A model generated the notes under the pieces. The model had not been told where the DNA came from. It made no database searches and saw only the letters and a list, made by a program, of their open reading frames with translations. This document shows positions 1-64,000 of a stretch of DNA of 64,000 nucleotides, piece by piece. Numbering within the stretch: the stretch's first letter is position 1; each line of letters opens with the position of its first letter. The stretch covers positions 1-64,000 of the forward strand of contig JANQFV010000017.1 in assembly GCA_028277645.1 (NCBI GenBank). Reading direction: 5' to 3'. Both the position numbers and the translations under genes were made by a program. This DNA comes from Phycisphaerae bacterium. GTDB lineage: Bacteria; Planctomycetota; Phycisphaerae; UBA1845; Fen-1342.

Positions 1-498
1 AGCCGTGATGGTGACACCATCAATCACAGCCCGCGCGTCGATATCTCTCCCCGTGATGACATGGTAGGCATTATCATCCCGATTAGCGAAATCGGGCAGG
101 TCGTCTCCCAGTAGATCGCCGGTCAGGATAGTCTCATACTGCTGCACGTCTCGCTCGTTGGGGTCTCCATCGCCGCTGAGGCCGGCGTAGCCCCCAAGCC
201 AGGTAACGCCGGGCCACAGAACGAACGTCCTCGCGCGCGGATCATTGGGGTCATTCGGATCAACCTGCGTCGTGGGCACGTACAGGCCGCCCGCGATGCG
301 CACCGTGTCGCCGGGCGCTGCTACTTCCAGTGCCGATTGAAGATCAAAGAAAGCTGAAGACCAGGCAAGCCCATCACCGCCGAGCGGCGCGTCATCGTCG
401 ACATACCAAATCGTGTCGCGCGAATCGGCCACACTGATCGCACCGACTAGCATGAGTACAGCGAACACCGCTACCCCGTCGATCGTCCGACATCTCAT
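1..498 (-). CDS. Secreted beta-helix-type repeat protein, N-terminal part (cut by window edge)
   Basis: The frame is open from an ATG at 498 to the window edge (166 codons, no stop). The start is a typical secretion signal: MRCRTID followed by a hydrophobic stretch and a small-residue cleavage region (ISVADS). The mature part begins IWYVDDDAPLGGDG and continues with W-SSAF-DLQSAL, GDTVRIAGGLYVPT, WLGGYAG and AVIDGVTIT. These phrases are typical of planctomycete surface proteins with right-handed parallel beta-helix (pectin-lyase-like or Omp-repeat) folds. A purine-rich GAGGTGGGATC lies just upstream as ribosome-binding site. The C-terminus, where a dockerin-like or sorting tail would be expected, lies outside the window. 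Function is unknown; a surface adhesin or polysaccharide-binding role is only a family-level guess. Confidence 0.75.
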   Translation of the reverse strand, partial: MRCRTIDGVAVFAVLMLVGAISVADSRDTIWYVDDDAPLGGDGLAWSSAFFDLQSALEVAAPGDTVRIAGGLYVPTTQVDPNDPNDPRARTFVLWPGVTWLGGYAGLSGDGDPNERDVQQYETILTGDLLGDDLPDFANRDDNAYHVITGRDIDARAVIDGVTITA

Positions 499-907
499 GA
501 TCCCACCTCGAAACGAGTTGCATGTTTGGCTCTAAGAAATGACCATGTTGTGCGTCCCACTAGCCAGTTGGTCCGGCACACCCCAGAAGCTGCGCCCACC
601 GTTTACTACAGCCTATCAGATGGACAGCCCGAGTGCGAGCAATAACTATGGAAATGTTGACGTGGAACTACATGGTATTTTTTTGACCCTCCACCCAGCC
701 AGAACGTGTCGATCGCATCGCCGGTCAAGGGAAGTCGTTTTTTTGCGGCAGCGACAGAAATTTAGATCGCGCGATTCAGCTCATCTGTACCATTATGGTC
801 CTGTTTTTAATCAGACACGGTTTCATAACTCCTGGGCGCGCAATGGATTACGCAAGCATGCACCAGTGCTAGATTTAGGGTTCAATGCTTGGGCGAAAGG
901 AGTCGCC
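499..907. other. Gene-free, more AT-rich stretch left of the transposase fragment
   Basis: There is no convincing gene here. An open frame runs through from 539 in phase with the transposase, but its sequence resembles no protein and the transposase has its own ribosome-binding site and ATG at 908. Composition is visibly richer in A/T (several T runs) than the flanking genes, which suits imported DNA. I could not identify a terminal inverted repeat of the insertion sequence. The promoter of the beta-helix-like gene must lie in the left part. Confidence 0.5.
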
Positions 908-1440
908 ATGGCCCGAGACCCAAGGCTGCTCACGGACGAGCAATGGAAGACCATCGAACCGTTGTTGCCGCCTCCGACGGGTTCGCCCAAAGGTGGGCCG
1001 AAGCCGATCGCCAATCGGCCGGTGTTCGAAGGCATCTTGTGGGTGCTACGTAGCGGCGCGCGATGGAAAGAGCTGTCCGAGCGATCCCCATTGCCGAACA
1101 CGTGTTGGTGTTGGCGTCGGCTGCGCGACTGGAAGGAGCAAGGCGTGTGAGAGCGTGCCTGGCGAGCGTTGCTCGCCGACCAGTATCTCGGTTGGAAAGA
1201 AGTGTTCACAGACGTGACGTTCCTGCCAAAAAGAAGCGATTGCGTGAGAAAAACCAAACGTGGAAAGGGTACGAAGCATATGGTGGTGGCGGAGCGCGCG
1301 GGTATACCTCTCGGCATGCACATCGCCTCTACGTCGCCCGCTGAGATCACGCTCGTCCAGAATATGCTTGCCACAGTGAAGGTTCCCCGCAAGCACGGCG
1401 GCGCACCGCGACGCAAGCCGGAGCGCCTGATCGCCGCCGT
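908..1440 (+). pseudogene. IS5-family transposase fragment with in-frame stop and lost 3' end
   Basis: The fragment starts at an ATG preceded by AAGGAGTCGCC. Residues 1-80 match the DUF4096 helix-turn-helix region of IS5-group transposases (LTDEQWKTIEPLLPPP, GGILWVLRSGARW-like core, SPLPNTCWCWRRLRDW). A TGA at 1148-1150 interrupts the frame at KEQGV|ERAWRALL, where relatives usually have Trp, so it looks like a TGG-to-TGA change. The same frame resumes with WKEVFTDVTFLPKR (first DDE Asp region), KTKRGKGTKHMVV and SPAEITLVQNMLATVKVPR, ending at RKPERLIA. There it is joined abruptly to an integrase sequence, so the second and third DDE residues are gone. It is a dead remnant. Reading the TGA as a former Trp codon is inference. 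Confidence 0.8.
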
Positions 1441-2217
1441 AAACACCGCGCCCTGACGCCCGGAGAGGTCAAACGGATTCTCGCCGTCGCGGGGCCGCGG
1501 GCTCTCGTCTATCGGTTCGCACTGGGTACGGGATTGCGCCGTCGCGAACTCGGCGACTTGCAGTGGCGTGACGTTCACCTGGACGCGCCGCGCACGCATC
1601 TGCGCCTGCGGGCCGAGGCGACCAAGTCAAAGCGTGCTGACGAGCTTCCGCTGCCTTCGCACTTGGTGCGTGAACTCCGGGCCGTGCGTCCGCCGTTCTG
1701 TACGCCAACGGCGCCGGTGTTCACCACCGTGCCGAAATTCGACACCTGGAAGGCCGATCTCAAGCGCGCGGGCGTCACCTACCGCGATGAGGCCACAAAC
1801 GAGATTGTCGGGTTTCACTCGTTGCGCGTGACGTTCATCAGCGAACTCGAGCGCGCGGGCGTGTCGCCGCGCACAATCATGGAACTGGCCCGGCACACCG
1901 ACTATCGCTTGACGGCGGGGACGTACACCGATCGCCGCGTACTCGACACGTTCGGTGCCGCGGCGAAGTTGCCCGACTACGTCGATAACAGCGGCAATTC
2001 GCGCGAGACGGCCAGACGCACGGGCACCGACGATGTCCCGGTTTCGTCCGACAGATCGATGGACCAAATACGGCACCAAATGGAGTGCGCCACGGGCCAA
2101 TCTGGTTCATCAACGGGCGCTTCGCTGAGAAGCGCGCACGGCGGCATACAAGGCAAAACGCCGCAGAACGCGGGGTTGGGGGGAACTCCCCGAGTAGGAC
2201 TCGAACCTACAACCTAG
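1441..2217 (+). pseudogene. Tyrosine recombinase (phage/ICE integrase), catalytic domain only
   Basis: Frame 1 from 1441 reads KHRALTPGEVKRIL, the usual start of an integrase catalytic domain. It carries the full set of catalytic residues: Arg in GTGLRRREL, the beta-hairpin Lys region TKSKRADELPLP, His-x-x-Arg in GFHSLRVTF, His in LARHTDYRLT and the nucleophile Tyr in TAGTYTDRR. The N-terminal core-binding (SAM-like) domain is absent; the transposase fragment is fused there instead. The natural domain ends near 2010. The frame runs on to 2217 and its last residues (TPRVGLEPTT) are read antisense through the tRNA-Asn gene. Integrases next to a tRNA normally use that tRNA as attachment site, so this is probably the remains of an element integrated at tRNA-Asn. 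No start codon or RBS for independent expression is obvious. Confidence 0.75.
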
Positions 2218-2257
2218 CGGTTAACAGCCGCTCGCTCTACCATTGAGCTATCGGGGA
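2186..2257 (-). tRNA. tRNA-Asn (GTT)
   Basis: The minus strand folds as a complete cloverleaf of 72 nt. The acceptor stem is TCCCCGA with TCGGGGA, the D-arm contains AGCTCAATGGTAGAGC, the anticodon loop CTGTTAACC gives anticodon GTT, and the T-arm contains GGTTCGAGTCC. CCA is not encoded after the discriminator G. The gene lies directly against the integrase remnant at 1441-2217, whose frame overlaps the 3' half of the tRNA on the opposite strand, so it is a plausible attachment site. The next gene upstream in the same orientation is the CvpA-like gene, 157 bases away; nothing else is seen in that gap. Confidence 0.95.
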
Positions 2258-2414
2258 CCAGACCAGCCGGCAGCACACTGCCGGGAATCTCATAAAGTAG
2301 CTCGCCCGGCGGCAAAGTCAAGCACCGGCGACATTGCGGCCTCGGGAAGCGTGCGGGGCGGCGTTTTATCGCCGTCTGGCAAGGACTGCCACGAATCGCA
2401 CGTCCCCACGCCCA

Positions 2415-4238
2415 CTACGACCCGACACAAAACTCCTGCCCGAAGTCGATCGAGCCGCGGCTCGACGTGCGAATGCTCGTGATGCACGTCCCCGGCGGCA
2501 CCAGGAATAGCAGCCCCAGCTTCGCGTCGTCCTGATCCCGCAGCAGGTTGCGGATTCCGTCGGTCTGAAAGTCCAGCATTCCACGGAACGCCGGATCGTC
2601 CGGCGCGTAGACCAGCTCGATGAACTGCTGGCCGTTGCGCTCGACGATCGCGTAATAGCCGCACAGCGGATACTGCTCGCCGGTGTTACTCAGCGCGTAG
2701 TACTGATTGGCGACCGAGCCGACGAAGTTGAACACCTGTCCCGCCAGGCTCGCGGCCTGTCGGGCGCGGGTCTGGATCTGGAAAATCTTCTGGCCGGACG
2801 GCACGTCGAACGTCGCGATCTTCGTACCGGTACCCTGCTCCAGTGCGTCACGCTCCTTGGTGACGCGGCCGGGACCGAGCTTGCTGCCGACAATGTCGAC
2901 CTGCTCGCTCCGCAGCGTCGCGCTGGCCATCTCGAACGGCAGCCGATCGATGCCGCCGGTAAAGCTGTGGTCGACCGTCTCGATAAACCGCGTCAGGCCC
3001 TGGCCGGTTGCCGTACCCGTTCCGCCGGCGCTGGCCACGGCTGCGGACGTCTCTCCGCCACCGAGCGAAAGGCGCGTCTCAGGTGGCGTGGACTCGATGT
3101 TGGCCGGCGTCAAAGCGACGCGCGCGTGACGCTTGTACTCGACAAAGCGCGGCTCGAACCCGGCCGGAATCTCAAAGATCACGTCGATCCTGGTCTCGCC
3201 CTGCGCTTCGAGCGAGAAGTTTTCATCGGCCTCGACAATACGGTAGTTGGGACCGATGCGCTCGTCCGCGCCGCCGATCAACTGTGCCACGAAATGCCGC
3301 GGCTCATCACCGACGTCACCGACGAGGCGAAACATGGTCGGCCGGAAACGATGGTATGGCGCGCCGGTCTTCGTGCGATCGGCCGAACTGTTGTCGAGGA
3401 CCAGTCGCGTGCCCAACAGCTCGTGCCCCGGCTGGATCTGATAGGTCAGCGGCACATACGGCGGCGTTGGCTGGTCTTCGGTCGCAACGTTCTCGCGATA
3501 GCGCGCCTCCAGATCCGTCACCTGCGTCCAGGCCGTTTCCACGCGCAGCCCGCGCTCAAAACCGTCTGTGTCGTTCCGCTGCGGTACGGGCATGGATTCG
3601 TGCTGAACGGTGTTGCCGCTCCACCAGACCCACTCGGCGAAATCCGGATACACGGCAGCGAGCGATGTGGAGCCGCTAAGGCTGCCGCCGCTGAGCGTCT
3701 TGGCCAGCCAGACCGTGAAATCATCGGAGCGCAGCCAGAGTTTGTTCCGGACGAACGCGATGCGGTCGTCCTGTTTGCGCAGCTCTGAGGGGACACTCGC
3801 CGTCCGATACGTCTCGTTGTCGACGTCGCGCGCGTATCGTTGATACCCGGCGACCTTGCCACCAAAGGGCACCATCAAAAACGCGAGCACCATCACGCCG
3901 ACACAGATCTGCGCGTTGATGAACCCGCAGACGGCGCCGCCGCCCCAATCAACGTACATCGGAACGCGGACATTGCCGCGAATGAACTGATCGGCGACGA
4001 GGCGCAGCAGGCCAAGTGAAATGGCGAACAGCAAGGCCAGCGTGACCGGCTCGGTGTAAGCCGGGTGCAGACCGGCCTGCGTTGTCAGGAGGCCGTTAAC
4101 GACCTCGAAGAAACCGAACGAGATCGCCAGCGCCACAATCGAGCAGGCCACGTTGATGATGCCGCTGTAGAGCCCGAACATCGAGTGCATGAACGTGATG
4201 CCGGCAACAAACAGCAGAGCTACGATGTTGAGGATCAT
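2415..4238 (-). CDS. CvpA-family membrane protein with large soluble C-terminal domain
   Basis: 607 aa. The first ~155 residues form a CvpA-like membrane domain: hydrophobic helices near 1-20, 25-50, 65-85 and 105-130, with the family-typical small-residue region MHSMFGLYSGIINVACSIVA and a later GGGAVCGFINAQ segment. CvpA proteins (colicin V production family) are inner-membrane proteins of poorly defined role, linked to envelope stress. The remaining ~450 residues are soluble, without cysteine motifs or repeats I recognise, and contain beta-rich stretches (YQIQPGHELLGTRLVLDN; RIDVIFEIPAGFE). The ATG overlaps the end of the GspE-like gene in a 4-base ATGA junction, so translation is probably coupled. 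Being in one unit with a GspE-like protein and PilT suggests an envelope or pilus-related job, which is inference. Confidence 0.7.
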   Translation of the reverse strand: MILNIVALLFVAGITFMHSMFGLYSGIINVACSIVALAISFGFFEVVNGLLTTQAGLHPAYTEPVTLALLFAISLGLLRLVADQFIRGNVRVPMYVDWGGGAVCGFINAQICVGVMVLAFLMVPFGGKVAGYQRYARDVDNETYRTASVPSELRKQDDRIAFVRNKLWLRSDDFTVWLAKTLSGGSLSGSTSLAAVYPDFAEWVWWSGNTVQHESMPVPQRNDTDGFERGLRVETAWTQVTDLEARYRENVATEDQPTPPYVPLTYQIQPGHELLGTRLVLDNSSADRTKTGAPYHRFRPTMFRLVGDVGDEPRHFVAQLIGGADERIGPNYRIVEADENFSLEAQGETRIDVIFEIPAGFEPRFVEYKRHARVALTPANIESTPPETRLSLGGGETSAAVASAGGTGTATGQGLTRFIETVDHSFTGGIDRLPFEMASATLRSEQVDIVGSKLGPGRVTKERDALEQGTGTKIATFDVPSGQKIFQIQTRARQAASLAGQVFNFVGSVANQYYALSNTGEQYPLCGYYAIVERNGQQFIELVYAPDDPAFRGMLDFQTDGIRNLLRDQDDAKLGLLFLVPPGTCITSIRTSSRGSIDFGQEFCVGS

Positions 4239-6001
4239 TTCGCACCTCCGCCGGCAGCTTTCCGCGCCGGCCCGGCACCGGCCTGCGGTTTAGGTCGGCC
4301 AGCAGGTTTCGCTCTGGTTGCGGCCGGTTTTGCTGCTCTGCTGCCCGCGCCCGCGCGTACGGCCCGCACGACTTCCTGAATACTGGTCGTGCCGTCGAGG
4401 ACCTTCTCGAGCGCCTGGTTCTGGAGTCCGACGTTGCCCTGCTTGAGTGCGTAGTTCTGAATATCGGCCATCGACTTGCTCGTCTGCAGCACCTTGCGCA
4501 TTGCGTCGTCGACGGTCAGCCACTCAAAGACGCCCGTACGTCCGACGTAGCCGGTGCCCTGGCAGGCCTGGCAGACGATCGGGTTGCCGCGCTTGTCGAA
4601 CTGCGGCTCGGGTGCGCGATACAGGAACTTGTCCGCCGGCAGATTGAGCTTCTTCATCATCGCCGCGTCGGGTTTATACGCCTGCTTGCACTCGTTGCAG
4701 AGAATGCGCACCAAGCGCTGATTGCAGATCGCCAGCAGGGCCTTGGTCGCCGCGACCTTGTCGCCGAGCAGGCTGATCCACTTGCGCAGCGCCTCGAAGA
4801 CATCGTTCGCCACCATTCCGACGTAGACTTTCTGCTTGTTTGCGGCCGCCTGCGCCGCAACCAACGCCGCCTCGCGATCGCGCAACTCGGGCAGCACGAT
4901 GACGTCCGGATCGGCGCGCACCAGTCGCAGCAACTGCTCCGTGAAGGTCTTGCCCTCGGTCGGGTCGAAGACTTTCTGCGTGACGTTATCGAGCGGCATT
5001 TCCCTGACGAACTCGATCGTCTGCACATTCTGGAGGAAGCGATCGTGCGTGCGTGTCAGACTGAAGATGGTGGTCGACAGCCCACTGCGGGCCGGACCGG
5101 ACACCAGAATCAGCCCGTTAAGCTCCTCGCGGGCCTTGTTGACGGCTTCGAGTTGTTTATCCGTGAAACCGAGGTCGGGGGCCTTGAAGTTCGCTTCCGG
5201 ACCGATCACGCGCAGCGTCAGCTTCTCCCCCGCGGTCGAGCCGTCGGTTCGCACTGACACCTTCTGTTTCTTATCTCCCATCGCCGCCATGATCTCGCTG
5301 GTCTGCGGCTTGCGATGTTCCTCCATATCGAGGCAGGCCATCTGCTTGACGAACTGGATGATTGCCTCGCCCTCGGCGCGCGGCAGCGGGTCGCGCTCGA
5401 TGGGCATGCCATCGACGATGTAGACCGTCTTCGTCGCCTGTCCGGTGGCAGAAACCTCGATGATTTGCGCTCGGTGCCAGAGTGCGTCGAACAGCAGGTC
5501 CTGCGTGAGCCGATATTGCTCGCGCTCCTCTTCCTCTTCCGGAATCGGAACGACCTTCTTGTCAGCCGTGGTCAGACGAATACGCTCCTTGACCTCCTTG
5601 GGCTTCTTTTTGCCGAAGACGCCCTCGTCCTTCATGCGCTTGAAGTGCGCGGCCGTCAGGACCGTGTCCTGCTCCTGCACAAGTCCGTTGCGGTGGATGA
5701 TGTAGATGATCATCACCGTCAGGTTGATCACGATGAACACGCAAAAGCCCACCAGGAACATGGGCACGAACAATGCCAGCGCGGCGGCGAGCACGCCGGC
5801 GCCCAGCACGATCAGATTCCATGTCGTGCGAAAGGTATTGACGGCGATCGTGTCTTTGTCAACCCAGCCCGCAAAGTATGCCCACCCTACGAACACGACG
5901 ACGAACCCGAACAGCTTGAACGGGTTGATGTACATATAGCTGTCGGGCACCTGGGCAAGCAAGTCCAGATAGAGAGTCAATGTTCCGTCTCCTGTTGCCA
6001 T
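4235..6001 (-). CDS. Membrane-anchored GspE/PilB-like protein with degenerate ATPase site
   Basis: 588 aa. Residues ~15-105 hold three or four membrane segments (FGFVVVFVGWAYFAGW; LIVLGAGVLAAALALFVPMFLVGF; VFIVINLTVMIIYII), unlike soluble GspE/PilB. Residues ~270-520 clearly match the T2SSE secretion-ATPase domain: LNGLILVSGPARSGLSTTIF at the Walker A site, DPDVIVLPELRD at Walker B, and the zinc-binding region ILCNECKQAY...CQACQGTGYVGR. The catalytic set is damaged: the Walker A Lys is Leu (CTG codon, residue ~308), the Gly before the Walker B Glu is Pro, and the usual STLHTN histidine box is replaced by GMVANDVFE. Family knowledge says such changes abolish ATP hydrolysis. The C-terminus is an Ala/Lys/Pro-rich tail. 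It lies between PilT and the CvpA-like gene in one minus-strand unit and is probably a structural or regulatory platform rather than a motor. Confidence 0.8.
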   Translation of the reverse strand: MATGDGTLTLYLDLLAQVPDSYMYINPFKLFGFVVVFVGWAYFAGWVDKDTIAVNTFRTTWNLIVLGAGVLAAALALFVPMFLVGFCVFIVINLTVMIIYIIHRNGLVQEQDTVLTAAHFKRMKDEGVFGKKKPKEVKERIRLTTADKKVVPIPEEEEEREQYRLTQDLLFDALWHRAQIIEVSATGQATKTVYIVDGMPIERDPLPRAEGEAIIQFVKQMACLDMEEHRKPQTSEIMAAMGDKKQKVSVRTDGSTAGEKLTLRVIGPEANFKAPDLGFTDKQLEAVNKAREELNGLILVSGPARSGLSTTIFSLTRTHDRFLQNVQTIEFVREMPLDNVTQKVFDPTEGKTFTEQLLRLVRADPDVIVLPELRDREAALVAAQAAANKQKVYVGMVANDVFEALRKWISLLGDKVAATKALLAICNQRLVRILCNECKQAYKPDAAMMKKLNLPADKFLYRAPEPQFDKRGNPIVCQACQGTGYVGRTGVFEWLTVDDAMRKVLQTSKSMADIQNYALKQGNVGLQNQALEKVLDGTTSIQEVVRAVRAGAGSRAAKPAATRAKPAGRPKPQAGAGPARKAAGGGAK

Positions 6002-6022
6002 ACGGAAAACGGTCCGCGGCTG

Positions 6023-7183
6023 CTATCCGAGAATTCCGCCGGAAGAACCCTTGATGCCCTTCAGTGCCATGCGGAGCTCGTCGGGATTGGGCGCCGCCTC
6101 ATACGCGGTTGCGTGGTCGATGAACCCGTCCTCGACCATTTGCTTCAGGTGTCCGGTGAAATCGATCATGCCGTCGTCGTACGATGCACGAATCACATCG
6201 ATTATCTCGTTGTCACGTTCCTCGCGGATCAGCTTGCGGATCGACGCGTTGCTGAACATGATCTCGCACGCTGGCACGACCGGCACGCCTTCCTTAACGC
6301 TCGGGATCAGCTTCTGGCAGATCACCGCCTTCAGATTGAACTCCAGCGCCTGGCGTATCGACCGCCGTTCTTCCGCCGGGAACAGGTCCAGCAGGCGCGA
6401 GATCGTCTGCGACGCGCTGGAGGCGTGGATCGTGCCCAGGCACAAGTGGCCCGTCTCGGCGGCGTGAACGGCGGCGCTGAACGTCTCGACGTCGCGCATC
6501 TCACCGATCAGGACAACGTCCGGGTCTTCACGCATCAGGTACTTCAGGGCATCGTGGAAGTTCTGCACGTCGATGCCAACTTCGCGCTGGTTGATGACCG
6601 CCTTCTTGTCCGTGAACAGGTACTCAATGGGGTCTTCGACCGTCACGATATGAACCGGGTCACGCTGATTGATGTAGTCGATCAGCGCCGCGATCGTCGT
6701 ACTCTTGCCCGAGCCCGTGATGCCCGCCAGCAGCACCATCCCCTGGTTGAACCGGGCCACGTTCTCGATCGAGTCCGGCAGGTACAACTGCTTGAAGTTG
6801 AGGATATTGCGATCGACGCGGCGGGCGGCCACCGACATCTTGCCTCGCTGCTGAAACGCGTTCACACGGAAGCGGTCGGCGTCGCCGGGTGGACCAACGT
6901 CGTACGCGAAGTCAATCGCCCCCTTCTCTTCGTACATCTCCTTTTGCCGATCGGACAGCAGCTCGAAGATGCCGTCGTGGATCTGCTCTCCGGTCAGTGG
7001 ACCGCCCTGGAGCGGACGCAGGTCACCGCGCGAACGCACCATCGCGGGGCGATCGGCCTTCAGGTGCAGGTCCGACACCTTCAGCTTGATGACCGCTTTG
7101 AAGAATTTATTAAGGGCCGGCCCCTTCCTCTTTCCATTGTCACTATCACTATCAGGCGGTGTCTCGAGCGGGATTTCCGACAT
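6023..7183 (-). CDS. pilT: Twitching motility ATPase PilT
   Basis: 386 aa from the ATG at 7183, chosen over the ATG eight codons upstream because a CGGAGG ribosome-binding site lies 9 bases ahead of it. PilT is the hexameric ATPase that powers type IV pilus retraction at the inner membrane. The motor is intact: Walker A GITGSGKSTT near residue 150, Asp box TVEDPIEYLF, Walker B DPDVVLIGEMRDVETF, His box AAETGHLCLGTIHA. The C-terminal domain has the PilT-like SNASIRKLIRE helix. Length is normal for PilT/PilU (340-400 aa). There is an acidic N-terminal extension before KVSDLHLKADRPAMV. It is upstream of the GspE-like gene by 21 bases. An intact retraction motor beside a degenerate GspE-like protein is the odd feature. 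PilU cannot be excluded. Confidence 0.9.
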   Translation of the reverse strand: MSEIPLETPPDSDSDNGKRKGPALNKFFKAVIKLKVSDLHLKADRPAMVRSRGDLRPLQGGPLTGEQIHDGIFELLSDRQKEMYEEKGAIDFAYDVGPPGDADRFRVNAFQQRGKMSVAARRVDRNILNFKQLYLPDSIENVARFNQGMVLLAGITGSGKSTTIAALIDYINQRDPVHIVTVEDPIEYLFTDKKAVINQREVGIDVQNFHDALKYLMREDPDVVLIGEMRDVETFSAAVHAAETGHLCLGTIHASSASQTISRLLDLFPAEERRSIRQALEFNLKAVICQKLIPSVKEGVPVVPACEIMFSNASIRKLIREERDNEIIDVIRASYDDGMIDFTGHLKQMVEDGFIDHATAYEAAPNPDELRMALKGIKGSSGGILG

Positions 7184-7287
7184 CTCGCGGGACCTCCGTG
7201 AACTCATGCTCGGCTCGCTTCGCGGCTGGTATCAGTCGCCGCCAGCCGGGCGCACGCGGCCGGGTAGTATAACCCACCCCCGCCACG

Positions 7288-7367
7288 GGGTGTAGCACAG
7301 CGCCCACGGGTGGAGCACAGCCGCCCTCGGCTGTGAGATTTATGTGGGGAACCGACCTCCAGGTCGG
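7288..7367. repeat. Imperfect 20-bp tandem repeat plus two hairpins
   Basis: The 203-base gap between the acetyltransferase stop and pilT contains two adjacent imperfect 20-bp copies (7288-7307 and 7308-7327, both GGGTG-AGCACAGC-GCC). The second opens into a perfect hairpin, CACAGCCG-CCCT-CGGCTGTG at 7316-7335. A second perfect hairpin, CCGACCT-CC-AGGTCGG, is at 7352-7367. No T-run follows either stem, so an intrinsic terminator is not clear. It may be an interspersed repeat family or an mRNA 3'-end structure for the upstream acetyltransferase gene. Confidence 0.6.
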
Positions 7368-7386
7368 CCAATCCCCCTGTCTCCTT

Positions 7387-8571
7387 TCAGAACTCATCCC
7401 GCATCCAGGGCGCTGGAGCCGCGAACGCGGCCGTCAGCCGCGCCAGTTCCTCAGCCGGCCCGCTTAACAGTCCGCGCGTCTCCAGGTCCGTCGCCGTCTG
7501 ATGGCCGGTGTAGAGCGCGGCAAGACCGCGGACGTCGATCACGAGGCTCCCTGACCCGCCCGGCGACACAGCCCCACGCCCCTCCGCGACGTGCAAAACA
7601 CAGTGCCCTTCATTATCCGGGAGGACGTCGTCCTTCACCGCCAAGTGGAGTTCGGCACTCAGGCCTGGAGGATACGCCCGCGCCGCCAGCGCCGCCGCCA
7701 CATCGACGATCCGCACCATCCAGACGGTATGCCGACTTATCTCCTCCGGTGCCTCACCCAGCAGCCCCAGCAGCGGATCGCCAGGTCCGCCGCGCCATGC
7801 CACCCGATCGCGAATGGTGCGGTGATCGGCCAGGAACGTCAGCAGTCGCCGAGCGGCAGCGGACGTCGTGTACGCGAGATCCTGCACGTAGAGGTCTTGC
7901 AGGTGGACTTTGCCAGGACGCTCGCGGACAAACGTGTAGCCGACAATGCGATCCTGCTCGGTGACGACGTAGCTTCGCGTCGGCTCGCCGCGCATCAATC
8001 GCACGCGTTTCCAGAAAAACTCATTGCGGTCAATATTGCCGGAGGTGGTCGCGGCCCACTGCTGGTAGACGTCGCGGATCGCAACTTCATCCGCCTCACA
8101 AGCTGCGCGCACGTCGAGCCCTCGCTCGCGGGTGTCGACACGCAGCGCCGGCAGCGCGTACTCGTACGATGCCCCCGCCAGCTCATATCCCACGCGACGA
8201 TAGAGCGCAACCGTCGCGGGATACAGACATGAAATCGGTACGCCCGCATGGCGCAACTCGACCAGCATCTCGCGCAGCATTTGCGTCGCGACGCCACGGC
8301 CTCGGAACCCGGGCGCAACCGCGACGGCGGCAATCCCCGTCATCGGCACGCTGCGCCCATTGAACCACTGGCCGGCGTGCAGCAGCGCGAGCGATCCGAC
8401 GATTTCACCGTTCACACGAGCGACCCGGAAGTTTTCGGAGCCGACCTGGGCAACATACTCCTGTTCGCGGTCCGGACCGACGCCGAACGTCTCCGCTGTG
8501 AGCGCACTGGCCCGCTGCAACTCCGCCTCGTCCTGGGGTAAGCCATATTGAATCTCGACTCGGCCTGTCAT
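7387..8571 (-). CDS. Eis-like GNAT N-acetyltransferase
   Basis: 394 aa. The N-terminal half is a GNAT fold. VPMTGIAAVAVAPGFRGRGVATQML contains the acetyl-CoA loop (R/Q-x-x-G-x-G/A type, near residues 85-100), followed by the signature of the Eis (enhanced intracellular survival) branch, CLYPATVALYRRVGYELAGA. Eis proteins have two GNAT domains plus a C-terminal sterol-carrier-like domain, and the length agrees with that (about 390-420 aa). In mycobacteria Eis acetylates amines such as aminoglycosides and protein lysines; the substrate here is unknown. The start has GAGGG 8 bases upstream of the ATG. It is the last gene of the minus-strand run rpmB-gatC-gatA-pyk-eis, 39 bases after pyk. Confidence 0.8.
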   Translation of the reverse strand: MTGRVEIQYGLPQDEAELQRASALTAETFGVGPDREQEYVAQVGSENFRVARVNGEIVGSLALLHAGQWFNGRSVPMTGIAAVAVAPGFRGRGVATQMLREMLVELRHAGVPISCLYPATVALYRRVGYELAGASYEYALPALRVDTRERGLDVRAACEADEVAIRDVYQQWAATTSGNIDRNEFFWKRVRLMRGEPTRSYVVTEQDRIVGYTFVRERPGKVHLQDLYVQDLAYTTSAAARRLLTFLADHRTIRDRVAWRGGPGDPLLGLLGEAPEEISRHTVWMVRIVDVAAALAARAYPPGLSAELHLAVKDDVLPDNEGHCVLHVAEGRGAVSPGGSGSLVIDVRGLAALYTGHQTATDLETRGLLSGPAEELARLTAAFAAPAPWMRDEF

Positions 8572-8610
8572 TGAACACCCTCGCAGCGGCCCCGGGAACG
8601 ACGCGGACTT

Positions 8611-10074
8611 CTAGTCGTCACTCGCGCCGGCTGACTCCTGAACCCGATGAACCAGCGTCGTATCAGTCGCTCCCGGCGTCGTGGGCCGTGTCGATGTCAC
8701 CACCACGATCAGATCGCCGGCTTTGGCAAGTTTCCGCTCTATCAGTATCTCGTCCAGCGTCGCAGCCATTTCCGCTGGATGGTCCAGCGGCGCGACGCGA
8801 ATCGGGATCACACCGAAGAGCAAGGCCATCTGACGATAGACTCGCTCGTCGTACGTCAGGCCCACCACCGGCATCGCCAAGCGATGCTGTGCAACGCGAC
8901 GCGCCGTCTCGCCACGCGCCGTCCACACTGCGACCAGCCGCGCACCAACGTCGCGCGCCGCTTGGACCGCAGCGTGCGCAACCGCGCTGGTCGCTGAGAG
9001 CGGCGCACCAACAGATGACGGTTCGCACGGTGCCCGGGTCGCCAGATAGGCGCCGGTTATTTCCGCGATCCGGTTCATCATATCGACAGCCTGTACGGGG
9101 TAACGCCCAACCGCGGTCTCGCCGGAGAGCATCACAGCGTCGGCCCGGTCGAAGATGGCGTTCGCAACGTCACTGACCTCAGCGCGGGTGGGCATGGGGC
9201 TGTGAATCATGCTCTCGAGCATCTGCGTAGCAACGATGACGGGCACGCCCGCGGCGCGGCAGCGCGCGACCACGTCCTTCTGCTCGAGCGGCACGCGCCA
9301 GACATCCGTCTCCACGCCCAAGTCACCCCGTGCGACCAGCACCGCATCCGTCTGTTCGATCAGCTCGTCAAGATGCTCCAGCGCCTCCGGCTTCTCGATC
9401 TTGATGATTACCGGCGTATGCCGACCGGCGGCCTTGATCGCGGCCTTAAGGTCGTACAGATCCTGCGGTTGTCTGACGAACGACAGCGCGACGTAATCCA
9501 GATCGTGCTCCAGTGCCCAGGCCAGGTCGCGGCGATCCTTCTCGGTCAGCGCCGGCGTGGACAACTTGCTGTCCGGCAGGTTGACGCCTTTGCGACTCTT
9601 TAGTTCACCCTCGGCCGTACACTCGGCCACCAACGTGCCGCCCTGCCGCGCTCGGGCGACCAGCCGCACCAGGCCATCGTTGATGAGAATTCGCTCACCC
9701 GGCGCAACGTCGTCCACAAAGGTCTCGTAGCTGACGGTCAACTGCGCCGCGGTGCAGCGGCCGGAGCCGGGCACGAATGTAATCTGCTGCCCGCGTTCGA
9801 TCTCAACCGGCTCAGCATCAAACTCGCCCAGGCGAATCTTGGGGCCGCAGAGGTCGCCGATCACGCACAGCGGCTCATCGCGTTCGGCTGCCACATCACG
9901 CACGAGCTTCAACGTCCGCGCATGCTCGTCGTGCGTCCCATGACTGAAGTTGAGCCGACAGACATCCAGGCCACCATCGATCAACGCGTGAAGCCGCTCG
10001 GGATTCGCGGTCGCCGGACCGAGCGTCGCGATGATCTTAGTCCCCACGCAACGCCGATCGGTTGTTGTGGCCAT
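8611..10074 (-). CDS. pyk: Pyruvate kinase
   Basis: 487 aa from the ATG at 10074, which opens MATTTDRRCVGTKIIATLGPA; the ATG 15 codons upstream would overlap gatA and adds no family sequence. The enzyme converts phosphoenolpyruvate and ADP to pyruvate and ATP, the last step of glycolysis, in the cytoplasm. Motifs: RLNFSHGTHDEH, GDLCGPKIRLG, the B domain around residues 70-170, the active-site signature VIIKIEKPEALEHLDELI, then VARGDLGVE and PVIVATQMLESM with PTRAEVSDVANA. The C-terminal domain (~355-487) contains VWTARGETARRVAQHR. Length is normal. It sits 12 bases downstream of gatA in a housekeeping operon. Confidence 0.95.
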   Translation of the reverse strand: MATTTDRRCVGTKIIATLGPATANPERLHALIDGGLDVCRLNFSHGTHDEHARTLKLVRDVAAERDEPLCVIGDLCGPKIRLGEFDAEPVEIERGQQITFVPGSGRCTAAQLTVSYETFVDDVAPGERILINDGLVRLVARARQGGTLVAECTAEGELKSRKGVNLPDSKLSTPALTEKDRRDLAWALEHDLDYVALSFVRQPQDLYDLKAAIKAAGRHTPVIIKIEKPEALEHLDELIEQTDAVLVARGDLGVETDVWRVPLEQKDVVARCRAAGVPVIVATQMLESMIHSPMPTRAEVSDVANAIFDRADAVMLSGETAVGRYPVQAVDMMNRIAEITGAYLATRAPCEPSSVGAPLSATSAVAHAAVQAARDVGARLVAVWTARGETARRVAQHRLAMPVVGLTYDERVYRQMALLFGVIPIRVAPLDHPAEMAATLDEILIERKLAKAGDLIVVVTSTRPTTPGATDTTLVHRVQESAGASDD

Positions 10075-10085
10075 GATCGTTCTCG

Positions 10086-11564
10086 TCAGGATTGATCGCC
10101 GGGCTGCATCTGATACCAACGCGTGGCCCGCTCATACGCCCGGGCCGCCTGCAAGAGTACCGTCTCAGCGAACGGTCGACCAATCAGTTGCATCCCGATC
10201 GGCAACCCCGCCTGCGTCTGTCCGCACGGAATCGAGATCGCCGGCAGACCCGCCAGGCTGGCAGCGACGGTGTGTACGTCGGAGCCATACATTTGCAATG
10301 GGTCGTCCGCCCGCTCACCCAGCCGAAACGCCGACGTGGGTGACGTTGGAGCCAGCAGGATGTCACAGTTGGCAAATGCACTGCTGAAGTCGTTCTGGAT
10401 CAGCCCACGCACGCCACAAGCCTTGTCGTAGTACCGCTCGTGATATCCCGCCGACAACACAAACGTGCCGAGCATGATGCGACGCTTCACTTCCGCGCCC
10501 AGAAACTCGGTTCGTGTCGCGGCGTTGAGCTCAGGGAAGTCACGCGCCCCGTCCGCCCGAGATCCGAAATGCACGCCGTCGTAGCGGGCCAGATTGGCCG
10601 AGGCTTCTGCTGTAGCGATCAGGTAATAGGTCGCCAGGGCGTACTTCGTGTGCGGTAGTGAGACGGTCGTGATCTCGACGCCCAACTCGCGATAGATCTC
10701 GATGGCGGCGTTGAGTGCGGAGCGAACTTCCTGGTCCAGCACCTCATTGAAGTACTCCGCCGGAAGGCCGATCTTCAACGTCCGCAGGCGCGTCGCAACG
10801 TGATCGTCGTTCAACGTTTCCGCGTAGTCTGGCACGACTTCGTCGGCACTGGTGGCGTCGCGCGGATCGTGGCCGGCGATTGCGCTGAGAATCAGGGCGA
10901 CATCGCAAACCGAGCGTGCCAACGGGCCGATCTGGTCCAGGCTCGATGCGAACGCGATCAGTCCGTAGCGCGATACACGTCCGTAGGTCGGCCGCAGTCC
11001 CGCGACGCCGCAGAACGCCGCCGGCAGACGGATTGAACCGCCGGTATCACTACCCAGCGCGACAGGCACAACGCCCGTAGCAACGACCGCCGCCGATCCG
11101 CCCGATGATCCGCCGGACACACAATCCGGATTCCACGGATTAGCGACCGATCCGTACGCGCTATGCTCGTTCGATGAGCCCATGGCAAACTCGTCGAGAT
11201 TCGTCTTGCCGATGATGATCACCCCCGCCTGCTCCAGCCGCTCGATCACCGTCGCGTCGTAGGGTGCGCGATAAACCGACAGCACCCGCGATCCGGCCGT
11301 CGTCGTTCCGAACAACGTCGCGATGTTGTCCTTGATCGCGATCGGCACACCGGCAAGTGGCAGCGGCGTCACATCCGACCGAACTTTGGCGTCGACCTCC
11401 CTGGCACGAATCAGCGCACGATCCGTCATCAATGAGATGAACGCATTGCAATCGGCACCGCGAACACCTGCCCGCTCAAGCGCGCCGACACAAACCTGCT
11501 CAGCCGACACGCGTCGCTCGTTGACGGCGGTCGCAATCTCGGCGGCGCTCCAGGCTGCATCCAT
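10086..11564 (-). CDS. gatA: Asp-tRNA(Asn)/Glu-tRNA(Gln) amidotransferase subunit A
   Basis: 492 aa. GatA is the glutamine amidase of the GatCAB complex, which turns mischarged Glu-tRNA(Gln) or Asp-tRNA(Asn) into the correct amide and channels ammonia to GatB. The amidase-signature triad is visible: Lys78 in AGVPIAIKDNIA, the cis-Ser in CVSGGSSGGSAAVV, and the nucleophile Ser in ALGSDTGGSIRLPA. The C-terminal GLPAISIPCGQTQAGLPIGMQLIG is also standard. Length is typical. It follows gatC by 26 bases and precedes pyk; gatB is not in the window, so the complex is encoded at split loci. Confidence 0.96.
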   Translation of the reverse strand: MDAAWSAAEIATAVNERRVSAEQVCVGALERAGVRGADCNAFISLMTDRALIRAREVDAKVRSDVTPLPLAGVPIAIKDNIATLFGTTTAGSRVLSVYRAPYDATVIERLEQAGVIIIGKTNLDEFAMGSSNEHSAYGSVANPWNPDCVSGGSSGGSAAVVATGVVPVALGSDTGGSIRLPAAFCGVAGLRPTYGRVSRYGLIAFASSLDQIGPLARSVCDVALILSAIAGHDPRDATSADEVVPDYAETLNDDHVATRLRTLKIGLPAEYFNEVLDQEVRSALNAAIEIYRELGVEITTVSLPHTKYALATYYLIATAEASANLARYDGVHFGSRADGARDFPELNAATRTEFLGAEVKRRIMLGTFVLSAGYHERYYDKACGVRGLIQNDFSSAFANCDILLAPTSPTSAFRLGERADDPLQMYGSDVHTVAASLAGLPAISIPCGQTQAGLPIGMQLIGRPFAETVLLQAARAYERATRWYQMQPGDQS

Positions 11565-11590
11565 GCGGTCGTGTCCGGCGGGAGGCAGAA

Positions 11591-11908
11591 TCAGTCGTTT
11601 TGGGAACGTTGGAAAATTCGGGGGACGAGAAATAGCCCGTCACGCGTGTCCGGACCGTTCGCCAGCGCTCTTGCGTGGGACAGCGGCGTGTGCGCCACAT
11701 CCTCGCGACCTGCGGACGCGCTGCCGCGCGGAAGGGGCAACGGCGTTACGTTGCTCGTGTCGACCTGCTCGATATCACGAAAAGCCTCGAGAATCGCCCC
11801 TAATCCAGCCGCGTGTTGCCGCAACTCGTCGTCCGTCAGCTTCAGCCGGGCGAGCCGGGCCAAGTGGCGTACACGTTCGACGTCGATCGTGTTCGCTCCG
11901 TCAGCCAC
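11591..11908 (-). CDS. gatC: Asp-tRNA(Asn)/Glu-tRNA(Gln) amidotransferase subunit C
   Basis: 105 aa with a GTG start (GTG GCT GAC), six bases after the rpmB stop and without an obvious ribosome-binding site, suggesting translational coupling. GatC is the small belt that wraps and stabilises GatA and GatB. Family signs are VERVRHLARLARLKLTDDE at the N-terminus, a central helix ending ILEAFRDIEQVDTSNVTPL, and the C-terminal region with GLFLVPRIF. Length is normal (90-105 aa). Confidence 0.93.
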   Translation of the reverse strand: MADGANTIDVERVRHLARLARLKLTDDELRQHAAGLGAILEAFRDIEQVDTSNVTPLPLPRGSASAGREDVAHTPLSHARALANGPDTRDGLFLVPRIFQRSQND

Positions 11909-11914
11909 GGGCTG

Positions 11915-12187
11915 CTACGCCTCGGCGGCGGCTTCGACAGGCGGCTTCCAGTCACGTTTGGGCGGCTTGACGACGAGCCCCATGCGAATCGCCTTGGCGC
12001 TCACGCGGATGCGCACCACGCGACCATCGACCAGCGCCCGCACCTTCTGAATGTTGGGCTTGAACTTCCGCTTGGTGATGCCAGTGGTCTTGCGGCCGAC
12101 ACCGCCGAGGTACTTGGCCTTACCGCGCCGCGCGATGGAACGGCCGGCGACCGTTTTCTTGCCGAGGAAAAAGCACTTGCGGGCCAT
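11915..12187 (-). CDS. rpmB: 50S ribosomal protein L28
   Basis: 90 aa from the ATG at 12187 (MARKCFFLGKK), with GAGG six bases upstream; a longer frame from 12250 adds 21 residues of non-family sequence and was not used. L28 is a small basic large-subunit protein near the E site. The diagnostic pattern is TKRKFKPNIQKVRALVDGRVVRIRVSAKAIR, equivalent to the NKTKRRFLPNLQ...LRVSAKALR block of bacterial L28. The C-terminal tail (PPKRDWKPPVEAAAEA) is longer than in enterics. It heads the run rpmB-gatC-gatA-pyk. The 252 bases between its ATG and the next, divergent gene hold both promoters; I see no confident -35/-10 pair there. Confidence 0.9.
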   Translation of the reverse strand: MARKCFFLGKKTVAGRSIARRGKAKYLGGVGRKTTGITKRKFKPNIQKVRALVDGRVVRIRVSAKAIRMGLVVKPPKRDWKPPVEAAAEA

Positions 12188-12439
12188 AGCTACCTCGCGT
12201 TGGTTCAAGCAGTTGCGCCGGTGTCTCCGGCGAGATTCATTGCGAGCCACGTAGTTTAGTCGCGATCACTTAGAGCGTCAAACACTACTCCGAAAACCTG
12301 GCGGATCGAGCCTAGCCAAGAATCCGACCCGCGAGTAGATTGTGTCCTTTAGAAAACCATTTATCGGGCGCACCGCTCGATTGCGCCACGTTTGGAACGC
12401 AAGGCCGTCAGCCTGAGACTCACAACGGGAGCAGAAGTT

Positions 12440-13540
12440 ATGACCAAGAAGGTCCGCCGCAAGACCGTCCCGAAACCTTACTCACTACGAATCAACAAGT
12501 TACGTGAGGAGATGGCCGCCCGGGACATTGACGGCTATTACGTGCTCGACCGCATGGATCAGTACTGGCTGACCGGTTTCACCGGCGAGGACGGCGGTGT
12601 GCTGGTCACGCCCAGGGCCGTCGTTCTGCTTACCGACGGGCGTTTCGACGAAGCGGCGGACATCGAAGCTCCATACGCCCGCAAGGTGCTCCGTAAGCAG
12701 CGGACACCCGCCACCAACGCTAAGGAAATCCGCAAACTGCGGGTCAAACGCCTCGGCTTCGACCCGGATCTCATGAGCGTCAGTGAGCACAAAGTGCTCA
12801 ACAAGGAGATCAAGCCAGCGAAACTCGTCGCCTGCCCCAGCCTGATCCGCCCCCTGCGGGCCTGCAAGGACAAGGACGAGATCAAGCGCATTCGTACCGC
12901 GATCGGCGTCGCGGAAAAGGCCTTCAAGGCGGTTGTCCGCTGGCTCAAGCCCGGCGTGACCGAGCGACAGACCGCAGCCCGTCTCGTGTACGAGATGCAG
13001 AAGCTCGGCGCCCAGGGAGAGACGTTCCCGTCGATCGTGGCATTCGGACCCAACTCCTCGATTCCCCACGCGGTTCCCGGTGAGCGCAAGCTCAAGCGGA
13101 ATGAGCCGTTGCTGTTCGACTGGGGCGCCCACGTGAACTGGTACGGCAGCGATTTGACCCGCGTGGTGTGGCTCGGTAGCATCCCCGCCCGTTTGCGGAA
13201 GATCTTCGACATCGTCCGCGAGGCGCATGACCGCGCCACCGAGGCGGTGCGGCCCGGCATCACGGCCCACGACGTCGACCGTGCAGCTCGTTCGGTCATC
13301 GAGAAGGCCGGTTACGGAAAACTGTTCAACCACGCAACGGGACACGGAATGGGCCTGGTCGCCCACGAGATTCCCCGAATCGGCAAGGGTACGCCGACGG
13401 TTCTGGAGCCCGGTATGGTGATCACGATCGAACCGGGAATCTACCTGCCCGGCGTAGGCGGTATCCGGCTCGAGGACGACGTCCTCGTGACCAAGACCGG
13501 TTATGAAGTGCTGACGTCACTGCCCATCAAGATGTCATGA
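12440..13540 (+). CDS. M24-family aminopeptidase (Xaa-Pro type)
   Basis: 366 aa from the ATG at 12440, chosen because GGGAG lies 8-9 bases upstream; the frame extends 16 codons further without an RBS. It is a cytoplasmic dinuclear metallopeptidase of the pita-bread fold that removes N-terminal residues before proline. Residues ~1-150 are the creatinase-like N-domain (MDQYWLTGFTGEDGGVLV). The catalytic domain has all five metal ligands: Asp and Asp in LFDWGAHVNWYGSDLTR, His in NHATGHGMGLVAHE, Glu in MVITIEPGIYLPG and Glu in GGIRLEDDVLVT. The stop overlaps the accB start by four bases. An M24 peptidase directly before accBC is a widely seen gene order. Confidence 0.9.
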   Translation: MTKKVRRKTVPKPYSLRINKLREEMAARDIDGYYVLDRMDQYWLTGFTGEDGGVLVTPRAVVLLTDGRFDEAADIEAPYARKVLRKQRTPATNAKEIRKLRVKRLGFDPDLMSVSEHKVLNKEIKPAKLVACPSLIRPLRACKDKDEIKRIRTAIGVAEKAFKAVVRWLKPGVTERQTAARLVYEMQKLGAQGETFPSIVAFGPNSSIPHAVPGERKLKRNEPLLFDWGAHVNWYGSDLTRVVWLGSIPARLRKIFDIVREAHDRATEAVRPGITAHDVDRAARSVIEKAGYGKLFNHATGHGMGLVAHEIPRIGKGTPTVLEPGMVITIEPGIYLPGVGGIRLEDDVLVTKTGYEVLTSLPIKMS

Positions 13541-14046
13541 GCCAGGTGAAGAACACGGCGCTAGCTAAGAGCGCTGCTGCGAGAAATCCGATGGACCTGA
13601 AACACATCAAAAACCTCGTCGAGCTCATGGTCGAACACGACCTCAGTCGCATCGAGCTGCGCGAGGGCGAAACGCATATTCTGCTCCGACGCGGACAAGC
13701 GCCAGTCGTCACTGCGCCGCCGCCACCGCCCGCAGCACCGGCTCCACCCGCTCCGGCTCCGGCCCCCGCGGCATCGGCCCCGAGCGAGCCAGTCGTTGAC
13801 GCGAATGAGACGATTATCCGCTCACCGATGGTGGGCACGTTCTATCTGGCATCCGAACCTAGCGCGGCACCGTTCGTCCAACCCGGCACGAAGATCACGC
13901 CCGACTCGGTCATCTGCATCATCGAGGCGATGAAAGTGTTCAACGAGATCAAGGCGGAAGTGTCCGGCACGATATCGAAGATTCTGGTCAACGACACCTC
14001 CGCGGTCGAATTCGATCAGCCGCTGTTTGCGGTCAGCCCGTCGTAG
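13537..14046 (+). CDS. accB: Biotin carboxyl carrier protein of acetyl-CoA carboxylase
   Basis: 169 aa, starting inside the upstream stop (ATGA overlap). AccB carries biotin that shuttles CO2 from AccC to the carboxyltransferase in the first step of fatty-acid synthesis. The biotinyl domain fills residues ~85-169, with the attachment Lys133 in CIIEAMKVFNEI and the flanking RSPMVGTFY and GTISKILVND. It is preceded by a Pro/Ala-rich flexible linker (~62-85), normal for BCCP. The N-terminal helix region NPMDLKHIKNLVELMVEHD is also typical. An ATG at 13591 (MDLKHIK) is an alternative start. Confidence 0.95.
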   Translation: MSQVKNTALAKSAAARNPMDLKHIKNLVELMVEHDLSRIELREGETHILLRRGQAPVVTAPPPPPAAPAPPAPAPAPAASAPSEPVVDANETIIRSPMVGTFYLASEPSAAPFVQPGTKITPDSVICIIEAMKVFNEIKAEVSGTISKILVNDTSAVEFDQPLFAVSPS

Positions 14047-14064
14047 ACACCACATAGGTAGCGG

Positions 14065-15411
14065 ATGTTCAGCAGAATCCTAGTCGCCAACCGGGGGGAG
14101 ATCGCGTTGCGGATCATCCGCGCGTGCCGTGATATGGGCATCGAGGCTATCGCGGTGTACTCGCGGGCCGACCGCGGCGCGAACTACCTGCGTCTCGCCC
14201 ACGATGCTATCTGCATCGGCGCCGAAGCACCCGCCGCCTCGTACTTGAATGCCCCCGCGATCCTGTCCGCCGCCGAGCAAGCCGACGTGCAGGCGATTCA
14301 CCCGGGTTACGGTTTTCTTGCGGAGAATTCGAAGTTCGCGCAGATGTGCCGCGACTGCAAGATCGAGTTCGTCGGCCCTTCGGCGGAGTCCATGGCACAA
14401 CTGGGCGACAAGGTTGCCGCCCGCGCGATCGCGAAGCAGGCCCGCGTCCCGCTCGTCCCGGGCAGTGACGGCGTGGTCGAAAGCGACGACGAGGCCGTCG
14501 AAATCGCCGAGAAAATCGGCTACCCCGTGATGATCAAGGCAGTGGCGGGCGGCGGCGGCCGCGGGATGCGCCCGGCACACAACGAAGCGACGCTGCGTTC
14601 GAACTTCCGACACGCCCGTGCCGAGGCCGAGAACGCGTTCAAGGACGGCAGCCTCTACGTCGAGAAGCTGATCGAACGTCCTCGGCACGTTGAAGTGCAG
14701 TTGCTGGGCGACCAGAAGGGCAACGTGATTCACCTGTGGGAGCGCGATTGCTCCCTGCAGCGTCGGCACCAGAAGCTCATTGAGGAATCGCCCTCGCCGC
14801 ACATCAGTAAACGCACCCGGAACAAGCTCTGTACGGCGGCCGTGCGGCTGGCCAAAGCGGCCGGCTATCACTCCGCCGGCACGTGCGAATTCCTCGTGGA
14901 TCACGACGAGAATTTCTACTTCATTGAGATCAACGCGCGCATCCAAGTCGAGCATCCGGTCACCGAGCTGGTCACCGGTGAAGATCTCGTGCAGTGGCAA
15001 ATCCGCATCGCCGCCGGCGAGCCGCTCAAGGTGCGCCAGGACCAGGTCAAGCAAAACGGCCACGCGATCGAGTGTCGCATCAACGCGGAGAATCCGGACA
15101 ACGGATTCACCCCCTGCCCCGGGCCGATCAATGAGCTCGTGCTCCCCGGCGGCCCGGGCGTGCGTATCGATACGCATGCACACACCGGGTACAAGGTCAG
15201 CCCCTACTACGATTCGATGATCGCCAAGCTGCTGGTCCATCGACCCACCCGCGCCGAAGCAATCCGGTCTGCCGCTCGGGCATTGGACGAGTTCGTCATC
15301 GGCCCGATTAAGACGACGATCCCCATGCACAAGGCGGTCATGGAGCAGGCCGACTTTGCCAAGGGGAACATCGACACCGGCTTCATTGACCGCGTGCTCA
15401 TGCCGCGCTAG
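14065..15411 (+). CDS. accC: Biotin carboxylase subunit of acetyl-CoA carboxylase
   Basis: 448 aa, 18 bases after accB. AccC uses ATP and bicarbonate to carboxylate biotin on AccB. Landmarks are [20 protein letters not shown], the ATP-grasp glycine loop [35 protein letters not shown] and the catalytic [18 protein letters not shown]. The C-terminal [17 protein letters not shown] is the expected end domain. Length matches E. coli AccC (449). accA and accD are not in the window. The gene ends convergently against the permease gene, with two hairpins between. Confidence 0.97.
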
Positions 15412-15427
15412 CAAGCGCCGGCAGTGC

Positions 15428-15492
15428 CACTGCTTTGCCAGCAGTGATTCCTCGCTCCCTCTCGCTCGAACTGCACTGCTCACAGAGCAGTG
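15428..15492. repeat. Two hairpins with identical stems between convergent genes
   Basis: Two perfect hairpins share the same 7-bp stem but differ in loop: CACTGCT-TTGCC-AGCAGTG at 15428-15446 and CACTGCT-CACAG-AGCAGTG at 15474-15492, 27 bases apart. They lie in the 111-base gap between accC (plus) and the permease (minus). The repeated stem means either left arm can pair with either right arm. They could act as a bidirectional transcript end, though no T-run is adjacent, or belong to a dispersed repeat family. Confidence 0.65.
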
Positions 15493-15522
15493 ACACAGAG
15501 ACTCATTCCCGGAAAACGCCGA

Positions 15523-17371
15523 CTATGCGTGAATCAGCAGCGTTGCCTCGGCCGGCAGGTTGTCCGCCACGCCGGCGATCACATCCCCGCGCAACGCCCG
15601 CAGCACGCCCGCCCGTCGCGACACGCCCAGCATGACGACGTCGACCGCGTACGTTGCCGAGAAGTCCAGGATGACATCCGCCGGATCACGACTCACGCAA
15701 TAGATCGGCTGCATCGGCACCTGGAATTCGCGGGCCATGCTGTCCGCCTGCCGGAACAGGGCCGTCGCTTCGTGGTCTTCTTCCGGCGTCAGCGGTGCCG
15801 ACTGGCCGGCATACATGACCGCTATATCACGTACGTAAAGCACAAAGATGTTCGCATCGCGCCGCCGCGCCTCGTCGAAGGCGAACCGTAACAGCTTCAA
15901 GTTTCCGCGACTGGCCACCAGCACCCGCCCCTTCCCGGGGTCGAACGGCAACAACTCGCCAACGGGCGCGGCGGCGGCCTCCGCCGCAGCCTCGAGTGCC
16001 GCAGTCGGCGCGGCGCGCACGCGCGGTACGCGCTGCGTGATGAAGCGCATCGTCAGTCCGCTGACGAGCATGACGCTGATGAAAATCAGCGCGGGCAGGT
16101 TCACGATCGGAATGGTGATCCAGATCGCTGCCAGCACGACGCCGATCGCGGCCATGCCGATGCGTTCGAGGACTTTGATCGCGAGCTTGCGATTGACCAG
16201 GCAACTACCGAGGTTGATGACAATCGCGCCCACCACGCCGATGGCGTACATCTTCGCCAGTGTCTCCAGCGTGCCCTCCCCGAAACTCGCCGCCGCCACG
16301 GTCACGACTGCTGAGAGCGCACATGCCGCCCACAGGCCGTACAGCGGTACGCCGTACTGATTGATCCGGCTGAAGATCTCCGGCATTTCGCGATCGCGGC
16401 TCATCGCATACTGGATGCTGATCATTGCGATGACCGCTGTATTCGTCGCTGAGAGCAGCAGCAGACCGAACACAATACTTGCCACAGCGGCAAACGCCGG
16501 ATGGACGTATTGTCGCGCCAAAACCTCTAGCGCGTGTTCCTTGATGGCAGCGTTGCGGGCGTTCTCCGCGGCGGTGAGCGCGGCGGGGTCCTGGTCCGCA
16601 ATCACGCCGACTTCCGTCATCGCCGGCAAGCTGAAAATTGCGATGATCAGAATGAGGTTGAGAACGACCACCTCGATAATCACCGGCCAGATGGCGAGCT
16701 TCGAGGTGCGCCGCACCGGCTGCACCATGATCCCGGTCATGTTCGCGATCGACTCGACGCCCGAGAGCGCGAGCACCACTGAGACGAGATTGATCCAGAC
16801 GCGCAGCGGCGGCACGTCCCGCGGCGCGTGTTGCGTGAACTGCTCCCAGCCGATTGAAAGCCGCGGCAAAGTACACGCCGCCAGGATCAAGCTGATGATC
16901 ACGGCCGCGATGGCAACGAACAGGGCAAAGACGCCCGCACGACGCGGACCTACGTAATTCAGCGCCCCGATCAGCAGAATCGCGACGATCGTCAGCCCCG
17001 GAGCCCATTCGACGGGCAGATCGAACGGCGCCCCAATGTAGCGCACAGCCTCGTAGGTGGAGATTGCAGCCGTGACGACGTAGTTCGCCATCAGCAAGAT
17101 CGCGCCGATCGCGCCCAACGACGGGTGCAACATGCGGCCCGAGGAATAGCCCCCCCCCACCATCCGGCTGCACGCGGCAGATCACGGTGTACGCCCACCC
17201 CACCAGTACAACCAGAGTGCAGATCGCAGCTACGTAGTACGGCGCCGCCAGGCCGGCGTAGAAAATCGCCAACCCCAGTACGTAGAACCGGCTCGTGCCC
17301 AGGTCGCCGAAGAACATCGGCCCGGCCAAGTACCAGCGCAAGTCTCGGGGGCGGTCGTGACGAACAAGCAT
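15523..17371 (-). CDS. APC-superfamily amino-acid permease with C-terminal Usp domain, frameshifted at a poly-G tract
   Basis: The gene begins at the ATG at 17371 (MLVRHDRPRDLRWYLAGPMF) and is read to RVQPDGGGG; there a run of nine C (plus strand, 17150-17158) puts the rest out of frame. With eight it would read PDGGGGYSSGRMLHPSLG, the classic APC transmembrane 2-3 junction, and continue to 15523 for about 615 aa. About twelve membrane helices follow, as in amino acid/polyamine/organocation permeases. From ~residue 470 comes a universal-stress-protein-like domain (VLVASRGNLKLLRFAFDEA; VDVVMLGVSRRAGVLRAL). The permease substrate is unknown. Either the tract is a sequencing/assembly error, or slippage makes expression phase-variable; the sequence alone cannot decide. 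From the downstream GTG/ATG region only a protein lacking the first two helices would be made. Confidence 0.8.
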
Positions 17372-17580
17372 AGCAGCGGAGCTTCCCGGTCTGCCGTGCG
17401 ATACCGGTATAAAGGGCCGAAGGATATGCCGCGCGGCCCGGGGTGTCCATCCGGCAGGCGACGACGCCCGGGACGGCGTTCAGCCGGCGGAAATCGGGAT
17501 TGAGAGCAACGGTGATTGCGAGTCTAATGCACGGCATCGTCGATTGGCTGTAGGTTCCTGCCGGTTTGGAGTCGGTGCGG

Positions 17581-18789
17581 ATGCGGATTCTCGTAGCCTG
17601 CGAGTTCCCGGAAGCGGCGCTGGAGCAATTGCGCGGTCTGGCAACGGAAGTGATCTACGCGCCCAAGCTCACCACCCGCGAGCTACCGGACCTGGTCAAA
17701 GACGACATCAGCATCCTGGCCGTGCGGCACCTGCGCGTATCCGCGTCGGTGATTGCCCAAGCGACGTCATTGCAAATGATCGTCCACGCCGGACGTGGAC
17801 CGGGTGACATCGCCCTCGAAGAGGCGTCTAATGCAGGAGTTTTTGTTTGTGACTGCCCAGATCAGCACGCGACAGCGATCGCCGAACTCACGCTGGGCCT
17901 GGCGCTGGCGCTGGATCGGAGGATCGTCGACAACGCAATCGCACTCCGCGAAAGCCGCTGGGAACGCGACGAGCTGATGGACGCCAAGGGGCTGGCCGAT
18001 CGAACCCTTGGCATTCTCGGTTTCGGCGAGGTGGGGCGCCGTGTCGCCCGGCGTGCCCGGGCATTTGACATGCGCGTCATGGCCTGGGCGCCGAACACGA
18101 TACACGATCCGCTGCGTGATGCTGACGTCGAGTTCTGCAACTACCCCCGCGAGCTCGCCCGGGCCAGCGACATCGTGACGATCCATGCTCCGGACGATGC
18201 TGAGGACGAGCAGGACGTTATCGTCAACGCCGAGTTTCTCAACAACCTCGCCAAGGGCGCTTACCTCGTTCACGTCGGCAACCCCGGCGTCGTCGATCGT
18301 ACGGCGCTTGAGGCCGCGATCAAGAGTCGGCACCTGCGGGTGGCACTCGACGTGTACGCATCGGAACCGGCGACGGATTCAGCCCGCGCGCGCTTCCCCG
18401 TCGCGGACCTGCCCGACGTGATCTGCACGCAGCACATCGGTCCGCTCACGCAACAGGCCCGCCGCGCCACCGCAGCCGAGGTTGTCCGCGTGGTCCGCGC
18501 GTTCCTGGTCACTGGCAATGTTGAGAACTGTCTCAACATCTGCGAGCACAGCCCAGCGACGTGGCAACTCGTGTTGCGCGTGCGCGATCAGTTCGGCGTG
18601 ATGGCAGCCGTGCTCGATGCCATTCGTGCAGACGGCATCAACGCTCAGGAAATCAGCACGCGCGTATTCACCGGAGCGCGGGCCGCGTGGTGTACCGTCA
18701 ACCTCGACGAGCGCCCCAGCACCGATGCCCTGGACGCTATTCGCGACCTCGACAACGTGTTGCACCTGGAGCTTCGCGCCGTGGTCTGA
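17581..18789 (+). CDS. D-3-phosphoglycerate-dehydrogenase-like 2-hydroxyacid dehydrogenase with C-terminal ACT-like domain
   Basis: 402 aa from the ATG at 17581, with GGAG 9 bases upstream (a TTG 5 codons earlier is the alternative). It belongs to the NAD-dependent D-isomer 2-hydroxyacid dehydrogenases. The NAD-binding motif is LGILGFGEVGRRVARRA near residue 143, the catalytic Arg region is VHAGRGPGDI, and the Glu/His part is LDVYASEPATDS...ICTQHIGPLTQQA. The C-terminal ~80 residues (VLRVRDQFGVMAAVLDAIRADGI) resemble an ACT regulatory domain, as in serine-pathway SerA. SerA is the most likely role, but the usual HLGASTxEAQ signature is altered to HIGPLTQQARRA, so another 2-hydroxyacid substrate is possible. 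Confidence 0.8.
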   Translation: MRILVACEFPEAALEQLRGLATEVIYAPKLTTRELPDLVKDDISILAVRHLRVSASVIAQATSLQMIVHAGRGPGDIALEEASNAGVFVCDCPDQHATAIAELTLGLALALDRRIVDNAIALRESRWERDELMDAKGLADRTLGILGFGEVGRRVARRARAFDMRVMAWAPNTIHDPLRDADVEFCNYPRELARASDIVTIHAPDDAEDEQDVIVNAEFLNNLAKGAYLVHVGNPGVVDRTALEAAIKSRHLRVALDVYASEPATDSARARFPVADLPDVICTQHIGPLTQQARRATAAEVVRVVRAFLVTGNVENCLNICEHSPATWQLVLRVRDQFGVMAAVLDAIRADGINAQEISTRVFTGARAAWCTVNLDERPSTDALDAIRDLDNVLHLELRAVV

Positions 18790-18883
18790 TACGCTCCGAC
18801 CGCTGGGCGACAAAAATGACAACATTCCGGCGGATTTCGCCTCAACCGCGGGCCGTCGCATGTGTATCAGTTTGAGGAGTACG

Positions 18884-19954
18884 ATGGCAACAGCTCGGAT
18901 TGGCAACCTCGGCATTTGTTGTGTATCGATGGTGGCGGCCGCCGCTCTTTCAGCCGGCCCGGCACGCGCCGAGGATGCCGCGCTCCGTGGCCTGCAGCCC
19001 GTCGCGACCCCGACGCGACCGCTCTTCGCCGCTAAGAGCCCTGTACTGCTACGGCTGAGCCTCGTGAACACCACGGACGAACTGATCACCGTACCGCTTC
19101 GTCAGCCTTTGGAACTCTCCTCCGGCTTGGTGTTGCCCGACGAGATCGTGTTCGGCTCTACTGATGAGCCGGCGCTCACGCTCATTCGTGATGATGCCGA
19201 CCCCGTAATGATCACGCCATCGGAACTGGAGGATCTGCCGAAACCGCGTGGCGGTCGTCGACTGAGGCTGGCCCCGCACGGCACGCTCGGCGCCGAGATC
19301 GACCTTCAGGTACTACAAGCTGCGGTGCGCTATCCCGGCGCGTACCGCGTCGAATGGCGACCACTGGGTGGACGAATCGGGACTGCGGTGGCGCGCTTCC
19401 GCATCGAGGCCCGCAAGGATGCGATCGTCATCACGGACTACGGAAAGCTCACGTTCGTCCTGGAATACGACCGCGCCCCGGTGAACGTCGACAACTTCCT
19501 CGAACTGGTTCGAGACAACTTCTACACAGGACTTACGTTCCATCGCATCGTACCGGGCTTTCTCATCCAGGGTGGATGCCCGCAAGGCAACGGCTACGGC
19601 CGCCGGCCGGACGGCCGGCTCTTGCCCGCGGAGTTCTACGACGTCCCATTCGACGTTGGCACGCTGGCGATGGCGCGCAAACTCAGCGATGAGGATTCGG
19701 CGAGCTGCCAGTTTTTCATCACGCTTGCGCGCCTGCCGGACCTGGACGGCGAGTTCACCGTCATCGGCCAGGCGCGCGACCCCGAGAGCATCCGTACGCT
19801 CCACCGGCTCGCACAGGTCTCTACGGACACGCGTGATCGCCCCATGTCGCCCGTCGCCATCCGTTCGATCAATCTGCTCGACGCCGAATCGACACGCGTC
19901 CGTCAGCTACTACTGGAGCTGGACGCGGAAGACGAGAAGCACACAACGGAATGA
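18884..19954 (+). CDS. Secreted cyclophilin-type peptidyl-prolyl cis-trans isomerase
   Basis: 356 aa from the ATG at 18884, preceded by GAGGAG; upstream in-frame codons overlap the dehydrogenase and lack a leader. Residues 1-28 are a signal peptide (MVAAAALSAGPARA then E-D). Residues ~30-175 form a beta-rich domain of unknown function (LRLSLVNTTDELITVPL). The cyclophilin domain spans ~180-335: APVNVDNFLELV, active-site Arg in LTFHRIVPGFLIQGGCP, and SASCQFFITLARLPDLDGEFTVIG. This is the bacterial PpiA type, which catalyses proline isomerisation of exported proteins. It is a single gene with a 94-base leader after the dehydrogenase. Confidence 0.87.
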   Translation: MATARIGNLGICCVSMVAAAALSAGPARAEDAALRGLQPVATPTRPLFAAKSPVLLRLSLVNTTDELITVPLRQPLELSSGLVLPDEIVFGSTDEPALTLIRDDADPVMITPSELEDLPKPRGGRRLRLAPHGTLGAEIDLQVLQAAVRYPGAYRVEWRPLGGRIGTAVARFRIEARKDAIVITDYGKLTFVLEYDRAPVNVDNFLELVRDNFYTGLTFHRIVPGFLIQGGCPQGNGYGRRPDGRLLPAEFYDVPFDVGTLAMARKLSDEDSASCQFFITLARLPDLDGEFTVIGQARDPESIRTLHRLAQVSTDTRDRPMSPVAIRSINLLDAESTRVRQLLLELDAEDEKHTTE

Positions 19955-20067
19955 CGGCCTACTTGACCCCGTCGAGCCAGGCGGCACGTAGACACTCCTG
20001 ACTTCGCATTCTTCGTACCCGTGAGCCATCGCGTCCGCGATTTGGCCTTGATTTTCATCCGGACTAT

Positions 20068-20087
20068 ATGTAACCTACTGGTTACAT
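20068..20087. promoter_or_regulatory. Perfect palindrome overlapping the ArsR start codon (candidate operator)
   Basis: ATGTAACC-TACT-GGTTACAT is a perfect 8-bp inverted repeat with a 4-base spacer, and its last two bases are the first two of the ArsR ATG. A possible -10, TATATG at 20065-20070, overlaps the left arm, with TTGGCC 17 bases upstream as a weak -35. No Shine-Dalgarno precedes the ATG, so the transcript may have almost no leader. ArsR-family repressors commonly autoregulate through such palindromes; the assignment is inference. Confidence 0.6.
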
Positions 20088-20436
20088 GATTAACGCCGAC
20101 CCTTTGGACGCTGTCTTTCACGCGCTGGCCAATCGATCCCGGCGCGAGATGCTCGACATTCTGAAAGACCAGCCCGGGTGTAGCGTCAGCTACGTGTGCG
20201 AGCACTTCGCGATGAGCCGCATCGCGGTGATGAAGCATCTACGTATGCTCGAGAAGGCCGGCCTGGTGAACTCGGAAAAGATTGGGCGCATCCGCCGGCT
20301 ATATCACAACGCGGTGCCGATCCAGATGATCTACGATCGCTGGACAACCGAATACAGCGCGATCTGGGCCGCACGTCTGACACGCGTGAAATATCGCGTC
20401 GAGTCGAAGGGAGATACGGATGGCAGCAACGGATAA
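20086..20436 (+). CDS. ArsR-family winged-helix transcriptional regulator
   Basis: 116 aa. The start MINADPLDAVFHALANRSRRE is the classic opening of ArsR/SmtB-like regulators of the SRPBCC-linked branch. The recognition helix region is CSVSYVCEHFAMSRIAVMKHLRMLEKAGLV and the wing is EKIGRIRRLYHNAVP. There is no CxC metal site, so it is not an obvious metal sensor. The 3' end overlaps the following SRPBCC gene by 17 bases; such ArsR-SRPBCC pairs are common and usually co-transcribed. A perfect palindrome covers the start codon and suggests autorepression. Confidence 0.9.
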   Translation: MINADPLDAVFHALANRSRREMLDILKDQPGCSVSYVCEHFAMSRIAVMKHLRMLEKAGLVNSEKIGRIRRLYHNAVPIQMIYDRWTTEYSAIWAARLTRVKYRVESKGDTDGSNG

Positions 20437-20913
20437 GGCAGTCTTCAGGATCCACATTTACAGCACGCTCGAACAGATCTGGCGCGAAATCACGCGTACC
20501 GAAGGCCTGAATGCCGCGTTTTTCAACATGAAGATGGACGTCGATGAGTTCAAACCGGGTGGCAAGCTCCGCATGCGCACACCAGACGGCAAGTACACGG
20601 GCGTCGTCGGTGAGATTCTCGAATACGATCCGCCGCGACGGTTTGTCCACACGTTCAAGTTCACGCAGTTTGACGATCCGCCCTGCAAGATGAGACCGAC
20701 AGTGGGGTCGAGTTTACACTGACTGCGGACGAAATCCCGGTGGGCACCAAGACGGCCAAGCAGCTCGGCGGCGGCGGCAAGATGATCATCAACACGCTGA
20801 AGGCCATCGTCGAGACCGGTCGGCTGCCGATCGGCACGCGCGTGCTGTACCAGATCATCAAGCTTACCACACCGTTCACTCCCAAACGTTGCCGCAGCGA
20901 AAACTGGCAGTGA
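20420..20913 (+). pseudogene. SRPBCC (AHSA1-like) protein gene, frameshifted
   Basis: The frame from ATG 20420 (GGGAG upstream) reads an SRPBCC ligand-binding-fold start: IHIYSTLEQIWREITRTEGL, GGKLRMRTPDG, VVGEILEYDPPRRFVHTFKF. It leaves family sequence after FDDPPCK and stops at 20722 (100 aa). The +1 frame then supplies the missing second half, ETDSGVEFTLTADEIPVG through GGGKMIINTLKAIVETGRLP, to a stop at 20913. An indel, possibly with a few lost codons, near 20685-20700 explains it. Repaired, the protein would be about 165 aa, normal for the family. It overlaps arsR, whose partner it should be. A sequencing error is an alternative to true inactivation. Confidence 0.8.
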
Positions 20914-20936
20914 ACGTCTGAACCAGGAGAAGTCCG

Positions 20937-21497
20937 ATGGCGAAATTCCCCGAAGAGATGGCGGCCGCCATGATCGCCAACCTCAAGGAGAAAACAGGCA
21001 AGACATTGCCGCAATGGCTCAAACTCGCCAAAGCGTCGAAGCTCGCCAAGCACGGCGAGTTGGTGAAGTTCCTGAAGTCGGAACACGGCGTCACGCACGG
21101 CTACGCCAACCTGATCGCGCAGCAGACGCTGAGTGCCGGAAAAACGACCTCGTCCGACGACCAAGTGGATCAGCAGTACGCTGGACCGAAATCCGAGCTG
21201 CGCCCCATCTATGACAAGCTGATCACGGTGGTCGAAAAGCTTGGCGCCGACGTCGAGGTGGCCCCGAAGAAGACGTACGTAAGCCTCCGCCGCAGCAAGC
21301 AGTTCGCTCTGATTCAGCCGTCGACGAAGACACGGATCAACGTCGGGCTCTGCCTCAAGGGCACACCGTCGACGGAGCGGTTGGAGCCGTCAGGTAGCTT
21401 CAATGCGATGGTCAACCACCGCGTTCGGGTGACCAGCGCCAAAGAGATCAATCCTGAATTGATTGGCTGGCTACGACAGGCGTATGAGCAGGCCTGA
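20937..21497 (+). CDS. DUF4287 plus DUF5655 domain protein
   Basis: 186 aa; AGGAG lies 7 bases before the ATG. Residues ~1-65 (EEMAAAMIANLKEKTGKTLPQW...HGYANLIAQQ) match the DUF4287 helical domain. Residues ~85-186 (IYDKLITVVEKLGADVEVAPKK, YVSLRRSKQFALIQPSTKTRI, HRVRVTSAKEINPELIGWL) match DUF5655, which also occurs in predicted transport or nucleotide-binding contexts. No biochemical function is established for either. It is 23 bases after the broken SRPBCC gene; this trio (ArsR, SRPBCC, DUF4287) occurs together in many bacteria, so the three may be one stress-responsive unit. Confidence 0.82.
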   Translation: MAKFPEEMAAAMIANLKEKTGKTLPQWLKLAKASKLAKHGELVKFLKSEHGVTHGYANLIAQQTLSAGKTTSSDDQVDQQYAGPKSELRPIYDKLITVVEKLGADVEVAPKKTYVSLRRSKQFALIQPSTKTRINVGLCLKGTPSTERLEPSGSFNAMVNHRVRVTSAKEINPELIGWLRQAYEQA

Positions 21498-21518
21498 AGC
21501 CGGAGGCGGTGCAGCAGG

Positions 21519-21959
21519 CTAACCCCACTCGCCGACCATGTACTCGTACAGATACTGAATGGTCTTGTCCTGCTCCTCGGCAGCCGCGTCGTTCAGGTCG
21601 CCGATCGAGATCATCCCGACCAGGTGACCATCATCGACCACCGGCAGGTGGCGCAGCCGGCGACTGCGCATCACGGCCCGACACTCGTCGAGCTCCGTGT
21701 CCGGCGCACAGCACGCCACGGGCGACGTCATCACGGCGCTCACTTCGACGTCGGCCGCATCCCGCTGCTCGGCGACAATCCGGCAGAGAATGTCACGCTC
21801 GGTGAAGATACCGACGACCTTGTCTCCCCGGGTGACGACGACGGCACCAATGCGGTGCTGGTTCATGAGCCGGGCGGCGTCGAGCACTGACTTGTCGAGC
21901 TCGATCGTGTGAACCGCGTGGCCCTTTTTCGCAAGCAACGTTTGAACTGTGGCGGACAT
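21519..21959 (-). CDS. Tandem CBS-domain protein
   Basis: 146 aa from the ATG at 21959 (GAGAGG six bases upstream); the frame upstream is not family sequence. It consists only of two CBS motifs: residues ~10-65 (LDAARLMNQHRIGAVVVTRGD, VVGIFTERDILCRIV) and ~75-135 (ELDECRAVMRSRRLRHLPVVD, LVGMISIGDLNDA). Stand-alone CBS pairs bind adenosine nucleotides and sense energy status or partner with other proteins. No catalytic domain is present and no partner is evident in the neighbourhood. It is convergent with the DUF4287 gene, 21 bases apart. Confidence 0.9.
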   Translation of the reverse strand: MSATVQTLLAKKGHAVHTIELDKSVLDAARLMNQHRIGAVVVTRGDKVVGIFTERDILCRIVAEQRDAADVEVSAVMTSPVACCAPDTELDECRAVMRSRRLRHLPVVDDGHLVGMISIGDLNDAAAEEQDKTIQYLYEYMVGEWG

Positions 21960-22077
21960 GGTGACCTCTCGATCAACGTGCGTTTCCGCGGCGCAATCGC
22001 CACGCCGGACATGAGTATAGCGGGCTGACGCCGCACGGCCATTCACAAACGGGAAGCCCACCCGTACGTCCGGTTTG

Positions 22078-22581
22078 CTACCGTCGCGCGAAAGCGGAGC
22101 GCTTTCGCCGTTGCCGTCCGAACAGGTCCGGAAGAGCGATAATCAGCGTCGCGATCAGGCCGGCGCCGATGGCGCTGGCCAGCGACTGGCTGAGCACCTG
22201 AAACATCGTGAGCGCATGCTCCTGCAACCACACCTGGTGCAGCCGTACGATCAACTGCGCCGGCAGTGCCGCCATCGCGCCCAGCGTCCAGCGCACCCAC
22301 CAGACCTGCAGGTTCATCGACTCGCGCAGGTTGGTCAGCGCGATCATCGCCAGCCCTAGCGCGAACGCGTGCAGGCCGATGGGGCCCTGAGTTCCGATGT
22401 CGATCGCGAAACCTACCAGCCAGCCGGCCAACCGCGCGTCGGCGGCAGGTGCGGCCAGACCACAGATGATTGCCAGAGCCAGCAGCGGATCAATCCAGGC
22501 CGGAGCTTCAATGAGCGGCAGAAACGTGGTCTGCCCCACGAAGATCACTACGAGTGCCAGGCTGAACAATGGCCAGGACAT
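22078..22581 (-). CDS. MreD-like integral membrane protein
   Basis: 167 aa with five or six hydrophobic helices (e.g. LFSLALVVIFVGQTTFLPLI; PLLALAIICGLAAP; GLHAFALGLAMIALTNL; LASAIGAGLIATLIIALPDLF), and a basic C-terminal end. Size, helix pattern and the GWLVGFAIDIGTQGPIGLHAF segment (compare the FxxGLxxDxxxxxPLG region of MreD) suggest the rod-shape protein MreD. No mreB or mreC is near. Its ATG shares one base with the stop of the lipoprotein gene (TGATG), so it is the last gene of the secretion operon. It may serve that machine rather than cell shape; assignment is moderate. Confidence 0.6.
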   Translation of the reverse strand: MSWPLFSLALVVIFVGQTTFLPLIEAPAWIDPLLALAIICGLAAPAADARLAGWLVGFAIDIGTQGPIGLHAFALGLAMIALTNLRESMNLQVWWVRWTLGAMAALPAQLIVRLHQVWLQEHALTMFQVLSQSLASAIGAGLIATLIIALPDLFGRQRRKRSAFARR

Positions 22582-23198
22582 CAGCGCTTGTTCTCCCGTG
22601 GCGCTGCCTGCGTCGTCGGAGCCTGTTGCACCGTTGGGACATCCCAGGAATCGCGAATGCGCATGCGATGCGACATGGGCGTCCCGCGCGGACCGGTTAC
22701 GCGGAACCGGCTGCCGTGACGTGTTACTACGCCACCGTCGGCACGCGTGTAGCGATACGTTAGCTGCACTTCCTCGCCGATAAGCTCCAGATCTTCCGGC
22801 CAGCGCAGGACGAGTCCGTACGAATTCCCCATGACGGACTTGCTGACGATGCGGTAATCACGGGCGCGCGGCTCCGGGAAAGTCCAGGTGTGCAGCAGCT
22901 CGCGCTGAAATGTGCCGTCTCGCCGGGGGAGGAGGCGGCGCAATTCCACTTCAATTGTCCCCGGCACGAACTCGCCGCGACTCGTCGACGCCGAGACCAT
23001 GTACACCCGAGCACGCATACCGACCACGCGCCCTTCTTCATCAAACACCCACGGCACCGTCGGCGTGTACTGATTGATGGCGACAATGTCGTTCGCCACA
23101 CGCGGTGCGCAGCCGATGCTCCCACAGACCAATGCCGCCAGGCCGACGGCCAATAGCCCCAACGAGCGGCTCTGATTCACGACGGCTTCGGACACCAC
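22581..23198 (-). CDS. Lipoprotein encoded directly after the giant secretin
   Basis: 205 aa with a GTG start (two adjacent GTGs, GGAG upstream). A lipobox is visible: hydrophobic LLAVGLAALVCGSIG then Cys (SIG-C), predicting a lipid-anchored mature protein of ~175 aa starting CAPRVANDIV. The body is beta-rich (EFVPGTIEVELRRLLP; YGLVLRWPEDLELIGEEVQL; RHGSRFRVTGPRGTP), with a disordered Pro/Gln/Thr tail. I recognise no family. It starts 12 bases after the secretin stop and overlaps the MreD-like gene, so all three are probably co-translated. Position and lipobox make it a candidate secretin pilotin or accessory lipoprotein, by inference. Confidence 0.7.
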   Translation of the reverse strand: MVSEAVVNQSRSLGLLAVGLAALVCGSIGCAPRVANDIVAINQYTPTVPWVFDEEGRVVGMRARVYMVSASTSRGEFVPGTIEVELRRLLPRRDGTFQRELLHTWTFPEPRARDYRIVSKSVMGNSYGLVLRWPEDLELIGEEVQLTYRYTRADGGVVTRHGSRFRVTGPRGTPMSHRMRIRDSWDVPTVQQAPTTQAAPRENKR

Positions 23199-23210
23199 AC
23201 CTGCTCCGGC

Positions 23211-26200
23211 TCAGGACACGCGCCGTCGCGCCGCGGTCAGCGGAACGTCGTACGAGTTTGGATCCAGGGCATCGTGCGCTTCGTCCTGCGGGACCAGCGT
23301 TGGCCGCACCGGGCCGTACATCTCTTCGGTCGGCTCCAGCTCCTCCATCATCGCCGGCGACTGCTCTGCGGGCACCGGACGCGCTTCATAGACTTCCGCC
23401 GTAGTGTCGTACTCGTCGACAGTCAGGTCGTCCAGATGAGCCTGCAGACCCTGCATCAACGGGTTGTCGATCATCTCTTCGGGCACGAGCGACAGGTTCT
23501 CGCGCTCCGCCAGCGACAACGCGCGGTAGTCCTCGACGGTACGGATGACGTGCGGCGTCAGCACCAGCAGGAGTTCCTTCCGATCGGTGGAATCACTCTG
23601 CGATCGGAACAACGCGCCCAGACCTGGAATGTCACCGAGAATCGGAACCTTGGTTTCGCGATTCTGTGTGCGTGAGGTAATCAAACCACCGAGCACGACG
23701 GTCTCGTTATCGCGCACCATGATGTTGGTCTCGGCCTCACGCGTGAAGAAGATCGGCGAGCTGACACCCGGCGCAACGTCGATCGTCGAATCGGTCAGGT
23801 CGGACACTTCCTGCTTGATCTCCATGCTGACGAAGCCGTCCGGATTGATCCGCGGCGTGACCTCCAGCACGATGCCAACGTTTCGACGGGCAACACTGGT
23901 GCTGATCTGGCCGGTGGACGACGTCTGCGTGCCGGTCACGTACGGCACGTCGTCGGCCACGTCGATCTTCGCCGGCTTGTTGTCCATCGCCACAATCTGC
24001 GGCCGACTGAGCACTTTCAGGCTGCCCTCGCTCTGAAGCGTGCGGAACAGGAAATTGAAGTCGGCGCCGGTGATCGTGAACGTGAAGCCGCCCAGACCAC
24101 TGCCGGCTGCACCGAGATCCGTTCCGCCGACGTAGTCGAATGTCGTCGTGTCGGTCGGCCCGGCCTTGGTGTATTGCAAATCCTGGAACGCGAACTCCAC
24201 GCCCAGATCGAGGTCGTTTTCCAGCGTGACCTCGACAATAAGCACCTGGATCATCACCTGCGGCGGCGGCTGATCGAGCTCGTCCACTACCCGCATCACC
24301 GTGTTCTTGAAACGCGGATCAACGCCGACAATGACGCGATTCGCGTCCTCGTTGGCGATCGCGGTCACCGACCGTTCTTTCAGCACAGCCTGCGAGATCT
24401 CCTCGCCGATATCTTCCAGTCGCTGCTGTTCGGCCTCGCTGAACTCCCGGATCGAATCTGCCAGAGCTATGGCCGGCAGGTTCCGCGGCGAGTACACGAT
24501 CGTGTCAATATCCTCGATTGGAATCGTATCGAGCTCGAGCACGATCTCCTCGACGAGATCGAGATATCCGCTCGTGCCCGCCGCGATCACCGAGTTCGTG
24601 CGCACGTCAACAGTGAATGCGATCTCTTCACGTCCGCCCTGCCCCTCGACGGCAAGCATCCGCTCGGATTCGTTTCCGCCGGTGCCCGCAACGGTGTCGC
24701 GCTCGAATAGATCACGGAGCGTCTCGGCCATGTTCTCCGCGTCGGCGTTGACCAGGCGGAACACCTTGATCTTGGCAGCATCCGGCGGCACATCAATCGT
24801 GCTCACCAGCGACTCCATCAGCCGCATGCTCTCCGTGGGAGCCGTGACAAACAGCGAGTTCGTGCGCACATCCGCCAGCACGCGAATGTCTTTGCGCATC
24901 GCACGCAGCGTCTCGACGTCGTCCTGCCAGATTAACATCACCTGCGCCGCGACGTCGTCGCTCGAGCCACCACCGCCGCCGCCCGTACCACCAACGGTGC
25001 CGCTCTCGCCCTCGAGAATGCGGGTGAGCAACTCGCCGGCAACCTCCGCATCGGCCTGTTCCAGCTTGAAGATCCGCATGACCGCGTGGCCGGCGGCCTC
25101 GACGCCGTCAAGCTGGCGGACGAAGTCCTCGATGCTGCTCACGATCGGCGGCGGGCCGAAAGCGATTACCGAGTTGGTCGTCGGGTCATGCGTGACTGTG
25201 AGATCGACCTGACCCTGCTGGCCGTCGAACTGGAAGATTTCCTCGGCTTGCTGGGCAACCTCTTCCGCGTCGCCGCGCTGCAGCGGAATGATGCGGGTCA
25301 TGCGACCGACCTCGGTCGGCCGGTCCATGATCTCGACCCAACGCTTCAGCATGCGCATGTCTTCACGCGCCGCCGCAATCAGCAGTGTGTCAGAGACCGG
25401 GTCGGCCGACACCACCACCTCAGTGCCGCTGAGCGCCGAGTCACTCTGCTTAAGTGCCTTCTCGACCATATCCTCGAGAATGGCCGCGATATTCGCCGCC
25501 GAGTTGAGCTTGACCTTGATGGCCTCGAACACGACGGTTCCGTCGAACTCCTGGTCCAGCTCGGTGATCAGAGTTTCGGCTTCGTCCAGATAGTCGCGCG
25601 TGCCGGTCATCAGCAGCGAGTTGCTGCGGACGTCCGCCAGGACCGTCAACGTGTCGTTCAGATCCTCGTTCGTGTCCTGCTCGGCCTCTTCCTTGGCCTG
25701 GAACATCTCTTCGAGCAGGCCCTGGATCTTGACGGCGTCGGCATAGCGCAACGGCCGGTAGCGCATGTCCACCACGCTGTACTTCTTCTCCGGCACGTCC
25801 AGCTCGGCCACGAGATCCTCGATCATCTCGTAGACCTCCGGCTGGGCGAAGACGACCAGTGAGTTCGAGCGCTCCTCGGGCTGAATCACAGCGCTGTCGC
25901 GGGCCTCGTTGTCGTTGGCGCCCAGCGCTTCGGCCCGCGCGTCGAGCAACTCTTCAAGTTTCTCGGCGAACTGGCCGGACTGGAGCACCTTCAACGGTCC
26001 GAGGACGTATGCCCGCAGCCCCAGCTCCATCGTGGGCCGGTCCAGCTCGCTGATGAGACCGCCCGCGAGGACGACCGCATCGACGCGGCCGATCACCACG
26101 ACCGTGTTGCTGCGCACGTCGTGCTGCACGACCACCGGATACGGCAGACCGGCGGCCGCCATACCGGGCGGCACCGGCGGCATGCGTCCCTTCTCGAGCC

Positions 26201-29200
26201 CACCGCTGTCGCCCTCACTCGGGCGCAGCAGAGCGCTCTTGTCCTCGAACACCTGCTCGAGCAGGTCGGCGACTTCCTCGGCGTTCGCGTATTCCAGCCG
26301 GAACGCCTTCACGTCAATGTCCGCACCTTCTGGCAGCGTGTCGAACACATCAACAATTGCCGTCAACGCCTCATTGTTGTCCTTGGTCGAGAAGATGATC
26401 AGTGAATTGGTGCCCTCTTCCGGGATGATCTTGATCGACCGCTCCAGATCGAGCGCCGGCAACTCGCGGCCGTCGGCCGTGCGCAGACGCAGGACCTTCA
26501 CGAACGGCTCACCGGCCTTGTCGCCCGACGCCGAGCGGGCCGCCTCCTGCTGCTCCTCGATCATCGTGGTCAGCGTCTCGGCGACGTCACTCGCGTTCGC
26601 GTTCTGAAGCGGGATGATGATCACGTCGGCGGTGACGAAGTTGGGCATATCCTCCGCTTCTTCCGCCGTCAGCTTCACGTCGAGCGCCTCGATCAGTCCG
26701 GAGACCTCCTCGATGTCCTTGGGCGTGCCGACGATCATGATGCTGTTGTTGCGATCGACGGCACTGATCGAGACCTGCGCCTCCTTGGGCACCTCGCGCT
26801 GCGTGTTGAGCTGCTCGATCGTGGGGATCAATATCGCGACCGCCTCCGACGCGCGCATGTTCTGCAGCACGACGGACTTCGCATCGGCGCCCTCGCCGGT
26901 CTTGTCGACGTCGAGGACGTCGATCAGATCGGCGATGTCGTTCATCATGCGCTCGGACGCCGCCACGATCAGCGAGTTGCTGCGGGCCTCGGCGTTGACG
27001 CTGAAGCGCTCCTGCGGCCCCGGCGAACTGGTCATGATCTCGATGCGCGAACTGATCGCCTCTTCGAGGATCGGGGCCAGCACGGTGGCCTTGGCCGATT
27101 CGAGCTGGAACACCTCGATGATGCCGGGCGATGCCGTCTGATCCATCATGCCCAGAATCTGCTCGATGAACTCTACGTCGGTCTCATCACCGGTGATGAC
27201 GATGCGCTGCGCGTCGATCGCCTTGACTGAGACGTCGCCCCGCAACGAGCCGCTGACGCCCGTCAGCGTTTGCATCACGTCTGTCTTCGGCGGCAACAGC
27301 GCCGGCGTACGCGCGGGCGGCTGCGACCTCGGTCGCGCCGGACCGGAAGGCTCGTCGGATGCAGGTGCGGTCTGTGCCGACGCCAACAGCTCGTCCTCCA
27401 GCGCCTCACGGGCCGCACGACGCGATGGTGCCGGCGGATCATCCTCATGCTGCGCACCGGAAAGCAGCGCCATGATCACCGGCGATAACGTCCCCGTTCC
27501 GACATACGGACGGGCCCACGCCGCCGTCCGCGGATGGAGCGGTGCGCAAGGCGCGGGTGCAATCGACGGCGTCCAAAGCTCGCCGCGCCGACCCGATCTG
27601 CGGTTACGTGAGCCGGAGGTTGATCCCCGCGGCCGCCCGGAGCGGATGTTGCTCGAGCGGCTGGTCTGTTGCGTCTGGACGTCGTTGATGATCTGCTCGG
27701 CCTGCTCGGCGGAGAGATTCTTGAACTCGATCACGCGCGTCACGGCCGAGTACGGTCGGACCTCAGCGAGTTGCTGAATAATTCCCTCGGCCAGGCCGAA
27801 CAGCGCCTGATCACCGCCGAGAATAATGGTGTTGGTAAATGCGTCAGCACCGACGACGAGCGTCCGCGGCTGGCGGCCGTGCTGCTCGGACATGCTGTTT
27901 TCGCTGTCGTTGACGATCCGCTCGACCTCGGCCGCGAGAGCGCTCGCATCCTGGCCCAGCGGGATCGCGATCACCTTGGTGCGGTTGATCGTGAGGTTCG
28001 GATCGTCGAACCGCTCGACAAGCTCGCGCACCTCATCGACCTGCCGATTCGTGCCGCGGACGATCAGTGTCTTGCCGTTGTCATTGGGCACGATTTGCGG
28101 ACCGGTGTCCGTGCCCGGCGCACTCCCGCCGCGCCGTCCGCCGCGCTGACCGCCGCCGGCCTGCTGGACGTTGGTGTCCAGGAACTGGTAGATGAAGCTG
28201 ACCACCTGTGACGGTGGAACATTCTCGACCGCGACTTCGGCGATCGTGTAGCGATCGCTGATGCTGTTCTCCAGTTCGGCGATCACCATCGTCTCGACCT
28301 TGTCGATGTCCTCCGACCGGCCGAACACCATGACCGAGTTCGTCGCCGTCTCCGGGACGGCGGAGACGTTCAGCTCACGCATCGTTCCGCCCGCGCCGGG
28401 CATGCCGCCGCGTCCGCCGCGCCGCCCTCCGGGCGCCGCCCCCCCACCGGCGAAGCTGTTGATCGCTTCAGCAACCGTCTCGGCCTGGGCCTGCTCGAGC
28501 GTGAAGATCCGGAATTGCTTGCGCTGATCCTCCGGCGTTTCGACTTCGACCGCCGCCAGAATTTGTGAGATGAACAGGAAAGTCTCTTCCGAGCCGACGA
28601 CCATGACGCTGTTGGTGCGCGGGTCGGCAACCGCGGTAAACGCGTCGAAGTCGGTCTCCGTGCCGGTGCGCTGCGCGACCTGCATGTATTCCATCATCGC
28701 GCTCTTCACCAACTCGACGACGGTCTCGGCGTCAGCGTAGCGCAGCTCGAAACGCTTCAGTTGCAGTTGCGTGTCCGGCTTGTCGAGCGTGGCGACGATG
28801 CCCTCGATTTGCGAGAACAGTTCGTCCGGCGCTCGTACGAGCAGCTTCTTGGCATCCTTGTCGCCCATGATCATGATCCGGCCGGATTGCAGCACACCAC
28901 CGCCGCTGGGCTGGCCACGTCGGCCGCGGGATTGCCTGCCGCCAGTGCTGCCCGCGCTGCCGAACATCTGCATCAGCGTTTCGGCGAGCTTCTCCGGATC
29001 GGCGAACACCACGTCGATCTCGCGAATGTCCTGTCGAGCGCCGTCATCCAGCCGCTCGATGTCGGCAAAGATCAGGTCGCGTTTGTCCGGCGGGCCCCAG
29101 ACGAGGATCGTGTTGGTCGCGGCCTCGGCGATGATGCGTACGTCATTGACCGTCGTCGGCGCACCGCCACCACGTCGGCCGCCGCCACCTCCACTGGTCA

Positions 29201-32200
29201 CGTAGATCGGCTCGAGCGCGCTCGCGATGGCCGTCGCGTCGCCGAACTGGCAGACGTACATCTCGACCTCGGCCACCGAGCCCTCGATGTCGAGCAGGTT
29301 GATCTGGGCCTCGACCTTGTCGCGGTCCTTGCCCTCGGCGGTGAAGATGATCGTGTTGCTGCGCGGATCGCCGGAGATCATCACCGGCCCCAGCGCCCCC
29401 GGCGAGCCACCACCGCGTCCGCCACGACCGCCACCGGCACCCACCGCACTGCTGAACAACTCCTGGAGCAACGGCAGCACGTCGTCGACACGCGCGTTGA
29501 CCAGCGGATAGTGATACACGCCCACCACGTTGCGGCCTTCGAGCCCTTCGAGCTCTTCGATGATGCCGCTGATCACGCTCATCACCTCGGGCGGCGACGA
29601 GACCATCAGTGAGTTCGTGACGGCGTTGGGTACGATCTCGACGCGCTCGATCTTCGCGCCGCCTTCGACGCCCGGCACCGAGACCATCTGCTGCTGGAGC
29701 ATCTCGATGAGCTGCTGCTGCGGTGCGCTGCGACCGCGCCCCCGCGCGCCGCGCTGCGTCGGCGTGCGGCCGCGGCGTTGCTGCAACTGTGAGATCCCCA
29801 GAATGTCCTTGATGTTCTGCGCAGTTTCCGCGGCGTCCAGGTTCTTGAGCTGGAAGACCTTCAGGTCGACCTTGCCCGGCGGGATATCCAGCTCGCGCAG
29901 GAGCTGGTGAATCTCCGGCAGGTGCGACTCGTCACACTTCACGATCAGGTAGTTGTGCCCTGGATCGGTCGCGATGCGCAGTTGCTGCTGCTGGCCCTGC
30001 TGGCCCCGCTGTTGCCGCCCGCCGATCATGCCTTGCAACTGGTCGAACATCGAGCCGCGGCGCTGGTCCTCGCCATCGCGGCCCTGTTGTCGATTGCGCT
30101 GTTGCTGCTGAGGAATGATGATCTGCCGCTGCCGCACGTCGAACATGATGCTGAGAATCTCGGCGGCGGCATTCACATCACCGTACTTGAAGCGGAAGAT
30201 GCGAATGACCTCGCCGAGCGAGCGTTCATCGCGGAACAGCTCGATCGCGTCGACGATATCGTCCACATCATCACGCTCGCCCTTGACGACGAGCGTGCCG
30301 TCATCCTGGAGCACGATGTATGTCGGCTCCTTCTCCACCGGCGAACGGACGTTCTGGCCGGGCGCGTCAGCGTCAGCTTCGATATCCGAGTAGTCCTCGC
30401 GCGCGGGAACCTCGGCAAAGATCGGCACAGGTCGCGCCGGCTGCGTCGTCGCCTGCTGCTCATCCTCGCCAGTCACATCGGGTGACAGCAGGAACAGCGC
30501 CGGTCGGAACGGCGAGCGTGCGTCTTCGTCCGCGCTGGCGAGTCGCTGCGTGCCCAGCAGATCATCCGTGATCTCGTCGAGCAGATCACCCTGTTCGCCG
30601 CCGCGCTGAAATGGCGCCACGTGCCATACGCCGCGTTTTGATCCGCGCGGCGCTTCGCCGCGCGACTGCGTCGGCGCCTGCTCCTTCGGCGCGGCACCCT
30701 CGGGCGACTCGTCGTCGTCCCAGACGTCGACAATCAGTCGCTCCATCCGCGGCTTCTCGGTGGGAATCTGGAAGACCAGGTTGTCCTGGCCATCGCTGCG
30801 TGCCCTGATGTACTCCGTCACCGCCGCCATGTCCAAGCCGCGGACGCTGAGCTGCCGCACGACCGCGTCAGGCTTGTAGCGCCGCTCGAACTGGCGGATG
30901 AGCTGTTCGACCTGGGGAAATTCGTTCGCCCGACACTTGACGATCAGGTACTCGTCGAACCAGTCGGCCTCGATGCTCGGGCCGCCGCGATCCTCGTCGG
31001 GCAACATGGCGCGCACGTCCCAGGCGATGTCGCTGGCACTGCCGCGGCTGATATCGACGAAGTAGATCGTCCGCCCGCCGAGCAGGAAGTTCTCGTCATC
31101 GGGCGCTACGTCCAGCTCGCCGATGAACGTCTCCACCTGGCGCATCTTGCGTTTGTTCGCGGTCACCAGCAGGCGATTGGCATAATCGTCCGCGGTGATG
31201 GTGACGGAGTCCTGCGGATTGCGCGACGGCGGGAAGATCCCGCTGAGGATGTCGTACGCCTCCAGCGAGGAAATGTTCTCCAGCCGGAAGACCTGGAACT
31301 CGGGCACGCGCGTGCTGTTCGCCTCCAGCTCGGTCAGCCAGCCCTCGACCTCCGCCACGTCCTTCGGCAGCCCCGCCAGCAGGATCGAGTTGCTGCCCGC
31401 GTCGGCGGTGATACGCACCTGGCTGGCGTCGGCACCGCGTCGGCCGCCCTGCCCGGTTTGGAGAATCTGCTGGAGCGAATTTGCCAGCTCACGCGCATCG
31501 CCGTTGTCCAGCGGGATGATGTGGACGATCCGCCCGGTGTCTACCTCCTCATCGACCATCTTGACCAGCTCGGCCGCGAGATCCTGGTAGTCTTCCGGAG
31601 CGTAGACGAACACGCGGTTGGTGATCGGCTCGGCGAACACAGACGTCTGGACGGTTGTGCGGCGGTTGCTGCCTTCGCGCTCGATTACCTTGGCCTTCAA
31701 CATTGCGTCGAGGTTGCGGGAGATCTGCTCAGCCTGAACGTTCACCAGCCGATACGGACGCACGGCGCTGGCGCCCGGTGCATTGTCCTCCAATTCCGCG
31801 ATGATCTTGTCGATCATCACGAACGACTCGGGGGGGGCCATCACGACCAGGGTATTGGTCGTCGGCTCGGCGAAGGCACCCGGCTTGAGCTGGCCCGGAC
31901 GCGCGTTGCGGCCCAGGTCCCGCAGCAGGCCCTGCACGGCCAGCGTCACCTGGCTCGCGTTGAGCACCTTCAGCTCGTACGTCTTGAGCTGCACACCGCT
32001 GGGGTCGACCTGGTCGACCTCCGCGATCAGCGCCTCGATCTCGTCCATCTTGTTCCGGGGCGCAGAGACCACCAGCACGCCATTGGTCACGGTCGCCTTG
32101 GCCTGTTGCGCCTCGCTCTGTCCACGGCGACCGCGGCTGCCGAACCACTGGTTGATCAGGTTGGCGACCTCGCTGGCATTCGCGTGGACGAGGTCCACGA

Positions 32201-35200
32201 CCTGCGGCTCCCGGCCGTGCAGCACGACGCGCTCATCCAGCCACAGCGCCTGCTTTTTGATCTCTTCGAAATCCTCGTCCGAAGCCGTAACGAGCAACGA
32301 ATTCGTAATCGCCTCGGGTTGGATGCGGACGATGATCTGCGAGATGTCCTCGCGGCGGCGCTGGTTCTGACGCTGCTCGAACATCGGGCGTAGCGTTTGC
32401 GCCACCGTGTTTGCATCGGCATGCGCCAGCTCGATCGAGCGCACCTGGCCTTCGTAATCCTCGGCCGGCACGTCCAATTCGGCGATGATCTGCTCGAGGT
32501 CGGGGACGATCTTCTCCGGCACGTAGCACACCAGCCGGTTCGTTCGCGCGTCGGCCACAATCGACAGGTTCTGCGTCGCGCGGCTGCTGCGGCCCGTGCG
32601 GACCAGCTTATTGGCGAGCATGTCCTGGATCATGCGGGCGTAGCGGCCGGCGTCGAGGTGTTCGAGCTTGACGAACTTCGTGATGGTCGTTTCCTTCTCG
32701 ACCATCGTCTTGAAGCGCTCCATCATCGCTTCGATTTCTTCGAACTGATCCGTGCGGGCCGTGACGATGAGTGTGTCCGCGGCCGGATAGGCAGTAATCG
32801 CGACGCGTCGCTCGCGGGCCTGCTGCTGCGAGTTGATCGCGTTGGTCACCTGGCGGGCGAGATCGTGGATGCCCTGCCCGATGCCGGCCAGCTCGTAGGT
32901 GCGAACCTCGACCTTATCAACGCCGACCTTGTCCAGACGCTCGATCAATTCCAGAATGCCCGGCAACTTGTCTTCCGGCGCCTGCACGGCGATGCTGCGG
33001 CCGGCGACGACGTTGAAGCTGTATTCCTTACCGATCTTGCTGCGCCGTCCCCAGCCCCCGCCGCCATACTGCTGGTTCAGGATGTTCGCGATTTCCCATG
33101 GGCTGGCGTTGAGGACTTCGACAATCTCAAGCGTGCCACGTTTCACCAGCGCCTGCTCGTCGAGATCTTTCGCCCACTTCTCGATTTCGCTGTAGTCCTC
33201 ATCCGTGCCACCCACGATCAGCGAGTTGGTCAGCGGCTCGGCGCTGATCTGCAGCGTGCGAGCACGAATCTTCTCGTTGAAGATCTGCCGCAGGACGTTG
33301 TTGACCGTGTTTGCGTCCGCGTTCGCCAGCGGGATCGTACGAAGCTGGTTCTGCGCCGTCGGCGGCTGGTCCAGCCGTTCGATCAGCTCGGCCGCCATCG
33401 GGATGACGAACTTGGGCGCACTGACGATGACTTCGTTCCGCCGCGTATCGACGCTGATGCTGATGCGATCGGACACCGCCCGGCCGCGCGTACGGCCGAT
33501 CTGACTGGTGAGCAGGTTGCGCACAAGGCCGGCGATATAGTTCGCATCGGCTTCCTGGACCGCGAAGAACTCGCGAATCGGCTCGACGTCCTGCGCCTCG
33601 GACTCGAACGTCGAGATGATCTCATTGATCCGCGCGTACATGTCCTTGGGCGCGCTAATGATCAACGTCTCGGTCGTCGTGTCATAAGCGAACGTCGCCC
33701 GCAGCCCGTCCGGCCGCCGCGGCTCGTTGCGGAAGACCTGGTTCAGGTTGTTGGCCAGCGCCCGCACATCCAGCCCGGCAAGTTTGCGGGCTTCGGTATC
33801 CATCGGCGTGGACGGCGGCTGGTCGGCCTCGACGTCGTACTGCTCGAGCAGGGTCAGGCCGAACTTGACGGCCACTTCCGGACCGTTGATCACCACGCGA
33901 TTGGTTCGCTGGTCGGCCGTTACGCGGATGGCCTGCGCCGCTCGCCTGCCAAGCTGCTGCTGCATGTACGTCAGTAGCTGTTCGCGCAGCCAGGTAGCCG
34001 CGTCTCGAGCCTGCGCGTGCGTCATCTGCCGGAACTCGACCTGGGGCGCCTGCCCGCGGGCCGCCTCGACATACTCGTCGATCAGCTCCTGTGCCTGATC
34101 CAGCACGTCCTTCTGACACGTCAGCAGAATCGTCTCCGAAGTCGCATCTGGATCGAACCGGGCCACGACATTCCGTCGCGCGCGAAACGCGTTGTTCAGT
34201 TTCGACGCGATCTGGCCGACGTCCGCGCCTTCAAGCTTGATCGTCTTGATGACGATCTCGCTGCCCTTCGGATCGTCGAGCTGCTGGATGAACGCCTCGA
34301 TTTCCGGCAGCTTGTCCTTCGGCGCTTCGACGATCACCTGCGGACCGGACACGATCGCCTTGACCTGCGTGCCGATCGGCTGCCGCGAGCGTCCCCGCAC
34401 GCCGCCGTAGACCTGCTGAATCGCAGACGCGACGTTGCGGGCCTCGGCGTGCCGTGGCGTGAAGAAGCGCCGCTCGGGCTCCTGCGCCCCGACGCGCTGG
34501 TCCATGTCCATCGCGTAGTCTTTGATCTTCTCCAGGTCCGACTTGTTGGCCTGCACGATCAGCGAGTTCGTAATCGGGTCGGACTGAATCAACGGGCCTA
34601 TGCCCGCCGTCACGCCGCGCCCGCGCCGCACGTTCCGCCCCATGCCGAACATCTGCTGGATCTGCTGGGCCACCTGCGTGGCGTCGGCGTATGCGAGCGG
34701 CAGAATCTCGGTCTGATCCTCGCTGCCCTCGACATCCATGGTCTCGATCAAGCCCGCGATCTCATCGATCGCCGGCTGCACGCCGTAGACCCAGATCTGA
34801 TCGCCGTCGGGCTGAATCGCGACCTGCGAGCGCCCGAGCACCGGATGCTGGTACGCGCGATAGAACTGCCCCAACGTGGCGGCGATCGTCTCGGCGTTGC
34901 CCTTCTCGATCGCGAACACTTCCAGCACCGGCGAGCTGGTCAGCGCCCGGCTGTCCCAGAGTTGGATGGTCTCGTTGATCTTCTCCCAGTCGTCATCCGT
35001 GCAATACACAATCAGGATACCCGCGTCGTCGAGCGGGATGACCTGGTAGTCCGTAGTCTGCGTCACGCTCACCGGCTGGCGGACGCCGCGGCGACCGCGA
35101 ATGCGACTGGACAGCGCGCGCCCCGACGTCCGGGTGCCGCCGGAGTCAAGCAGATTCTGGATCATCACCGCAACATCGCTCGGTCGCAGATTCACGAGTT

Positions 35201-37178
35201 CAACGACGTGTTTGTTCTGTTCCGAACCGACGACGTCGAGGCGTTTGATCAGGTCCTCGATCTTCGTCATCTCGTCGCGCTCGGCCATGATGTAGAAGAC
35301 GTTGTTGGCGGAGTCGGGCACGATCGTCGGCGTCTTGCCGGTCCGGCCGGCGGCCAGCGTCATCGACGTGGTCAGCTCCGTGACCATCGCCGCGATGTCG
35401 GACACCTTTACGTGCTCGACCGCGACCGTCTGGAACGAGTCAGTCTGCGGCACGTCGAGCGTCTGCAGCAGATCATCGACGCGTTTGTGCCCCTCGTCGT
35501 TGGCATAGACGATCAGCACGTTCAGCCGCGGGTCCGCGACCAGACGTACCGTCTTCTTCGCCCGCTCGAAGATGCCCTCGGCCAGAATGTCTTCCGGCGC
35601 GACGCTGCCGGCCTGGGCCGCCGTCGGTGTCCGCGTGGGTTGGCGCTGGTTGCGCCCACGCTGATTGCGCTGCGCGCGGGCTCGGGCTTGGGCCTGCTGG
35701 AGCGCACGAATGCGCTGCCAGTTCGGCGTACGCGAGGACTCGCCCTGCTCCTGCTGGAAGATCTGGTTCAGCAGGTTGGCAATCTCGGCCGCGTCGGAAT
35801 GCCGCACTTCGTGTACCTTGGTGACGAAATCACCCAGCGGCGGCTTCTGATCGAACTTTTCGATCAGCGCCTCGATCTCCTTCAGCTTGTCCTCGGTCGC
35901 CTTGACGATGATCTGGTTGGTCCGGTCGTCCGCGACCATCTGAACGGTGCTGCCCGATTGCTGAGCCGGGACGCGCCGCGGCACCATACGACCGGTCCGC
36001 TGATCGCGCTCCATGACAACCTGCGCCCCGCCGCCGCTGGGCAGGTCCATGAACCCGCGCACCAGCCGCTCGATCTCGCGCGCGTTGGTCTCGATCTTGA
36101 AGAAGCGCAGCTTGCCCGGATCGCCCGGCGTGATATCGACCAGATCCTTCAATGTCAGGAACTCGCGCACGTCGCGGGCCAGCGCCGTGATCTTGATCTG
36201 GTTGCTCTCGTCGAGCGTGGACACGCGCGTGTAGTCCGGCAGCGCGTCGAGGAACATGTCGACCAGCGCCTGCGCCTTCACGTCCGGCACGCGGTAATAA
36301 ACCGTGACGTAGTCCATTTCGCGCGGATCGGCTTCGTTGAACGCCGCCACGGTCGGGTACGTCTTGTCAATCGGCACCCACTGCGGCATTTCGGCCAGCG
36401 GGATCACTCGAACGTGGTGCTCCTGCTCGACGAAGCGATACCCCTGCTCGTGCATGATCAGGTTCAGCTCGTCAATCGCCTCGTCCTGGGTGAACTTGCG
36501 ATCTGAGACGTAATACAGTTCGCCGCCGATGATCAGCTCTTCGCCCATCATGGGCTTGCCAATCCGGTCGACGAACGTCATCACGACGTCTTCCCAAGGC
36601 ATACCGTTGAAGTTGAACCACTCGCTCGGCTCATCCGGATCGATCGGTCGTCGGACGAGCGGTTCGTTGGATTCACCGTCGCCATCTCTGCTATCGCCGG
36701 TTTCGCCGCGCTGCGCTCGAGCACTCTCGCGAATCTCCGCCGGTGAACGGGTCTTCTTCTGCGGAGCCAACGACGCCGGCGGCCCGACGAAATCCGCGGG
36801 TGGATAGACGACCTTCTCACCAGGGGTATCACCGCGCGCCTGGGCCACCTGCTGCGCTTCGCGCTGCATCTCCGCGAGCGTTTCCTGGCGCGACTCGCGC
36901 ACTGTCGAGGCCCGCGGCTGCGGGCGCGTTCGCGGCGTCCGCGGCGGAGCGGTTTCGCCCCGTTCCTCGCGCTCGCGCTCCTCTTTCTCCATCTTGTCGC
37001 GCAGCTCGAGCAGCCGCTGGAGGGCTTCCTCTTCCTCCTGGTTGCGCGGCTGCGGGCGGGTCTGATCGGACTCAGCCTGAGGATCAACTTGCGCGATCGC
37101 CGGTGAAGCCGGCGCCCACGCGAAGCAGATGAAGAGTACGACCGCCAAGAGCTCGCGCTGGGGTATCCGCAGCGTCAT
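23211..37178 (-). CDS. Giant secretin (GspD/PilQ-like) with about 45 N-domain repeats
   Basis: 4655 aa from the ATG at 37178 (AGGAGAGG 7 bases upstream, followed by a signal peptide MTLRIPQRELLAVVLF...AIA-QV); the 59 codons further upstream are not used. Order: signal 1-30; charged Glu/Arg/Pro region to ~185; N0-like domain ~186-255 (EDVVMTFVDRIGKPM...QGYRFVEQEHHVRV); array of secretin_N/NolW-like repeats ~290-4300; pore domain ~4303-4546 with VMIQVLIVEVTLENDLDLG, LKVLSRPQIVAMDNKPAKI, VGIVLEVTPRINPDGFVSM, NETVVLGGLITSR and LGALFRSQSDSTDRKELLL; tail to 4655. Two disordered linkers (~2150-2285, ~3173-3298) split the array. Ordinary GspD has ~650 aa and three such repeats. It forms the outer-membrane channel of the adjacent type II secretion/type IV pilus machine. 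No stop or frameshift interrupts 14 kb, which implies selection. Confidence 0.93.
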   Translation of the reverse strand: MTLRIPQRELLAVVLFICFAWAPASPAIAQVDPQAESDQTRPQPRNQEEEEALQRLLELRDKMEKEEREREERGETAPPRTPRTRPQPRASTVRESRQETLAEMQREAQQVAQARGDTPGEKVVYPPADFVGPPASLAPQKKTRSPAEIRESARAQRGETGDSRDGDGESNEPLVRRPIDPDEPSEWFNFNGMPWEDVVMTFVDRIGKPMMGEELIIGGELYYVSDRKFTQDEAIDELNLIMHEQGYRFVEQEHHVRVIPLAEMPQWVPIDKTYPTVAAFNEADPREMDYVTVYYRVPDVKAQALVDMFLDALPDYTRVSTLDESNQIKITALARDVREFLTLKDLVDITPGDPGKLRFFKIETNAREIERLVRGFMDLPSGGGAQVVMERDQRTGRMVPRRVPAQQSGSTVQMVADDRTNQIIVKATEDKLKEIEALIEKFDQKPPLGDFVTKVHEVRHSDAAEIANLLNQIFQQEQGESSRTPNWQRIRALQQAQARARAQRNQRGRNQRQPTRTPTAAQAGSVAPEDILAEGIFERAKKTVRLVADPRLNVLIVYANDEGHKRVDDLLQTLDVPQTDSFQTVAVEHVKVSDIAAMVTELTTSMTLAAGRTGKTPTIVPDSANNVFYIMAERDEMTKIEDLIKRLDVVGSEQNKHVVELVNLRPSDVAVMIQNLLDSGGTRTSGRALSSRIRGRRGVRQPVSVTQTTDYQVIPLDDAGILIVYCTDDDWEKINETIQLWDSRALTSSPVLEVFAIEKGNAETIAATLGQFYRAYQHPVLGRSQVAIQPDGDQIWVYGVQPAIDEIAGLIETMDVEGSEDQTEILPLAYADATQVAQQIQQMFGMGRNVRRGRGVTAGIGPLIQSDPITNSLIVQANKSDLEKIKDYAMDMDQRVGAQEPERRFFTPRHAEARNVASAIQQVYGGVRGRSRQPIGTQVKAIVSGPQVIVEAPKDKLPEIEAFIQQLDDPKGSEIVIKTIKLEGADVGQIASKLNNAFRARRNVVARFDPDATSETILLTCQKDVLDQAQELIDEYVEAARGQAPQVEFRQMTHAQARDAATWLREQLLTYMQQQLGRRAAQAIRVTADQRTNRVVINGPEVAVKFGLTLLEQYDVEADQPPSTPMDTEARKLAGLDVRALANNLNQVFRNEPRRPDGLRATFAYDTTTETLIISAPKDMYARINEIISTFESEAQDVEPIREFFAVQEADANYIAGLVRNLLTSQIGRTRGRAVSDRISISVDTRRNEVIVSAPKFVIPMAAELIERLDQPPTAQNQLRTIPLANADANTVNNVLRQIFNEKIRARTLQISAEPLTNSLIVGGTDEDYSEIEKWAKDLDEQALVKRGTLEIVEVLNASPWEIANILNQQYGGGGWGRRSKIGKEYSFNVVAGRSIAVQAPEDKLPGILELIERLDKVGVDKVEVRTYELAGIGQGIHDLARQVTNAINSQQQARERRVAITAYPAADTLIVTARTDQFEEIEAMMERFKTMVEKETTITKFVKLEHLDAGRYARMIQDMLANKLVRTGRSSRATQNLSIVADARTNRLVCYVPEKIVPDLEQIIAELDVPAEDYEGQVRSIELAHADANTVAQTLRPMFEQRQNQRRREDISQIIVRIQPEAITNSLLVTASDEDFEEIKKQALWLDERVVLHGREPQVVDLVHANASEVANLINQWFGSRGRRGQSEAQQAKATVTNGVLVVSAPRNKMDEIEALIAEVDQVDPSGVQLKTYELKVLNASQVTLAVQGLLRDLGRNARPGQLKPGAFAEPTTNTLVVMAPPESFVMIDKIIAELEDNAPGASAVRPYRLVNVQAEQISRNLDAMLKAKVIEREGSNRRTTVQTSVFAEPITNRVFVYAPEDYQDLAAELVKMVDEEVDTGRIVHIIPLDNGDARELANSLQQILQTGQGGRRGADASQVRITADAGSNSILLAGLPKDVAEVEGWLTELEANSTRVPEFQVFRLENISSLEAYDILSGIFPPSRNPQDSVTITADDYANRLLVTANKRKMRQVETFIGELDVAPDDENFLLGGRTIYFVDISRGSASDIAWDVRAMLPDEDRGGPSIEADWFDEYLIVKCRANEFPQVEQLIRQFERRYKPDAVVRQLSVRGLDMAAVTEYIRARSDGQDNLVFQIPTEKPRMERLIVDVWDDDESPEGAAPKEQAPTQSRGEAPRGSKRGVWHVAPFQRGGEQGDLLDEITDDLLGTQRLASADEDARSPFRPALFLLSPDVTGEDEQQATTQPARPVPIFAEVPAREDYSDIEADADAPGQNVRSPVEKEPTYIVLQDDGTLVVKGERDDVDDIVDAIELFRDERSLGEVIRIFRFKYGDVNAAAEILSIMFDVRQRQIIIPQQQQRNRQQGRDGEDQRRGSMFDQLQGMIGGRQQRGQQGQQQQLRIATDPGHNYLIVKCDESHLPEIHQLLRELDIPPGKVDLKVFQLKNLDAAETAQNIKDILGISQLQQRRGRTPTQRGARGRGRSAPQQQLIEMLQQQMVSVPGVEGGAKIERVEIVPNAVTNSLMVSSPPEVMSVISGIIEELEGLEGRNVVGVYHYPLVNARVDDVLPLLQELFSSAVGAGGGRGGRGGGSPGALGPVMISGDPRSNTIIFTAEGKDRDKVEAQINLLDIEGSVAEVEMYVCQFGDATAIASALEPIYVTSGGGGGRRGGGAPTTVNDVRIIAEAATNTILVWGPPDKRDLIFADIERLDDGARQDIREIDVVFADPEKLAETLMQMFGSAGSTGGRQSRGRRGQPSGGGVLQSGRIMIMGDKDAKKLLVRAPDELFSQIEGIVATLDKPDTQLQLKRFELRYADAETVVELVKSAMMEYMQVAQRTGTETDFDAFTAVADPRTNSVMVVGSEETFLFISQILAAVEVETPEDQRKQFRIFTLEQAQAETVAEAINSFAGGGAAPGGRRGGRGGMPGAGGTMRELNVSAVPETATNSVMVFGRSEDIDKVETMVIAELENSISDRYTIAEVAVENVPPSQVVSFIYQFLDTNVQQAGGGQRGGRRGGSAPGTDTGPQIVPNDNGKTLIVRGTNRQVDEVRELVERFDDPNLTINRTKVIAIPLGQDASALAAEVERIVNDSENSMSEQHGRQPRTLVVGADAFTNTIILGGDQALFGLAEGIIQQLAEVRPYSAVTRVIEFKNLSAEQAEQIINDVQTQQTSRSSNIRSGRPRGSTSGSRNRRSGRRGELWTPSIAPAPCAPLHPRTAAWARPYVGTGTLSPVIMALLSGAQHEDDPPAPSRRAAREALEDELLASAQTAPASDEPSGPARPRSQPPARTPALLPPKTDVMQTLTGVSGSLRGDVSVKAIDAQRIVITGDETDVEFIEQILGMMDQTASPGIIEVFQLESAKATVLAPILEEAISSRIEIMTSSPGPQERFSVNAEARSNSLIVAASERMMNDIADLIDVLDVDKTGEGADAKSVVLQNMRASEAVAILIPTIEQLNTQREVPKEAQVSISAVDRNNSIMIVGTPKDIEEVSGLIEALDVKLTAEEAEDMPNFVTADVIIIPLQNANASDVAETLTTMIEEQQEAARSASGDKAGEPFVKVLRLRTADGRELPALDLERSIKIIPEEGTNSLIIFSTKDNNEALTAIVDVFDTLPEGADIDVKAFRLEYANAEEVADLLEQVFEDKSALLRPSEGDSGGLEKGRMPPVPPGMAAAGLPYPVVVQHDVRSNTVVVIGRVDAVVLAGGLISELDRPTMELGLRAYVLGPLKVLQSGQFAEKLEELLDARAEALGANDNEARDSAVIQPEERSNSLVVFAQPEVYEMIEDLVAELDVPEKKYSVVDMRYRPLRYADAVKIQGLLEEMFQAKEEAEQDTNEDLNDTLTVLADVRSNSLLMTGTRDYLDEAETLITELDQEFDGTVVFEAIKVKLNSAANIAAILEDMVEKALKQSDSALSGTEVVVSADPVSDTLLIAAAREDMRMLKRWVEIMDRPTEVGRMTRIIPLQRGDAEEVAQQAEEIFQFDGQQGQVDLTVTHDPTTNSVIAFGPPPIVSSIEDFVRQLDGVEAAGHAVMRIFKLEQADAEVAGELLTRILEGESGTVGGTGGGGGGSSDDVAAQVMLIWQDDVETLRAMRKDIRVLADVRTNSLFVTAPTESMRLMESLVSTIDVPPDAAKIKVFRLVNADAENMAETLRDLFERDTVAGTGGNESERMLAVEGQGGREEIAFTVDVRTNSVIAAGTSGYLDLVEEIVLELDTIPIEDIDTIVYSPRNLPAIALADSIREFSEAEQQRLEDIGEEISQAVLKERSVTAIANEDANRVIVGVDPRFKNTVMRVVDELDQPPPQVMIQVLIVEVTLENDLDLGVEFAFQDLQYTKAGPTDTTTFDYVGGTDLGAAGSGLGGFTFTITGADFNFLFRTLQSEGSLKVLSRPQIVAMDNKPAKIDVADDVPYVTGTQTSSTGQISTSVARRNVGIVLEVTPRINPDGFVSMEIKQEVSDLTDSTIDVAPGVSSPIFFTREAETNIMVRDNETVVLGGLITSRTQNRETKVPILGDIPGLGALFRSQSDSTDRKELLLVLTPHVIRTVEDYRALSLAERENLSLVPEEMIDNPLMQGLQAHLDDLTVDEYDTTAEVYEARPVPAEQSPAMMEELEPTEEMYGPVRPTLVPQDEAHDALDPNSYDVPLTAARRRVS
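24270..36310 (-). repeat. Coding array of ~45 divergent secretin N-domain repeats
   Basis: Each unit of about 80-95 residues ends in the same pattern: a hydrophobic strand after a polar turn (types DxRTNSLIV, DPRSNTIIF, EPITNRVFV), then A/G-x-x-x-x, a helix with IxxLIxxLD, and the next strand starting V(F/Y)xLxNAxAxxVAxxL. I counted 45 such ends by eye (a few are degenerate). Repeats differ strongly in sequence, so this is old protein-level duplication, not a recent DNA tandem repeat. Several units carry Gly/Arg- or Gln-rich loops between strands, e.g. around 28,390-28,450, 29,390-29,450 and 29,990-30,110. Confidence 0.85.
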
Positions 37179-37466
37179 GCTGGCACCTCTCCTGGGTGTG
37201 GCACGCGCGTCGATCTTCCCCAACTGCGCGTGCAACCGTAGATCAAACCGGCCTGGGTTCGCCGGCTCGGACTTAACGAAGACTTCACTGCGATCACCGC
37301 ACCGGGCGCTCCGCGCCGGGCCGGTCGTCGCGTCATGACGGCGGCAGTGGCCCAACGCCTGATGCGTGCGTTAGTTATACCCGCAAACCCCCCACAGGTG
37401 GCACTCGCGCCGCCTTGGAAATCGATTTGCCGAACCCCCCTAAGCCACGTGCCGCCATGCACTTAA
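37179..37466. other. 288-base leader between the PilO-like gene and the secretin
   Basis: This is the longest gap in the minus-strand secretion operon. It holds the secretin ribosome-binding site at its left end and otherwise no gene. On the minus strand a TATAAC with TTGCGG just upstream (around 37,370-37,385) resembles a -10 but has no -35 at proper spacing. A separate promoter for the 14-kb secretin would be reasonable, yet I cannot support one firmly. Confidence 0.35.
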
Positions 37467-38621
37467 TCACCCTCGTTCGGCCGCTCCCTCGACCGGGCCG
37501 TCCCCCTCGGTCACAAACGCCTTTTTGATCGCTTCCACCACCTCCGGGTGCAGATCCGGATCAAGCCGCTCGCGGTCAGCGAAGGTCATGCCCAAGTTGT
37601 AGTAATAGTCCACTTTCCGACCGTCCTCGGTCGTCCGTACGACCATGCCCCGCGGGAGTATCAGCAGCACAAAGCCGTCGTCGACTGCGTCGTCGTGATG
37701 ATATTTCTCTGGCTCGCTGATGCGGTCGCGCTCGTTCAGCACGAACACGCGCGGCTCGCCATTAATCGAGTCGGTCGCGACCAGTTTCATGAACTGCGCG
37801 TCTGGCCGCGGATTCTTCACTTCGGCAACCGTTTCCCTGGGCTGTGTCTTGACTGCCGGCTTGGTCGTCGGCTCTCGCTGAGCGGGGGCACGCGCTACCG
37901 TACGCGGCTGGAACGGCACGAACAGATTGTCATCGAAGATGCGATTGTACGCCGCCAGCTCGTCCGGCAAGCGCCCTTGCTCCTCACGCAGGACCTCTTC
38001 CGCCACCGGGTGATCCAGCCCCTTGATCGGCGGTAGCACCAGCGTCAGCGCCGAGAAGCTCAGCCGCAGCTCCGGACCGTTGGGGCCATAGTTGTTGCCG
38101 TCGCGCGACTTGCTCCGGCGGGAGGACTTCTTGGGATTGTTAACGTTCGACACCACTGTCTGGTCGGCGCTGATCGTGAGCTTGTCGATGCGGGCCAGGT
38201 ACTCGGCGCGATAGAAGTCGCACAGGAAGCCGATGATGTCCTTCAACGTGCCCGTCGCCCCGACAGTTAGCGGCACGCCGATGAAGCCGTTCTTGTACTT
38301 GGTAAACGTCCCGGTGCTGATCTTCGGTTCGGACAGCCCGTGTACCTCGAGCAGTCCGTGCATGTCCTCGCGAAAACGGCGCTGCGCGTCCTGCGGATCG
38401 GTCGCCAGCGTGCGCCCGGTCATGCCGACCCAGTCGTCCTCGACATTGCGCAGCCGGTGCAGCTCCTTCTCGAACTTATTGCCGTCGGCGCGCTGCTCCC
38501 GAATCTCCTTCTTGATGTTCGAGAACGGTTGCAGCACCAGCCAGTCGACCGCCATCACCGCCAAGTAGCCGCAGACGGCGCCGCCCACGCAGATGCCCAG
38601 GATTCTCTCACGTCGCGTCAT
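37467..38621 (-). CDS. PilO/GspM-like inner-membrane assembly protein
   Basis: 384 aa; GGAG lies 7 bases before the ATG. One membrane helix at ~8-30 (ILGICVGGAVCGYLAVMAVDWLVL, shortened) is followed by a coiled-coil region (FSNIKKEIREQRADGNKFEKEL) and an alpha/beta domain (~100-150, LTVGATGTLKDIIGFLCDFYRA) that fits the ferredoxin-like fold of PilO and GspM. These proteins link the cytoplasmic ATPase platform to the secretin in the periplasm. Residues ~200-384 are an extra region with a Thr/Pro/Arg-rich linker and a C-terminal domain (DGFVLLILPRGMVV; VDYYYNLGMTFADRER). It may stand in for the missing GspC or PilP. It lies 22 bases after the PilM-PilN gene and 288 bases before the secretin. 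Confidence 0.72.
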   Translation of the reverse strand: MTRRERILGICVGGAVCGYLAVMAVDWLVLQPFSNIKKEIREQRADGNKFEKELHRLRNVEDDWVGMTGRTLATDPQDAQRRFREDMHGLLEVHGLSEPKISTGTFTKYKNGFIGVPLTVGATGTLKDIIGFLCDFYRAEYLARIDKLTISADQTVVSNVNNPKKSSRRSKSRDGNNYGPNGPELRLSFSALTLVLPPIKGLDHPVAEEVLREEQGRLPDELAAYNRIFDDNLFVPFQPRTVARAPAQREPTTKPAVKTQPRETVAEVKNPRPDAQFMKLVATDSINGEPRVFVLNERDRISEPEKYHHDDAVDDGFVLLILPRGMVVRTTEDGRKVDYYYNLGMTFADRERLDPDLHPEVVEAIKKAFVTEGDGPVEGAAERG

Positions 38622-38643
38622 CGCTTCGCTCCGATACGCGTAC

Positions 38644-40236
38644 TCATGGTCGCTTCAGTTTGCCTTTGCGCTTCTTCTCGCGATCGCCGGCACCTTCACG
38701 AAACTTCTTCAGGTTCGTCAGCGCGATGCGCACGTCGGTATTTCCCTTGAACTTCTGACCTTCGGCGATCTCCCGCCAGGTCGACTGCGCCGCGTCGTAC
38801 GGGTGCTCACCGGCCAGATCGAGCTCGGTGACCTTCTCCACGAACTCGGTCGGCACCTGCCAGTCGGTCACGAACAGATCGCGCAATGTGATCCCCGGAT
38901 TCCGCGAGACCGTCTCCATGTCGATCTCACGCACGACCATCTTCTTGCCGGGCTCGATCGCGAGCGCGGTGACCGTGAGCAACTCGGCCGGCCAGACGGC
39001 TTCGACCGCCCACTCCTGAGCTTCCTCAATCGTGTTGAAGACCTTGTATTTTTCTTTCAGCTCGTCCCAGCGCTTGTTGTTAATCATCTGCAGGCGCTCA
39101 CGTTCGGCTGCCAGCCCGCGGTATTGCCAGGTCAAGCCAACGATGACCGCCAGCACAACGATCGCCGCCGCCATCCCGCCCAGCCGTACGCGCTTCTGCA
39201 TCGTCTCGCGCGCCGAGACGGGCCGCTTGGGATTGAGGAAGTCGAGCTCGAGCAGCCCTTCGCGACTCAATCCCCACGCCAGCCCCAGCGCCGCGGAAAA
39301 CGATCGCAGCTTCGGCGCGTCGACGGGATCGACACCCAGGGCCGTCGTCGGGTCGAACATCTCGACCGGGTAGCCGAGTCGCCGGTGCAGTGCATCGGCC
39401 AGGTGCGATTCGATACCCGTTCCGCCGGCCACGAGCACCATATCGATCGTGCCCTCGGGCTCGGTGACGCGGTAGGCCTGCAACGTGCGCATCACTTCGA
39501 CGACGAGCTCTTCGGCGGCGGCCTCGATCGCCTCATCCGACGCATCGAGATCGGAGATGTCCGCCAGCGTTATCGTGCGCGAGTCCTCGGGGGCTCCGCC
39601 CTCGCCCCCCGGCAGTGGAACGTTGACATTCGCCGAGCGGGCAAAGGCCAGTGTGTCGTCGTGAATGACATCGATCTCGGTCGCGCCTGGCCCAACATCA
39701 ATGAACAGCAGACGGCGCCCAGTCACTTCGTGGACGCGCTGCACGCTCACCAGATTCGCGTATGGCCGCAGTCCGATGCGCGACGGCGCGAGCCCCGCCG
39801 CCTCGCACGTGGCGCGAATGTTGTCGAGCGTCTCGCGCGTCACCGCGGCCAACAGTACTTCAGTAGCCTGCCCGCTCTCGTTGCGCTCCATGACGACGTA
39901 GTCAATCGCCGCCGAGTCGACCGAGAACGGCAATTCCTTCATGGCCTGGAAGCGCACCGCCGCGGCGACCTCGTCCGTCGGCGTCGGCGGTAGCGTGAGC
40001 CGATGGATCACGGCCTTTTCGCGCGGCACGTCCACCAACGCTCGCTTATGGTGCAGCCGATGCCGCCGCATCATCTGCCGGATGTACTCACCCATGGCCT
40101 GCGGATCGTCAGCATCGACCGTGTTCGGCAGGCGATGCGAGTGCGCGTCCTCGAGGACGGTCTTACCTCCGCCCACGCGCGCGACGACCAGTCGCAGCGA
40201 ACGTTTGTCCCAGTCGAGACACAGAACTTTCGCCAT
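38644..40236 (-). CDS. PilM-PilN fusion (GspL-like) assembly protein
   Basis: 530 aa; AGGAAGG upstream of the ATG. Residues ~1-310 are an actin-like ATPase fold of the PilM type: CLDWDKRSLRLVVARVG, VPREKAVIHRLTLPPTP, FQAMKELPFSVDSAAIDY, the phosphate-binding LFIDVGPGATEIDVI, and MVLVAGGTGIESHLADAL. A short NPKRPVS linker leads to a membrane helix at ~350-370 (AAAIVVLAVIVGLTW), a coiled coil, and a PilN/GspL periplasmic domain. PilM and PilN are normally separate proteins; in GspL the two halves are fused as here. It would sit on the inner membrane and contact the ATPase on one side and the PilO-like protein on the other. The C-terminus is a Lys/Arg-rich tail. Confidence 0.8.
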   Translation of the reverse strand: MAKVLCLDWDKRSLRLVVARVGGGKTVLEDAHSHRLPNTVDADDPQAMGEYIRQMMRRHRLHHKRALVDVPREKAVIHRLTLPPTPTDEVAAAVRFQAMKELPFSVDSAAIDYVVMERNESGQATEVLLAAVTRETLDNIRATCEAAGLAPSRIGLRPYANLVSVQRVHEVTGRRLLFIDVGPGATEIDVIHDDTLAFARSANVNVPLPGGEGGAPEDSRTITLADISDLDASDEAIEAAAEELVVEVMRTLQAYRVTEPEGTIDMVLVAGGTGIESHLADALHRRLGYPVEMFDPTTALGVDPVDAPKLRSFSAALGLAWGLSREGLLELDFLNPKRPVSARETMQKRVRLGGMAAAIVVLAVIVGLTWQYRGLAAERERLQMINNKRWDELKEKYKVFNTIEEAQEWAVEAVWPAELLTVTALAIEPGKKMVVREIDMETVSRNPGITLRDLFVTDWQVPTEFVEKVTELDLAGEHPYDAAQSTWREIAEGQKFKGNTDVRIALTNLKKFREGAGDREKKRKGKLKRP

Positions 40237-40261
40237 CTTCAGATGCCTTCCTTGTCCGCGA

Positions 40262-41488
40262 TCACTGCTCGGCCGCGACGAACGTATCCTCGTCGATCGG
40301 CCACGCGAAACCCAACCGCGTCAGATCCCGATGATACAGCACCTGCGCGATCGGACCACGCATCTCCAGTACCCATTCGTATCGACGGGCGATACGTACG
40401 TGGTCTGCATAGCCCAGGATTTCCACATGAAACTGTAGCGCTTGCACCGTCAATCGGTCCTTCACCGCTTCGTACGTTTCCGGATCCAGCACGCCGGTCG
40501 TCTGCACCCATTGCGGCTCGAGCAGCGCCTCGCCGTCCATCTCCTGCCGCATCGCGACGATCTGCTCCGCACCCTCGGGTGTCATCCCGGCGATCGCCTG
40601 CAACACGCGCAGCGGCGCCGTGTTCACGTTGATCTTGCCCGCGACGTTCTGCCCTTCCGCACCGGGCTCGGACGACCAGACCGTCAGAAACGGCGCGATG
40701 CCGTAATCGAGAATCCCGTCGGCATTGTCGTAGTACGGAAACGAATCGTCGGCGTCATCCTCGTTCGGATCCAGGATGCCGTTGCGGTTCACGTCCTCAC
40801 CATACAGCACGGCGGCGCTGAAGCCTTTGACAAGTAACAGCTCTTCCAGCGTGTCGACCGGACCGTTCTTTGCGTAGTAGCCCGGTTCAAGCGTGTTGTA
40901 GTACGTGCTCTCCGCGCCGTTCGTACGCTCTTCGTCATCTTCGTCCAGCCAGTCCAGCATACACGCCACCAACTCCGGCGCGTTTTCCAGACCGAGGTCG
41001 TACAGAATCGGCTCCACCAGCGCCGTCAGCTCCTCCTCCGTCGCACCGTTGATGTTCATCCGGCTCGCTTCCGGCGTAACGCCGTAGCGCATCATGTCGG
41101 GCTGGTCGTCGAAGCTGACGGCAACGACGCTGAAGCGCCACGCGGGCGGGACCAGGTCGTTCTCTTCGAGGTATTGCTCACGCGAGCCGCTCTGTTCACG
41201 CACCGGATCGTCGTCGCGCTCGAACGCCTCGGAATACACGAGTCCGTGCCGAAACACGTCCGGCACGTCGAACCACTGTTTCGAGTCGAACCGTGCTTCG
41301 CGCAGCGTGAGAAGCACTTCCTGTAGACCGGATTCCGCGGCCAAGTGCGCCTGCTGGATGTCCCGCCGCGCGGACAAGCCCGACATCTCGGCGCGCATGA
41401 AGAACACGAAGCCGGCCATGACCAGCGCGAGCAGCCCGACCAAAACGAGCACGACCGGGAGCACAATGGCACGCCGCTTCGAACTCAC
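40262..41488 (-). CDS. gspK: Type II secretion minor pseudopilin GspK-like
   Basis: 408 aa, GTG start overlapping the gspJ stop by four bases. The N-terminus is prepilin-like but atypical: KRRAIVLPVVLVLVGLLALVMAGFVFF, lacking the Glu at +5, which is the hallmark of GspK. The globular part has SRMNINGATEEELTALV (GspK helix-hairpin-helix-like domain), VACMLDWLDEDDEE, an EF-hand-like loop DVNRNGILDPNEDD and KINVNTAPLRVLQAI. GspK caps the pseudopilus tip together with GspI and GspJ and binds calcium. It is longer than the ~320 aa usual in enterics. Its neighbours gspG-H-I-J-K are in standard order. Confidence 0.88.
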   Translation of the reverse strand: MSSKRRAIVLPVVLVLVGLLALVMAGFVFFMRAEMSGLSARRDIQQAHLAAESGLQEVLLTLREARFDSKQWFDVPDVFRHGLVYSEAFERDDDPVREQSGSREQYLEENDLVPPAWRFSVVAVSFDDQPDMMRYGVTPEASRMNINGATEEELTALVEPILYDLGLENAPELVACMLDWLDEDDEERTNGAESTYYNTLEPGYYAKNGPVDTLEELLLVKGFSAAVLYGEDVNRNGILDPNEDDADDSFPYYDNADGILDYGIAPFLTVWSSEPGAEGQNVAGKINVNTAPLRVLQAIAGMTPEGAEQIVAMRQEMDGEALLEPQWVQTTGVLDPETYEAVKDRLTVQALQFHVEILGYADHVRIARRYEWVLEMRGPIAQVLYHRDLTRLGFAWPIDEDTFVAAEQ

Positions 41489-42396
41489 TGCTCACCCCCG
41501 CCATTCGGATCGAGCACACCTCCGCCCGCGGCCCCACCGCCGATGAACTCGTACACCTCTTCCACGTCGCTGCCGAGTCGATACAACCGTGCCGAGAACA
41601 TCATGTCTGCCGCCGGGATCCGCACGATGCGGGCGAAGTGATTCAGGTCCGGCTCATTCGGGCCGAGCGGATACTGGTCGATGGGGAACTCCTCGAGGTC
41701 CTGATCGTCATATTCCTCCTGCGTCAGCGAATCGAAGCCCACCGTGATCTGAATCTGGTGCGGCAGCTTGTTGCCCTGGCTGACCTCCCAGCGCGGCGAC
41801 CACTCCACCCCGTCGTAGTAGCGGAACTCGAGGTAGCCCAATTCCGGCGCCCAAAGATCGCGCCGCACGTAGATCAGGTCCTCATCCTCCGGCGCTTCCT
41901 CCTCCGGCAGGTAAGGGTCCAGCGCCCGGCGTTCGGTCCGCAGAATGCCGCCGACCAACGGGTCCCCCTCCTCGGTTTCCTCGTCTTCCTCGACCCACAG
42001 GGAATACGTAATCTCGCGCAAGTCGTGCTGCGGCGACGGGGCATACGCTGCGTCACGATAGAACTCGTACGACTCGTCCGGCGGCAGCGGACAGGTAATG
42101 AACGTCACGCTGCGCCGATCGCCCACGAACTGCTCAATCGGAAAGCCGACCTCCGGCAGCGCGAAGCAGCTTTGCAGTTCACTGGCCATGCGCTCGAGCA
42201 CCTGTTGGGCAAGGTTGGTGCGGTCGGCGGTGCGCATGGCCTGGTCACGAATTTCCAGCGTCTGCCAGAAGAATGTCAGCAGCGCGCCCATGAGCAGCGT
42301 GATCAGCGCAAGCGAGATCACGACCTCCAGCAGCGTCAGACCACGTTTTGTCCGCCGCGTGGGTCGCAAATCAGCCTCCACCTTGCGTGCGCTCAT
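41485..42396 (-). CDS. gspJ: Type II secretion minor pseudopilin GspJ-like
   Basis: 303 aa from the ATG at 42396; the frame is open 81 codons further but that part overlaps gspI and is not prepilin sequence. The leader RPTRRTKRG precedes LTLLEVVISLALITLLMG, a type IV prepilin cleavage site with the conserved Glu at +5. The pilin helix continues as LLTFFWQTLEIRDQAMRTADR. The C-terminal body is acidic (EEDEETEEGD; EEEAPEDED) and ends in a Gly-rich stretch. It overlaps gspI by 26 bases and gspK by four, so translation is coupled. Assignment to J rests on gene order and size. Confidence 0.82.
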   Translation of the reverse strand: MSARKVEADLRPTRRTKRGLTLLEVVISLALITLLMGALLTFFWQTLEIRDQAMRTADRTNLAQQVLERMASELQSCFALPEVGFPIEQFVGDRRSVTFITCPLPPDESYEFYRDAAYAPSPQHDLREITYSLWVEEDEETEEGDPLVGGILRTERRALDPYLPEEEAPEDEDLIYVRRDLWAPELGYLEFRYYDGVEWSPRWEVSQGNKLPHQIQITVGFDSLTQEEYDDQDLEEFPIDQYPLGPNEPDLNHFARIVRIPAADMMFSARLYRLGSDVEEVYEFIGGGAAGGGVLDPNGGGEQ

Positions 42397-43501
42397 ACTC
42401 GTCGCGCAAACGCATGAGATCTTCAACCGTGTAATCGCCGCCCGGGCCGGAGCCGCCCTGCCGCAGGTCATCGACCACGGAATCGCTCGATCCCGATTGC
42501 CCGCCGGGGTTCCTGTTCCCCGCTCCACCCTGATTGCCGCCCGGCGGCTGTCCGCCACGACGGCCCTCACCGGGTCCGCGGTTCGCACCACCCGCACCAG
42601 GACCGCGACGGTTGCCCGGCGGCGGTGCGGCACCGCCACCGCCGTCGTCGTATTCAGCCGCCATCTGTCGCAGCATTTCCAACTGCGCGGCGATCTCGGG
42701 TGTCATTTCCTGGCCGCTTCCAGCTCCGCCCGCGCCGGCCGCACCAGCCAGTCCGCCGAGCTGCCCCGCCAGGTCGCCGGGCAGTTGGCCGCCAACCTGC
42801 GCGAAAAGCGCCATCATGATCGGCACGAGTTCAAGCATCGCCTCGGGATCGAGGGCCACGAGCTGGTGCATGTCGACCGCCCGCGGATCGAATCCGGGAA
42901 TCGGCACGGCGGCGCGCAACTGTTCGATCATCGCTTCGTCGAGCCCCGCGTCCTCGGCCAGGTCGATTTTCGCCGGCTCGGCCTTCAGGAACACAAGCCT
43001 GCGCACGCTCTCCGCGCCGTCGATGTTGTCGATATCGTCGGGATCGCGCTGAAATAGAATCTCGACCGTAACGACGAAGAGGTCTTCGCGCTCCGGTTCG
43101 ACCGGCTCCATTGTGATTCGCCAGAAGTAGCCCGGATGCCGGTCGCCGAACTCCTCTTCCAACTCGTCGCTTTCGCCGAGCTCCGAGAGGAGCAAGTGCA
43201 TGTTCGGGTCGAGCTCGATGCGCGAGAGCACTTCGTCCGCCAGATACGCCGCGCGGGTCTGCTCTTCGGAGTAGGTGGTCAGATTCATCCCGGTCACGAG
43301 CTGGGACGAGAGCAGACCGATCGAGGCAACGAGAATGGCCAACGCGACCACGACCTCGAGCAGCAGCGCGCCGCGTTGAGCGGAATTGTCATTCCGAGGA
43401 GCGCAGCGACGAGGAATCTGGCCGCGATGCGGTACACGCTCGACAATCGCGCGTAGATCCCTCCGCACTCCGTTCGTCGGGATGACCATGGAGGTGCCCA
43501 T
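42371..43501 (-). CDS. gspI: Type II secretion minor pseudopilin GspI-like, oversized, with repeat-encoded leader
   Basis: 376 aa from the ATG at 43501, which has AGGAGG 7 bases upstream and shares a base with the gspH stop (TGATG). The prepilin site is SAQRG then ALLLEVVVALAILVASIGLL with Glu at +5. The leader before it is 44 residues instead of the usual 6-25, because a ~99-bp palindromic element (43388-43486) is read through in frame. The pilin domain runs to ~180, followed by a long extension with a Gly/Pro/Arg-rich disordered block (~285-345) and a short helix at the end. Ordinary GspI has ~125 aa. Whether prepilin peptidase handles so long a leader is not known; downstream initiation is possible. 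Confidence 0.8.
   Translation of the reverse strand: MGTSMVIPTNGVRRDLRAIVERVPHRGQIPRRCAPRNDNSAQRGALLLEVVVALAILVASIGLLSSQLVTGMNLTTYSEEQTRAAYLADEVLSRIELDPNMHLLLSELGESDELEEEFGDRHPGYFWRITMEPVEPEREDLFVVTVEILFQRDPDDIDNIDGAESVRRLVFLKAEPAKIDLAEDAGLDEAMIEQLRAAVPIPGFDPRAVDMHQLVALDPEAMLELVPIMMALFAQVGGQLPGDLAGQLGGLAGAAGAGGAGSGQEMTPEIAAQLEMLRQMAAEYDDGGGGAAPPPGNRRGPGAGGANRGPGEGRRGGQPPGGNQGGAGNRNPGGQSGSSDSVVDDLRQGGSGPGGDYTVEDLMRLRDEYERTQGGG
43388..43486. repeat. Imperfect palindromic element inserted in frame in the gspI leader
   Basis: The left end GTCATTCCGAGGAGCGCAGC and the reverse complement of the right end GTCATCCCGACGAACGGAGT are imperfect copies of each other over ~32 bases (continuing GACGAGGAATCT and GCGGAGGGATCT), forming a long hairpin. 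The sequence type GTCATTCCGAGGAGCG...GAGGAATCT is known as a dispersed element in many bacterial genomes. Here it is translated in the gspI leader without a stop (reading VIPTNGVRRDLRAIV...PRRCAPRNDNS). Confidence 0.75.
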
Positions 43502-44217
43502 CACTCCCCTCCTTGTCGCTGGAAGTCCTCGACGTGGTACACCTCGGGCTCTTCGACTTCCCACATTTCAGGTCGTGTGACTTCTTCTTCGGGAATGCGC
43601 TCCCAGTCCTCGACCAGAAACCGGCCCAGCCGACCGTCGAGTGTCAGCAACACCGCCCGCCCCATGTCATCGCGCAACACCAGCCGCAATGAAGGACACG
43701 CTCCATCTGGTGCTATGTCGACGTAGAGCGGGTCTTCGAACTCCTCGATCGGAATCGGTTCTATCTCCATCTCCGGAAACTCGAGTTCTTCGTCGATGAC
43801 CTTGATCGGCGCTGGGCCGTCAGGCAGCGTCTGCACCGCCGCGATCCACACATCGGGCAACAGCACCTGCGTGCGTCCCCACGCACCCCGCACCGGGTTG
43901 TGCAGGTGCGGCGCGAGAATCGGATCGACCTGCTCCCACGCGGCGAGCGAGCCATCGGGCCGAATCTCAATGCGATACTGTTTCGCGCCGTTCATCGCCT
44001 CGGCGCGGCACATCGCGATCAGCGTTTGAATGCGCAGTGCTGACTCGGACAGGTTCTCCGCGCGAGCGGTTGCGCTAAAGTCTGGCCAGGCCAGCGCCAC
44101 CAGCAACCCCAACAGCGCCATCACCAGCAGCAGTTCCAGCAACGTGAACGCGCGACGGCGACGACGTGTAGACGGCGTCGCGTTCGTGACGTTCGCACTT
44201 GCTGAGCGAGTTGGCAT
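43501..44217 (-). CDS. gspH: Type II secretion pseudopilin GspH-like
   Basis: 238 aa from the ATG at 44217 (GGAAG upstream); an ATG 11 codons earlier is less likely because it lies nearer the terminator. A 24-residue basic leader ending TRRRRRA precedes FTLLELLLVMALLGLLVALA, the type IV prepilin cleavage site with Glu at +5. Then comes the GspH-like SALRIQTLIAMCRAEAMNGAKQYRIEI, with the typical MCRAEA helix. The C-terminal half contains VLRDDMGRAVLLTLDGRLGRFLV and is acidic. GspH joins the pseudopilus above the GspG shaft. It is the first gene after an intrinsic terminator, so its level is probably lower than gspG. Confidence 0.85.
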   Translation of the reverse strand: MPTRSASANVTNATPSTRRRRRAFTLLELLLVMALLGLLVALAWPDFSATARAENLSESALRIQTLIAMCRAEAMNGAKQYRIEIRPDGSLAAWEQVDPILAPHLHNPVRGAWGRTQVLLPDVWIAAVQTLPDGPAPIKVIDEELEFPEMEIEPIPIEEFEDPLYVDIAPDGACPSLRLVLRDDMGRAVLLTLDGRLGRFLVEDWERIPEEEVTRPEMWEVEEPEVYHVEDFQRQGGE

Positions 44218-44248
44218 GGTCCGTACTTCCGCCGCGACCGGTCGAATC

Positions 44249-44273
44249 AAAAACCGGCGGCTTGCGCCGCCGG
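44249..44273 (-). terminator. Intrinsic terminator between gspG and gspH
   Basis: On the minus strand an 8-bp perfect GC stem, CCGGCGGC-GCAA-GCCGCCGG, is followed at once by TTTTT. It lies 38 bases after the gspG stop and 31 bases before the gspH ATG. This is the classic rho-independent form. Partial termination here would let the major pseudopilin be made in excess over the minor ones. Confidence 0.85.
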
Positions 44274-44311
44274 CCTGATCGAACCGTGGTTAATCGGAAC
44301 CGGCGACGGCG

Positions 44312-44767
44312 CTACGCCTCGTCCCAGTTCTTAATGTCGTCGTCCGTACCTTCCTGCATGTCTGGGCCCGAACTCGACAGGTCATAGCTGCCTTCGTTGT
44401 ACTCGCCGGGAAACTCGTAAACGAGCTCGCTGCCCCAGGCATCGCGCAGATCTTCGGCCTTCTTGATATACGGGCCAGCCCATTTCTCGGCGAGCTCCTC
44501 GTCGTCCGGTTCCTCCAACAACGCCATCAGCCCATCGTCCTCCGAGCTGGGGTAGTTGCCCATGTGCATCTTGTAGAGATCCAGCGCACCGTTCAGCCCG
44601 CTGCTTACGAGTGCCTTCGTGAGATCGATCTTCGCCCGCTCGCCGGCACCAAAGAAGTTCGGTACCACAAACGCTGCCAACAGACCGATGATCACGACCA
44701 CCATCAGGACTTCCAGCAGCGTAAACGCGCGGCGACGGGTCGGCGTTCTATGCGTCTTGCTCTTCAT
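44312..44767 (-). CDS. gspG: Type II secretion major pseudopilin GspG
   Basis: 151 aa, standard length. The basic leader MKSKTHRTPTRRRA precedes FTLLEVLMVVVIIGLLAAFV, with Glu at +5. The family signature follows: VPNFFGAGERAKIDLTKALV, then LYKMHMGNYPSSEDDGLMAL and WAGPYIKKAEDLRDAWGSEL (the conserved GPY and DxWG turns), ending in a calcium-site-like loop with SSSGPDMQEGTDDDI. GspG polymerises into the periplasmic pseudopilus that pushes substrates through the secretin. It is followed by an intrinsic terminator and preceded by gspF, 51 bases upstream. Confidence 0.95.
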   Translation of the reverse strand: MKSKTHRTPTRRRAFTLLEVLMVVVIIGLLAAFVVPNFFGAGERAKIDLTKALVSSGLNGALDLYKMHMGNYPSSEDDGLMALLEEPDDEELAEKWAGPYIKKAEDLRDAWGSELVYEFPGEYNEGSYDLSSSGPDMQEGTDDDIKNWDEA

Positions 44768-44818
44768 TGCGTTGCTCTCCTCGTTCGAGACCCAATGCGT
44801 CGATTTCTTTGTTTCGTC

Positions 44819-46024
44819 TTACTTCATTCCGGTGGTCGCCATCCGCAGGATCGGTACCAGCAGGGCGATGGCGATCAAGGCAATCATCACACCCATGAAC
44901 ATCAGCAGCAACGGCTCCAGCATTCGCATCGTGAAGTCGATCTGCCGCGCCGTCCGCTCTTCCTGGGTATTCGCAATCTCGACCAGAACCTTGTCGAGAC
45001 TGTTGCTCTCTTCGGCGACGGCGATCATATCGACGATCGCCGGCGGAAATACCTTGCTCGCGCCCAGCGGACGGGCCAGCGACTCGCCGTGCCGGACGTT
45101 CTCCGCCGCTTCGTCAACCGCGGCGGCCAGCACCTCGTTACCGGTCGAGTCCTTGGCAACCTTCAGCGCCTGAAGAATCGGGATACCGTTGTTTAGCAGT
45201 GTGCCAAACACGCGGCAAAAGCGGCAGATCGCCACCATCGTGTAGATCTTCCCCAACCCGACCAGCTTGAGCTGCACGCGTGACCAGGTCGACTTGCCGT
45301 GCTGGCTATGAAAGTACGCTGAAGTCGCAATAACCACCGCCGCGATACCACCCAGCAGCAGCAGGCCGTGCTCTTGCATCAGATCGCTGATCGCGAAGAC
45401 CGCTTTGGTCAGCAATGGCAGGTTCTGCCCTTCGAGCACCTGACGGATCTTCGGAACGACGTACGCCATGATAAACGTGACCGCCGCCAGCGCACCGAAC
45501 AACAGCACGCACGGATAGATCAGCGCCCCGATGAACTTGTTCTTCAGCGCATCCTGCCGTGCGACGAATTCCGACAGGTTCGTGAGCACGTCTTCGAGGA
45601 AGCCACCCTTTTCGCCGGCCCGCACCATCGAGGCGTGCAGTTCCGGAAAGGCGTGCGGGTGCTTCATCATCGCGTCGGCCAGTGCATCACCGCCGGACAC
45701 GTCGTCGCGTACCTCGCGCAGCACGCGGGCCAGCGCCGGCGACGACGCCTGCTGCCCGAGCACCTCGAGCGCCCGCAAAATCGGCACGCCCGCCCGCAGC
45801 AGGTCCGCGAGCTGTTCGTACATCATGCCGATCTTGGACATGCCGACGCGCCGCGCCTGCCCGGTCAGCAACGAACGGGCCTCCGGCCGCTGCTCCTGCA
45901 CATCGATCGGCAACAGCGACCGCTCGTCCAGCATACGCGCCGCCGCCAGCGAGCTGTCGGCGATCAACTGGCCGGCAACTTGCTCGCCATCGGCGTTACG
46001 GGCTTTGTACGCGAACGTCGGCAT
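44819..46024 (-). CDS. gspF: Type II secretion/type IV pilus inner-membrane platform protein GspF
   Basis: 401 aa, standard length. The start MPTFAYKARNADGEQVAGQL is canonical. Two homologous GspF domains are present: residues ~65-190 (YEQLADLLRAGVPILRALEVL; MVRAGEKGGFLEDVLTNLSE) and ~265-390 (FCRVFGTLLNNGIPILQALKVA; MIAVAEESNSLDKVLVEIA). Membrane helices are near 165-190, 220-240 and 370-395. GspF (PilC in pili) transmits the ATPase motion to the pseudopilus. It is the first gene of the long minus-strand secretion operon. The usual gspE is not before it; upstream is a divergent helicase gene after 285 bases in which I see no further gene. Confidence 0.94.
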   Translation of the reverse strand: MPTFAYKARNADGEQVAGQLIADSSLAAARMLDERSLLPIDVQEQRPEARSLLTGQARRVGMSKIGMMYEQLADLLRAGVPILRALEVLGQQASSPALARVLREVRDDVSGGDALADAMMKHPHAFPELHASMVRAGEKGGFLEDVLTNLSEFVARQDALKNKFIGALIYPCVLLFGALAAVTFIMAYVVPKIRQVLEGQNLPLLTKAVFAISDLMQEHGLLLLGGIAAVVIATSAYFHSQHGKSTWSRVQLKLVGLGKIYTMVAICRFCRVFGTLLNNGIPILQALKVAKDSTGNEVLAAAVDEAAENVRHGESLARPLGASKVFPPAIVDMIAVAEESNSLDKVLVEIANTQEERTARQIDFTMRMLEPLLLMFMGVMIALIAIALLVPILRMATTGMK

Positions 46025-46309
46025 ACCTGGATCTCAGTCCCCGCGGACCACACCCGAGCGCCCGGGCGGATTCCGTGGTACCTCCTTGTACACGACCAGC
46101 CAAAACCGGATGCGGCCGTACCACTGCAACCTCTACTATCGCAGGCCGCCTCACCGGCATCCTTGTCGTCGGAGAATAGCTTGCTTCAAACTTCGACGGA
46201 ACCTTGTGGTTGGGCAAAAGTTACGAGTATTATTCCACGAACATCGGCGGATTCGACGATACACAGTTATCGGACCGACCCGCCCTACGCCTTGAGGATA
46301 CCCAGTACT

Positions 46310-47830
46310 TTGGCAAAGACCACACGTAAGAAACCGTCAGCCAAGAAGTCGTCAACCACGACGACCAAACGCAAGCGCGCCACGAACCGCAAGAAGACCG
46401 CGTCCACCAAACCCGGTAGCGGCGAACCGACCAGCAAAACCGCGCAGTCTAAGTCCACGCGTCCGAAGACTACGCAACGCAAGTCGACCCGCCCCAAGAC
46501 AACACGCAAACGGGTTCGGAGTGCCACGGCAGACAACCCTTGGTCGGCACTCGGACTCGAAGAGTCAATCGTCGCCGCACTCGCCGCCAACGGCTTCGAA
46601 ACACCCACCGATATTCAGCGCGAGTTGATTCCTCCCGCGCTGGCCGGAAGCGACTGCCTCGGCCAGGCCCGTACCGGCACGGGCAAGACTGCCGCGTTCG
46701 CGCTGCCGATGATCCAGCAGTTGGAACCCAAGGGCGGCATGCAGGCGCTCGTCCTGGCCCCCACCCGCGAGCTCGCCGCGCAAGTCGACGAGCACGTGCG
46801 CGATCTGCACGGCGACAAGCCGCTGCGCACAGTTGTCGTGCTCGGCGGACGCCGCCTGCGCGATCAGGTCGAGAAGCTGCGCAAGAAACCCGAGATCGCG
46901 ATCGGCACGCCCGGACGCGTGCTGGACCTGATGAATCGCAAGGAGCTGCGCTTCGACGATCTGCGCCTGGTCGTGCTCGACGAGGTCGACCGCATGTTGG
47001 ACATCGGCTTCCGCGATGACATTCGCCGCATCCTCGGCGCGATCAAAAAGAAGCACCAGACGATCTTCGTTTCCGCCACGCTCAACAACGAGATCCAGCG
47101 CCTGGCGAAACAGTTCATGCACGAACCGGTCGAGGTCGACGTTTCCCGCGACGTGCTCACTGTTGACAGCGTCGAGCACGGCTTTGTCACCGTACACCCC
47201 CGCGACAAGTTCCCGTCGCTCGTTCAGCTCCTCAAGCATGAAGACCCCAAACTGGCGATCGTCTTCACCAATACAAAGATCAAGGCCCGCCGCGTTGCCA
47301 AGGGCCTCCGCGACCGCGGCGTGAACTGCAAGGAGATTCACGGCGATCTGTTGCAGGAACGTCGTGAACGCGTGATGCGCAATTTCCGGCAGCAGAACAT
47401 CCACATCCTCGTGGCGACGGACCTGGCGGCACGTGGGCTGGACGTGACGGACATCTCGCACATCATCAACTACGACATTCCGGAGGACCCCGCGGTCTAC
47501 GTCCACCGCATTGGACGCACCGCGCGCATGGGCAAAGCCGGTCGTGCAATCACGTTCGTGACGCGTGATGAAGGTAAGGCGCTCACCGAAGTCGAGATGT
47601 TGATCAACCGCGAGTTGCCGAAGTATGACCCGCCGTGGCTCATCAAGCGCGAACTCACGCCGGAAGAACTGGCCGCGGAGGAAGCCCGACATGCACCGAC
47701 CGAGCCCGCGGGGCCCCCGGAGCGCTACGTCGCGCCGCGGCAGCGTGACAACACGCTCGACTCAATGGGATTGAAACCGGTCCGCAAGACGCTCGGCAGC
47801 CGTTTTCGCAAGACCCGCCGCCGGCGGTGA
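46310..47830 (+). CDS. DEAD-box ATP-dependent RNA helicase
   Basis: 506 aa from a TTG at 46310 with GAGGA about 11 bases upstream; the open frame extends back over gspF but is not family sequence there. A Lys/Thr/Arg-rich basic N-terminus (~1-75) is RNA-binding-like. The helicase core has the Q motif (GFETPTDIQREL), Walker A QARTGTGKT (~120), PTRELA, motif II DEVD instead of DEAD (~223), SAT, then the second RecA lobe with VFTNTKIKAR, ATDLAARGLDV and YVHRIGRTARMGK. The C-terminus is short and basic. This resembles the RhlE/CshA class, with roles in ribosome assembly or RNA decay. The Ala-to-Val change in motif II is unusual but keeps both acidic residues. Confidence 0.88.
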   Translation: MAKTTRKKPSAKKSSTTTTKRKRATNRKKTASTKPGSGEPTSKTAQSKSTRPKTTQRKSTRPKTTRKRVRSATADNPWSALGLEESIVAALAANGFETPTDIQRELIPPALAGSDCLGQARTGTGKTAAFALPMIQQLEPKGGMQALVLAPTRELAAQVDEHVRDLHGDKPLRTVVVLGGRRLRDQVEKLRKKPEIAIGTPGRVLDLMNRKELRFDDLRLVVLDEVDRMLDIGFRDDIRRILGAIKKKHQTIFVSATLNNEIQRLAKQFMHEPVEVDVSRDVLTVDSVEHGFVTVHPRDKFPSLVQLLKHEDPKLAIVFTNTKIKARRVAKGLRDRGVNCKEIHGDLLQERRERVMRNFRQQNIHILVATDLAARGLDVTDISHIINYDIPEDPAVYVHRIGRTARMGKAGRAITFVTRDEGKALTEVEMLINRELPKYDPPWLIKRELTPEELAAEEARHAPTEPAGPPERYVAPRQRDNTLDSMGLKPVRKTLGSRFRKTRRRR

Positions 47831-47837
47831 TGGCCCC

Positions 47838-48281
47838 CTAAGCCTCAGGCGCTTCTTCACCCGGTGGTGCACCCGGACCTCCCGAGCGCAGCAACACCTG
47901 AAACCTCCGCCGACCCAGCGGCTCGTCGGCGCAGTTTAGCTCAAACGCATACTGGCCCACTTCCGGGATCTGAATCCCCTGCATCGCGAACAGCAGGTCC
48001 ACCACCGCCAGCGGATTCGGTGCCTCGACCACGCCTTTGCCGCTGAACAAGACTGCGTTGTCCGAGTCGCGCACGAGCCGCAGCTCCAGCTCCGCGCGCC
48101 CGCTGATCTCGGTCAGCGACGCCAGGATGCCCAGGTGGTGAATCGTCGAAGGCACCTTGGTCACCACGATCGTGTTGAAAATGCCGATCGCGCTTTTCTT
48201 GTTGGTCAGCCGGTCGTCGATCACCTGGTCGCACACGACCATCGAAACGAGCGTCGGCAGAACGCCGGAATGTTCGCTCAT
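47838..48281 (-). CDS. DUF6941-like conserved protein
   Basis: 147 aa. Residues ~12-45 (LVSMVVCDQVIDDRLTNKKS then AIGIFNTIVV) fit the pattern of a widespread small protein family annotated as DUF6941, with a beta-sandwich-like body (RAELELRLVRDSDNAVLFSG; GQYAFELNCADEPLGRRRF). No catalytic residues are recognised. The C-terminus is Pro/Gly/Glu-rich. It is divergent from the BatD-like gene by 36 bases and convergent with the helicase by 7. Function is unknown. Confidence 0.65.
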   Translation of the reverse strand: MSEHSGVLPTLVSMVVCDQVIDDRLTNKKSAIGIFNTIVVTKVPSTIHHLGILASLTEISGRAELELRLVRDSDNAVLFSGKGVVEAPNPLAVVDLLFAMQGIQIPEVGQYAFELNCADEPLGRRRFQVLLRSGGPGAPPGEEAPEA

Positions 48282-48317
48282 GGGGTTCTCCAGAGTTACC
48301 GCCTATGATACGCGCAA

Positions 48318-50240
48318 ATGTGCCCGGTGTCTGAGGCAGTTCCGCATACGCCCATACCTGACCGATCGGCGAGCGCGCGGATTGGCAGAGCCTTCGGCCT
48401 GTTCAGCGCGTTGCTGACCGCGCCAGCGCTTCTTGCCCAAGCTGACAGCCGCGACGTCGGCGAAGGCCTCACGGTGCGTGTCGACTGCGCCCGGCAGCAC
48501 GTATACGTCGGCGAGCGCGTCGAGCTCACACTCCACATTGAGGTCGTCGCCGCACGCTGGGGTGGCCAGATTTTGGACGAAGTGACCATGCTGCGTGGGC
48601 TCAGCCCGCTGAATTTCGGCCCGTTTCCGGTCGGCCCGCCGGCGCGCACCCGCGTCCTGAGTACGGCCGACGCCGATGCGCTGCCCGTCTATGCCTACGA
48701 GTGGGACGCGACGATCCTGGTGCGCCACACCGACGCGCTGCGGTTCGACGACATCGCGGTTGAGCTGACTTCCCCCTCGACCGACGGCAACGTGGCACTC
48801 CGGGCCGGTTCAGCAGCAACGACAATCAAGGTCCTGCCGGTACCGCAGCGCGGCCGTCCACGGAACTACTCGGGCGCCGTCGGCGTGTTCGCCATGCAGG
48901 TGTCAGCGTCGTCAACCGACGTACGCGTCGGTGACCCGATCCAAATGACGATCAACGTCTTCGGCGACGGCCCGGTGGAGACACTGCCCCCGCCGAACCT
49001 GACTGCTGACGAGGAGTTGGTCCACAGCTTCCGCTTGCCCGAGGGGCCGCTGGCCGGCGAGTTCGTCGACTCGATCCGTCGATTCGTGCTCACGATTAGA
49101 GCGCGACACGAGAACGTCGAGCAGATTCCTGCACTCCTGTACCCATACTTCGACCCGGTCGAGGAGCGCTTCATCATCGCGCGCAGTGAGCCGATCGCGA
49201 TCCGTGTCCGCCCGGCCGTGACCACAGTCTATCCGTTCCGTGACCGGGCGCTGTCTGGTCCCCCGTTCGAGACACGCGCGGCGGTGCTGCTGCGGAACAC
49301 GCCCGACGTCTCGCCGACCGCGGTTGCCGTGGTGACACTGCTACCGCCACTCGCATTCCTCGGCGTCTGGGCAGCCCTCGCACTGCGCACGCGCGGATTC
49401 GCTCTCGCCGCGCTCATCCTGTTGAGCATCGGCGGACTGGCCACCGCGGCCCGCGCGCAGGTGATCGAACCGCTGTCGAGCAAGCGGCGTGCCGAGGTGC
49501 TCACCGCGGCCGTGCAAGGCCTTCAACTGGCCGACGACGCTGTGGCACGTGGCGATGATCCACGCCCTCACCTGCAACAGGCCGCGGCCGGCTTCCGCGC
49601 TTTACGCGACGCAGGTCTGCGCAACGCCGGCCTCGAGTTCAACCTGGGGCAACTCTATCGACGCCTCGAACAGCCCGGCCTGGCGATGCTGCACCTCCTG
49701 CGCGCCCAGCGCATGGCGCCGCTCGACTCGCGCGTTCGCCAGGGCCTGGATGAGCTACGAAATTCGGCCGCCATCAGCTCAGTCGGCCGAGGAACACCTG
49801 TCGAATCGGGCGCGTCAGCACTTCTTCAGCTCGGCTTGCCACCGCACGCTCGGTTCCGCGTGCTGTGCGGCTGCGCGACCCTGACCTGGACTGCCATGTT
49901 CATCTGGCTGCGATGGCGCCGACGCGCGGTACTGACGATCGGTCTGTGTGGACTCGTGGCCACGCTGGTGTGCGCGTCGTCACTCGCGTGGCAGATCTAC
50001 CGGGAATCCTGCCACCCCTCCGCCGTTGTCGTCGGCTGTCCGACGCTGCTCCGCGCGAGTCGCGCCAACACACACCCAGCCACACCAGAGGAACACCTCC
50101 CGCCAGGAACCGAAGTGTACGTGCACGAACAGCGCGGCGACTGGTTCGCTGTCACAACGCGCGGCGGCCGCTCGGGCTGGCTACGGCACACAGCAATCCA
50201 ACAGGTCCGGCCGTCGACTGCGGATTACAGTTCGTACTGA
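48318..50240 (+). CDS. BatD-BatE-like fusion with C-terminal SH3-type domain
   Basis: 640 aa. Residues ~1-40 are a signal-like region (FGLFSALLTAPALLAQA). Residues ~45-300 match BatD (aerotolerance) with several Ig-like units: VRVDCARQHVYVGERVELTLHI and VSASSTDVRVGDPIQMTINVFGDGPVETLPPP. A membrane helix follows near 335-355, then another at ~370-385. Residues ~395-485 are TPR-like (AGLEFNLGQLYRRLEQPGLAMLHLLRAQRM), as in BatE. Two further helices are at ~525-570 and a bacterial SH3-like tail at ~580-630 (GTEVYVHEQRGDWFAVTTRGGRSGWLR). In other bacteria batABCDE form an operon with moxR and von Willebrand-domain genes, and none are here. The gene's end overlaps the convergent hslU end by 16 bases. 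The start lacks a clear RBS and could be further downstream. Confidence 0.78.
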   Translation: MCPVSEAVPHTPIPDRSASARIGRAFGLFSALLTAPALLAQADSRDVGEGLTVRVDCARQHVYVGERVELTLHIEVVAARWGGQILDEVTMLRGLSPLNFGPFPVGPPARTRVLSTADADALPVYAYEWDATILVRHTDALRFDDIAVELTSPSTDGNVALRAGSAATTIKVLPVPQRGRPRNYSGAVGVFAMQVSASSTDVRVGDPIQMTINVFGDGPVETLPPPNLTADEELVHSFRLPEGPLAGEFVDSIRRFVLTIRARHENVEQIPALLYPYFDPVEERFIIARSEPIAIRVRPAVTTVYPFRDRALSGPPFETRAAVLLRNTPDVSPTAVAVVTLLPPLAFLGVWAALALRTRGFALAALILLSIGGLATAARAQVIEPLSSKRRAEVLTAAVQGLQLADDAVARGDDPRPHLQQAAAGFRALRDAGLRNAGLEFNLGQLYRRLEQPGLAMLHLLRAQRMAPLDSRVRQGLDELRNSAAISSVGRGTPVESGASALLQLGLPPHARFRVLCGCATLTWTAMFIWLRWRRRAVLTIGLCGLVATLVCASSLAWQIYRESCHPSAVVVGCPTLLRASRANTHPATPEEHLPPGTEVYVHEQRGDWFAVTTRGGRSGWLRHTAIQQVRPSTADYSSY

Positions 50241-51562
50241 CTCCGCTCTTCATCTTCCAGAATGTCCGCCAGGCGCATGCGGACGTAGTCGACGTCGACC
50301 GTGACCGACTTGTTCACCGCGTCTGACGCTGAGTAGGCGATCTCCTCGACCACGCGTTCGACGATTGTGTACAGCCGGCGGGCGCCGATGTTTTCGAGCA
50401 TCTGGTTAGCCCGATACGCCATCTCGGCCATTTCGCGCAGGGCTTCGTTGTTGAACTCGAGCGTGACGCCCTCGGTCCGCATCAGCGCGACCTGTTGCTT
50501 GATCAGCGCGTTCTCCGGCTCGGTCAGAATGCGGTAATAGTCGTCCGCCGTCAGATCATCCAGCTCGACGCGTAACGGGAACCGCCCCTGCAGCTCTGGC
50601 ATGAGATCCGAAGGCCGCGCTTGCGTAAACGCCCCCGCCGCGATGAACAGGATGTGGTCGGTCCGCACCATGCCATAGCGCGTGCTAACCGTCGTGCCCT
50701 CGACCAGCGGCAGCAGGTCCCGCTGCACGCCACTGCGCGACACCTCCGGCCCGGCTCCTTCCATCAGCCCGCCGCCACACACCTTGTCGAGCTCATCGAG
50801 GAAGACCATGCCGGATTCCTCGCAGCGCCGAATGGCGTTCTGTTGCAGGGCATCCTGATCGATCAGCCGATCCAGTTCCTGTTGCGTCATCAGCTCGAGC
50901 GCTTCGGAGACGGGCAGCCGGCGTCGCTTCGAGCGCGGCGGCATCACGCGTTCGAGCATCTGCTCGAACTCCGGTCCCATCTGATCAAGCCCCATGTTCG
51001 ACATCACGTGGACCGGAACCGACCGTTCGTCGATGCTGACGTCCACGGACCGCTCGGTCAGCCCACCCGCCCGCAACTGGCCCCGCAGCTTCTCGCGTGT
51101 GCGAACATACCGCTCGGCCTGCTCCGAATCGCTCGCGTCGCGGTCCGCCGGCGGGAGTAGTTGATCTAGGATGCGATCCTCGGCTGCTTGCTGCGCACGT
51201 TCGCGGACGCTCTCCGCCGCGCGCGACCGCTCCATGACCAGCGCGCGCTCCACCAGATCGCGAATAATGCTGTCGACGTCGCGCCCCACGTATCCGACTT
51301 CGGTGAATTTCGTCGCCTCAATCTTGATGAACGGTGCCCGCGTGAGCTGCGCCAATCGCCGGGCGATCTCCGTCTTACCAACGCCGGTCGGCCCGACCAT
51401 CAGGATGTTCTTCGGCGCCACGTCATTGCGCAGCTCGCCGGTCAGGTGCAGCCGGCGCCAGCGGTTCCGGACGGCAATCGCCACCGCGCGCTTGGCATCG
51501 TCCTGCCCGATGATGAAGCGGTCCAGCTCCTGCACGATCTGTCGCGGAGTCAGTTCGTCCAT
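50225..51562 (-). CDS. hslU: ATP-dependent protease ATPase subunit HslU
   Basis: 445 aa from the ATG at 51562 (MDELTPRQIVQELDRFIIGQ), the family start; an upstream TTG at 51640 adds 26 non-family residues. HslU is the AAA+ unfoldase that feeds proteins to the HslV peptidase. Features: Walker A VGPTGVGKTEIARRLA (~57-64), the pore-loop region FTEVGYVGRDVDSIIRDL, the I-domain (~100-240), Walker B GMVFLDELDKV, sensor GAFTQARPSDLMPELQGRFP, and the C-terminal tail ERSQYEL that docks into HslV. Length is standard. hslV is not next to it in the window, which is unusual since the two are normally adjacent. Confidence 0.95.
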   Translation of the reverse strand: MDELTPRQIVQELDRFIIGQDDAKRAVAIAVRNRWRRLHLTGELRNDVAPKNILMVGPTGVGKTEIARRLAQLTRAPFIKIEATKFTEVGYVGRDVDSIIRDLVERALVMERSRAAESVRERAQQAAEDRILDQLLPPADRDASDSEQAERYVRTREKLRGQLRAGGLTERSVDVSIDERSVPVHVMSNMGLDQMGPEFEQMLERVMPPRSKRRRLPVSEALELMTQQELDRLIDQDALQQNAIRRCEESGMVFLDELDKVCGGGLMEGAGPEVSRSGVQRDLLPLVEGTTVSTRYGMVRTDHILFIAAGAFTQARPSDLMPELQGRFPLRVELDDLTADDYYRILTEPENALIKQQVALMRTEGVTLEFNNEALREMAEMAYRANQMLENIGARRLYTIVERVVEEIAYSASDAVNKSVTVDVDYVRMRLADILEDEERSQYEL

Positions 51563-51678
51563 AGCCCATCCAGTTCGTCGCCGCATAGCGTCGGCGCGCG
51601 GCGATACGGCAGATGATAGCACGCTCGGCATTCGTAGCAATTCGGTCAGCGTTGGCAGACGCCCCCAGCGGCGTCCGC

Positions 51679-51684
51679 TAGAAT
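51679..51684 (+). promoter_or_regulatory. Possible -10 element (TAGAAT) of the class V aminotransferase gene
   Basis: GCTAGAAT lies 39 bases before the ATG at 51724, in the divergent gap with hslU. A TTGGCA at 51652-51657 is the only -35-like hexamer but the spacing (21) is long. Support is weak and rests partly on similar TA(C/G)AAT boxes ahead of the genes at 59018 and 61596. Confidence 0.3.
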
Positions 51685-51723
51685 TCAGTGCGTGAACATT
51701 GAGAATCGACTGGGAACCAACCG

Positions 51724-52863
51724 ATGACGATAAGTGAGATGCGTGACTATTTTCCCATTACGCAGCGCTACAACTTCCAAGACCACGCCGCAGTGGGCCC
51801 GCTCTCGCGGCCGGCTGCCGACGCGCTGACCGCCTACGCGCGCGAGCTTTGCGAATCCGCGTACCTCGAAGGAACCTACTACCGCACGCTCGATCAGGTG
51901 CGGCAAAGCGCCGCTCGACTGATTAACGCGATGCCGGAAGAGGTCACCTTCGTTAAGAACACGTGCGAGGGCATCAATTACGTCGCCAACGGCATCCAGT
52001 GGATTACCGGCGACAACGTCGTGTCCACCACAATGGAATTCCCCGCAAATGTGTATCCGTGGATGAACCTCGAATCGCGCGGCGTACAGTTGAAGCGCGT
52101 GCCGGAAGAGGATGGCCGCGTGCCGTTTGACCGTATCGCCGACGCGATCGACAAGCGGACGCGTGTCGTGACCGTATCCGCTGTCCAGTGGGGCAACGGG
52201 TTCCGCATGGACCTGACCCGGTTGGGCGAGATGTGCGAGGAAAAGGGGGTGCTACTGTTCGTCGATGCCATCCAGGCTTTGGGTGTGCACCCACTCGATG
52301 TGCACGCGATGAACATCGACTTCCTCGCCGCGGACGGCCACAAGTGGCTCTGCGGCCCGGAAGGGGCGGGCCTGTTCTATTGTCGCCGCGAGTTGCTCGG
52401 TCACTTGCGTCCCACCGAGCTCGGCTACTTCTGCATGAAACACAGCTTCGACTCGGAGGAGGTGAAGATCGACCTGCGCGACGACGCGCGACGGTTTGAC
52501 AGCGGGGCCTACAACCTGGCCGGGATCGCGTCGCTCGGCGCGTCGCTTGAGCTCTTCCTCGAAGTCGGCATCGAGGAGATCCAGCGTCGTGTAAAACGGC
52601 TTACGGACCAGATCGTCGAAGGCGTGCAGCACAAGGGCTGGCGGGTGTGCAGCCCGCGCACGCCTAGTGAGTGGAGCGGGATCGTGTCCTTCGCGTCCGA
52701 TAAGCACGATATCGTCGCCTTGCAGAAGCATCTTCGCGACGAGTTCAAGATCATCCTCTCTCGGCGTTTCGGACGCTTGCGTGCAAGCCCGCATTTTTAC
52801 AATTCGGAGGAAGAAGTGGCGCAGCTCATCGACGCCCTGCCGGCACACCCGACCGCATCGTGA
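51724..52863 (+). CDS. Class V aminotransferase (cysteine desulfurase/isopenicillin-epimerase-like)
   Basis: 379 aa. It is a PLP enzyme of the fold-type I class V family. The N-terminus NFQDHAAVGPLSRPAADAL replaces the typical LDNAATTP of cysteine desulfurases. TFVKNTCEGINYVANGI is the cofactor-binding loop, LFVDAIQALGVHPLDV carries the PLP-Asp, and Lys207 in FLAADGHKWLCGPEGAGLFY is the Schiff-base lysine. A catalytic Cys loop typical of SufS is not evident near the C-terminus, where the sequence is SRRFGRLRASPHFYNSEEEV, so it more likely acts on amino or epimerase-type substrates. Substrate unknown. It is transcribed divergently from hslU. Confidence 0.85.
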   Translation: MTISEMRDYFPITQRYNFQDHAAVGPLSRPAADALTAYARELCESAYLEGTYYRTLDQVRQSAARLINAMPEEVTFVKNTCEGINYVANGIQWITGDNVVSTTMEFPANVYPWMNLESRGVQLKRVPEEDGRVPFDRIADAIDKRTRVVTVSAVQWGNGFRMDLTRLGEMCEEKGVLLFVDAIQALGVHPLDVHAMNIDFLAADGHKWLCGPEGAGLFYCRRELLGHLRPTELGYFCMKHSFDSEEVKIDLRDDARRFDSGAYNLAGIASLGASLELFLEVGIEEIQRRVKRLTDQIVEGVQHKGWRVCSPRTPSEWSGIVSFASDKHDIVALQKHLRDEFKIILSRRFGRLRASPHFYNSEEEVAQLIDALPAHPTAS

Positions 52864-52893
52864 CAATAATCTCGCACGACACTAACACGCGCC

Positions 52894-52924
52894 TTGAACG
52901 ATCCTGCCCGGTTATCCGTATAAT
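52894..52924 (+). promoter_or_regulatory. Sigma70-like promoter for the small ORF at 52954
   Basis: TTGAAC at 52894-52899 and a consensus TATAAT at 52919-52924 are separated by 19 bases, slightly longer than ideal. Transcription would start near 52931, leaving a short leader with GGAG before the ATG at 52954. This also argues against the upstream GTG at 52930 as start. Confidence 0.5.
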
Positions 52925-52953
52925 GTATAGTGAAGGATGGGCGCTGGAGCCCA

Positions 52954-53217
52954 ATGTGTGCCACCGTGAAGAAGCGTACCGCAACCGAAATCCGCTGTGT
53001 CCCCCGCTACGGCTTCGCTGAAACCGAGGTTCGCACGGTCGATCTGGATCTACCAGCCTGCGATGATGCGTTCGCCCTGCGCGACGCGCTTGATTTCTTC
53101 TTCAGCTCACACGGCATCAGCGACGCGGTCTACGCGGTTGAAGTCGACGACGACGGCTACTTCGCCGTAATCAACGACGAAGCCTACGAACACGCCTGGG
53201 GCCGCCCGCTGCTCTAA
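52954..53217 (+). CDS. Small conserved-looking hypothetical protein
   Basis: 87 aa from the ATG at 52954 (TGGAG 5 bases upstream, and a TATAAT promoter just before it). The sequence is acidic and looks like a compact alpha/beta domain: IRCVPRYGFAETEVRTVDLD, DDAFALRDALDFFFSSHGI, AVYAVEVDDDGYFAVINDEA. No cysteines pair up and no motif is recognised. Having its own promoter and RBS speaks for a real gene. It ends 67 bases before the convergent chloride-channel gene. Function unknown. Confidence 0.6.
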   Translation: MCATVKKRTATEIRCVPRYGFAETEVRTVDLDLPACDDAFALRDALDFFFSSHGISDAVYAVEVDDDGYFAVINDEAYEHAWGRPLL

Positions 53218-53284
53218 AAGCCGCCCGATTCCACGCAGATTCCCCGCCTCGTTTTGGTAAAGCGGTGCCATCGCCGCCGCCACG

Positions 53285-55312
53285 TCAGCTCACGATTCCG
53301 CGTTCCAGCCGACGAACCTGTGTCTCGGGCCCCATCACCAGCAGAACGTCGCCGAGCTGGAACACGTACTCCGCCGCCGGTGCTTCGCTCACAACCTCGC
53401 CACCCTTCAGCGTGCGTTTGACCAGCACGACCGACACGTCGAACTGATTTCGAATGTTGAGACTGTCCAGACTGCGACCGACCCACGCCGCCGGAACGTG
53501 AATCTCCATTAAACTGGTATCCGGTGCTATCGCGATCGGCTCGACCGGACCATGCGATTGCACCGACGCCGCCATGCTCGACGCCATCTCCCGTTTGAAC
53601 AGCTCTTCGTTGTAGCGCTTGATGACGTCCTCGGGCCAGATCGCACCCACCAGGCAGCTGCCCTCGACCACCGGCACCTCGCCGCGATAACGCGACAGCC
53701 GCGTCATAACATCTGCGAGTGTGTCCTGGGGATGCACGGTCGGAAAGCCCTGCTCCTGCATCATGTCTGCCGCGATGATGAAGTCGCCGTGCGACGCCGG
53801 GTCCGTCAGGAAGGGTCGCGCCTGGCTCGCCGTGATGACGCCTCGCAGATTGCGCTCACCGTCCACGACGAAGATCGACACGCCCGGGTGTGCCATGAAC
53901 AAGGACACAACGTCCAACAGTCCTGCGTCGGGCGATACTACCGGCGTGTCCTGGCGCATGGCGTCACGCACCGCCAGGTGCCGCAGCACGCTGATGTCGC
54001 GCCCTTTGTGGATATCCACGCCGCGGCGCAGCAGTTTGATTGTGTAGATCGAACCACGCTGCGCACTCATCGCCATCAGCGTGGCGATGATCGTGCTCAT
54101 CATCAGCGGCAGGATGAGCTTGTAGTCGTTGGTGAGCTCAAAGATGATCACGATCGCTGTGATTGGTGCGTGCGTGCCGGCGCCGACGACGGCGGCCATG
54201 CCCACCAACGCGTAGGCCCCGGCCGGCGCCGTCGACTCCGGCCAGATGCTGTTGACGACGACACCCACCGCACCGCCGGTCATGGCACCGATGAACAGCG
54301 ACGGCGCGAAGATCCCGCCCGAGCCGCCGGAGCCGATCGTGATCCCGACCGCCAGGATCTTGATCAGCACCAGCCCCACCAGCAGGTGCCAAGCCATCTG
54401 CCCCTCTAACGCGCCCTCGATCGCCTCGTAGCCGACGCCGTACACCTGCGGAAACCACAGTGCGATTACGCCGATCAGTGCACCGCCCAGGATCGCCTTC
54501 GCCGGCGGCCACACCCTGACCGCATCGAAGACGTCCTCCATCAGGTACAACCCGCGGACGAACAGCAGCGCGACAACACCGGCCAGTAACCCCAGGACGG
54601 CGTACGCTACCAGTTCCCAGTAACTCACAACTTCGTATTGATGCACGACGAATGCCGGCACGTCGCCGAAGAAATGGTGTCCGATGACCGTCGCCACCAC
54701 CGAGGAGATCACGATCGGTGAGAATTGCAGCACGGCGAAATCGGCGAGGATCACTTCGACTGCGAACAAGGCGCCAGCAACCGGCGCGTTGAACGTCGCT
54801 GCGATGCCCGCCGCCGCCCCGCAGCCCACCAGTGTGCGCAGCCGTCGTTCATCGATCCGCAACCACTGCCCGAGTGACGACCCCAGTGCGGAGCCGATCT
54901 GGACAATCGGCCCTTCGCGCCCGACCGATCCGCCGGAGGCAATGCTGATCGCTGAGGCGAACATCTTCGCGATCACGACGCGCGGACGGATGCGGCCGTT
55001 GCGCAGTGCCACCGCCTCCATAACCTCCGGCACGCCGTGCCCTTTCGCCTCGCGGGCGAAGTAGTAGACGATCAACGCACAGGCCAGGCCGCCAATCGCG
55101 GGAGCCGTAATCTTCCACCAGACCGGCAACGAACGAATGTAGTCGAGCGTGTAATCCGGCTGCTGCCACGCGATCTCGTGGCCAAGCTCGATGAGCTTGC
55201 GAAACCCAACCGCCGCGAAACCACCGCCCAGACCGATCACCAGTGCGATCAACACCATGTACAGGTGCTCGCGATCGCGAAGCTGGCTATCGATCCATCG
55301 CAGGGCTCGCAC
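53285..55312 (-). CDS. ClC-family chloride transporter with CBS pair and TrkA-C domain
   Basis: 675 aa. Residues ~15-430 form the ClC membrane domain. The ion-pathway motifs are SGGSVGREGPIVQIGSALG (with the gating Glu of GREGP), FNAPVAGALFAVEVIL and GSGGSGGIFAPSLFIGA. Two CBS domains follow at ~440-570 (LAVRDAMRQDTPVVSPDAGLL; ADMMQEQGFPTVHPQDTLADV), then a TrkA-C-like ligand domain at ~600-675 (VPAAWVGRSLDSLNIRNQF; VFQLGDVLLVMGPETQV). This architecture is common in bacterial ClC proteins, which exchange Cl- for H+ or act as channels; which of the two cannot be told here. The start has the usual charged MRALRWIDSQLRDRE. The 275-base gap to the divergent Mrp gene holds no other gene. Confidence 0.9.
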   Translation of the reverse strand: MRALRWIDSQLRDREHLYMVLIALVIGLGGGFAAVGFRKLIELGHEIAWQQPDYTLDYIRSLPVWWKITAPAIGGLACALIVYYFAREAKGHGVPEVMEAVALRNGRIRPRVVIAKMFASAISIASGGSVGREGPIVQIGSALGSSLGQWLRIDERRLRTLVGCGAAAGIAATFNAPVAGALFAVEVILADFAVLQFSPIVISSVVATVIGHHFFGDVPAFVVHQYEVVSYWELVAYAVLGLLAGVVALLFVRGLYLMEDVFDAVRVWPPAKAILGGALIGVIALWFPQVYGVGYEAIEGALEGQMAWHLLVGLVLIKILAVGITIGSGGSGGIFAPSLFIGAMTGGAVGVVVNSIWPESTAPAGAYALVGMAAVVGAGTHAPITAIVIIFELTNDYKLILPLMMSTIIATLMAMSAQRGSIYTIKLLRRGVDIHKGRDISVLRHLAVRDAMRQDTPVVSPDAGLLDVVSLFMAHPGVSIFVVDGERNLRGVITASQARPFLTDPASHGDFIIAADMMQEQGFPTVHPQDTLADVMTRLSRYRGEVPVVEGSCLVGAIWPEDVIKRYNEELFKREMASSMAASVQSHGPVEPIAIAPDTSLMEIHVPAAWVGRSLDSLNIRNQFDVSVVLVKRTLKGGEVVSEAPAAEYVFQLGDVLLVMGPETQVRRLERGIVS

Positions 55313-55587
55313 TGCTGGCGCTCCAATCGTCGGTCAACGAGCCCGTACGGCTCGGGCAATGCTAAACGGCCGTAGGCGTCCGCCCAAACCACTGCCACGG
55401 GCTTGCATGCTCAAGCAACGAATCGCGCGTTGGCGTTGCTGTGCCCCACCCCCTGCGTTTCGCGCGAGCCGGGCATGGTACTGCCGCCGTTGGATTTCCG
55501 CCACCGCGGCACCTATGCTTAACGCAACACGCAAGTTGCGTGCATATTTCGTTGGTTTCGCACCCCAGCCGTAGTCAGGAGCACCCT

Positions 55588-56457
55588 ATGTCGCAGTCCG
55601 GCTCGCCGTCGACGCCTCCGAACCCGCAAGCCAATGCTCAGCCGCTGCCCGGAGTACGGCGTGTAATCGCAGTCGGCGCTGGCAAGGGTGGTGTAGGCAA
55701 GAGCACGGTCGCGCTAATCGCGGCCGTGGGGCTCGCACGCCACGGCGCAAGCGTCGCTCTGCTCGATGCGGACGTCTACGGCCCGTCGCTGCCGAAGATG
55801 ACCGGCACCAGCGATCGCCGACTCGACCTCGACAAGCAGACCGGCGAGGTGCTGCCCGTCGAAGTCGCGGGCTTCAAGCTGGTCAGCATGGGGCACCTGA
55901 TCGATCCGAACGAGGCCGTCGTCTGGCGCGGACCGATGGCCCAGAAGTACGTACAGGAGTTCCTCCAGCGCACCCGTTGGGGCGAACTCGATTATCTCAT
56001 CGTCGACCTGCCGCCGGGCACGGGCGACATCCCGCTGACGCTCGCACAGAGCCTGCCGCTGACCGGCTCGATCGTGGTCTGCACACCCCAGGACGTCGCA
56101 CTGATCGACGCGGTCCGCGCGCTGCGCATGTACGAGAAGCTCGGCGTCACGACGCTCGGCATCGTCGAGAATATGAGCTACTACATTTGCCCGCACTGCA
56201 ACAGCCGCGATGAGATCTTCGGCCACGGCGGCGCTGAGCGTGCCGCGCAGGAGCTCAACATCCCGTTTCTCGGCGGAATCCCGCTTAACATCGCCCTCCG
56301 CGCCCACGGCGACGCCGGCAACGCGGAGGCGTGCTTCACCGACGTCGAACCGCCGGTGCGCGATGCGCTCGACGGATTCGTAGCGCGTCTGGCCCAACGG
56401 ATCGACGAGCAGGACAGTGCCGGTTCAGCACCGCCGCAACTCAACATCAGCGGTTGA
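55588..56457 (+). CDS. Mrp/NBP35-family iron-sulfur carrier ATPase
   Basis: 289 aa from the ATG at 55588 (AGGAG 7 bases upstream); the open frame further upstream lacks family sequence. The deviant Walker A is VGAGKGGVGKSTVALI (~32-40). LLDADVYGPSLPKM is the family signature, DYLIVDLPPGTGD is Walker B, and the Cys pair that binds a bridging Fe-S cluster is YYICPHCNS (~201-204). The N-terminal MIP18/DUF59 domain of many bacterial Mrp proteins is absent; a Pro/Ser/Gln-rich tail is there instead. It is likely a scaffold or carrier for [4Fe-4S] clusters. It is convergent with the deiminase gene, 20 bases away. Confidence 0.92.
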   Translation: MSQSGSPSTPPNPQANAQPLPGVRRVIAVGAGKGGVGKSTVALIAAVGLARHGASVALLDADVYGPSLPKMTGTSDRRLDLDKQTGEVLPVEVAGFKLVSMGHLIDPNEAVVWRGPMAQKYVQEFLQRTRWGELDYLIVDLPPGTGDIPLTLAQSLPLTGSIVVCTPQDVALIDAVRALRMYEKLGVTTLGIVENMSYYICPHCNSRDEIFGHGGAERAAQELNIPFLGGIPLNIALRAHGDAGNAEACFTDVEPPVRDALDGFVARLAQRIDEQDSAGSAPPQLNISG

Positions 56458-56477
56458 TACGCGAGCCGCGCGGTCCG

Positions 56478-58772
56478 TTACCCCTGTATGAGCAACGCCA
56501 CGAACGGGTTGATGTCCTCGAATCCGGCACTGCCGTTGCCATCGGTGTCCGCATTCAGTAGATGACAATCCGGATACCACGCCTGCCAGAGGGGCAGATC
56601 CGTGAGCACGGCGACAAACGCGTTGATGTCGCCGAAGTCGACGACGCCGTCGCAATTCACATCGCCGGCCAAAGTCTGGGTGATCGTGGTCACCTCAACT
56701 GCGACGTAGTCGTGATACGTCCGGTCGCCGCCGCGTTCGGCGTAAAGTAGCAATCGCAGCCGCCCGTTGACATCCAGGAAGTTATCGACGTTCGCGCGCA
56801 CAACACCCGTCAACTCGCCGTCTACATTCCCGGCCCAGTTATCGAAGAAGCGATTCTGGCCGGTCAGCCCGCCGCCATCACCCCAGGCGCCGGTAACCTG
56901 ATTCCAGGCATACAACTCGACCTGCGCACAGTCGTAGGCCAGCCCCTCCCACAGCACGGAGATCTCGTCGATGTCTTCCGGATACTCCGCCAGCGTGAAC
57001 TCGAATACGTAGGTCGACTCGTAGCTCGACGACGGCGTGCTCGAAATCAGGCGATTCACGTCAGAGTAGCCGCCAGTAGCGTCCGAAGCAGACGCGCGAA
57101 GGTACTCATCGGCGGTCAGCGCGACCGCGACCGGTTGTGAATTGGCCCCGACGAGCGTCCAGGCAACCGTGCTCCCACCCCAGCCGAAATGCGACGTCCC
57201 CGCAGCGCTACTGAAGTCGTACGTCGACTGATCGGCGCGCACAATCGCACAGGGACCTGCCATCGTGGCCTCCCCCTGATCAGTGTCGGCGGAGGTCGCC
57301 ACGACTCGGATGGAAACGTTCGGCGCCGCCGTATCAGGCACCGTCCAGGCATACTCGCCGGAGTTGCTGGTCGTTGCGATGTGCGTCCACGCCTTCACAT
57401 CCGTCGAGTAGTACAGATCGACCACGGGGATCGCAACGTTGTCCGTATCCGTCGCAACCCAGCGGATCACCTCTTCGGTGCCCGCCACCAGCAGGTCATC
57501 GGGTTGCGGCGACAGCACACAAACCGCCGGCGTGCTGCCCGTGTAACGCGGGACTTGCTTGACGATGCAGTGAATGGCCCCCGCCGCCCAGATGATGTCG
57601 TAACAGTTGATCGGGACGATCTCTACGCCGGGACCCGCGGCTGCCTCCCAAGCGGCGACCGCCTCAGCATCTTCATCCATATACGCGAAATTCCCCAGCC
57701 CGTACGACGGAATGAAGATACGATCGTTCACGCGGAATGCGTTGGCATACGTCAGGTGTGAGTTGTACCCACTCACCAGCGCATTCCACGCCGGCGGACG
57801 GTGTACCGTGTATCCGAGGCTCTCCATGTACGCCGCCCCTGCGTCGGTGCGTGCGATGGCCGTTGCATTCGAGCCCGGAAGAAACTCCGACACGATCACG
57901 TTGTCCTCGTCGACGATGTACAGCCACATGTCAATGTGCCCCGTCCCGTCCACACTGGCGGGCAGGCGGTCGAGAATGTGCAACGTATCAATGCCCAGGT
58001 AACGCTGGTGCAACTCTCCCAGAAACGTGTCGTCGAAACCACCGGCGGCCGGATTGTCCTCGCGGATCAACGAGGTAACGAATGCCGTGCGGTCGGGGCC
58101 GGGCAGGAAGTTGCCACCCGAGAAATACACCGGCACGTCGTAGGTCGGCACGCCGAAGTAGTCATCGCCCACCAACGTGGGCACGAAATTGTCCTGAGCT
58201 CGGCCGGGATAGTAATGGCTGTCGCCGACAACCATTGTGCCATCTTGCCACTGAAAGTGCGGTCCGAAGTCGCGCATCCAGACGGAGTTCGTGCCTGCTA
58301 CATTGATGAACTCGACCTTGCTCATGTCCGCCCCGCCAGCGACGAATGCGTTCGTGGCATGACTCTCGTCAGAGGCCGAGCTCACGACCACGTAAGCGAT
58401 CTCGTCGTACGTCGGACCGGCGGTGAGTGCGACGACGCAATCCGTTACCGTCGAATTGAAGTGTCCGCGCTTGTATTGGAACAACACGCCGCGCACCGGT
58501 TCGTACTCCGGGGCCGCGGTGATCAGTCCCGCCGTCGGCTCGTCCCGTGCGTCGCGCAGGTCGATCGCCCGTGGGCCGATATCCAGCTTCGGATTCCACG
58601 GCGTGCCGCCTTCCCGCCACCGCGGCAAACCCGGGCCGTACCAGGGTTGCTGCGAGATTGAGTCTGATCCAGCCACCGCAACCGGCTCGCGATCGGGGGC
58701 CTCATTCTGCGCGCATACGCACAGCACGCACGTTCCTGCCAGAACGAGCGCTGCAAGTCGCCTGATGTCCAC
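56478..58772 (-). CDS. Secreted agmatine/peptidylarginine deiminase-like protein with dockerin-like tail
   Basis: 764 aa from a GTG at 58772, with AAGGAG 7 bases upstream; ATGs further up (58814, 58937) lack an RBS. The signal peptide is RRLAALVLAGTCVLCVCA. Residues ~60-410 match the porphyromonas-type peptidylarginine/agmatine deiminase family: NSVWMRDFGPHFQ (~163), DGTGHIDMWLYIVD (~276) and the nucleophile Cys in WAAGAIHCIVKQVP (~400). Next are an Ig-like domain (VRWVATDTDN; VDLYYSTDVKAWTHI) and a beta-sandwich (~530-690). The C-terminal ~64 residues are dockerin-like, with two EF-hand loops (GDVNCDGVVDFGDINAFV and NADTDGNGSAGFEDINPFV). It probably converts arginine-type guanidino groups to ureido groups outside the cytoplasm; the real substrate is unknown. 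Confidence 0.88.
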   Translation of the reverse strand: MDIRRLAALVLAGTCVLCVCAQNEAPDREPVAVAGSDSISQQPWYGPGLPRWREGGTPWNPKLDIGPRAIDLRDARDEPTAGLITAAPEYEPVRGVLFQYKRGHFNSTVTDCVVALTAGPTYDEIAYVVVSSASDESHATNAFVAGGADMSKVEFINVAGTNSVWMRDFGPHFQWQDGTMVVGDSHYYPGRAQDNFVPTLVGDDYFGVPTYDVPVYFSGGNFLPGPDRTAFVTSLIREDNPAAGGFDDTFLGELHQRYLGIDTLHILDRLPASVDGTGHIDMWLYIVDEDNVIVSEFLPGSNATAIARTDAGAAYMESLGYTVHRPPAWNALVSGYNSHLTYANAFRVNDRIFIPSYGLGNFAYMDEDAEAVAAWEAAAGPGVEIVPINCYDIIWAAGAIHCIVKQVPRYTGSTPAVCVLSPQPDDLLVAGTEEVIRWVATDTDNVAIPVVDLYYSTDVKAWTHIATTSNSGEYAWTVPDTAAPNVSIRVVATSADTDQGEATMAGPCAIVRADQSTYDFSSAAGTSHFGWGGSTVAWTLVGANSQPVAVALTADEYLRASASDATGGYSDVNRLISSTPSSSYESTYVFEFTLAEYPEDIDEISVLWEGLAYDCAQVELYAWNQVTGAWGDGGGLTGQNRFFDNWAGNVDGELTGVVRANVDNFLDVNGRLRLLLYAERGGDRTYHDYVAVEVTTITQTLAGDVNCDGVVDFGDINAFVAVLTDLPLWQAWYPDCHLLNADTDGNGSAGFEDINPFVALLIQG

Positions 58773-58959
58773 GGAGCATCTCCTTCCTGCCCTGCCATTC
58801 GGTCCCGCGCTCATGTTTTCGAGCGCCACCGCCACCGATCGTACCGCGGCCGCGACCGCATACCAAACAGTAATCGGACGCGCGATTCCCGCTATGTCGA
58901 ATCCCGTCGCTTTATCGGCAGTATCACGCGCGTCCATAGCTCGCCGCCGGCCGCGGAGG

Positions 58960-58965
58960 TAGAAT
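58960..58965 (+). promoter_or_regulatory. Possible -10 element (TAGAAT) for the coiled-coil gene
   Basis: TAGAAT lies 52 bases before the ATG at 59018. No good -35 is found at the proper distance. Weak support only, as for the similar boxes at 51679 and 61525. Confidence 0.25.
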
Positions 58966-59017
58966 AAATCAGAGCTCGCAGGCGCCGTCTGTCTCTCACC
59001 AGATTCCGGGAGGCATC

Positions 59018-60415
59018 ATGGCCGATGACACGGGCATGCCGAAGTCACACCCGTATGCCGGGCGGCCGCGCCGGTGGATAGCGCTCCATCAACAGGCCAA
59101 GGCCGCCGTCGCGCGCCGTCTGCTTGACCACCCCGTCCTCACGCCGCGACAGCTCGCCGAAACCGTAGCCGGCGTACTGCCGATCGCCTTGCGGCAGTGG
59201 CTGTTCGAGCGACTGTCTGAACGGGGATGGCTCGCCGAGAACGCGCGCATCCCGTTCGACGTTCTCGATGGTCCGGGCTGCCCACCCGAGTTCAACGGCC
59301 CGCAGAGGGCGCTCGTGCGCCTGACTGTATTCGGACCGCCGGGACAGGGGCTCGCTTCGCGCGACCGGAGACGTGAAGCGGTGTACCAGCGCCTGTGCGC
59401 CGAGATCATGCGCACCGCGGTGGATACCAGTTCGCTCGACGCGATCTCGCGGCGCGTTATGGCCAGCCCCGAAGTAACGTCCGACGCGGTCCTGATGTCG
59501 ATGATGCGCGCGTTCATCGCTGAGCGTAACGCGTCGCTCAGGATGGCTCGGTCCACCCCCGCTGAACAGCACCAGGCCCAGCAGGAATCGAGCAAGCTGA
59601 TTCGCGCTTTCGACGATGACCGCCCGCAGATCCCGTCGCGCGGCGAGATCCACGCCATTGCTGCCCGCCTGCACTCGGAGTTTGACGCCGGTCTGGCGCA
59701 ATTCTCAGAAGACCGTGCGCGGCGCGCGCTCGATCGGCTGCGCGAGCTGCGCCGCAAGTACCCCGTGCACGTGTCAGCCAACCGCCTCCAGGAATGCGAA
59801 GAACGGTTGGACCGCTTCCTGAAGCAGGCCGGCGTATACCGCCGCCAGATCGAAGACCTGACACGTCAGGCCGTTGACGCGGCGAGCCGCGGCGACGAGG
59901 AGACCGCGAAGTGGATCGACCGTCGACTCTTCGCCATCCACACGCTACTACCGACGTTGCTGCCGCTGGAGCGCCTGGAGCGATTGCGGGCGCAGATCTC
60001 CCAGTCCGAAGCCCGTCACGACGAGGAGGAAACGGCACACGAGCTGCTCGAAAAACAGCGGGCCGTCGCCGCCGAGATCAAGAACCTCGCCGGCGTGATT
60101 CATCGTTTCCACGAACTCACCCGCTCCGGCAAGATCCAGGACGCCGCCTACCACCGGGCGGAGGTCGCATACCGCCAAGCCGTCGAACGGATCCGCACGC
60201 TGGACACGGACTGGCTGGCCGGTCTGCTGTTACAGTTGGAAACCTTCATCGACGATCTGGAGGACCCCGCCGGCGAACTCCAGAGCAAGCTGGACCATTT
60301 CATGGAACGCGTTCGCGACGCGCTGAACACCCTGCGCCGCGAGATCCGCGCGATCCAGGCCGAGACGCAGGGCGGCACCCCGCCACCGCCGAAATCCACG
60401 CCGCCGACGGAGTGA
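59018..60415 (+). CDS. Coiled-coil-rich cytoplasmic protein of unknown function
   Basis: 465 aa; GGGAGG lies 4-8 bases before the ATG. There is no signal peptide or membrane helix. Residues ~20-160 look globular and helical (AVARRLLDHPVLTPRQLAET; FERLSERGWLAENARIPFDV). From ~195 to 455 the protein is almost entirely charged helix with heptad-like spacing (RARRALDRLRELRRKYPVHV; RQIEDLTRQAVDAASRGDEE; KSKLDHFMERVRDALN-type segments), hence long coiled coils. The tail is Gly/Pro/Thr-rich. I recognise no family. It precedes the acyltransferase gene by 82 bases in the same direction and may belong with the lipid gene cluster, but nothing in the sequence proves it. Confidence 0.7.
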   Translation: MADDTGMPKSHPYAGRPRRWIALHQQAKAAVARRLLDHPVLTPRQLAETVAGVLPIALRQWLFERLSERGWLAENARIPFDVLDGPGCPPEFNGPQRALVRLTVFGPPGQGLASRDRRREAVYQRLCAEIMRTAVDTSSLDAISRRVMASPEVTSDAVLMSMMRAFIAERNASLRMARSTPAEQHQAQQESSKLIRAFDDDRPQIPSRGEIHAIAARLHSEFDAGLAQFSEDRARRALDRLRELRRKYPVHVSANRLQECEERLDRFLKQAGVYRRQIEDLTRQAVDAASRGDEETAKWIDRRLFAIHTLLPTLLPLERLERLRAQISQSEARHDEEETAHELLEKQRAVAAEIKNLAGVIHRFHELTRSGKIQDAAYHRAEVAYRQAVERIRTLDTDWLAGLLLQLETFIDDLEDPAGELQSKLDHFMERVRDALNTLRREIRAIQAETQGGTPPPPKSTPPTE

Positions 60416-60497
60416 GCCACTACCGCCTATTGCGTGGTTGCTGCGAATTCCGCACAATGCAGTTTTGAACTTTGCGAGCTTTGCGACGGCTGGAAAT

Positions 60498-61478
60498 ATG
60501 TCCCGCGTTGATGCGATTCCGGAGAACGCTGCCTCCCCACCCCGGGTCGACGAGGACCCGGCCGGCCCATCGAAGAGCCGTGGCATCTCCTGGAACGATC
60601 GCGCCAAGTTCTGGGCGGTCCGGGCGTTTCTGGCCGCGTGGGTGAGCCTGACGAGCCTCAAGGGGCTGTACCTGCTGGGACGCTGGTTCGGCTACCTCGA
60701 GTATCTCATCAACGCCCGCCGGCGGCGGCGCTATCGCCGCGAGCTCGACGCCGCCTTTCCCGAGGGTCTCACCACCGCACGCAGCCGCAGAATCATCCGC
60801 AGCTACTTCCAGCGCACGCGGTGCGATAAGCTCTACTACCTGATCTTCGACCGCCTCCCGCGCGAGAAGATCATGCGGCGAATTCGCTTCCACGGCCGCC
60901 AACACCTTGACGAGGCCCTCGCGCGCGGCCATGGCGTGTACGTCATGCTGAGCCACCACGGCTCGCATCACGTCGCCGGCCTGCTCATGGCCTTGCTGGG
61001 ATACCGCTGCGCGGGTATCCGTGATCGGAACGAGGGTGCGTTGCGGCGTTACGTTCAGGCACACTATGCCGAGACGTTTCCGGAATACGCCGCGATTCGC
61101 GTGCTGTATGCCGACACGTTCCCCCGCGAGATCTATCGCTGCTTCAACGAGAACCTCGTTCTGGGCAGCGCGCTGGACGTCAACCGCGTGCGCGGCTTGG
61201 CGCTGAAGACCTGCCCCGTGAGCATCTTCGGACAGCAGCGCGAGTTCCTGACCGGCACGCTCCAGATTGCGCTGCGCTGCAAAGCAACCATCTGTCAGGC
61301 GTTCGTCGTCTCGCGATCCAACTTTTACTTCCGTCTGATCGTCAAGCCGCCGCTGCACGTCCCGGACATGCAGTCCGGCGGGGAGAGCCCGGAGCTGATT
61401 CGCGATCTGATGCAGCAGTACGCCGACGGCATCGCCGCCCACGTCCGAGAGCATCCGGACCACATCAGCCGTGTTTGA
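60498..61478 (+). CDS. LpxL/HtrB-type lysophospholipid acyltransferase-like protein
   Basis: 326 aa from the ATG at 60498; the frame extends 20 codons upstream without family sequence. A short hydrophobic segment near ~35-55 (FWAVRAFLAAWVSLTSLKGLY) may touch the membrane. The family pattern is present: RRRRYRRELDAAFPEGLT, then IIRSYFQRTRCDKLYYL, VYVMLSHHGSHHVAGLLMALLG in the place of the catalytic HxxxxD/E motif, GYRCAGIRDRNEG, and ALKTCPVSIFGQQREFLTGT. The catalytic acid after the His is not where LpxL has it (HFGNWE), so the active site looks altered. Such enzymes add acyl chains to lipid A or related lipids. It lies upstream of two dehydratase-like genes and an ACP, which supports a lipid role. 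Confidence 0.75.
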   Translation: MSRVDAIPENAASPPRVDEDPAGPSKSRGISWNDRAKFWAVRAFLAAWVSLTSLKGLYLLGRWFGYLEYLINARRRRRYRRELDAAFPEGLTTARSRRIIRSYFQRTRCDKLYYLIFDRLPREKIMRRIRFHGRQHLDEALARGHGVYVMLSHHGSHHVAGLLMALLGYRCAGIRDRNEGALRRYVQAHYAETFPEYAAIRVLYADTFPREIYRCFNENLVLGSALDVNRVRGLALKTCPVSIFGQQREFLTGTLQIALRCKATICQAFVVSRSNFYFRLIVKPPLHVPDMQSGGESPELIRDLMQQYADGIAAHVREHPDHISRV

Positions 61479-61524
61479 GCCGCGCCCCTCGCTGCCGGCA
61501 CTGGCACGCCCCACGCCATCCCGC

Positions 61525-61530
61525 TACAAT
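61525..61530 (+). promoter_or_regulatory. Possible -10 element (TACAAT) for the dehydratase/ACP cluster
   Basis: GCTACAAT is 71 bases before the GTG at 61596, with TGGCAC 17 bases upstream as a poor -35. The TGGCAC could suggest sigma54, but the TTGC partner is missing. Confidence 0.3.
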
Positions 61531-61595
61531 TCGCCGCAATATTTGAGGTGACCGAGGCAAGCGGCGCTGTCGGCGCCGTTTTCTGGAATCGTGTA

Positions 61596-62105
61596 GTGAA
61601 GTTCGTCCTGATTGATCGCGTGCTGGAACTCGAGTCCGGCCAAAGGATTGTGGCCGAGAAGGCCCTCTCCCTGGCCGAAGAGTACCTCGCCGACCATTTC
61701 CCGAAGTTCCCGGTGCTGCCCGGCGTGCTGCTACTGGAAGCGATGGTGCAGGCCAGCGCCTGGATCGTGCGTGAGAAGCTCGATTTCGCCCCCAGCATCG
61801 TGATGCTCAGAGAAGCCCGCAACGTGACCTACAAGAGTTTCCTCGCTCCGGGGCAGATCTTGCGGGTGGAGTCGCGCTGCCGCGATATGTCAGAGACCGA
61901 AAGTCAGTTCGACGCCCGCGGCGAGTTGGTCGACGGACGCGAGATCATGAAGGGCCGCCTCACGCTGCGTCACCTGAACCTCGCCGACACCGACAGCGGT
62001 TACGCCAACATCGATTCGCAGTTACGCGCTCAGCAACGGGCGCTGTTCAATCTGGTCTACAAGGGTGGCTCGGCCGTGCCGGCGGGAGGTTCGGCGGCCG
62101 GGTAG
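61596..62105 (+). CDS. FabZ-like 3-hydroxyacyl-ACP dehydratase (first copy)
   Basis: 169 aa from the GTG at 61596 (MKFVLIDRVLELESG), the usual start of this planctomycete type; a GTG 16 codons earlier is possible. It is a hot-dog fold with catalytic His34 in LADHFPKFPVLPGVL and Glu48 in LLLEAMVQASAW, the FabZ/FabA pair that removes water from 3-hydroxyacyl-ACP. Length is slightly above FabZ (~150), with a Gly/Ala-rich tail. A second homologue at 62539 has its His and Glu at the same positions. With ACP between them the three genes form one tight cluster. Confidence 0.87.
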   Translation: MKFVLIDRVLELESGQRIVAEKALSLAEEYLADHFPKFPVLPGVLLLEAMVQASAWIVREKLDFAPSIVMLREARNVTYKSFLAPGQILRVESRCRDMSETESQFDARGELVDGREIMKGRLTLRHLNLADTDSGYANIDSQLRAQQRALFNLVYKGGSAVPAGGSAAG

Positions 62106-62134
62106 CAATCGAGCTCGATCGGAAGGAGCCCTAG

Positions 62135-62530
62135 ATGGCTAGCATGCCCAGGGAAGAGGTATTCGACAAAGTCCGCCAAGCGTTGGTCGACGCGCTAAGC
62201 GTTGAGGAAGACGAGGTGACGGAAGAGGCGACGCTGACCGGCGACTTGCAGGCCGAGTCGATCGACATTCTCGACATAGTCTTTCGCCTCGAGAAGGCCT
62301 TCAACATCAAGATCTCGCAGGAAGAGCTCACGCCGCAGGACGTGCTCAGCAACCCGGACTACGTCAACAACCGCAAGCTGAACGACGCCGGGCTCGCCGC
62401 GCTCAAAGAGCGCGTGCAACACGCTGACTGGTCCAACTTCGAGCAGGACCCCGACATCGACAAGATCCTCGATGTGTTCACCGTCGGCACGATCGTGAAC
62501 TTCGTCGAGCAAAAGCTCCAGTCGAGCTGA
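62135..62530 (+). CDS. Acyl carrier protein, extended
   Basis: 131 aa; GGAAGGAG about 7 bases before the ATG. Residues ~5-85 form the four-helix ACP fold: VFDKVRQALVDALSV, then LQAESIDILDIVFRLEKAFN, with the phosphopantetheine Ser42 in AESIDILD (the usual D-S-L is E-S-I). Unlike ordinary ~80-aa ACPs it continues with ~45 further residues, DAGLAALKERVQHADWSNFEQ, and a final helical hydrophobic stretch, FTVGTIVNFVEQKLQ. The insertion before the last helix gives a specialised ACP, probably dedicated to the neighbouring dehydratases and ketosynthase. Confidence 0.88.
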   Translation: MASMPREEVFDKVRQALVDALSVEEDEVTEEATLTGDLQAESIDILDIVFRLEKAFNIKISQEELTPQDVLSNPDYVNNRKLNDAGLAALKERVQHADWSNFEQDPDIDKILDVFTVGTIVNFVEQKLQSS

Positions 62531-62538
62531 GGAACGCC

Positions 62539-63027
62539 GTGCGCTGGATCTGGTTTGATCGCTTCGAGGAGTTCGTCCCGGGTGAACGGGCGGTGAGCGT
62601 CAAGAACGTGTCGCTGGCCGAAGACCACCTGCACGATCACTTCCCCGGTTTTCCCATCCAGCCCACCAGCCTCATGATCGAGGGCATGGCCCAAACCGCC
62701 GGCATCCTGGTCGGCCACGCCAAAGATTTCAAAGAAAAGGTCATCCTCGCCAAGGTCAAACGCGCCACGTTCCACCAGATCGTCCGCCCAGGAGATCAGA
62801 TTCGCTTCGATGCCCAGATCGAGCAACTCACAGATATCGCCGCCACGACCCGGGGGGAGATCCGTTGCGGCGAAGATGTAGTCGCGAACGTCGACCTCGT
62901 GTTCTCGCACATTGACCAGAACATGAGCGGTCTGGAGTTCCCTGAGGAGAACTTCGTCTTCACCGACGAGTTCATGGCCCTGCTCCAGACCTACCGCCAG
63001 AAGGACGCGGATAAGATCAAGCTGTAA
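62539..63027 (+). CDS. FabZ-like 3-hydroxyacyl-ACP dehydratase (second copy)
   Basis: 162 aa with a GTG start (TGAGGAAC upstream), nine bases after the ACP stop. The hot-dog fold has His34 in LHDHFPGFPIQPTSL and Glu48 in LMIEGMAQTAGIL, so the catalytic pair is preserved, though PGVL is changed to PTSL. It follows VILAKVKRATFHQIVRPGDQIRF, typical of FabZ. It is clearly different in sequence from the first copy (61596). Two dehydratases around one ACP suggest two stages or a heteromeric enzyme in one pathway. Confidence 0.86.
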   Translation: MRWIWFDRFEEFVPGERAVSVKNVSLAEDHLHDHFPGFPIQPTSLMIEGMAQTAGILVGHAKDFKEKVILAKVKRATFHQIVRPGDQIRFDAQIEQLTDIAATTRGEIRCGEDVVANVDLVFSHIDQNMSGLEFPEENFVFTDEFMALLQTYRQKDADKIKL

Positions 63028-63086
63028 CGCTCGCCGCAGCGCGAGCCGTCACCACGGACTCGACACTGGAACACAGACCCACCAGC

Positions 63087-64000
63087 ATGAAGCGTCGCGT
63101 CGTCATCACCGGACTTGGCCCCGTCGCCCCGTTGGGCGTGGGCGTCGCCGACTTCTGGAACGCCCTGCTCGAAGGCCGCACGGGCATTCGACGCATTCAA
63201 TCGTTCGACCCATCCAGCTTCGCCTCGCAAATCGGCGGCGAGGTGGAGCGTCTCAAGGTCGCCGACTACGTCCACAAGGGTTATCGCAAGGCGGCGAAGA
63301 TCATGGCCCGCGATATCGTGCTGGCCGTCGCCGCCGCGCATCAGGTCGTTACGGATGCCGGGCTGAAGACCAAGTGCCTGCTCGAGCGGGGCGAGGCCGA
63401 TGGCGAACCCAACGTAGACAGTGCGCGCTTCGGTGCAAACATCGGCGCGGGGCTCATCTGTGCCGACCTGCCCGAGCTGGCCGAGGCTCTGCACGCCGCC
63501 AGCAGCGACGGCACATTCGACTACGCCCGTTGGGGAACGGAGGGCATGAACAACCTCACGCCGCTCTGGCTGCTCAAGTTCCTGCCCAACATGCTCGCCT
63601 GCCACGTCACGATCGTGCACGACGCACAAGGCCCCAGCAACACGATCACCTGCGGCGAAGCCAGCAGCCACCTCGCGATCGGCGAGGCCTTTCGCACGAT
63701 CACCCGCGGGGCGGCTGACGTCTGCATCTGCGGCGGTGCCGAGAGCAAAGCCAACCCGATGGCCATCATCCGGCAACAGCTCGGCGACCGCCTGAGCACC
63801 CGTAACGACACACCCGAATCCGCCTGCCGCCCGTTTGCGGCCGATCGCGATGGTACTGTCGTATCAGAAGGTGGCGGCTTGGTCATCCTGGAAGAACTCG
63901 AACACGCGAACCAGCGTGGCGCCAAGATCTACGCCGAGCTTGTCGGCTTCGGCGCCGCACACGACGCGCACATGCCGGCCCAGCCGAGCCTGCCGCCGGA
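63087..64000 (+). CDS. FabF-like beta-ketoacyl synthase with Glu at the active-site Cys (partial at window end)
   Basis: The gene begins at ATG 63087 (MKRRVVITGLGPVAPLGVGV) and runs off the window after 304 codons; the stop and the catalytic C-terminal His are outside. The thiolase-fold N-domain is normal (ITGLGPVAPLGVG; KIMARDIVLAVAAAHQVV; CHVTIVHDAQGPS). The nucleophile loop reads NTITCGEASSHLAIGEAF where active enzymes have TAC(A/S)SS; the position of Cys is Glu191, with a Cys two residues earlier. Loss of the Cys is known from chain-length factors (KS-beta) and decarboxylating KSQ domains, which have Gln. CRPFADRDGTVVSEGGG is typical of KAS II. Thus it is probably a non-condensing partner of a true ketosynthase expected just downstream. 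Confidence 0.85.
   Translation, partial: MKRRVVITGLGPVAPLGVGVADFWNALLEGRTGIRRIQSFDPSSFASQIGGEVERLKVADYVHKGYRKAAKIMARDIVLAVAAAHQVVTDAGLKTKCLLERGEADGEPNVDSARFGANIGAGLICADLPELAEALHAASSDGTFDYARWGTEGMNNLTPLWLLKFLPNMLACHVTIVHDAQGPSNTITCGEASSHLAIGEAFRTITRGAADVCICGGAESKANPMAIIRQQLGDRLSTRNDTPESACRPFAADRDGTVVSEGGGLVILEELEHANQRGAKIYAELVGFGAAHDAHMPAQPSLPP

Follow-up and report, generated by a model that had tools for sequence, protein, structure and literature searches.

The window, by which we mean the whole 64,000-nucleotide stretch of Phycisphaerae DNA that was analysed, carries at 23211..37178 a giant gspD gene, recognized from the sequence, Pfam and a repeat HMM, whose product of 4,655 aa has a mass of 512 kDa and a pI of 4.7. 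An earlier note on this DNA had the coordinates right; the gene lies on the minus strand, as do all other features of the window named below. It runs from an ATG at 37178 to a stop ending at 23211 through 4,655 stop-free codons, whereas the plus strand of 23211..37178 gives a translation full of stops. The ribosome-binding site and signal peptide previously described are both present, with an RBS-like AGGAGAGG (37186..37193) standing 7 nt upstream of the ATG and residues 1-29 (37092..37178) reading by eye as a signal peptide that is likely cut at AIA/Q. The GC content by codon position is 0.675/0.414/0.84, and under a simple base-composition model the odds of so long an open frame at such composition are ~1e-56.

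Pfam marks out 39 stretches of Secretin_N on the protein and a single Secretin pore near the C-terminal end (PF00263, residues 4381-4546, 23541..24038, E = 5.9e-52), in agreement with the single normal pore of the earlier note. Solved GspD chains match this pore region with E-values down to 1.2e-46; among the PDB sequence hits all of the top ten belong to type II secretins, and the relatives of this region there are 15-chain GspD entries. The repeat HMM, which was built in this analysis and trained on the window and fetched relatives, detects 42 units; together with an N1-like domain ahead of them and two interrupted units, these give ~45 N-domains, the number of Secretin_N repeats that had been proposed. 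The N1-like domain is counted within a GspD-like N-terminus (N0, N1, and the first array unit; residues 189-446, 35841..36614), which matches TIGR02517 from model position 2 with an E-value of 7.8e-13, under the whole-protein cut-off. The Pfam N0 model gave no report on the giant at E<=1; PF21305 is found precomputed in several relatives. The HMM units fall into three runs, namely units 1-22 (residues 365-2098, 30885..36086; loops mostly basic), units 23-31 (residues 2327-3137, 27768..30200), and units 32-42 (residues 3356-4303, 24270..27113; loops acidic). Of the 41 gaps between units, 39 measure 8-21 aa and the remaining two are 218 and 228 aa long. When models were compared by structure, single array units matched the N-domains of stacked secretins. 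Behind the pore, 54 of the 56 loci of the order have a YGP/FGP motif in the C-terminal tail (window 23214-23540 and relatives), a motif that is found in none of 20 loci of other orders.

The giant gene follows a set of gsp genes, which comprises gspF (44819..46024; PF00482 1e-59, TIGR02120 2.7e-108, the latter under its cut-off), the major pseudopilin gene gspG (44312..44767; TIGR01710 9.6e-35, over cut-off), and genes for minor pseudopilins that are GspH-like (43501..44250; TIGR01708 5.7e-9), weakly GspI-like (42371..43564; NCBIfam XpsI 3.9e-6), weakly GspJ-like (41485..42639; profile matches), and GspK-like (40262..41488; PF21687 1e-15). These are followed by a GspL/PilM-like gene (38644..40236; PF11104 7.4e-27) and a gene that is GspM-like by position and has no family match (37467..38621; homologue in 27 of 31 genomes). 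Neither gspE nor gspC was found within the operon of the giant; in a locus of another order (L104), GspE, GspF, GspH, and GspK precede the giant. By its operon and sequence, the giant is the GspD of a type II secretion system. A PilM-like domain is common to the PilQ system and this operon, however, no AMIN domain is among the Pfam matches at E<=1 and the operon has T2SSG/J/K pseudopilins. Directly downstream of the giant lies the gene for a predicted lipoprotein of 205 aa (22581..23198; lipobox by eye), which is a candidate pilotin. All 31 genomes compared carry a homologue of it within ~0.5 kb of the pore match, on the contig and strand of that match (weakest E 7e-4). The next gene (window 22078-22581) is MreD-like, with a weak match below cut-off. 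Apart from the gsp operon, a GspE/PilB-like ATPase adjoins a PilT-family ATPase at window 4235-7207, and the source genome holds 13 T2SSE matches as well as a second, ordinary-sized secretin frame of 647 aa (G000:C31:25808-26053).

The array was previously described as three blocks separated by two disordered linkers, a description that does not hold, as each disordered stretch sits within one N-domain and breaks it between the first helix and the second strand. The first interrupted N-domain (~residues 2105-2320, 30219..30866) was recognized by eye and with the repeat HMM, and the second (residues 3145-3348, 27135..27746) by eye, with half-domain profiles, and in a model. The by-eye reading and the model of the second unit rule out linkers acting as spacers between blocks. 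In the AlphaFold model of residues 3060-3432, the interrupted unit runs strand-helix-strand-strand-helix like its neighbors and aligns as one N-domain with 6ve4_A (59 residues, 2.1 Å) and 8axk_0 (61 residues, 2.7 Å). The monomer models have low pTM values (0.38 and 0.35) and hence do not fix how the domains are placed relative to one another.

The second interrupted N-domain is also the site at which the gene is cut in four related families. The window's family (f1) and f7 have a single frame; f8, f4, f5, and f2 have a separate C-terminal gene. In the split families the upstream protein ends in half an N-domain, and the next protein begins with a signal-peptide-like start (noted in those that were read) and the other half. 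The second half-domain opens the C-terminal gene in 24 of 24 cases, a set that includes L065 and L079, with a score reached by 0/300 shuffles in 23 and by 1/300 in L081. The first half-domain tail is found in 20 of 22 upstream genes, where it is equalled by at most 2/300 shuffles; the tail of L082 is weak (13/300), and that of L080, at 2 residues, lies outside the reach of the half-domain test. As controls, the wrong half-profile never ranked high on the heads (best 29/300), and on the tails it reached 5/300 or fewer in 9 of 22, with a score below that of the right half in 8 of those 9. Judged by these sequences, the array in the four families is made as separate proteins meeting within one N-domain. 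The two half-domains are predicted by modeling to fold together, and if they do, the segments would be joined end to end. Two loci (L062 and L069) are additionally cut at the first junction and so have a third gene; half-domains are unsupported there (L062 tail 218/300 and head 9/300; L069 head 42/300). In a tree of the pore, f1, f7, f4, and f2 each form one clade on a weak backbone, and f8 is not one clade.

A signal-peptide-like hydrophobic stretch, seen in the sequence of the second loop of the window gene (residues 3223-3243, 27450..27512), ends in SGA/Q. In the fused frames of f7 the second loop retains the hydrophobic stretch and a small-x-small-Gln motif in all 16 loci that reach it (15 by a motif filter and L138 by separate reading; L150 stops short of the junction), and in f1 the stretch is degenerate, the window copy ending in SGAQ. 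Four chance-like matches to the motif occur in array units (two in L056, one each in L132 and L137). A separate translation start at the internal signal peptide was rejected as a general account, since 3 of 15 f7 matches at the second junction (L132, L139, and L140) show no ATG, GTG, or TTG among the preceding codons that were scanned; the other 12 have at least one candidate start codon ahead of it, start codons being the only signal scored. The first loop of f7 giants has a recurring PCVLPASLL-like motif (L055, L056, L057, L058, L132, L135, L136, L138, L139, and L140), followed in several by a cut-like end at GQ or AQ.

Within its family the array is kept unit by unit. When six family members were set against the window, each gave 34-40 reciprocal best units, all of them collinear, and whole units have been gained or lost, mostly among window units 8-17, such that the unit number ranges from 33 to 47. 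Between the window and two f7 and three other-order loci, 12-16 best pairs remain and these are partly out of order. The most alike pair of units in the giant is 44% identical and the median is 25%, which excludes a recent or assembly duplication. For the pair G024 and G028, omega is lowest over the pore (0.032), followed by the array (0.087), the linkers (0.123), and the N-terminus (0.162), and in this one pair tested the array is under purifying selection. The earlier view that the long frame is maintained is therefore upheld, both by this omega over the array and by relatives with giants of their own. The source genome is in 72 contigs, which could be taken as a sign that the giant is decaying or is an artefact of assembly or annotation; however, we give this reading next to no credence, as 29 of the 113 matched genomes in the order have frames of at least 4,000 aa, four of these being single-contig genomes, and giants are found in two further single-contig genomes outside it (G195 and G392). 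No units are near-identical, and the GC pattern is that of coding sequence. Assembly duplication and decay are ruled out by the relatives' giants, the divergent units, and omega.

As to how far these genes have spread, 113 of the order's 114 genomes, covering 85 of 85 genera, have the pore (E<=1e-25), and in those where no frame reaches 4,000 aa the gene is split or cut by contig ends. Across a sample of the class, 144 of 248 genomes match the pore at E<=1e-40, many with ordinary frames of 700-1,000 aa. Outside the order, frames of at least 3,000 aa occur in at least 33 genomes among the matches listed, and the 20 other-order loci taken in full each have a single frame with 31-61 units, and in 17 of these loci no inter-unit gap exceeds 120 aa. 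Outside the class, where at most 19 candidates were scored per genome, the largest frame among the matches listed is 2,701 aa. It belongs to a family (f37; G247 and others) with many secretin frames of ~1,240-1,440 aa, which is a moderate N-domain expansion elsewhere in the phylum. One further locus of G023 (L066:10776-16478, plus strand) has a near-complete RNA polymerase beta subunit fused in frame to the last three N-domains and the pore; this is possibly a misassembly, in a genome that is 67% complete and on one contig. Of 1,155 candidates scored in a protein search, 211 were relatives of at least 2,600 aa at E<=1e-20 (120 listed), and the named relatives come from Phycisphaerae and other planctomycete MAGs. 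Relatives of similar size, which the earlier note had proposed to seek, recur in the order and across families of the class. Its statement that no such machine had been described stands in so far as our search of open-licence papers found no description of a giant secretin; however, databases already contain many such proteins, some annotated as "type II secretion system protein D."

The loop between the first helix and the second strand varies in charge along the array. It carries a net positive charge in all 20 of the window units 1-20 and in seven of the nine units 23-31; among the 11 units 32-42, its net charge is negative in 10 and zero in one. The unit cores are never net positive. In 48 of 49 loci of the order, the loops before the second junction are on average more basic than the loops after it, with a permutation p<0.01 in 33 of the 49, and the mean loop charge is positive upstream in all 49 and negative downstream in 33. 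Among 20 loci of other orders, upstream loops are more basic in 15, with p<0.01 in 2, the upstream mean being positive in 16 and the downstream mean negative in 7. Downstream here means the last 11 units in f1 and the last 14 in f7 and other orders, and as the loci are related, these counts are not independent tests. The charges could be read as those of a conduit for the uptake or export of polyanions, with Arg-rich loops on the inner-membrane side and acidic loops on the outer side, passing DNA or sulfated polysaccharide and not folded proteins. We consider this very unlikely. The loops of GspD N3 face the lumen, and the lumen-facing position of the array loops is carried over from there; moreover, the operon is of the type II secretion kind with a GspG pseudopilin, and the charge step is weak in other orders. 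What speaks for a polyanion conduit is the basic-to-acidic step itself within the order and planctomycetes of another class that take dextran into the periplasm and have fibers at crater-like pits (PMC5394234).

We favor the reading that the giant is a type II GspD whose ~45 N-domains are stacked as rings, forming a tube of ~110-180 nm between the platform in the inner membrane and the pore in the outer one; both the stacking and the length are inferred, and we hold the whole to be probable. Going by its N0-like end and by the partners encoded in the operon, the giant would have its N-terminus at the inner membrane and, with the pore in the outer membrane, the array would lie between them. Each N-domain would add one ring of ~15 chains, as in GspD, such that 15 copies would amount to ~7.7 MDa, and 45 rings at an assumed 25-40 Å each would give the length stated. 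The pseudopilus would push proteins along the tube, and the length of the tube would change by whole domains, as the unit counts do within the family. Instead of a tube, the giant could be a tether, in which only the last few and the N-terminal N-domains form rings and the middle is a string of beads that ties the pore to the platform over a variable gap. The large loops in many units, two of them longer than 200 aa, could hinder close stacking and, together with the varying unit number and a model without fixed domain placement, lend this some support; however, the short and regular gaps between units, the match of single units to stacked secretin N-domains, and the conservation of the array unit by unit within the family lead us to think it unlikely.

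GspD usually has N0 and three further N-domains. The giant resembles GspD (5wq7, 6hcg, and 5zdh) in its pore, putative N0-like start, N-domain fold, gsp operon, and downstream lipoprotein candidate, and differs from it by ~45 N-domains, loops of more than 200 aa inside two of them, and a division over two or three genes in relatives. Known secretins have three to six N-domains; the N0-N3 set is typical of GspD and does not define it. A multi-N-domain secretin of Deinococcus, DR_0774 (8co1), matched by sequence and structure, is like the giant in kind, however, its chain has only 740 residues. A precedent for extra rings in a wide periplasm is the PilQ of Thermus thermophilus, which forms six stacked rings, 350 Å long, that according to the authors span most of the wide periplasm (PMC5745081), itself ~70 nm across (PMC4463427). 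That PilQ has 757 residues and serves a type IV pilus, whereas the giant would have ~45 rings and belongs to a type II operon. The enlarged planctomycete periplasm in print is from other classes (PMC5394234).

A more elaborate form of the stacked-ring reading can be offered tentatively, and we regard it as possible and not as probable. The giant may be a modular pipe of 30-60 stacked rings that spans the periplasm. Some families would assemble it from two or three polypeptides that half-domains clip together, and f7 from a polyprotein that signal peptidase cuts at the retained internal signal peptide; the basic loops of the inner side and the acidic loops of the outer side would give the bore an electrical polarity, and its length would be retuned by whole rings. 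The repeated cutting of the gene at one place inside a domain would be a natural case of domain complementation joining the parts of a machine. If the domains of the giant GspD stack, no known secretin channel would come near it in length, with six-ring PilQ at most a third as long, and it would illustrate how protein secretion copes with a very wide periplasm. It also raises the testable question of whether the number of N-domains in a secretin measures the distance between the membranes.
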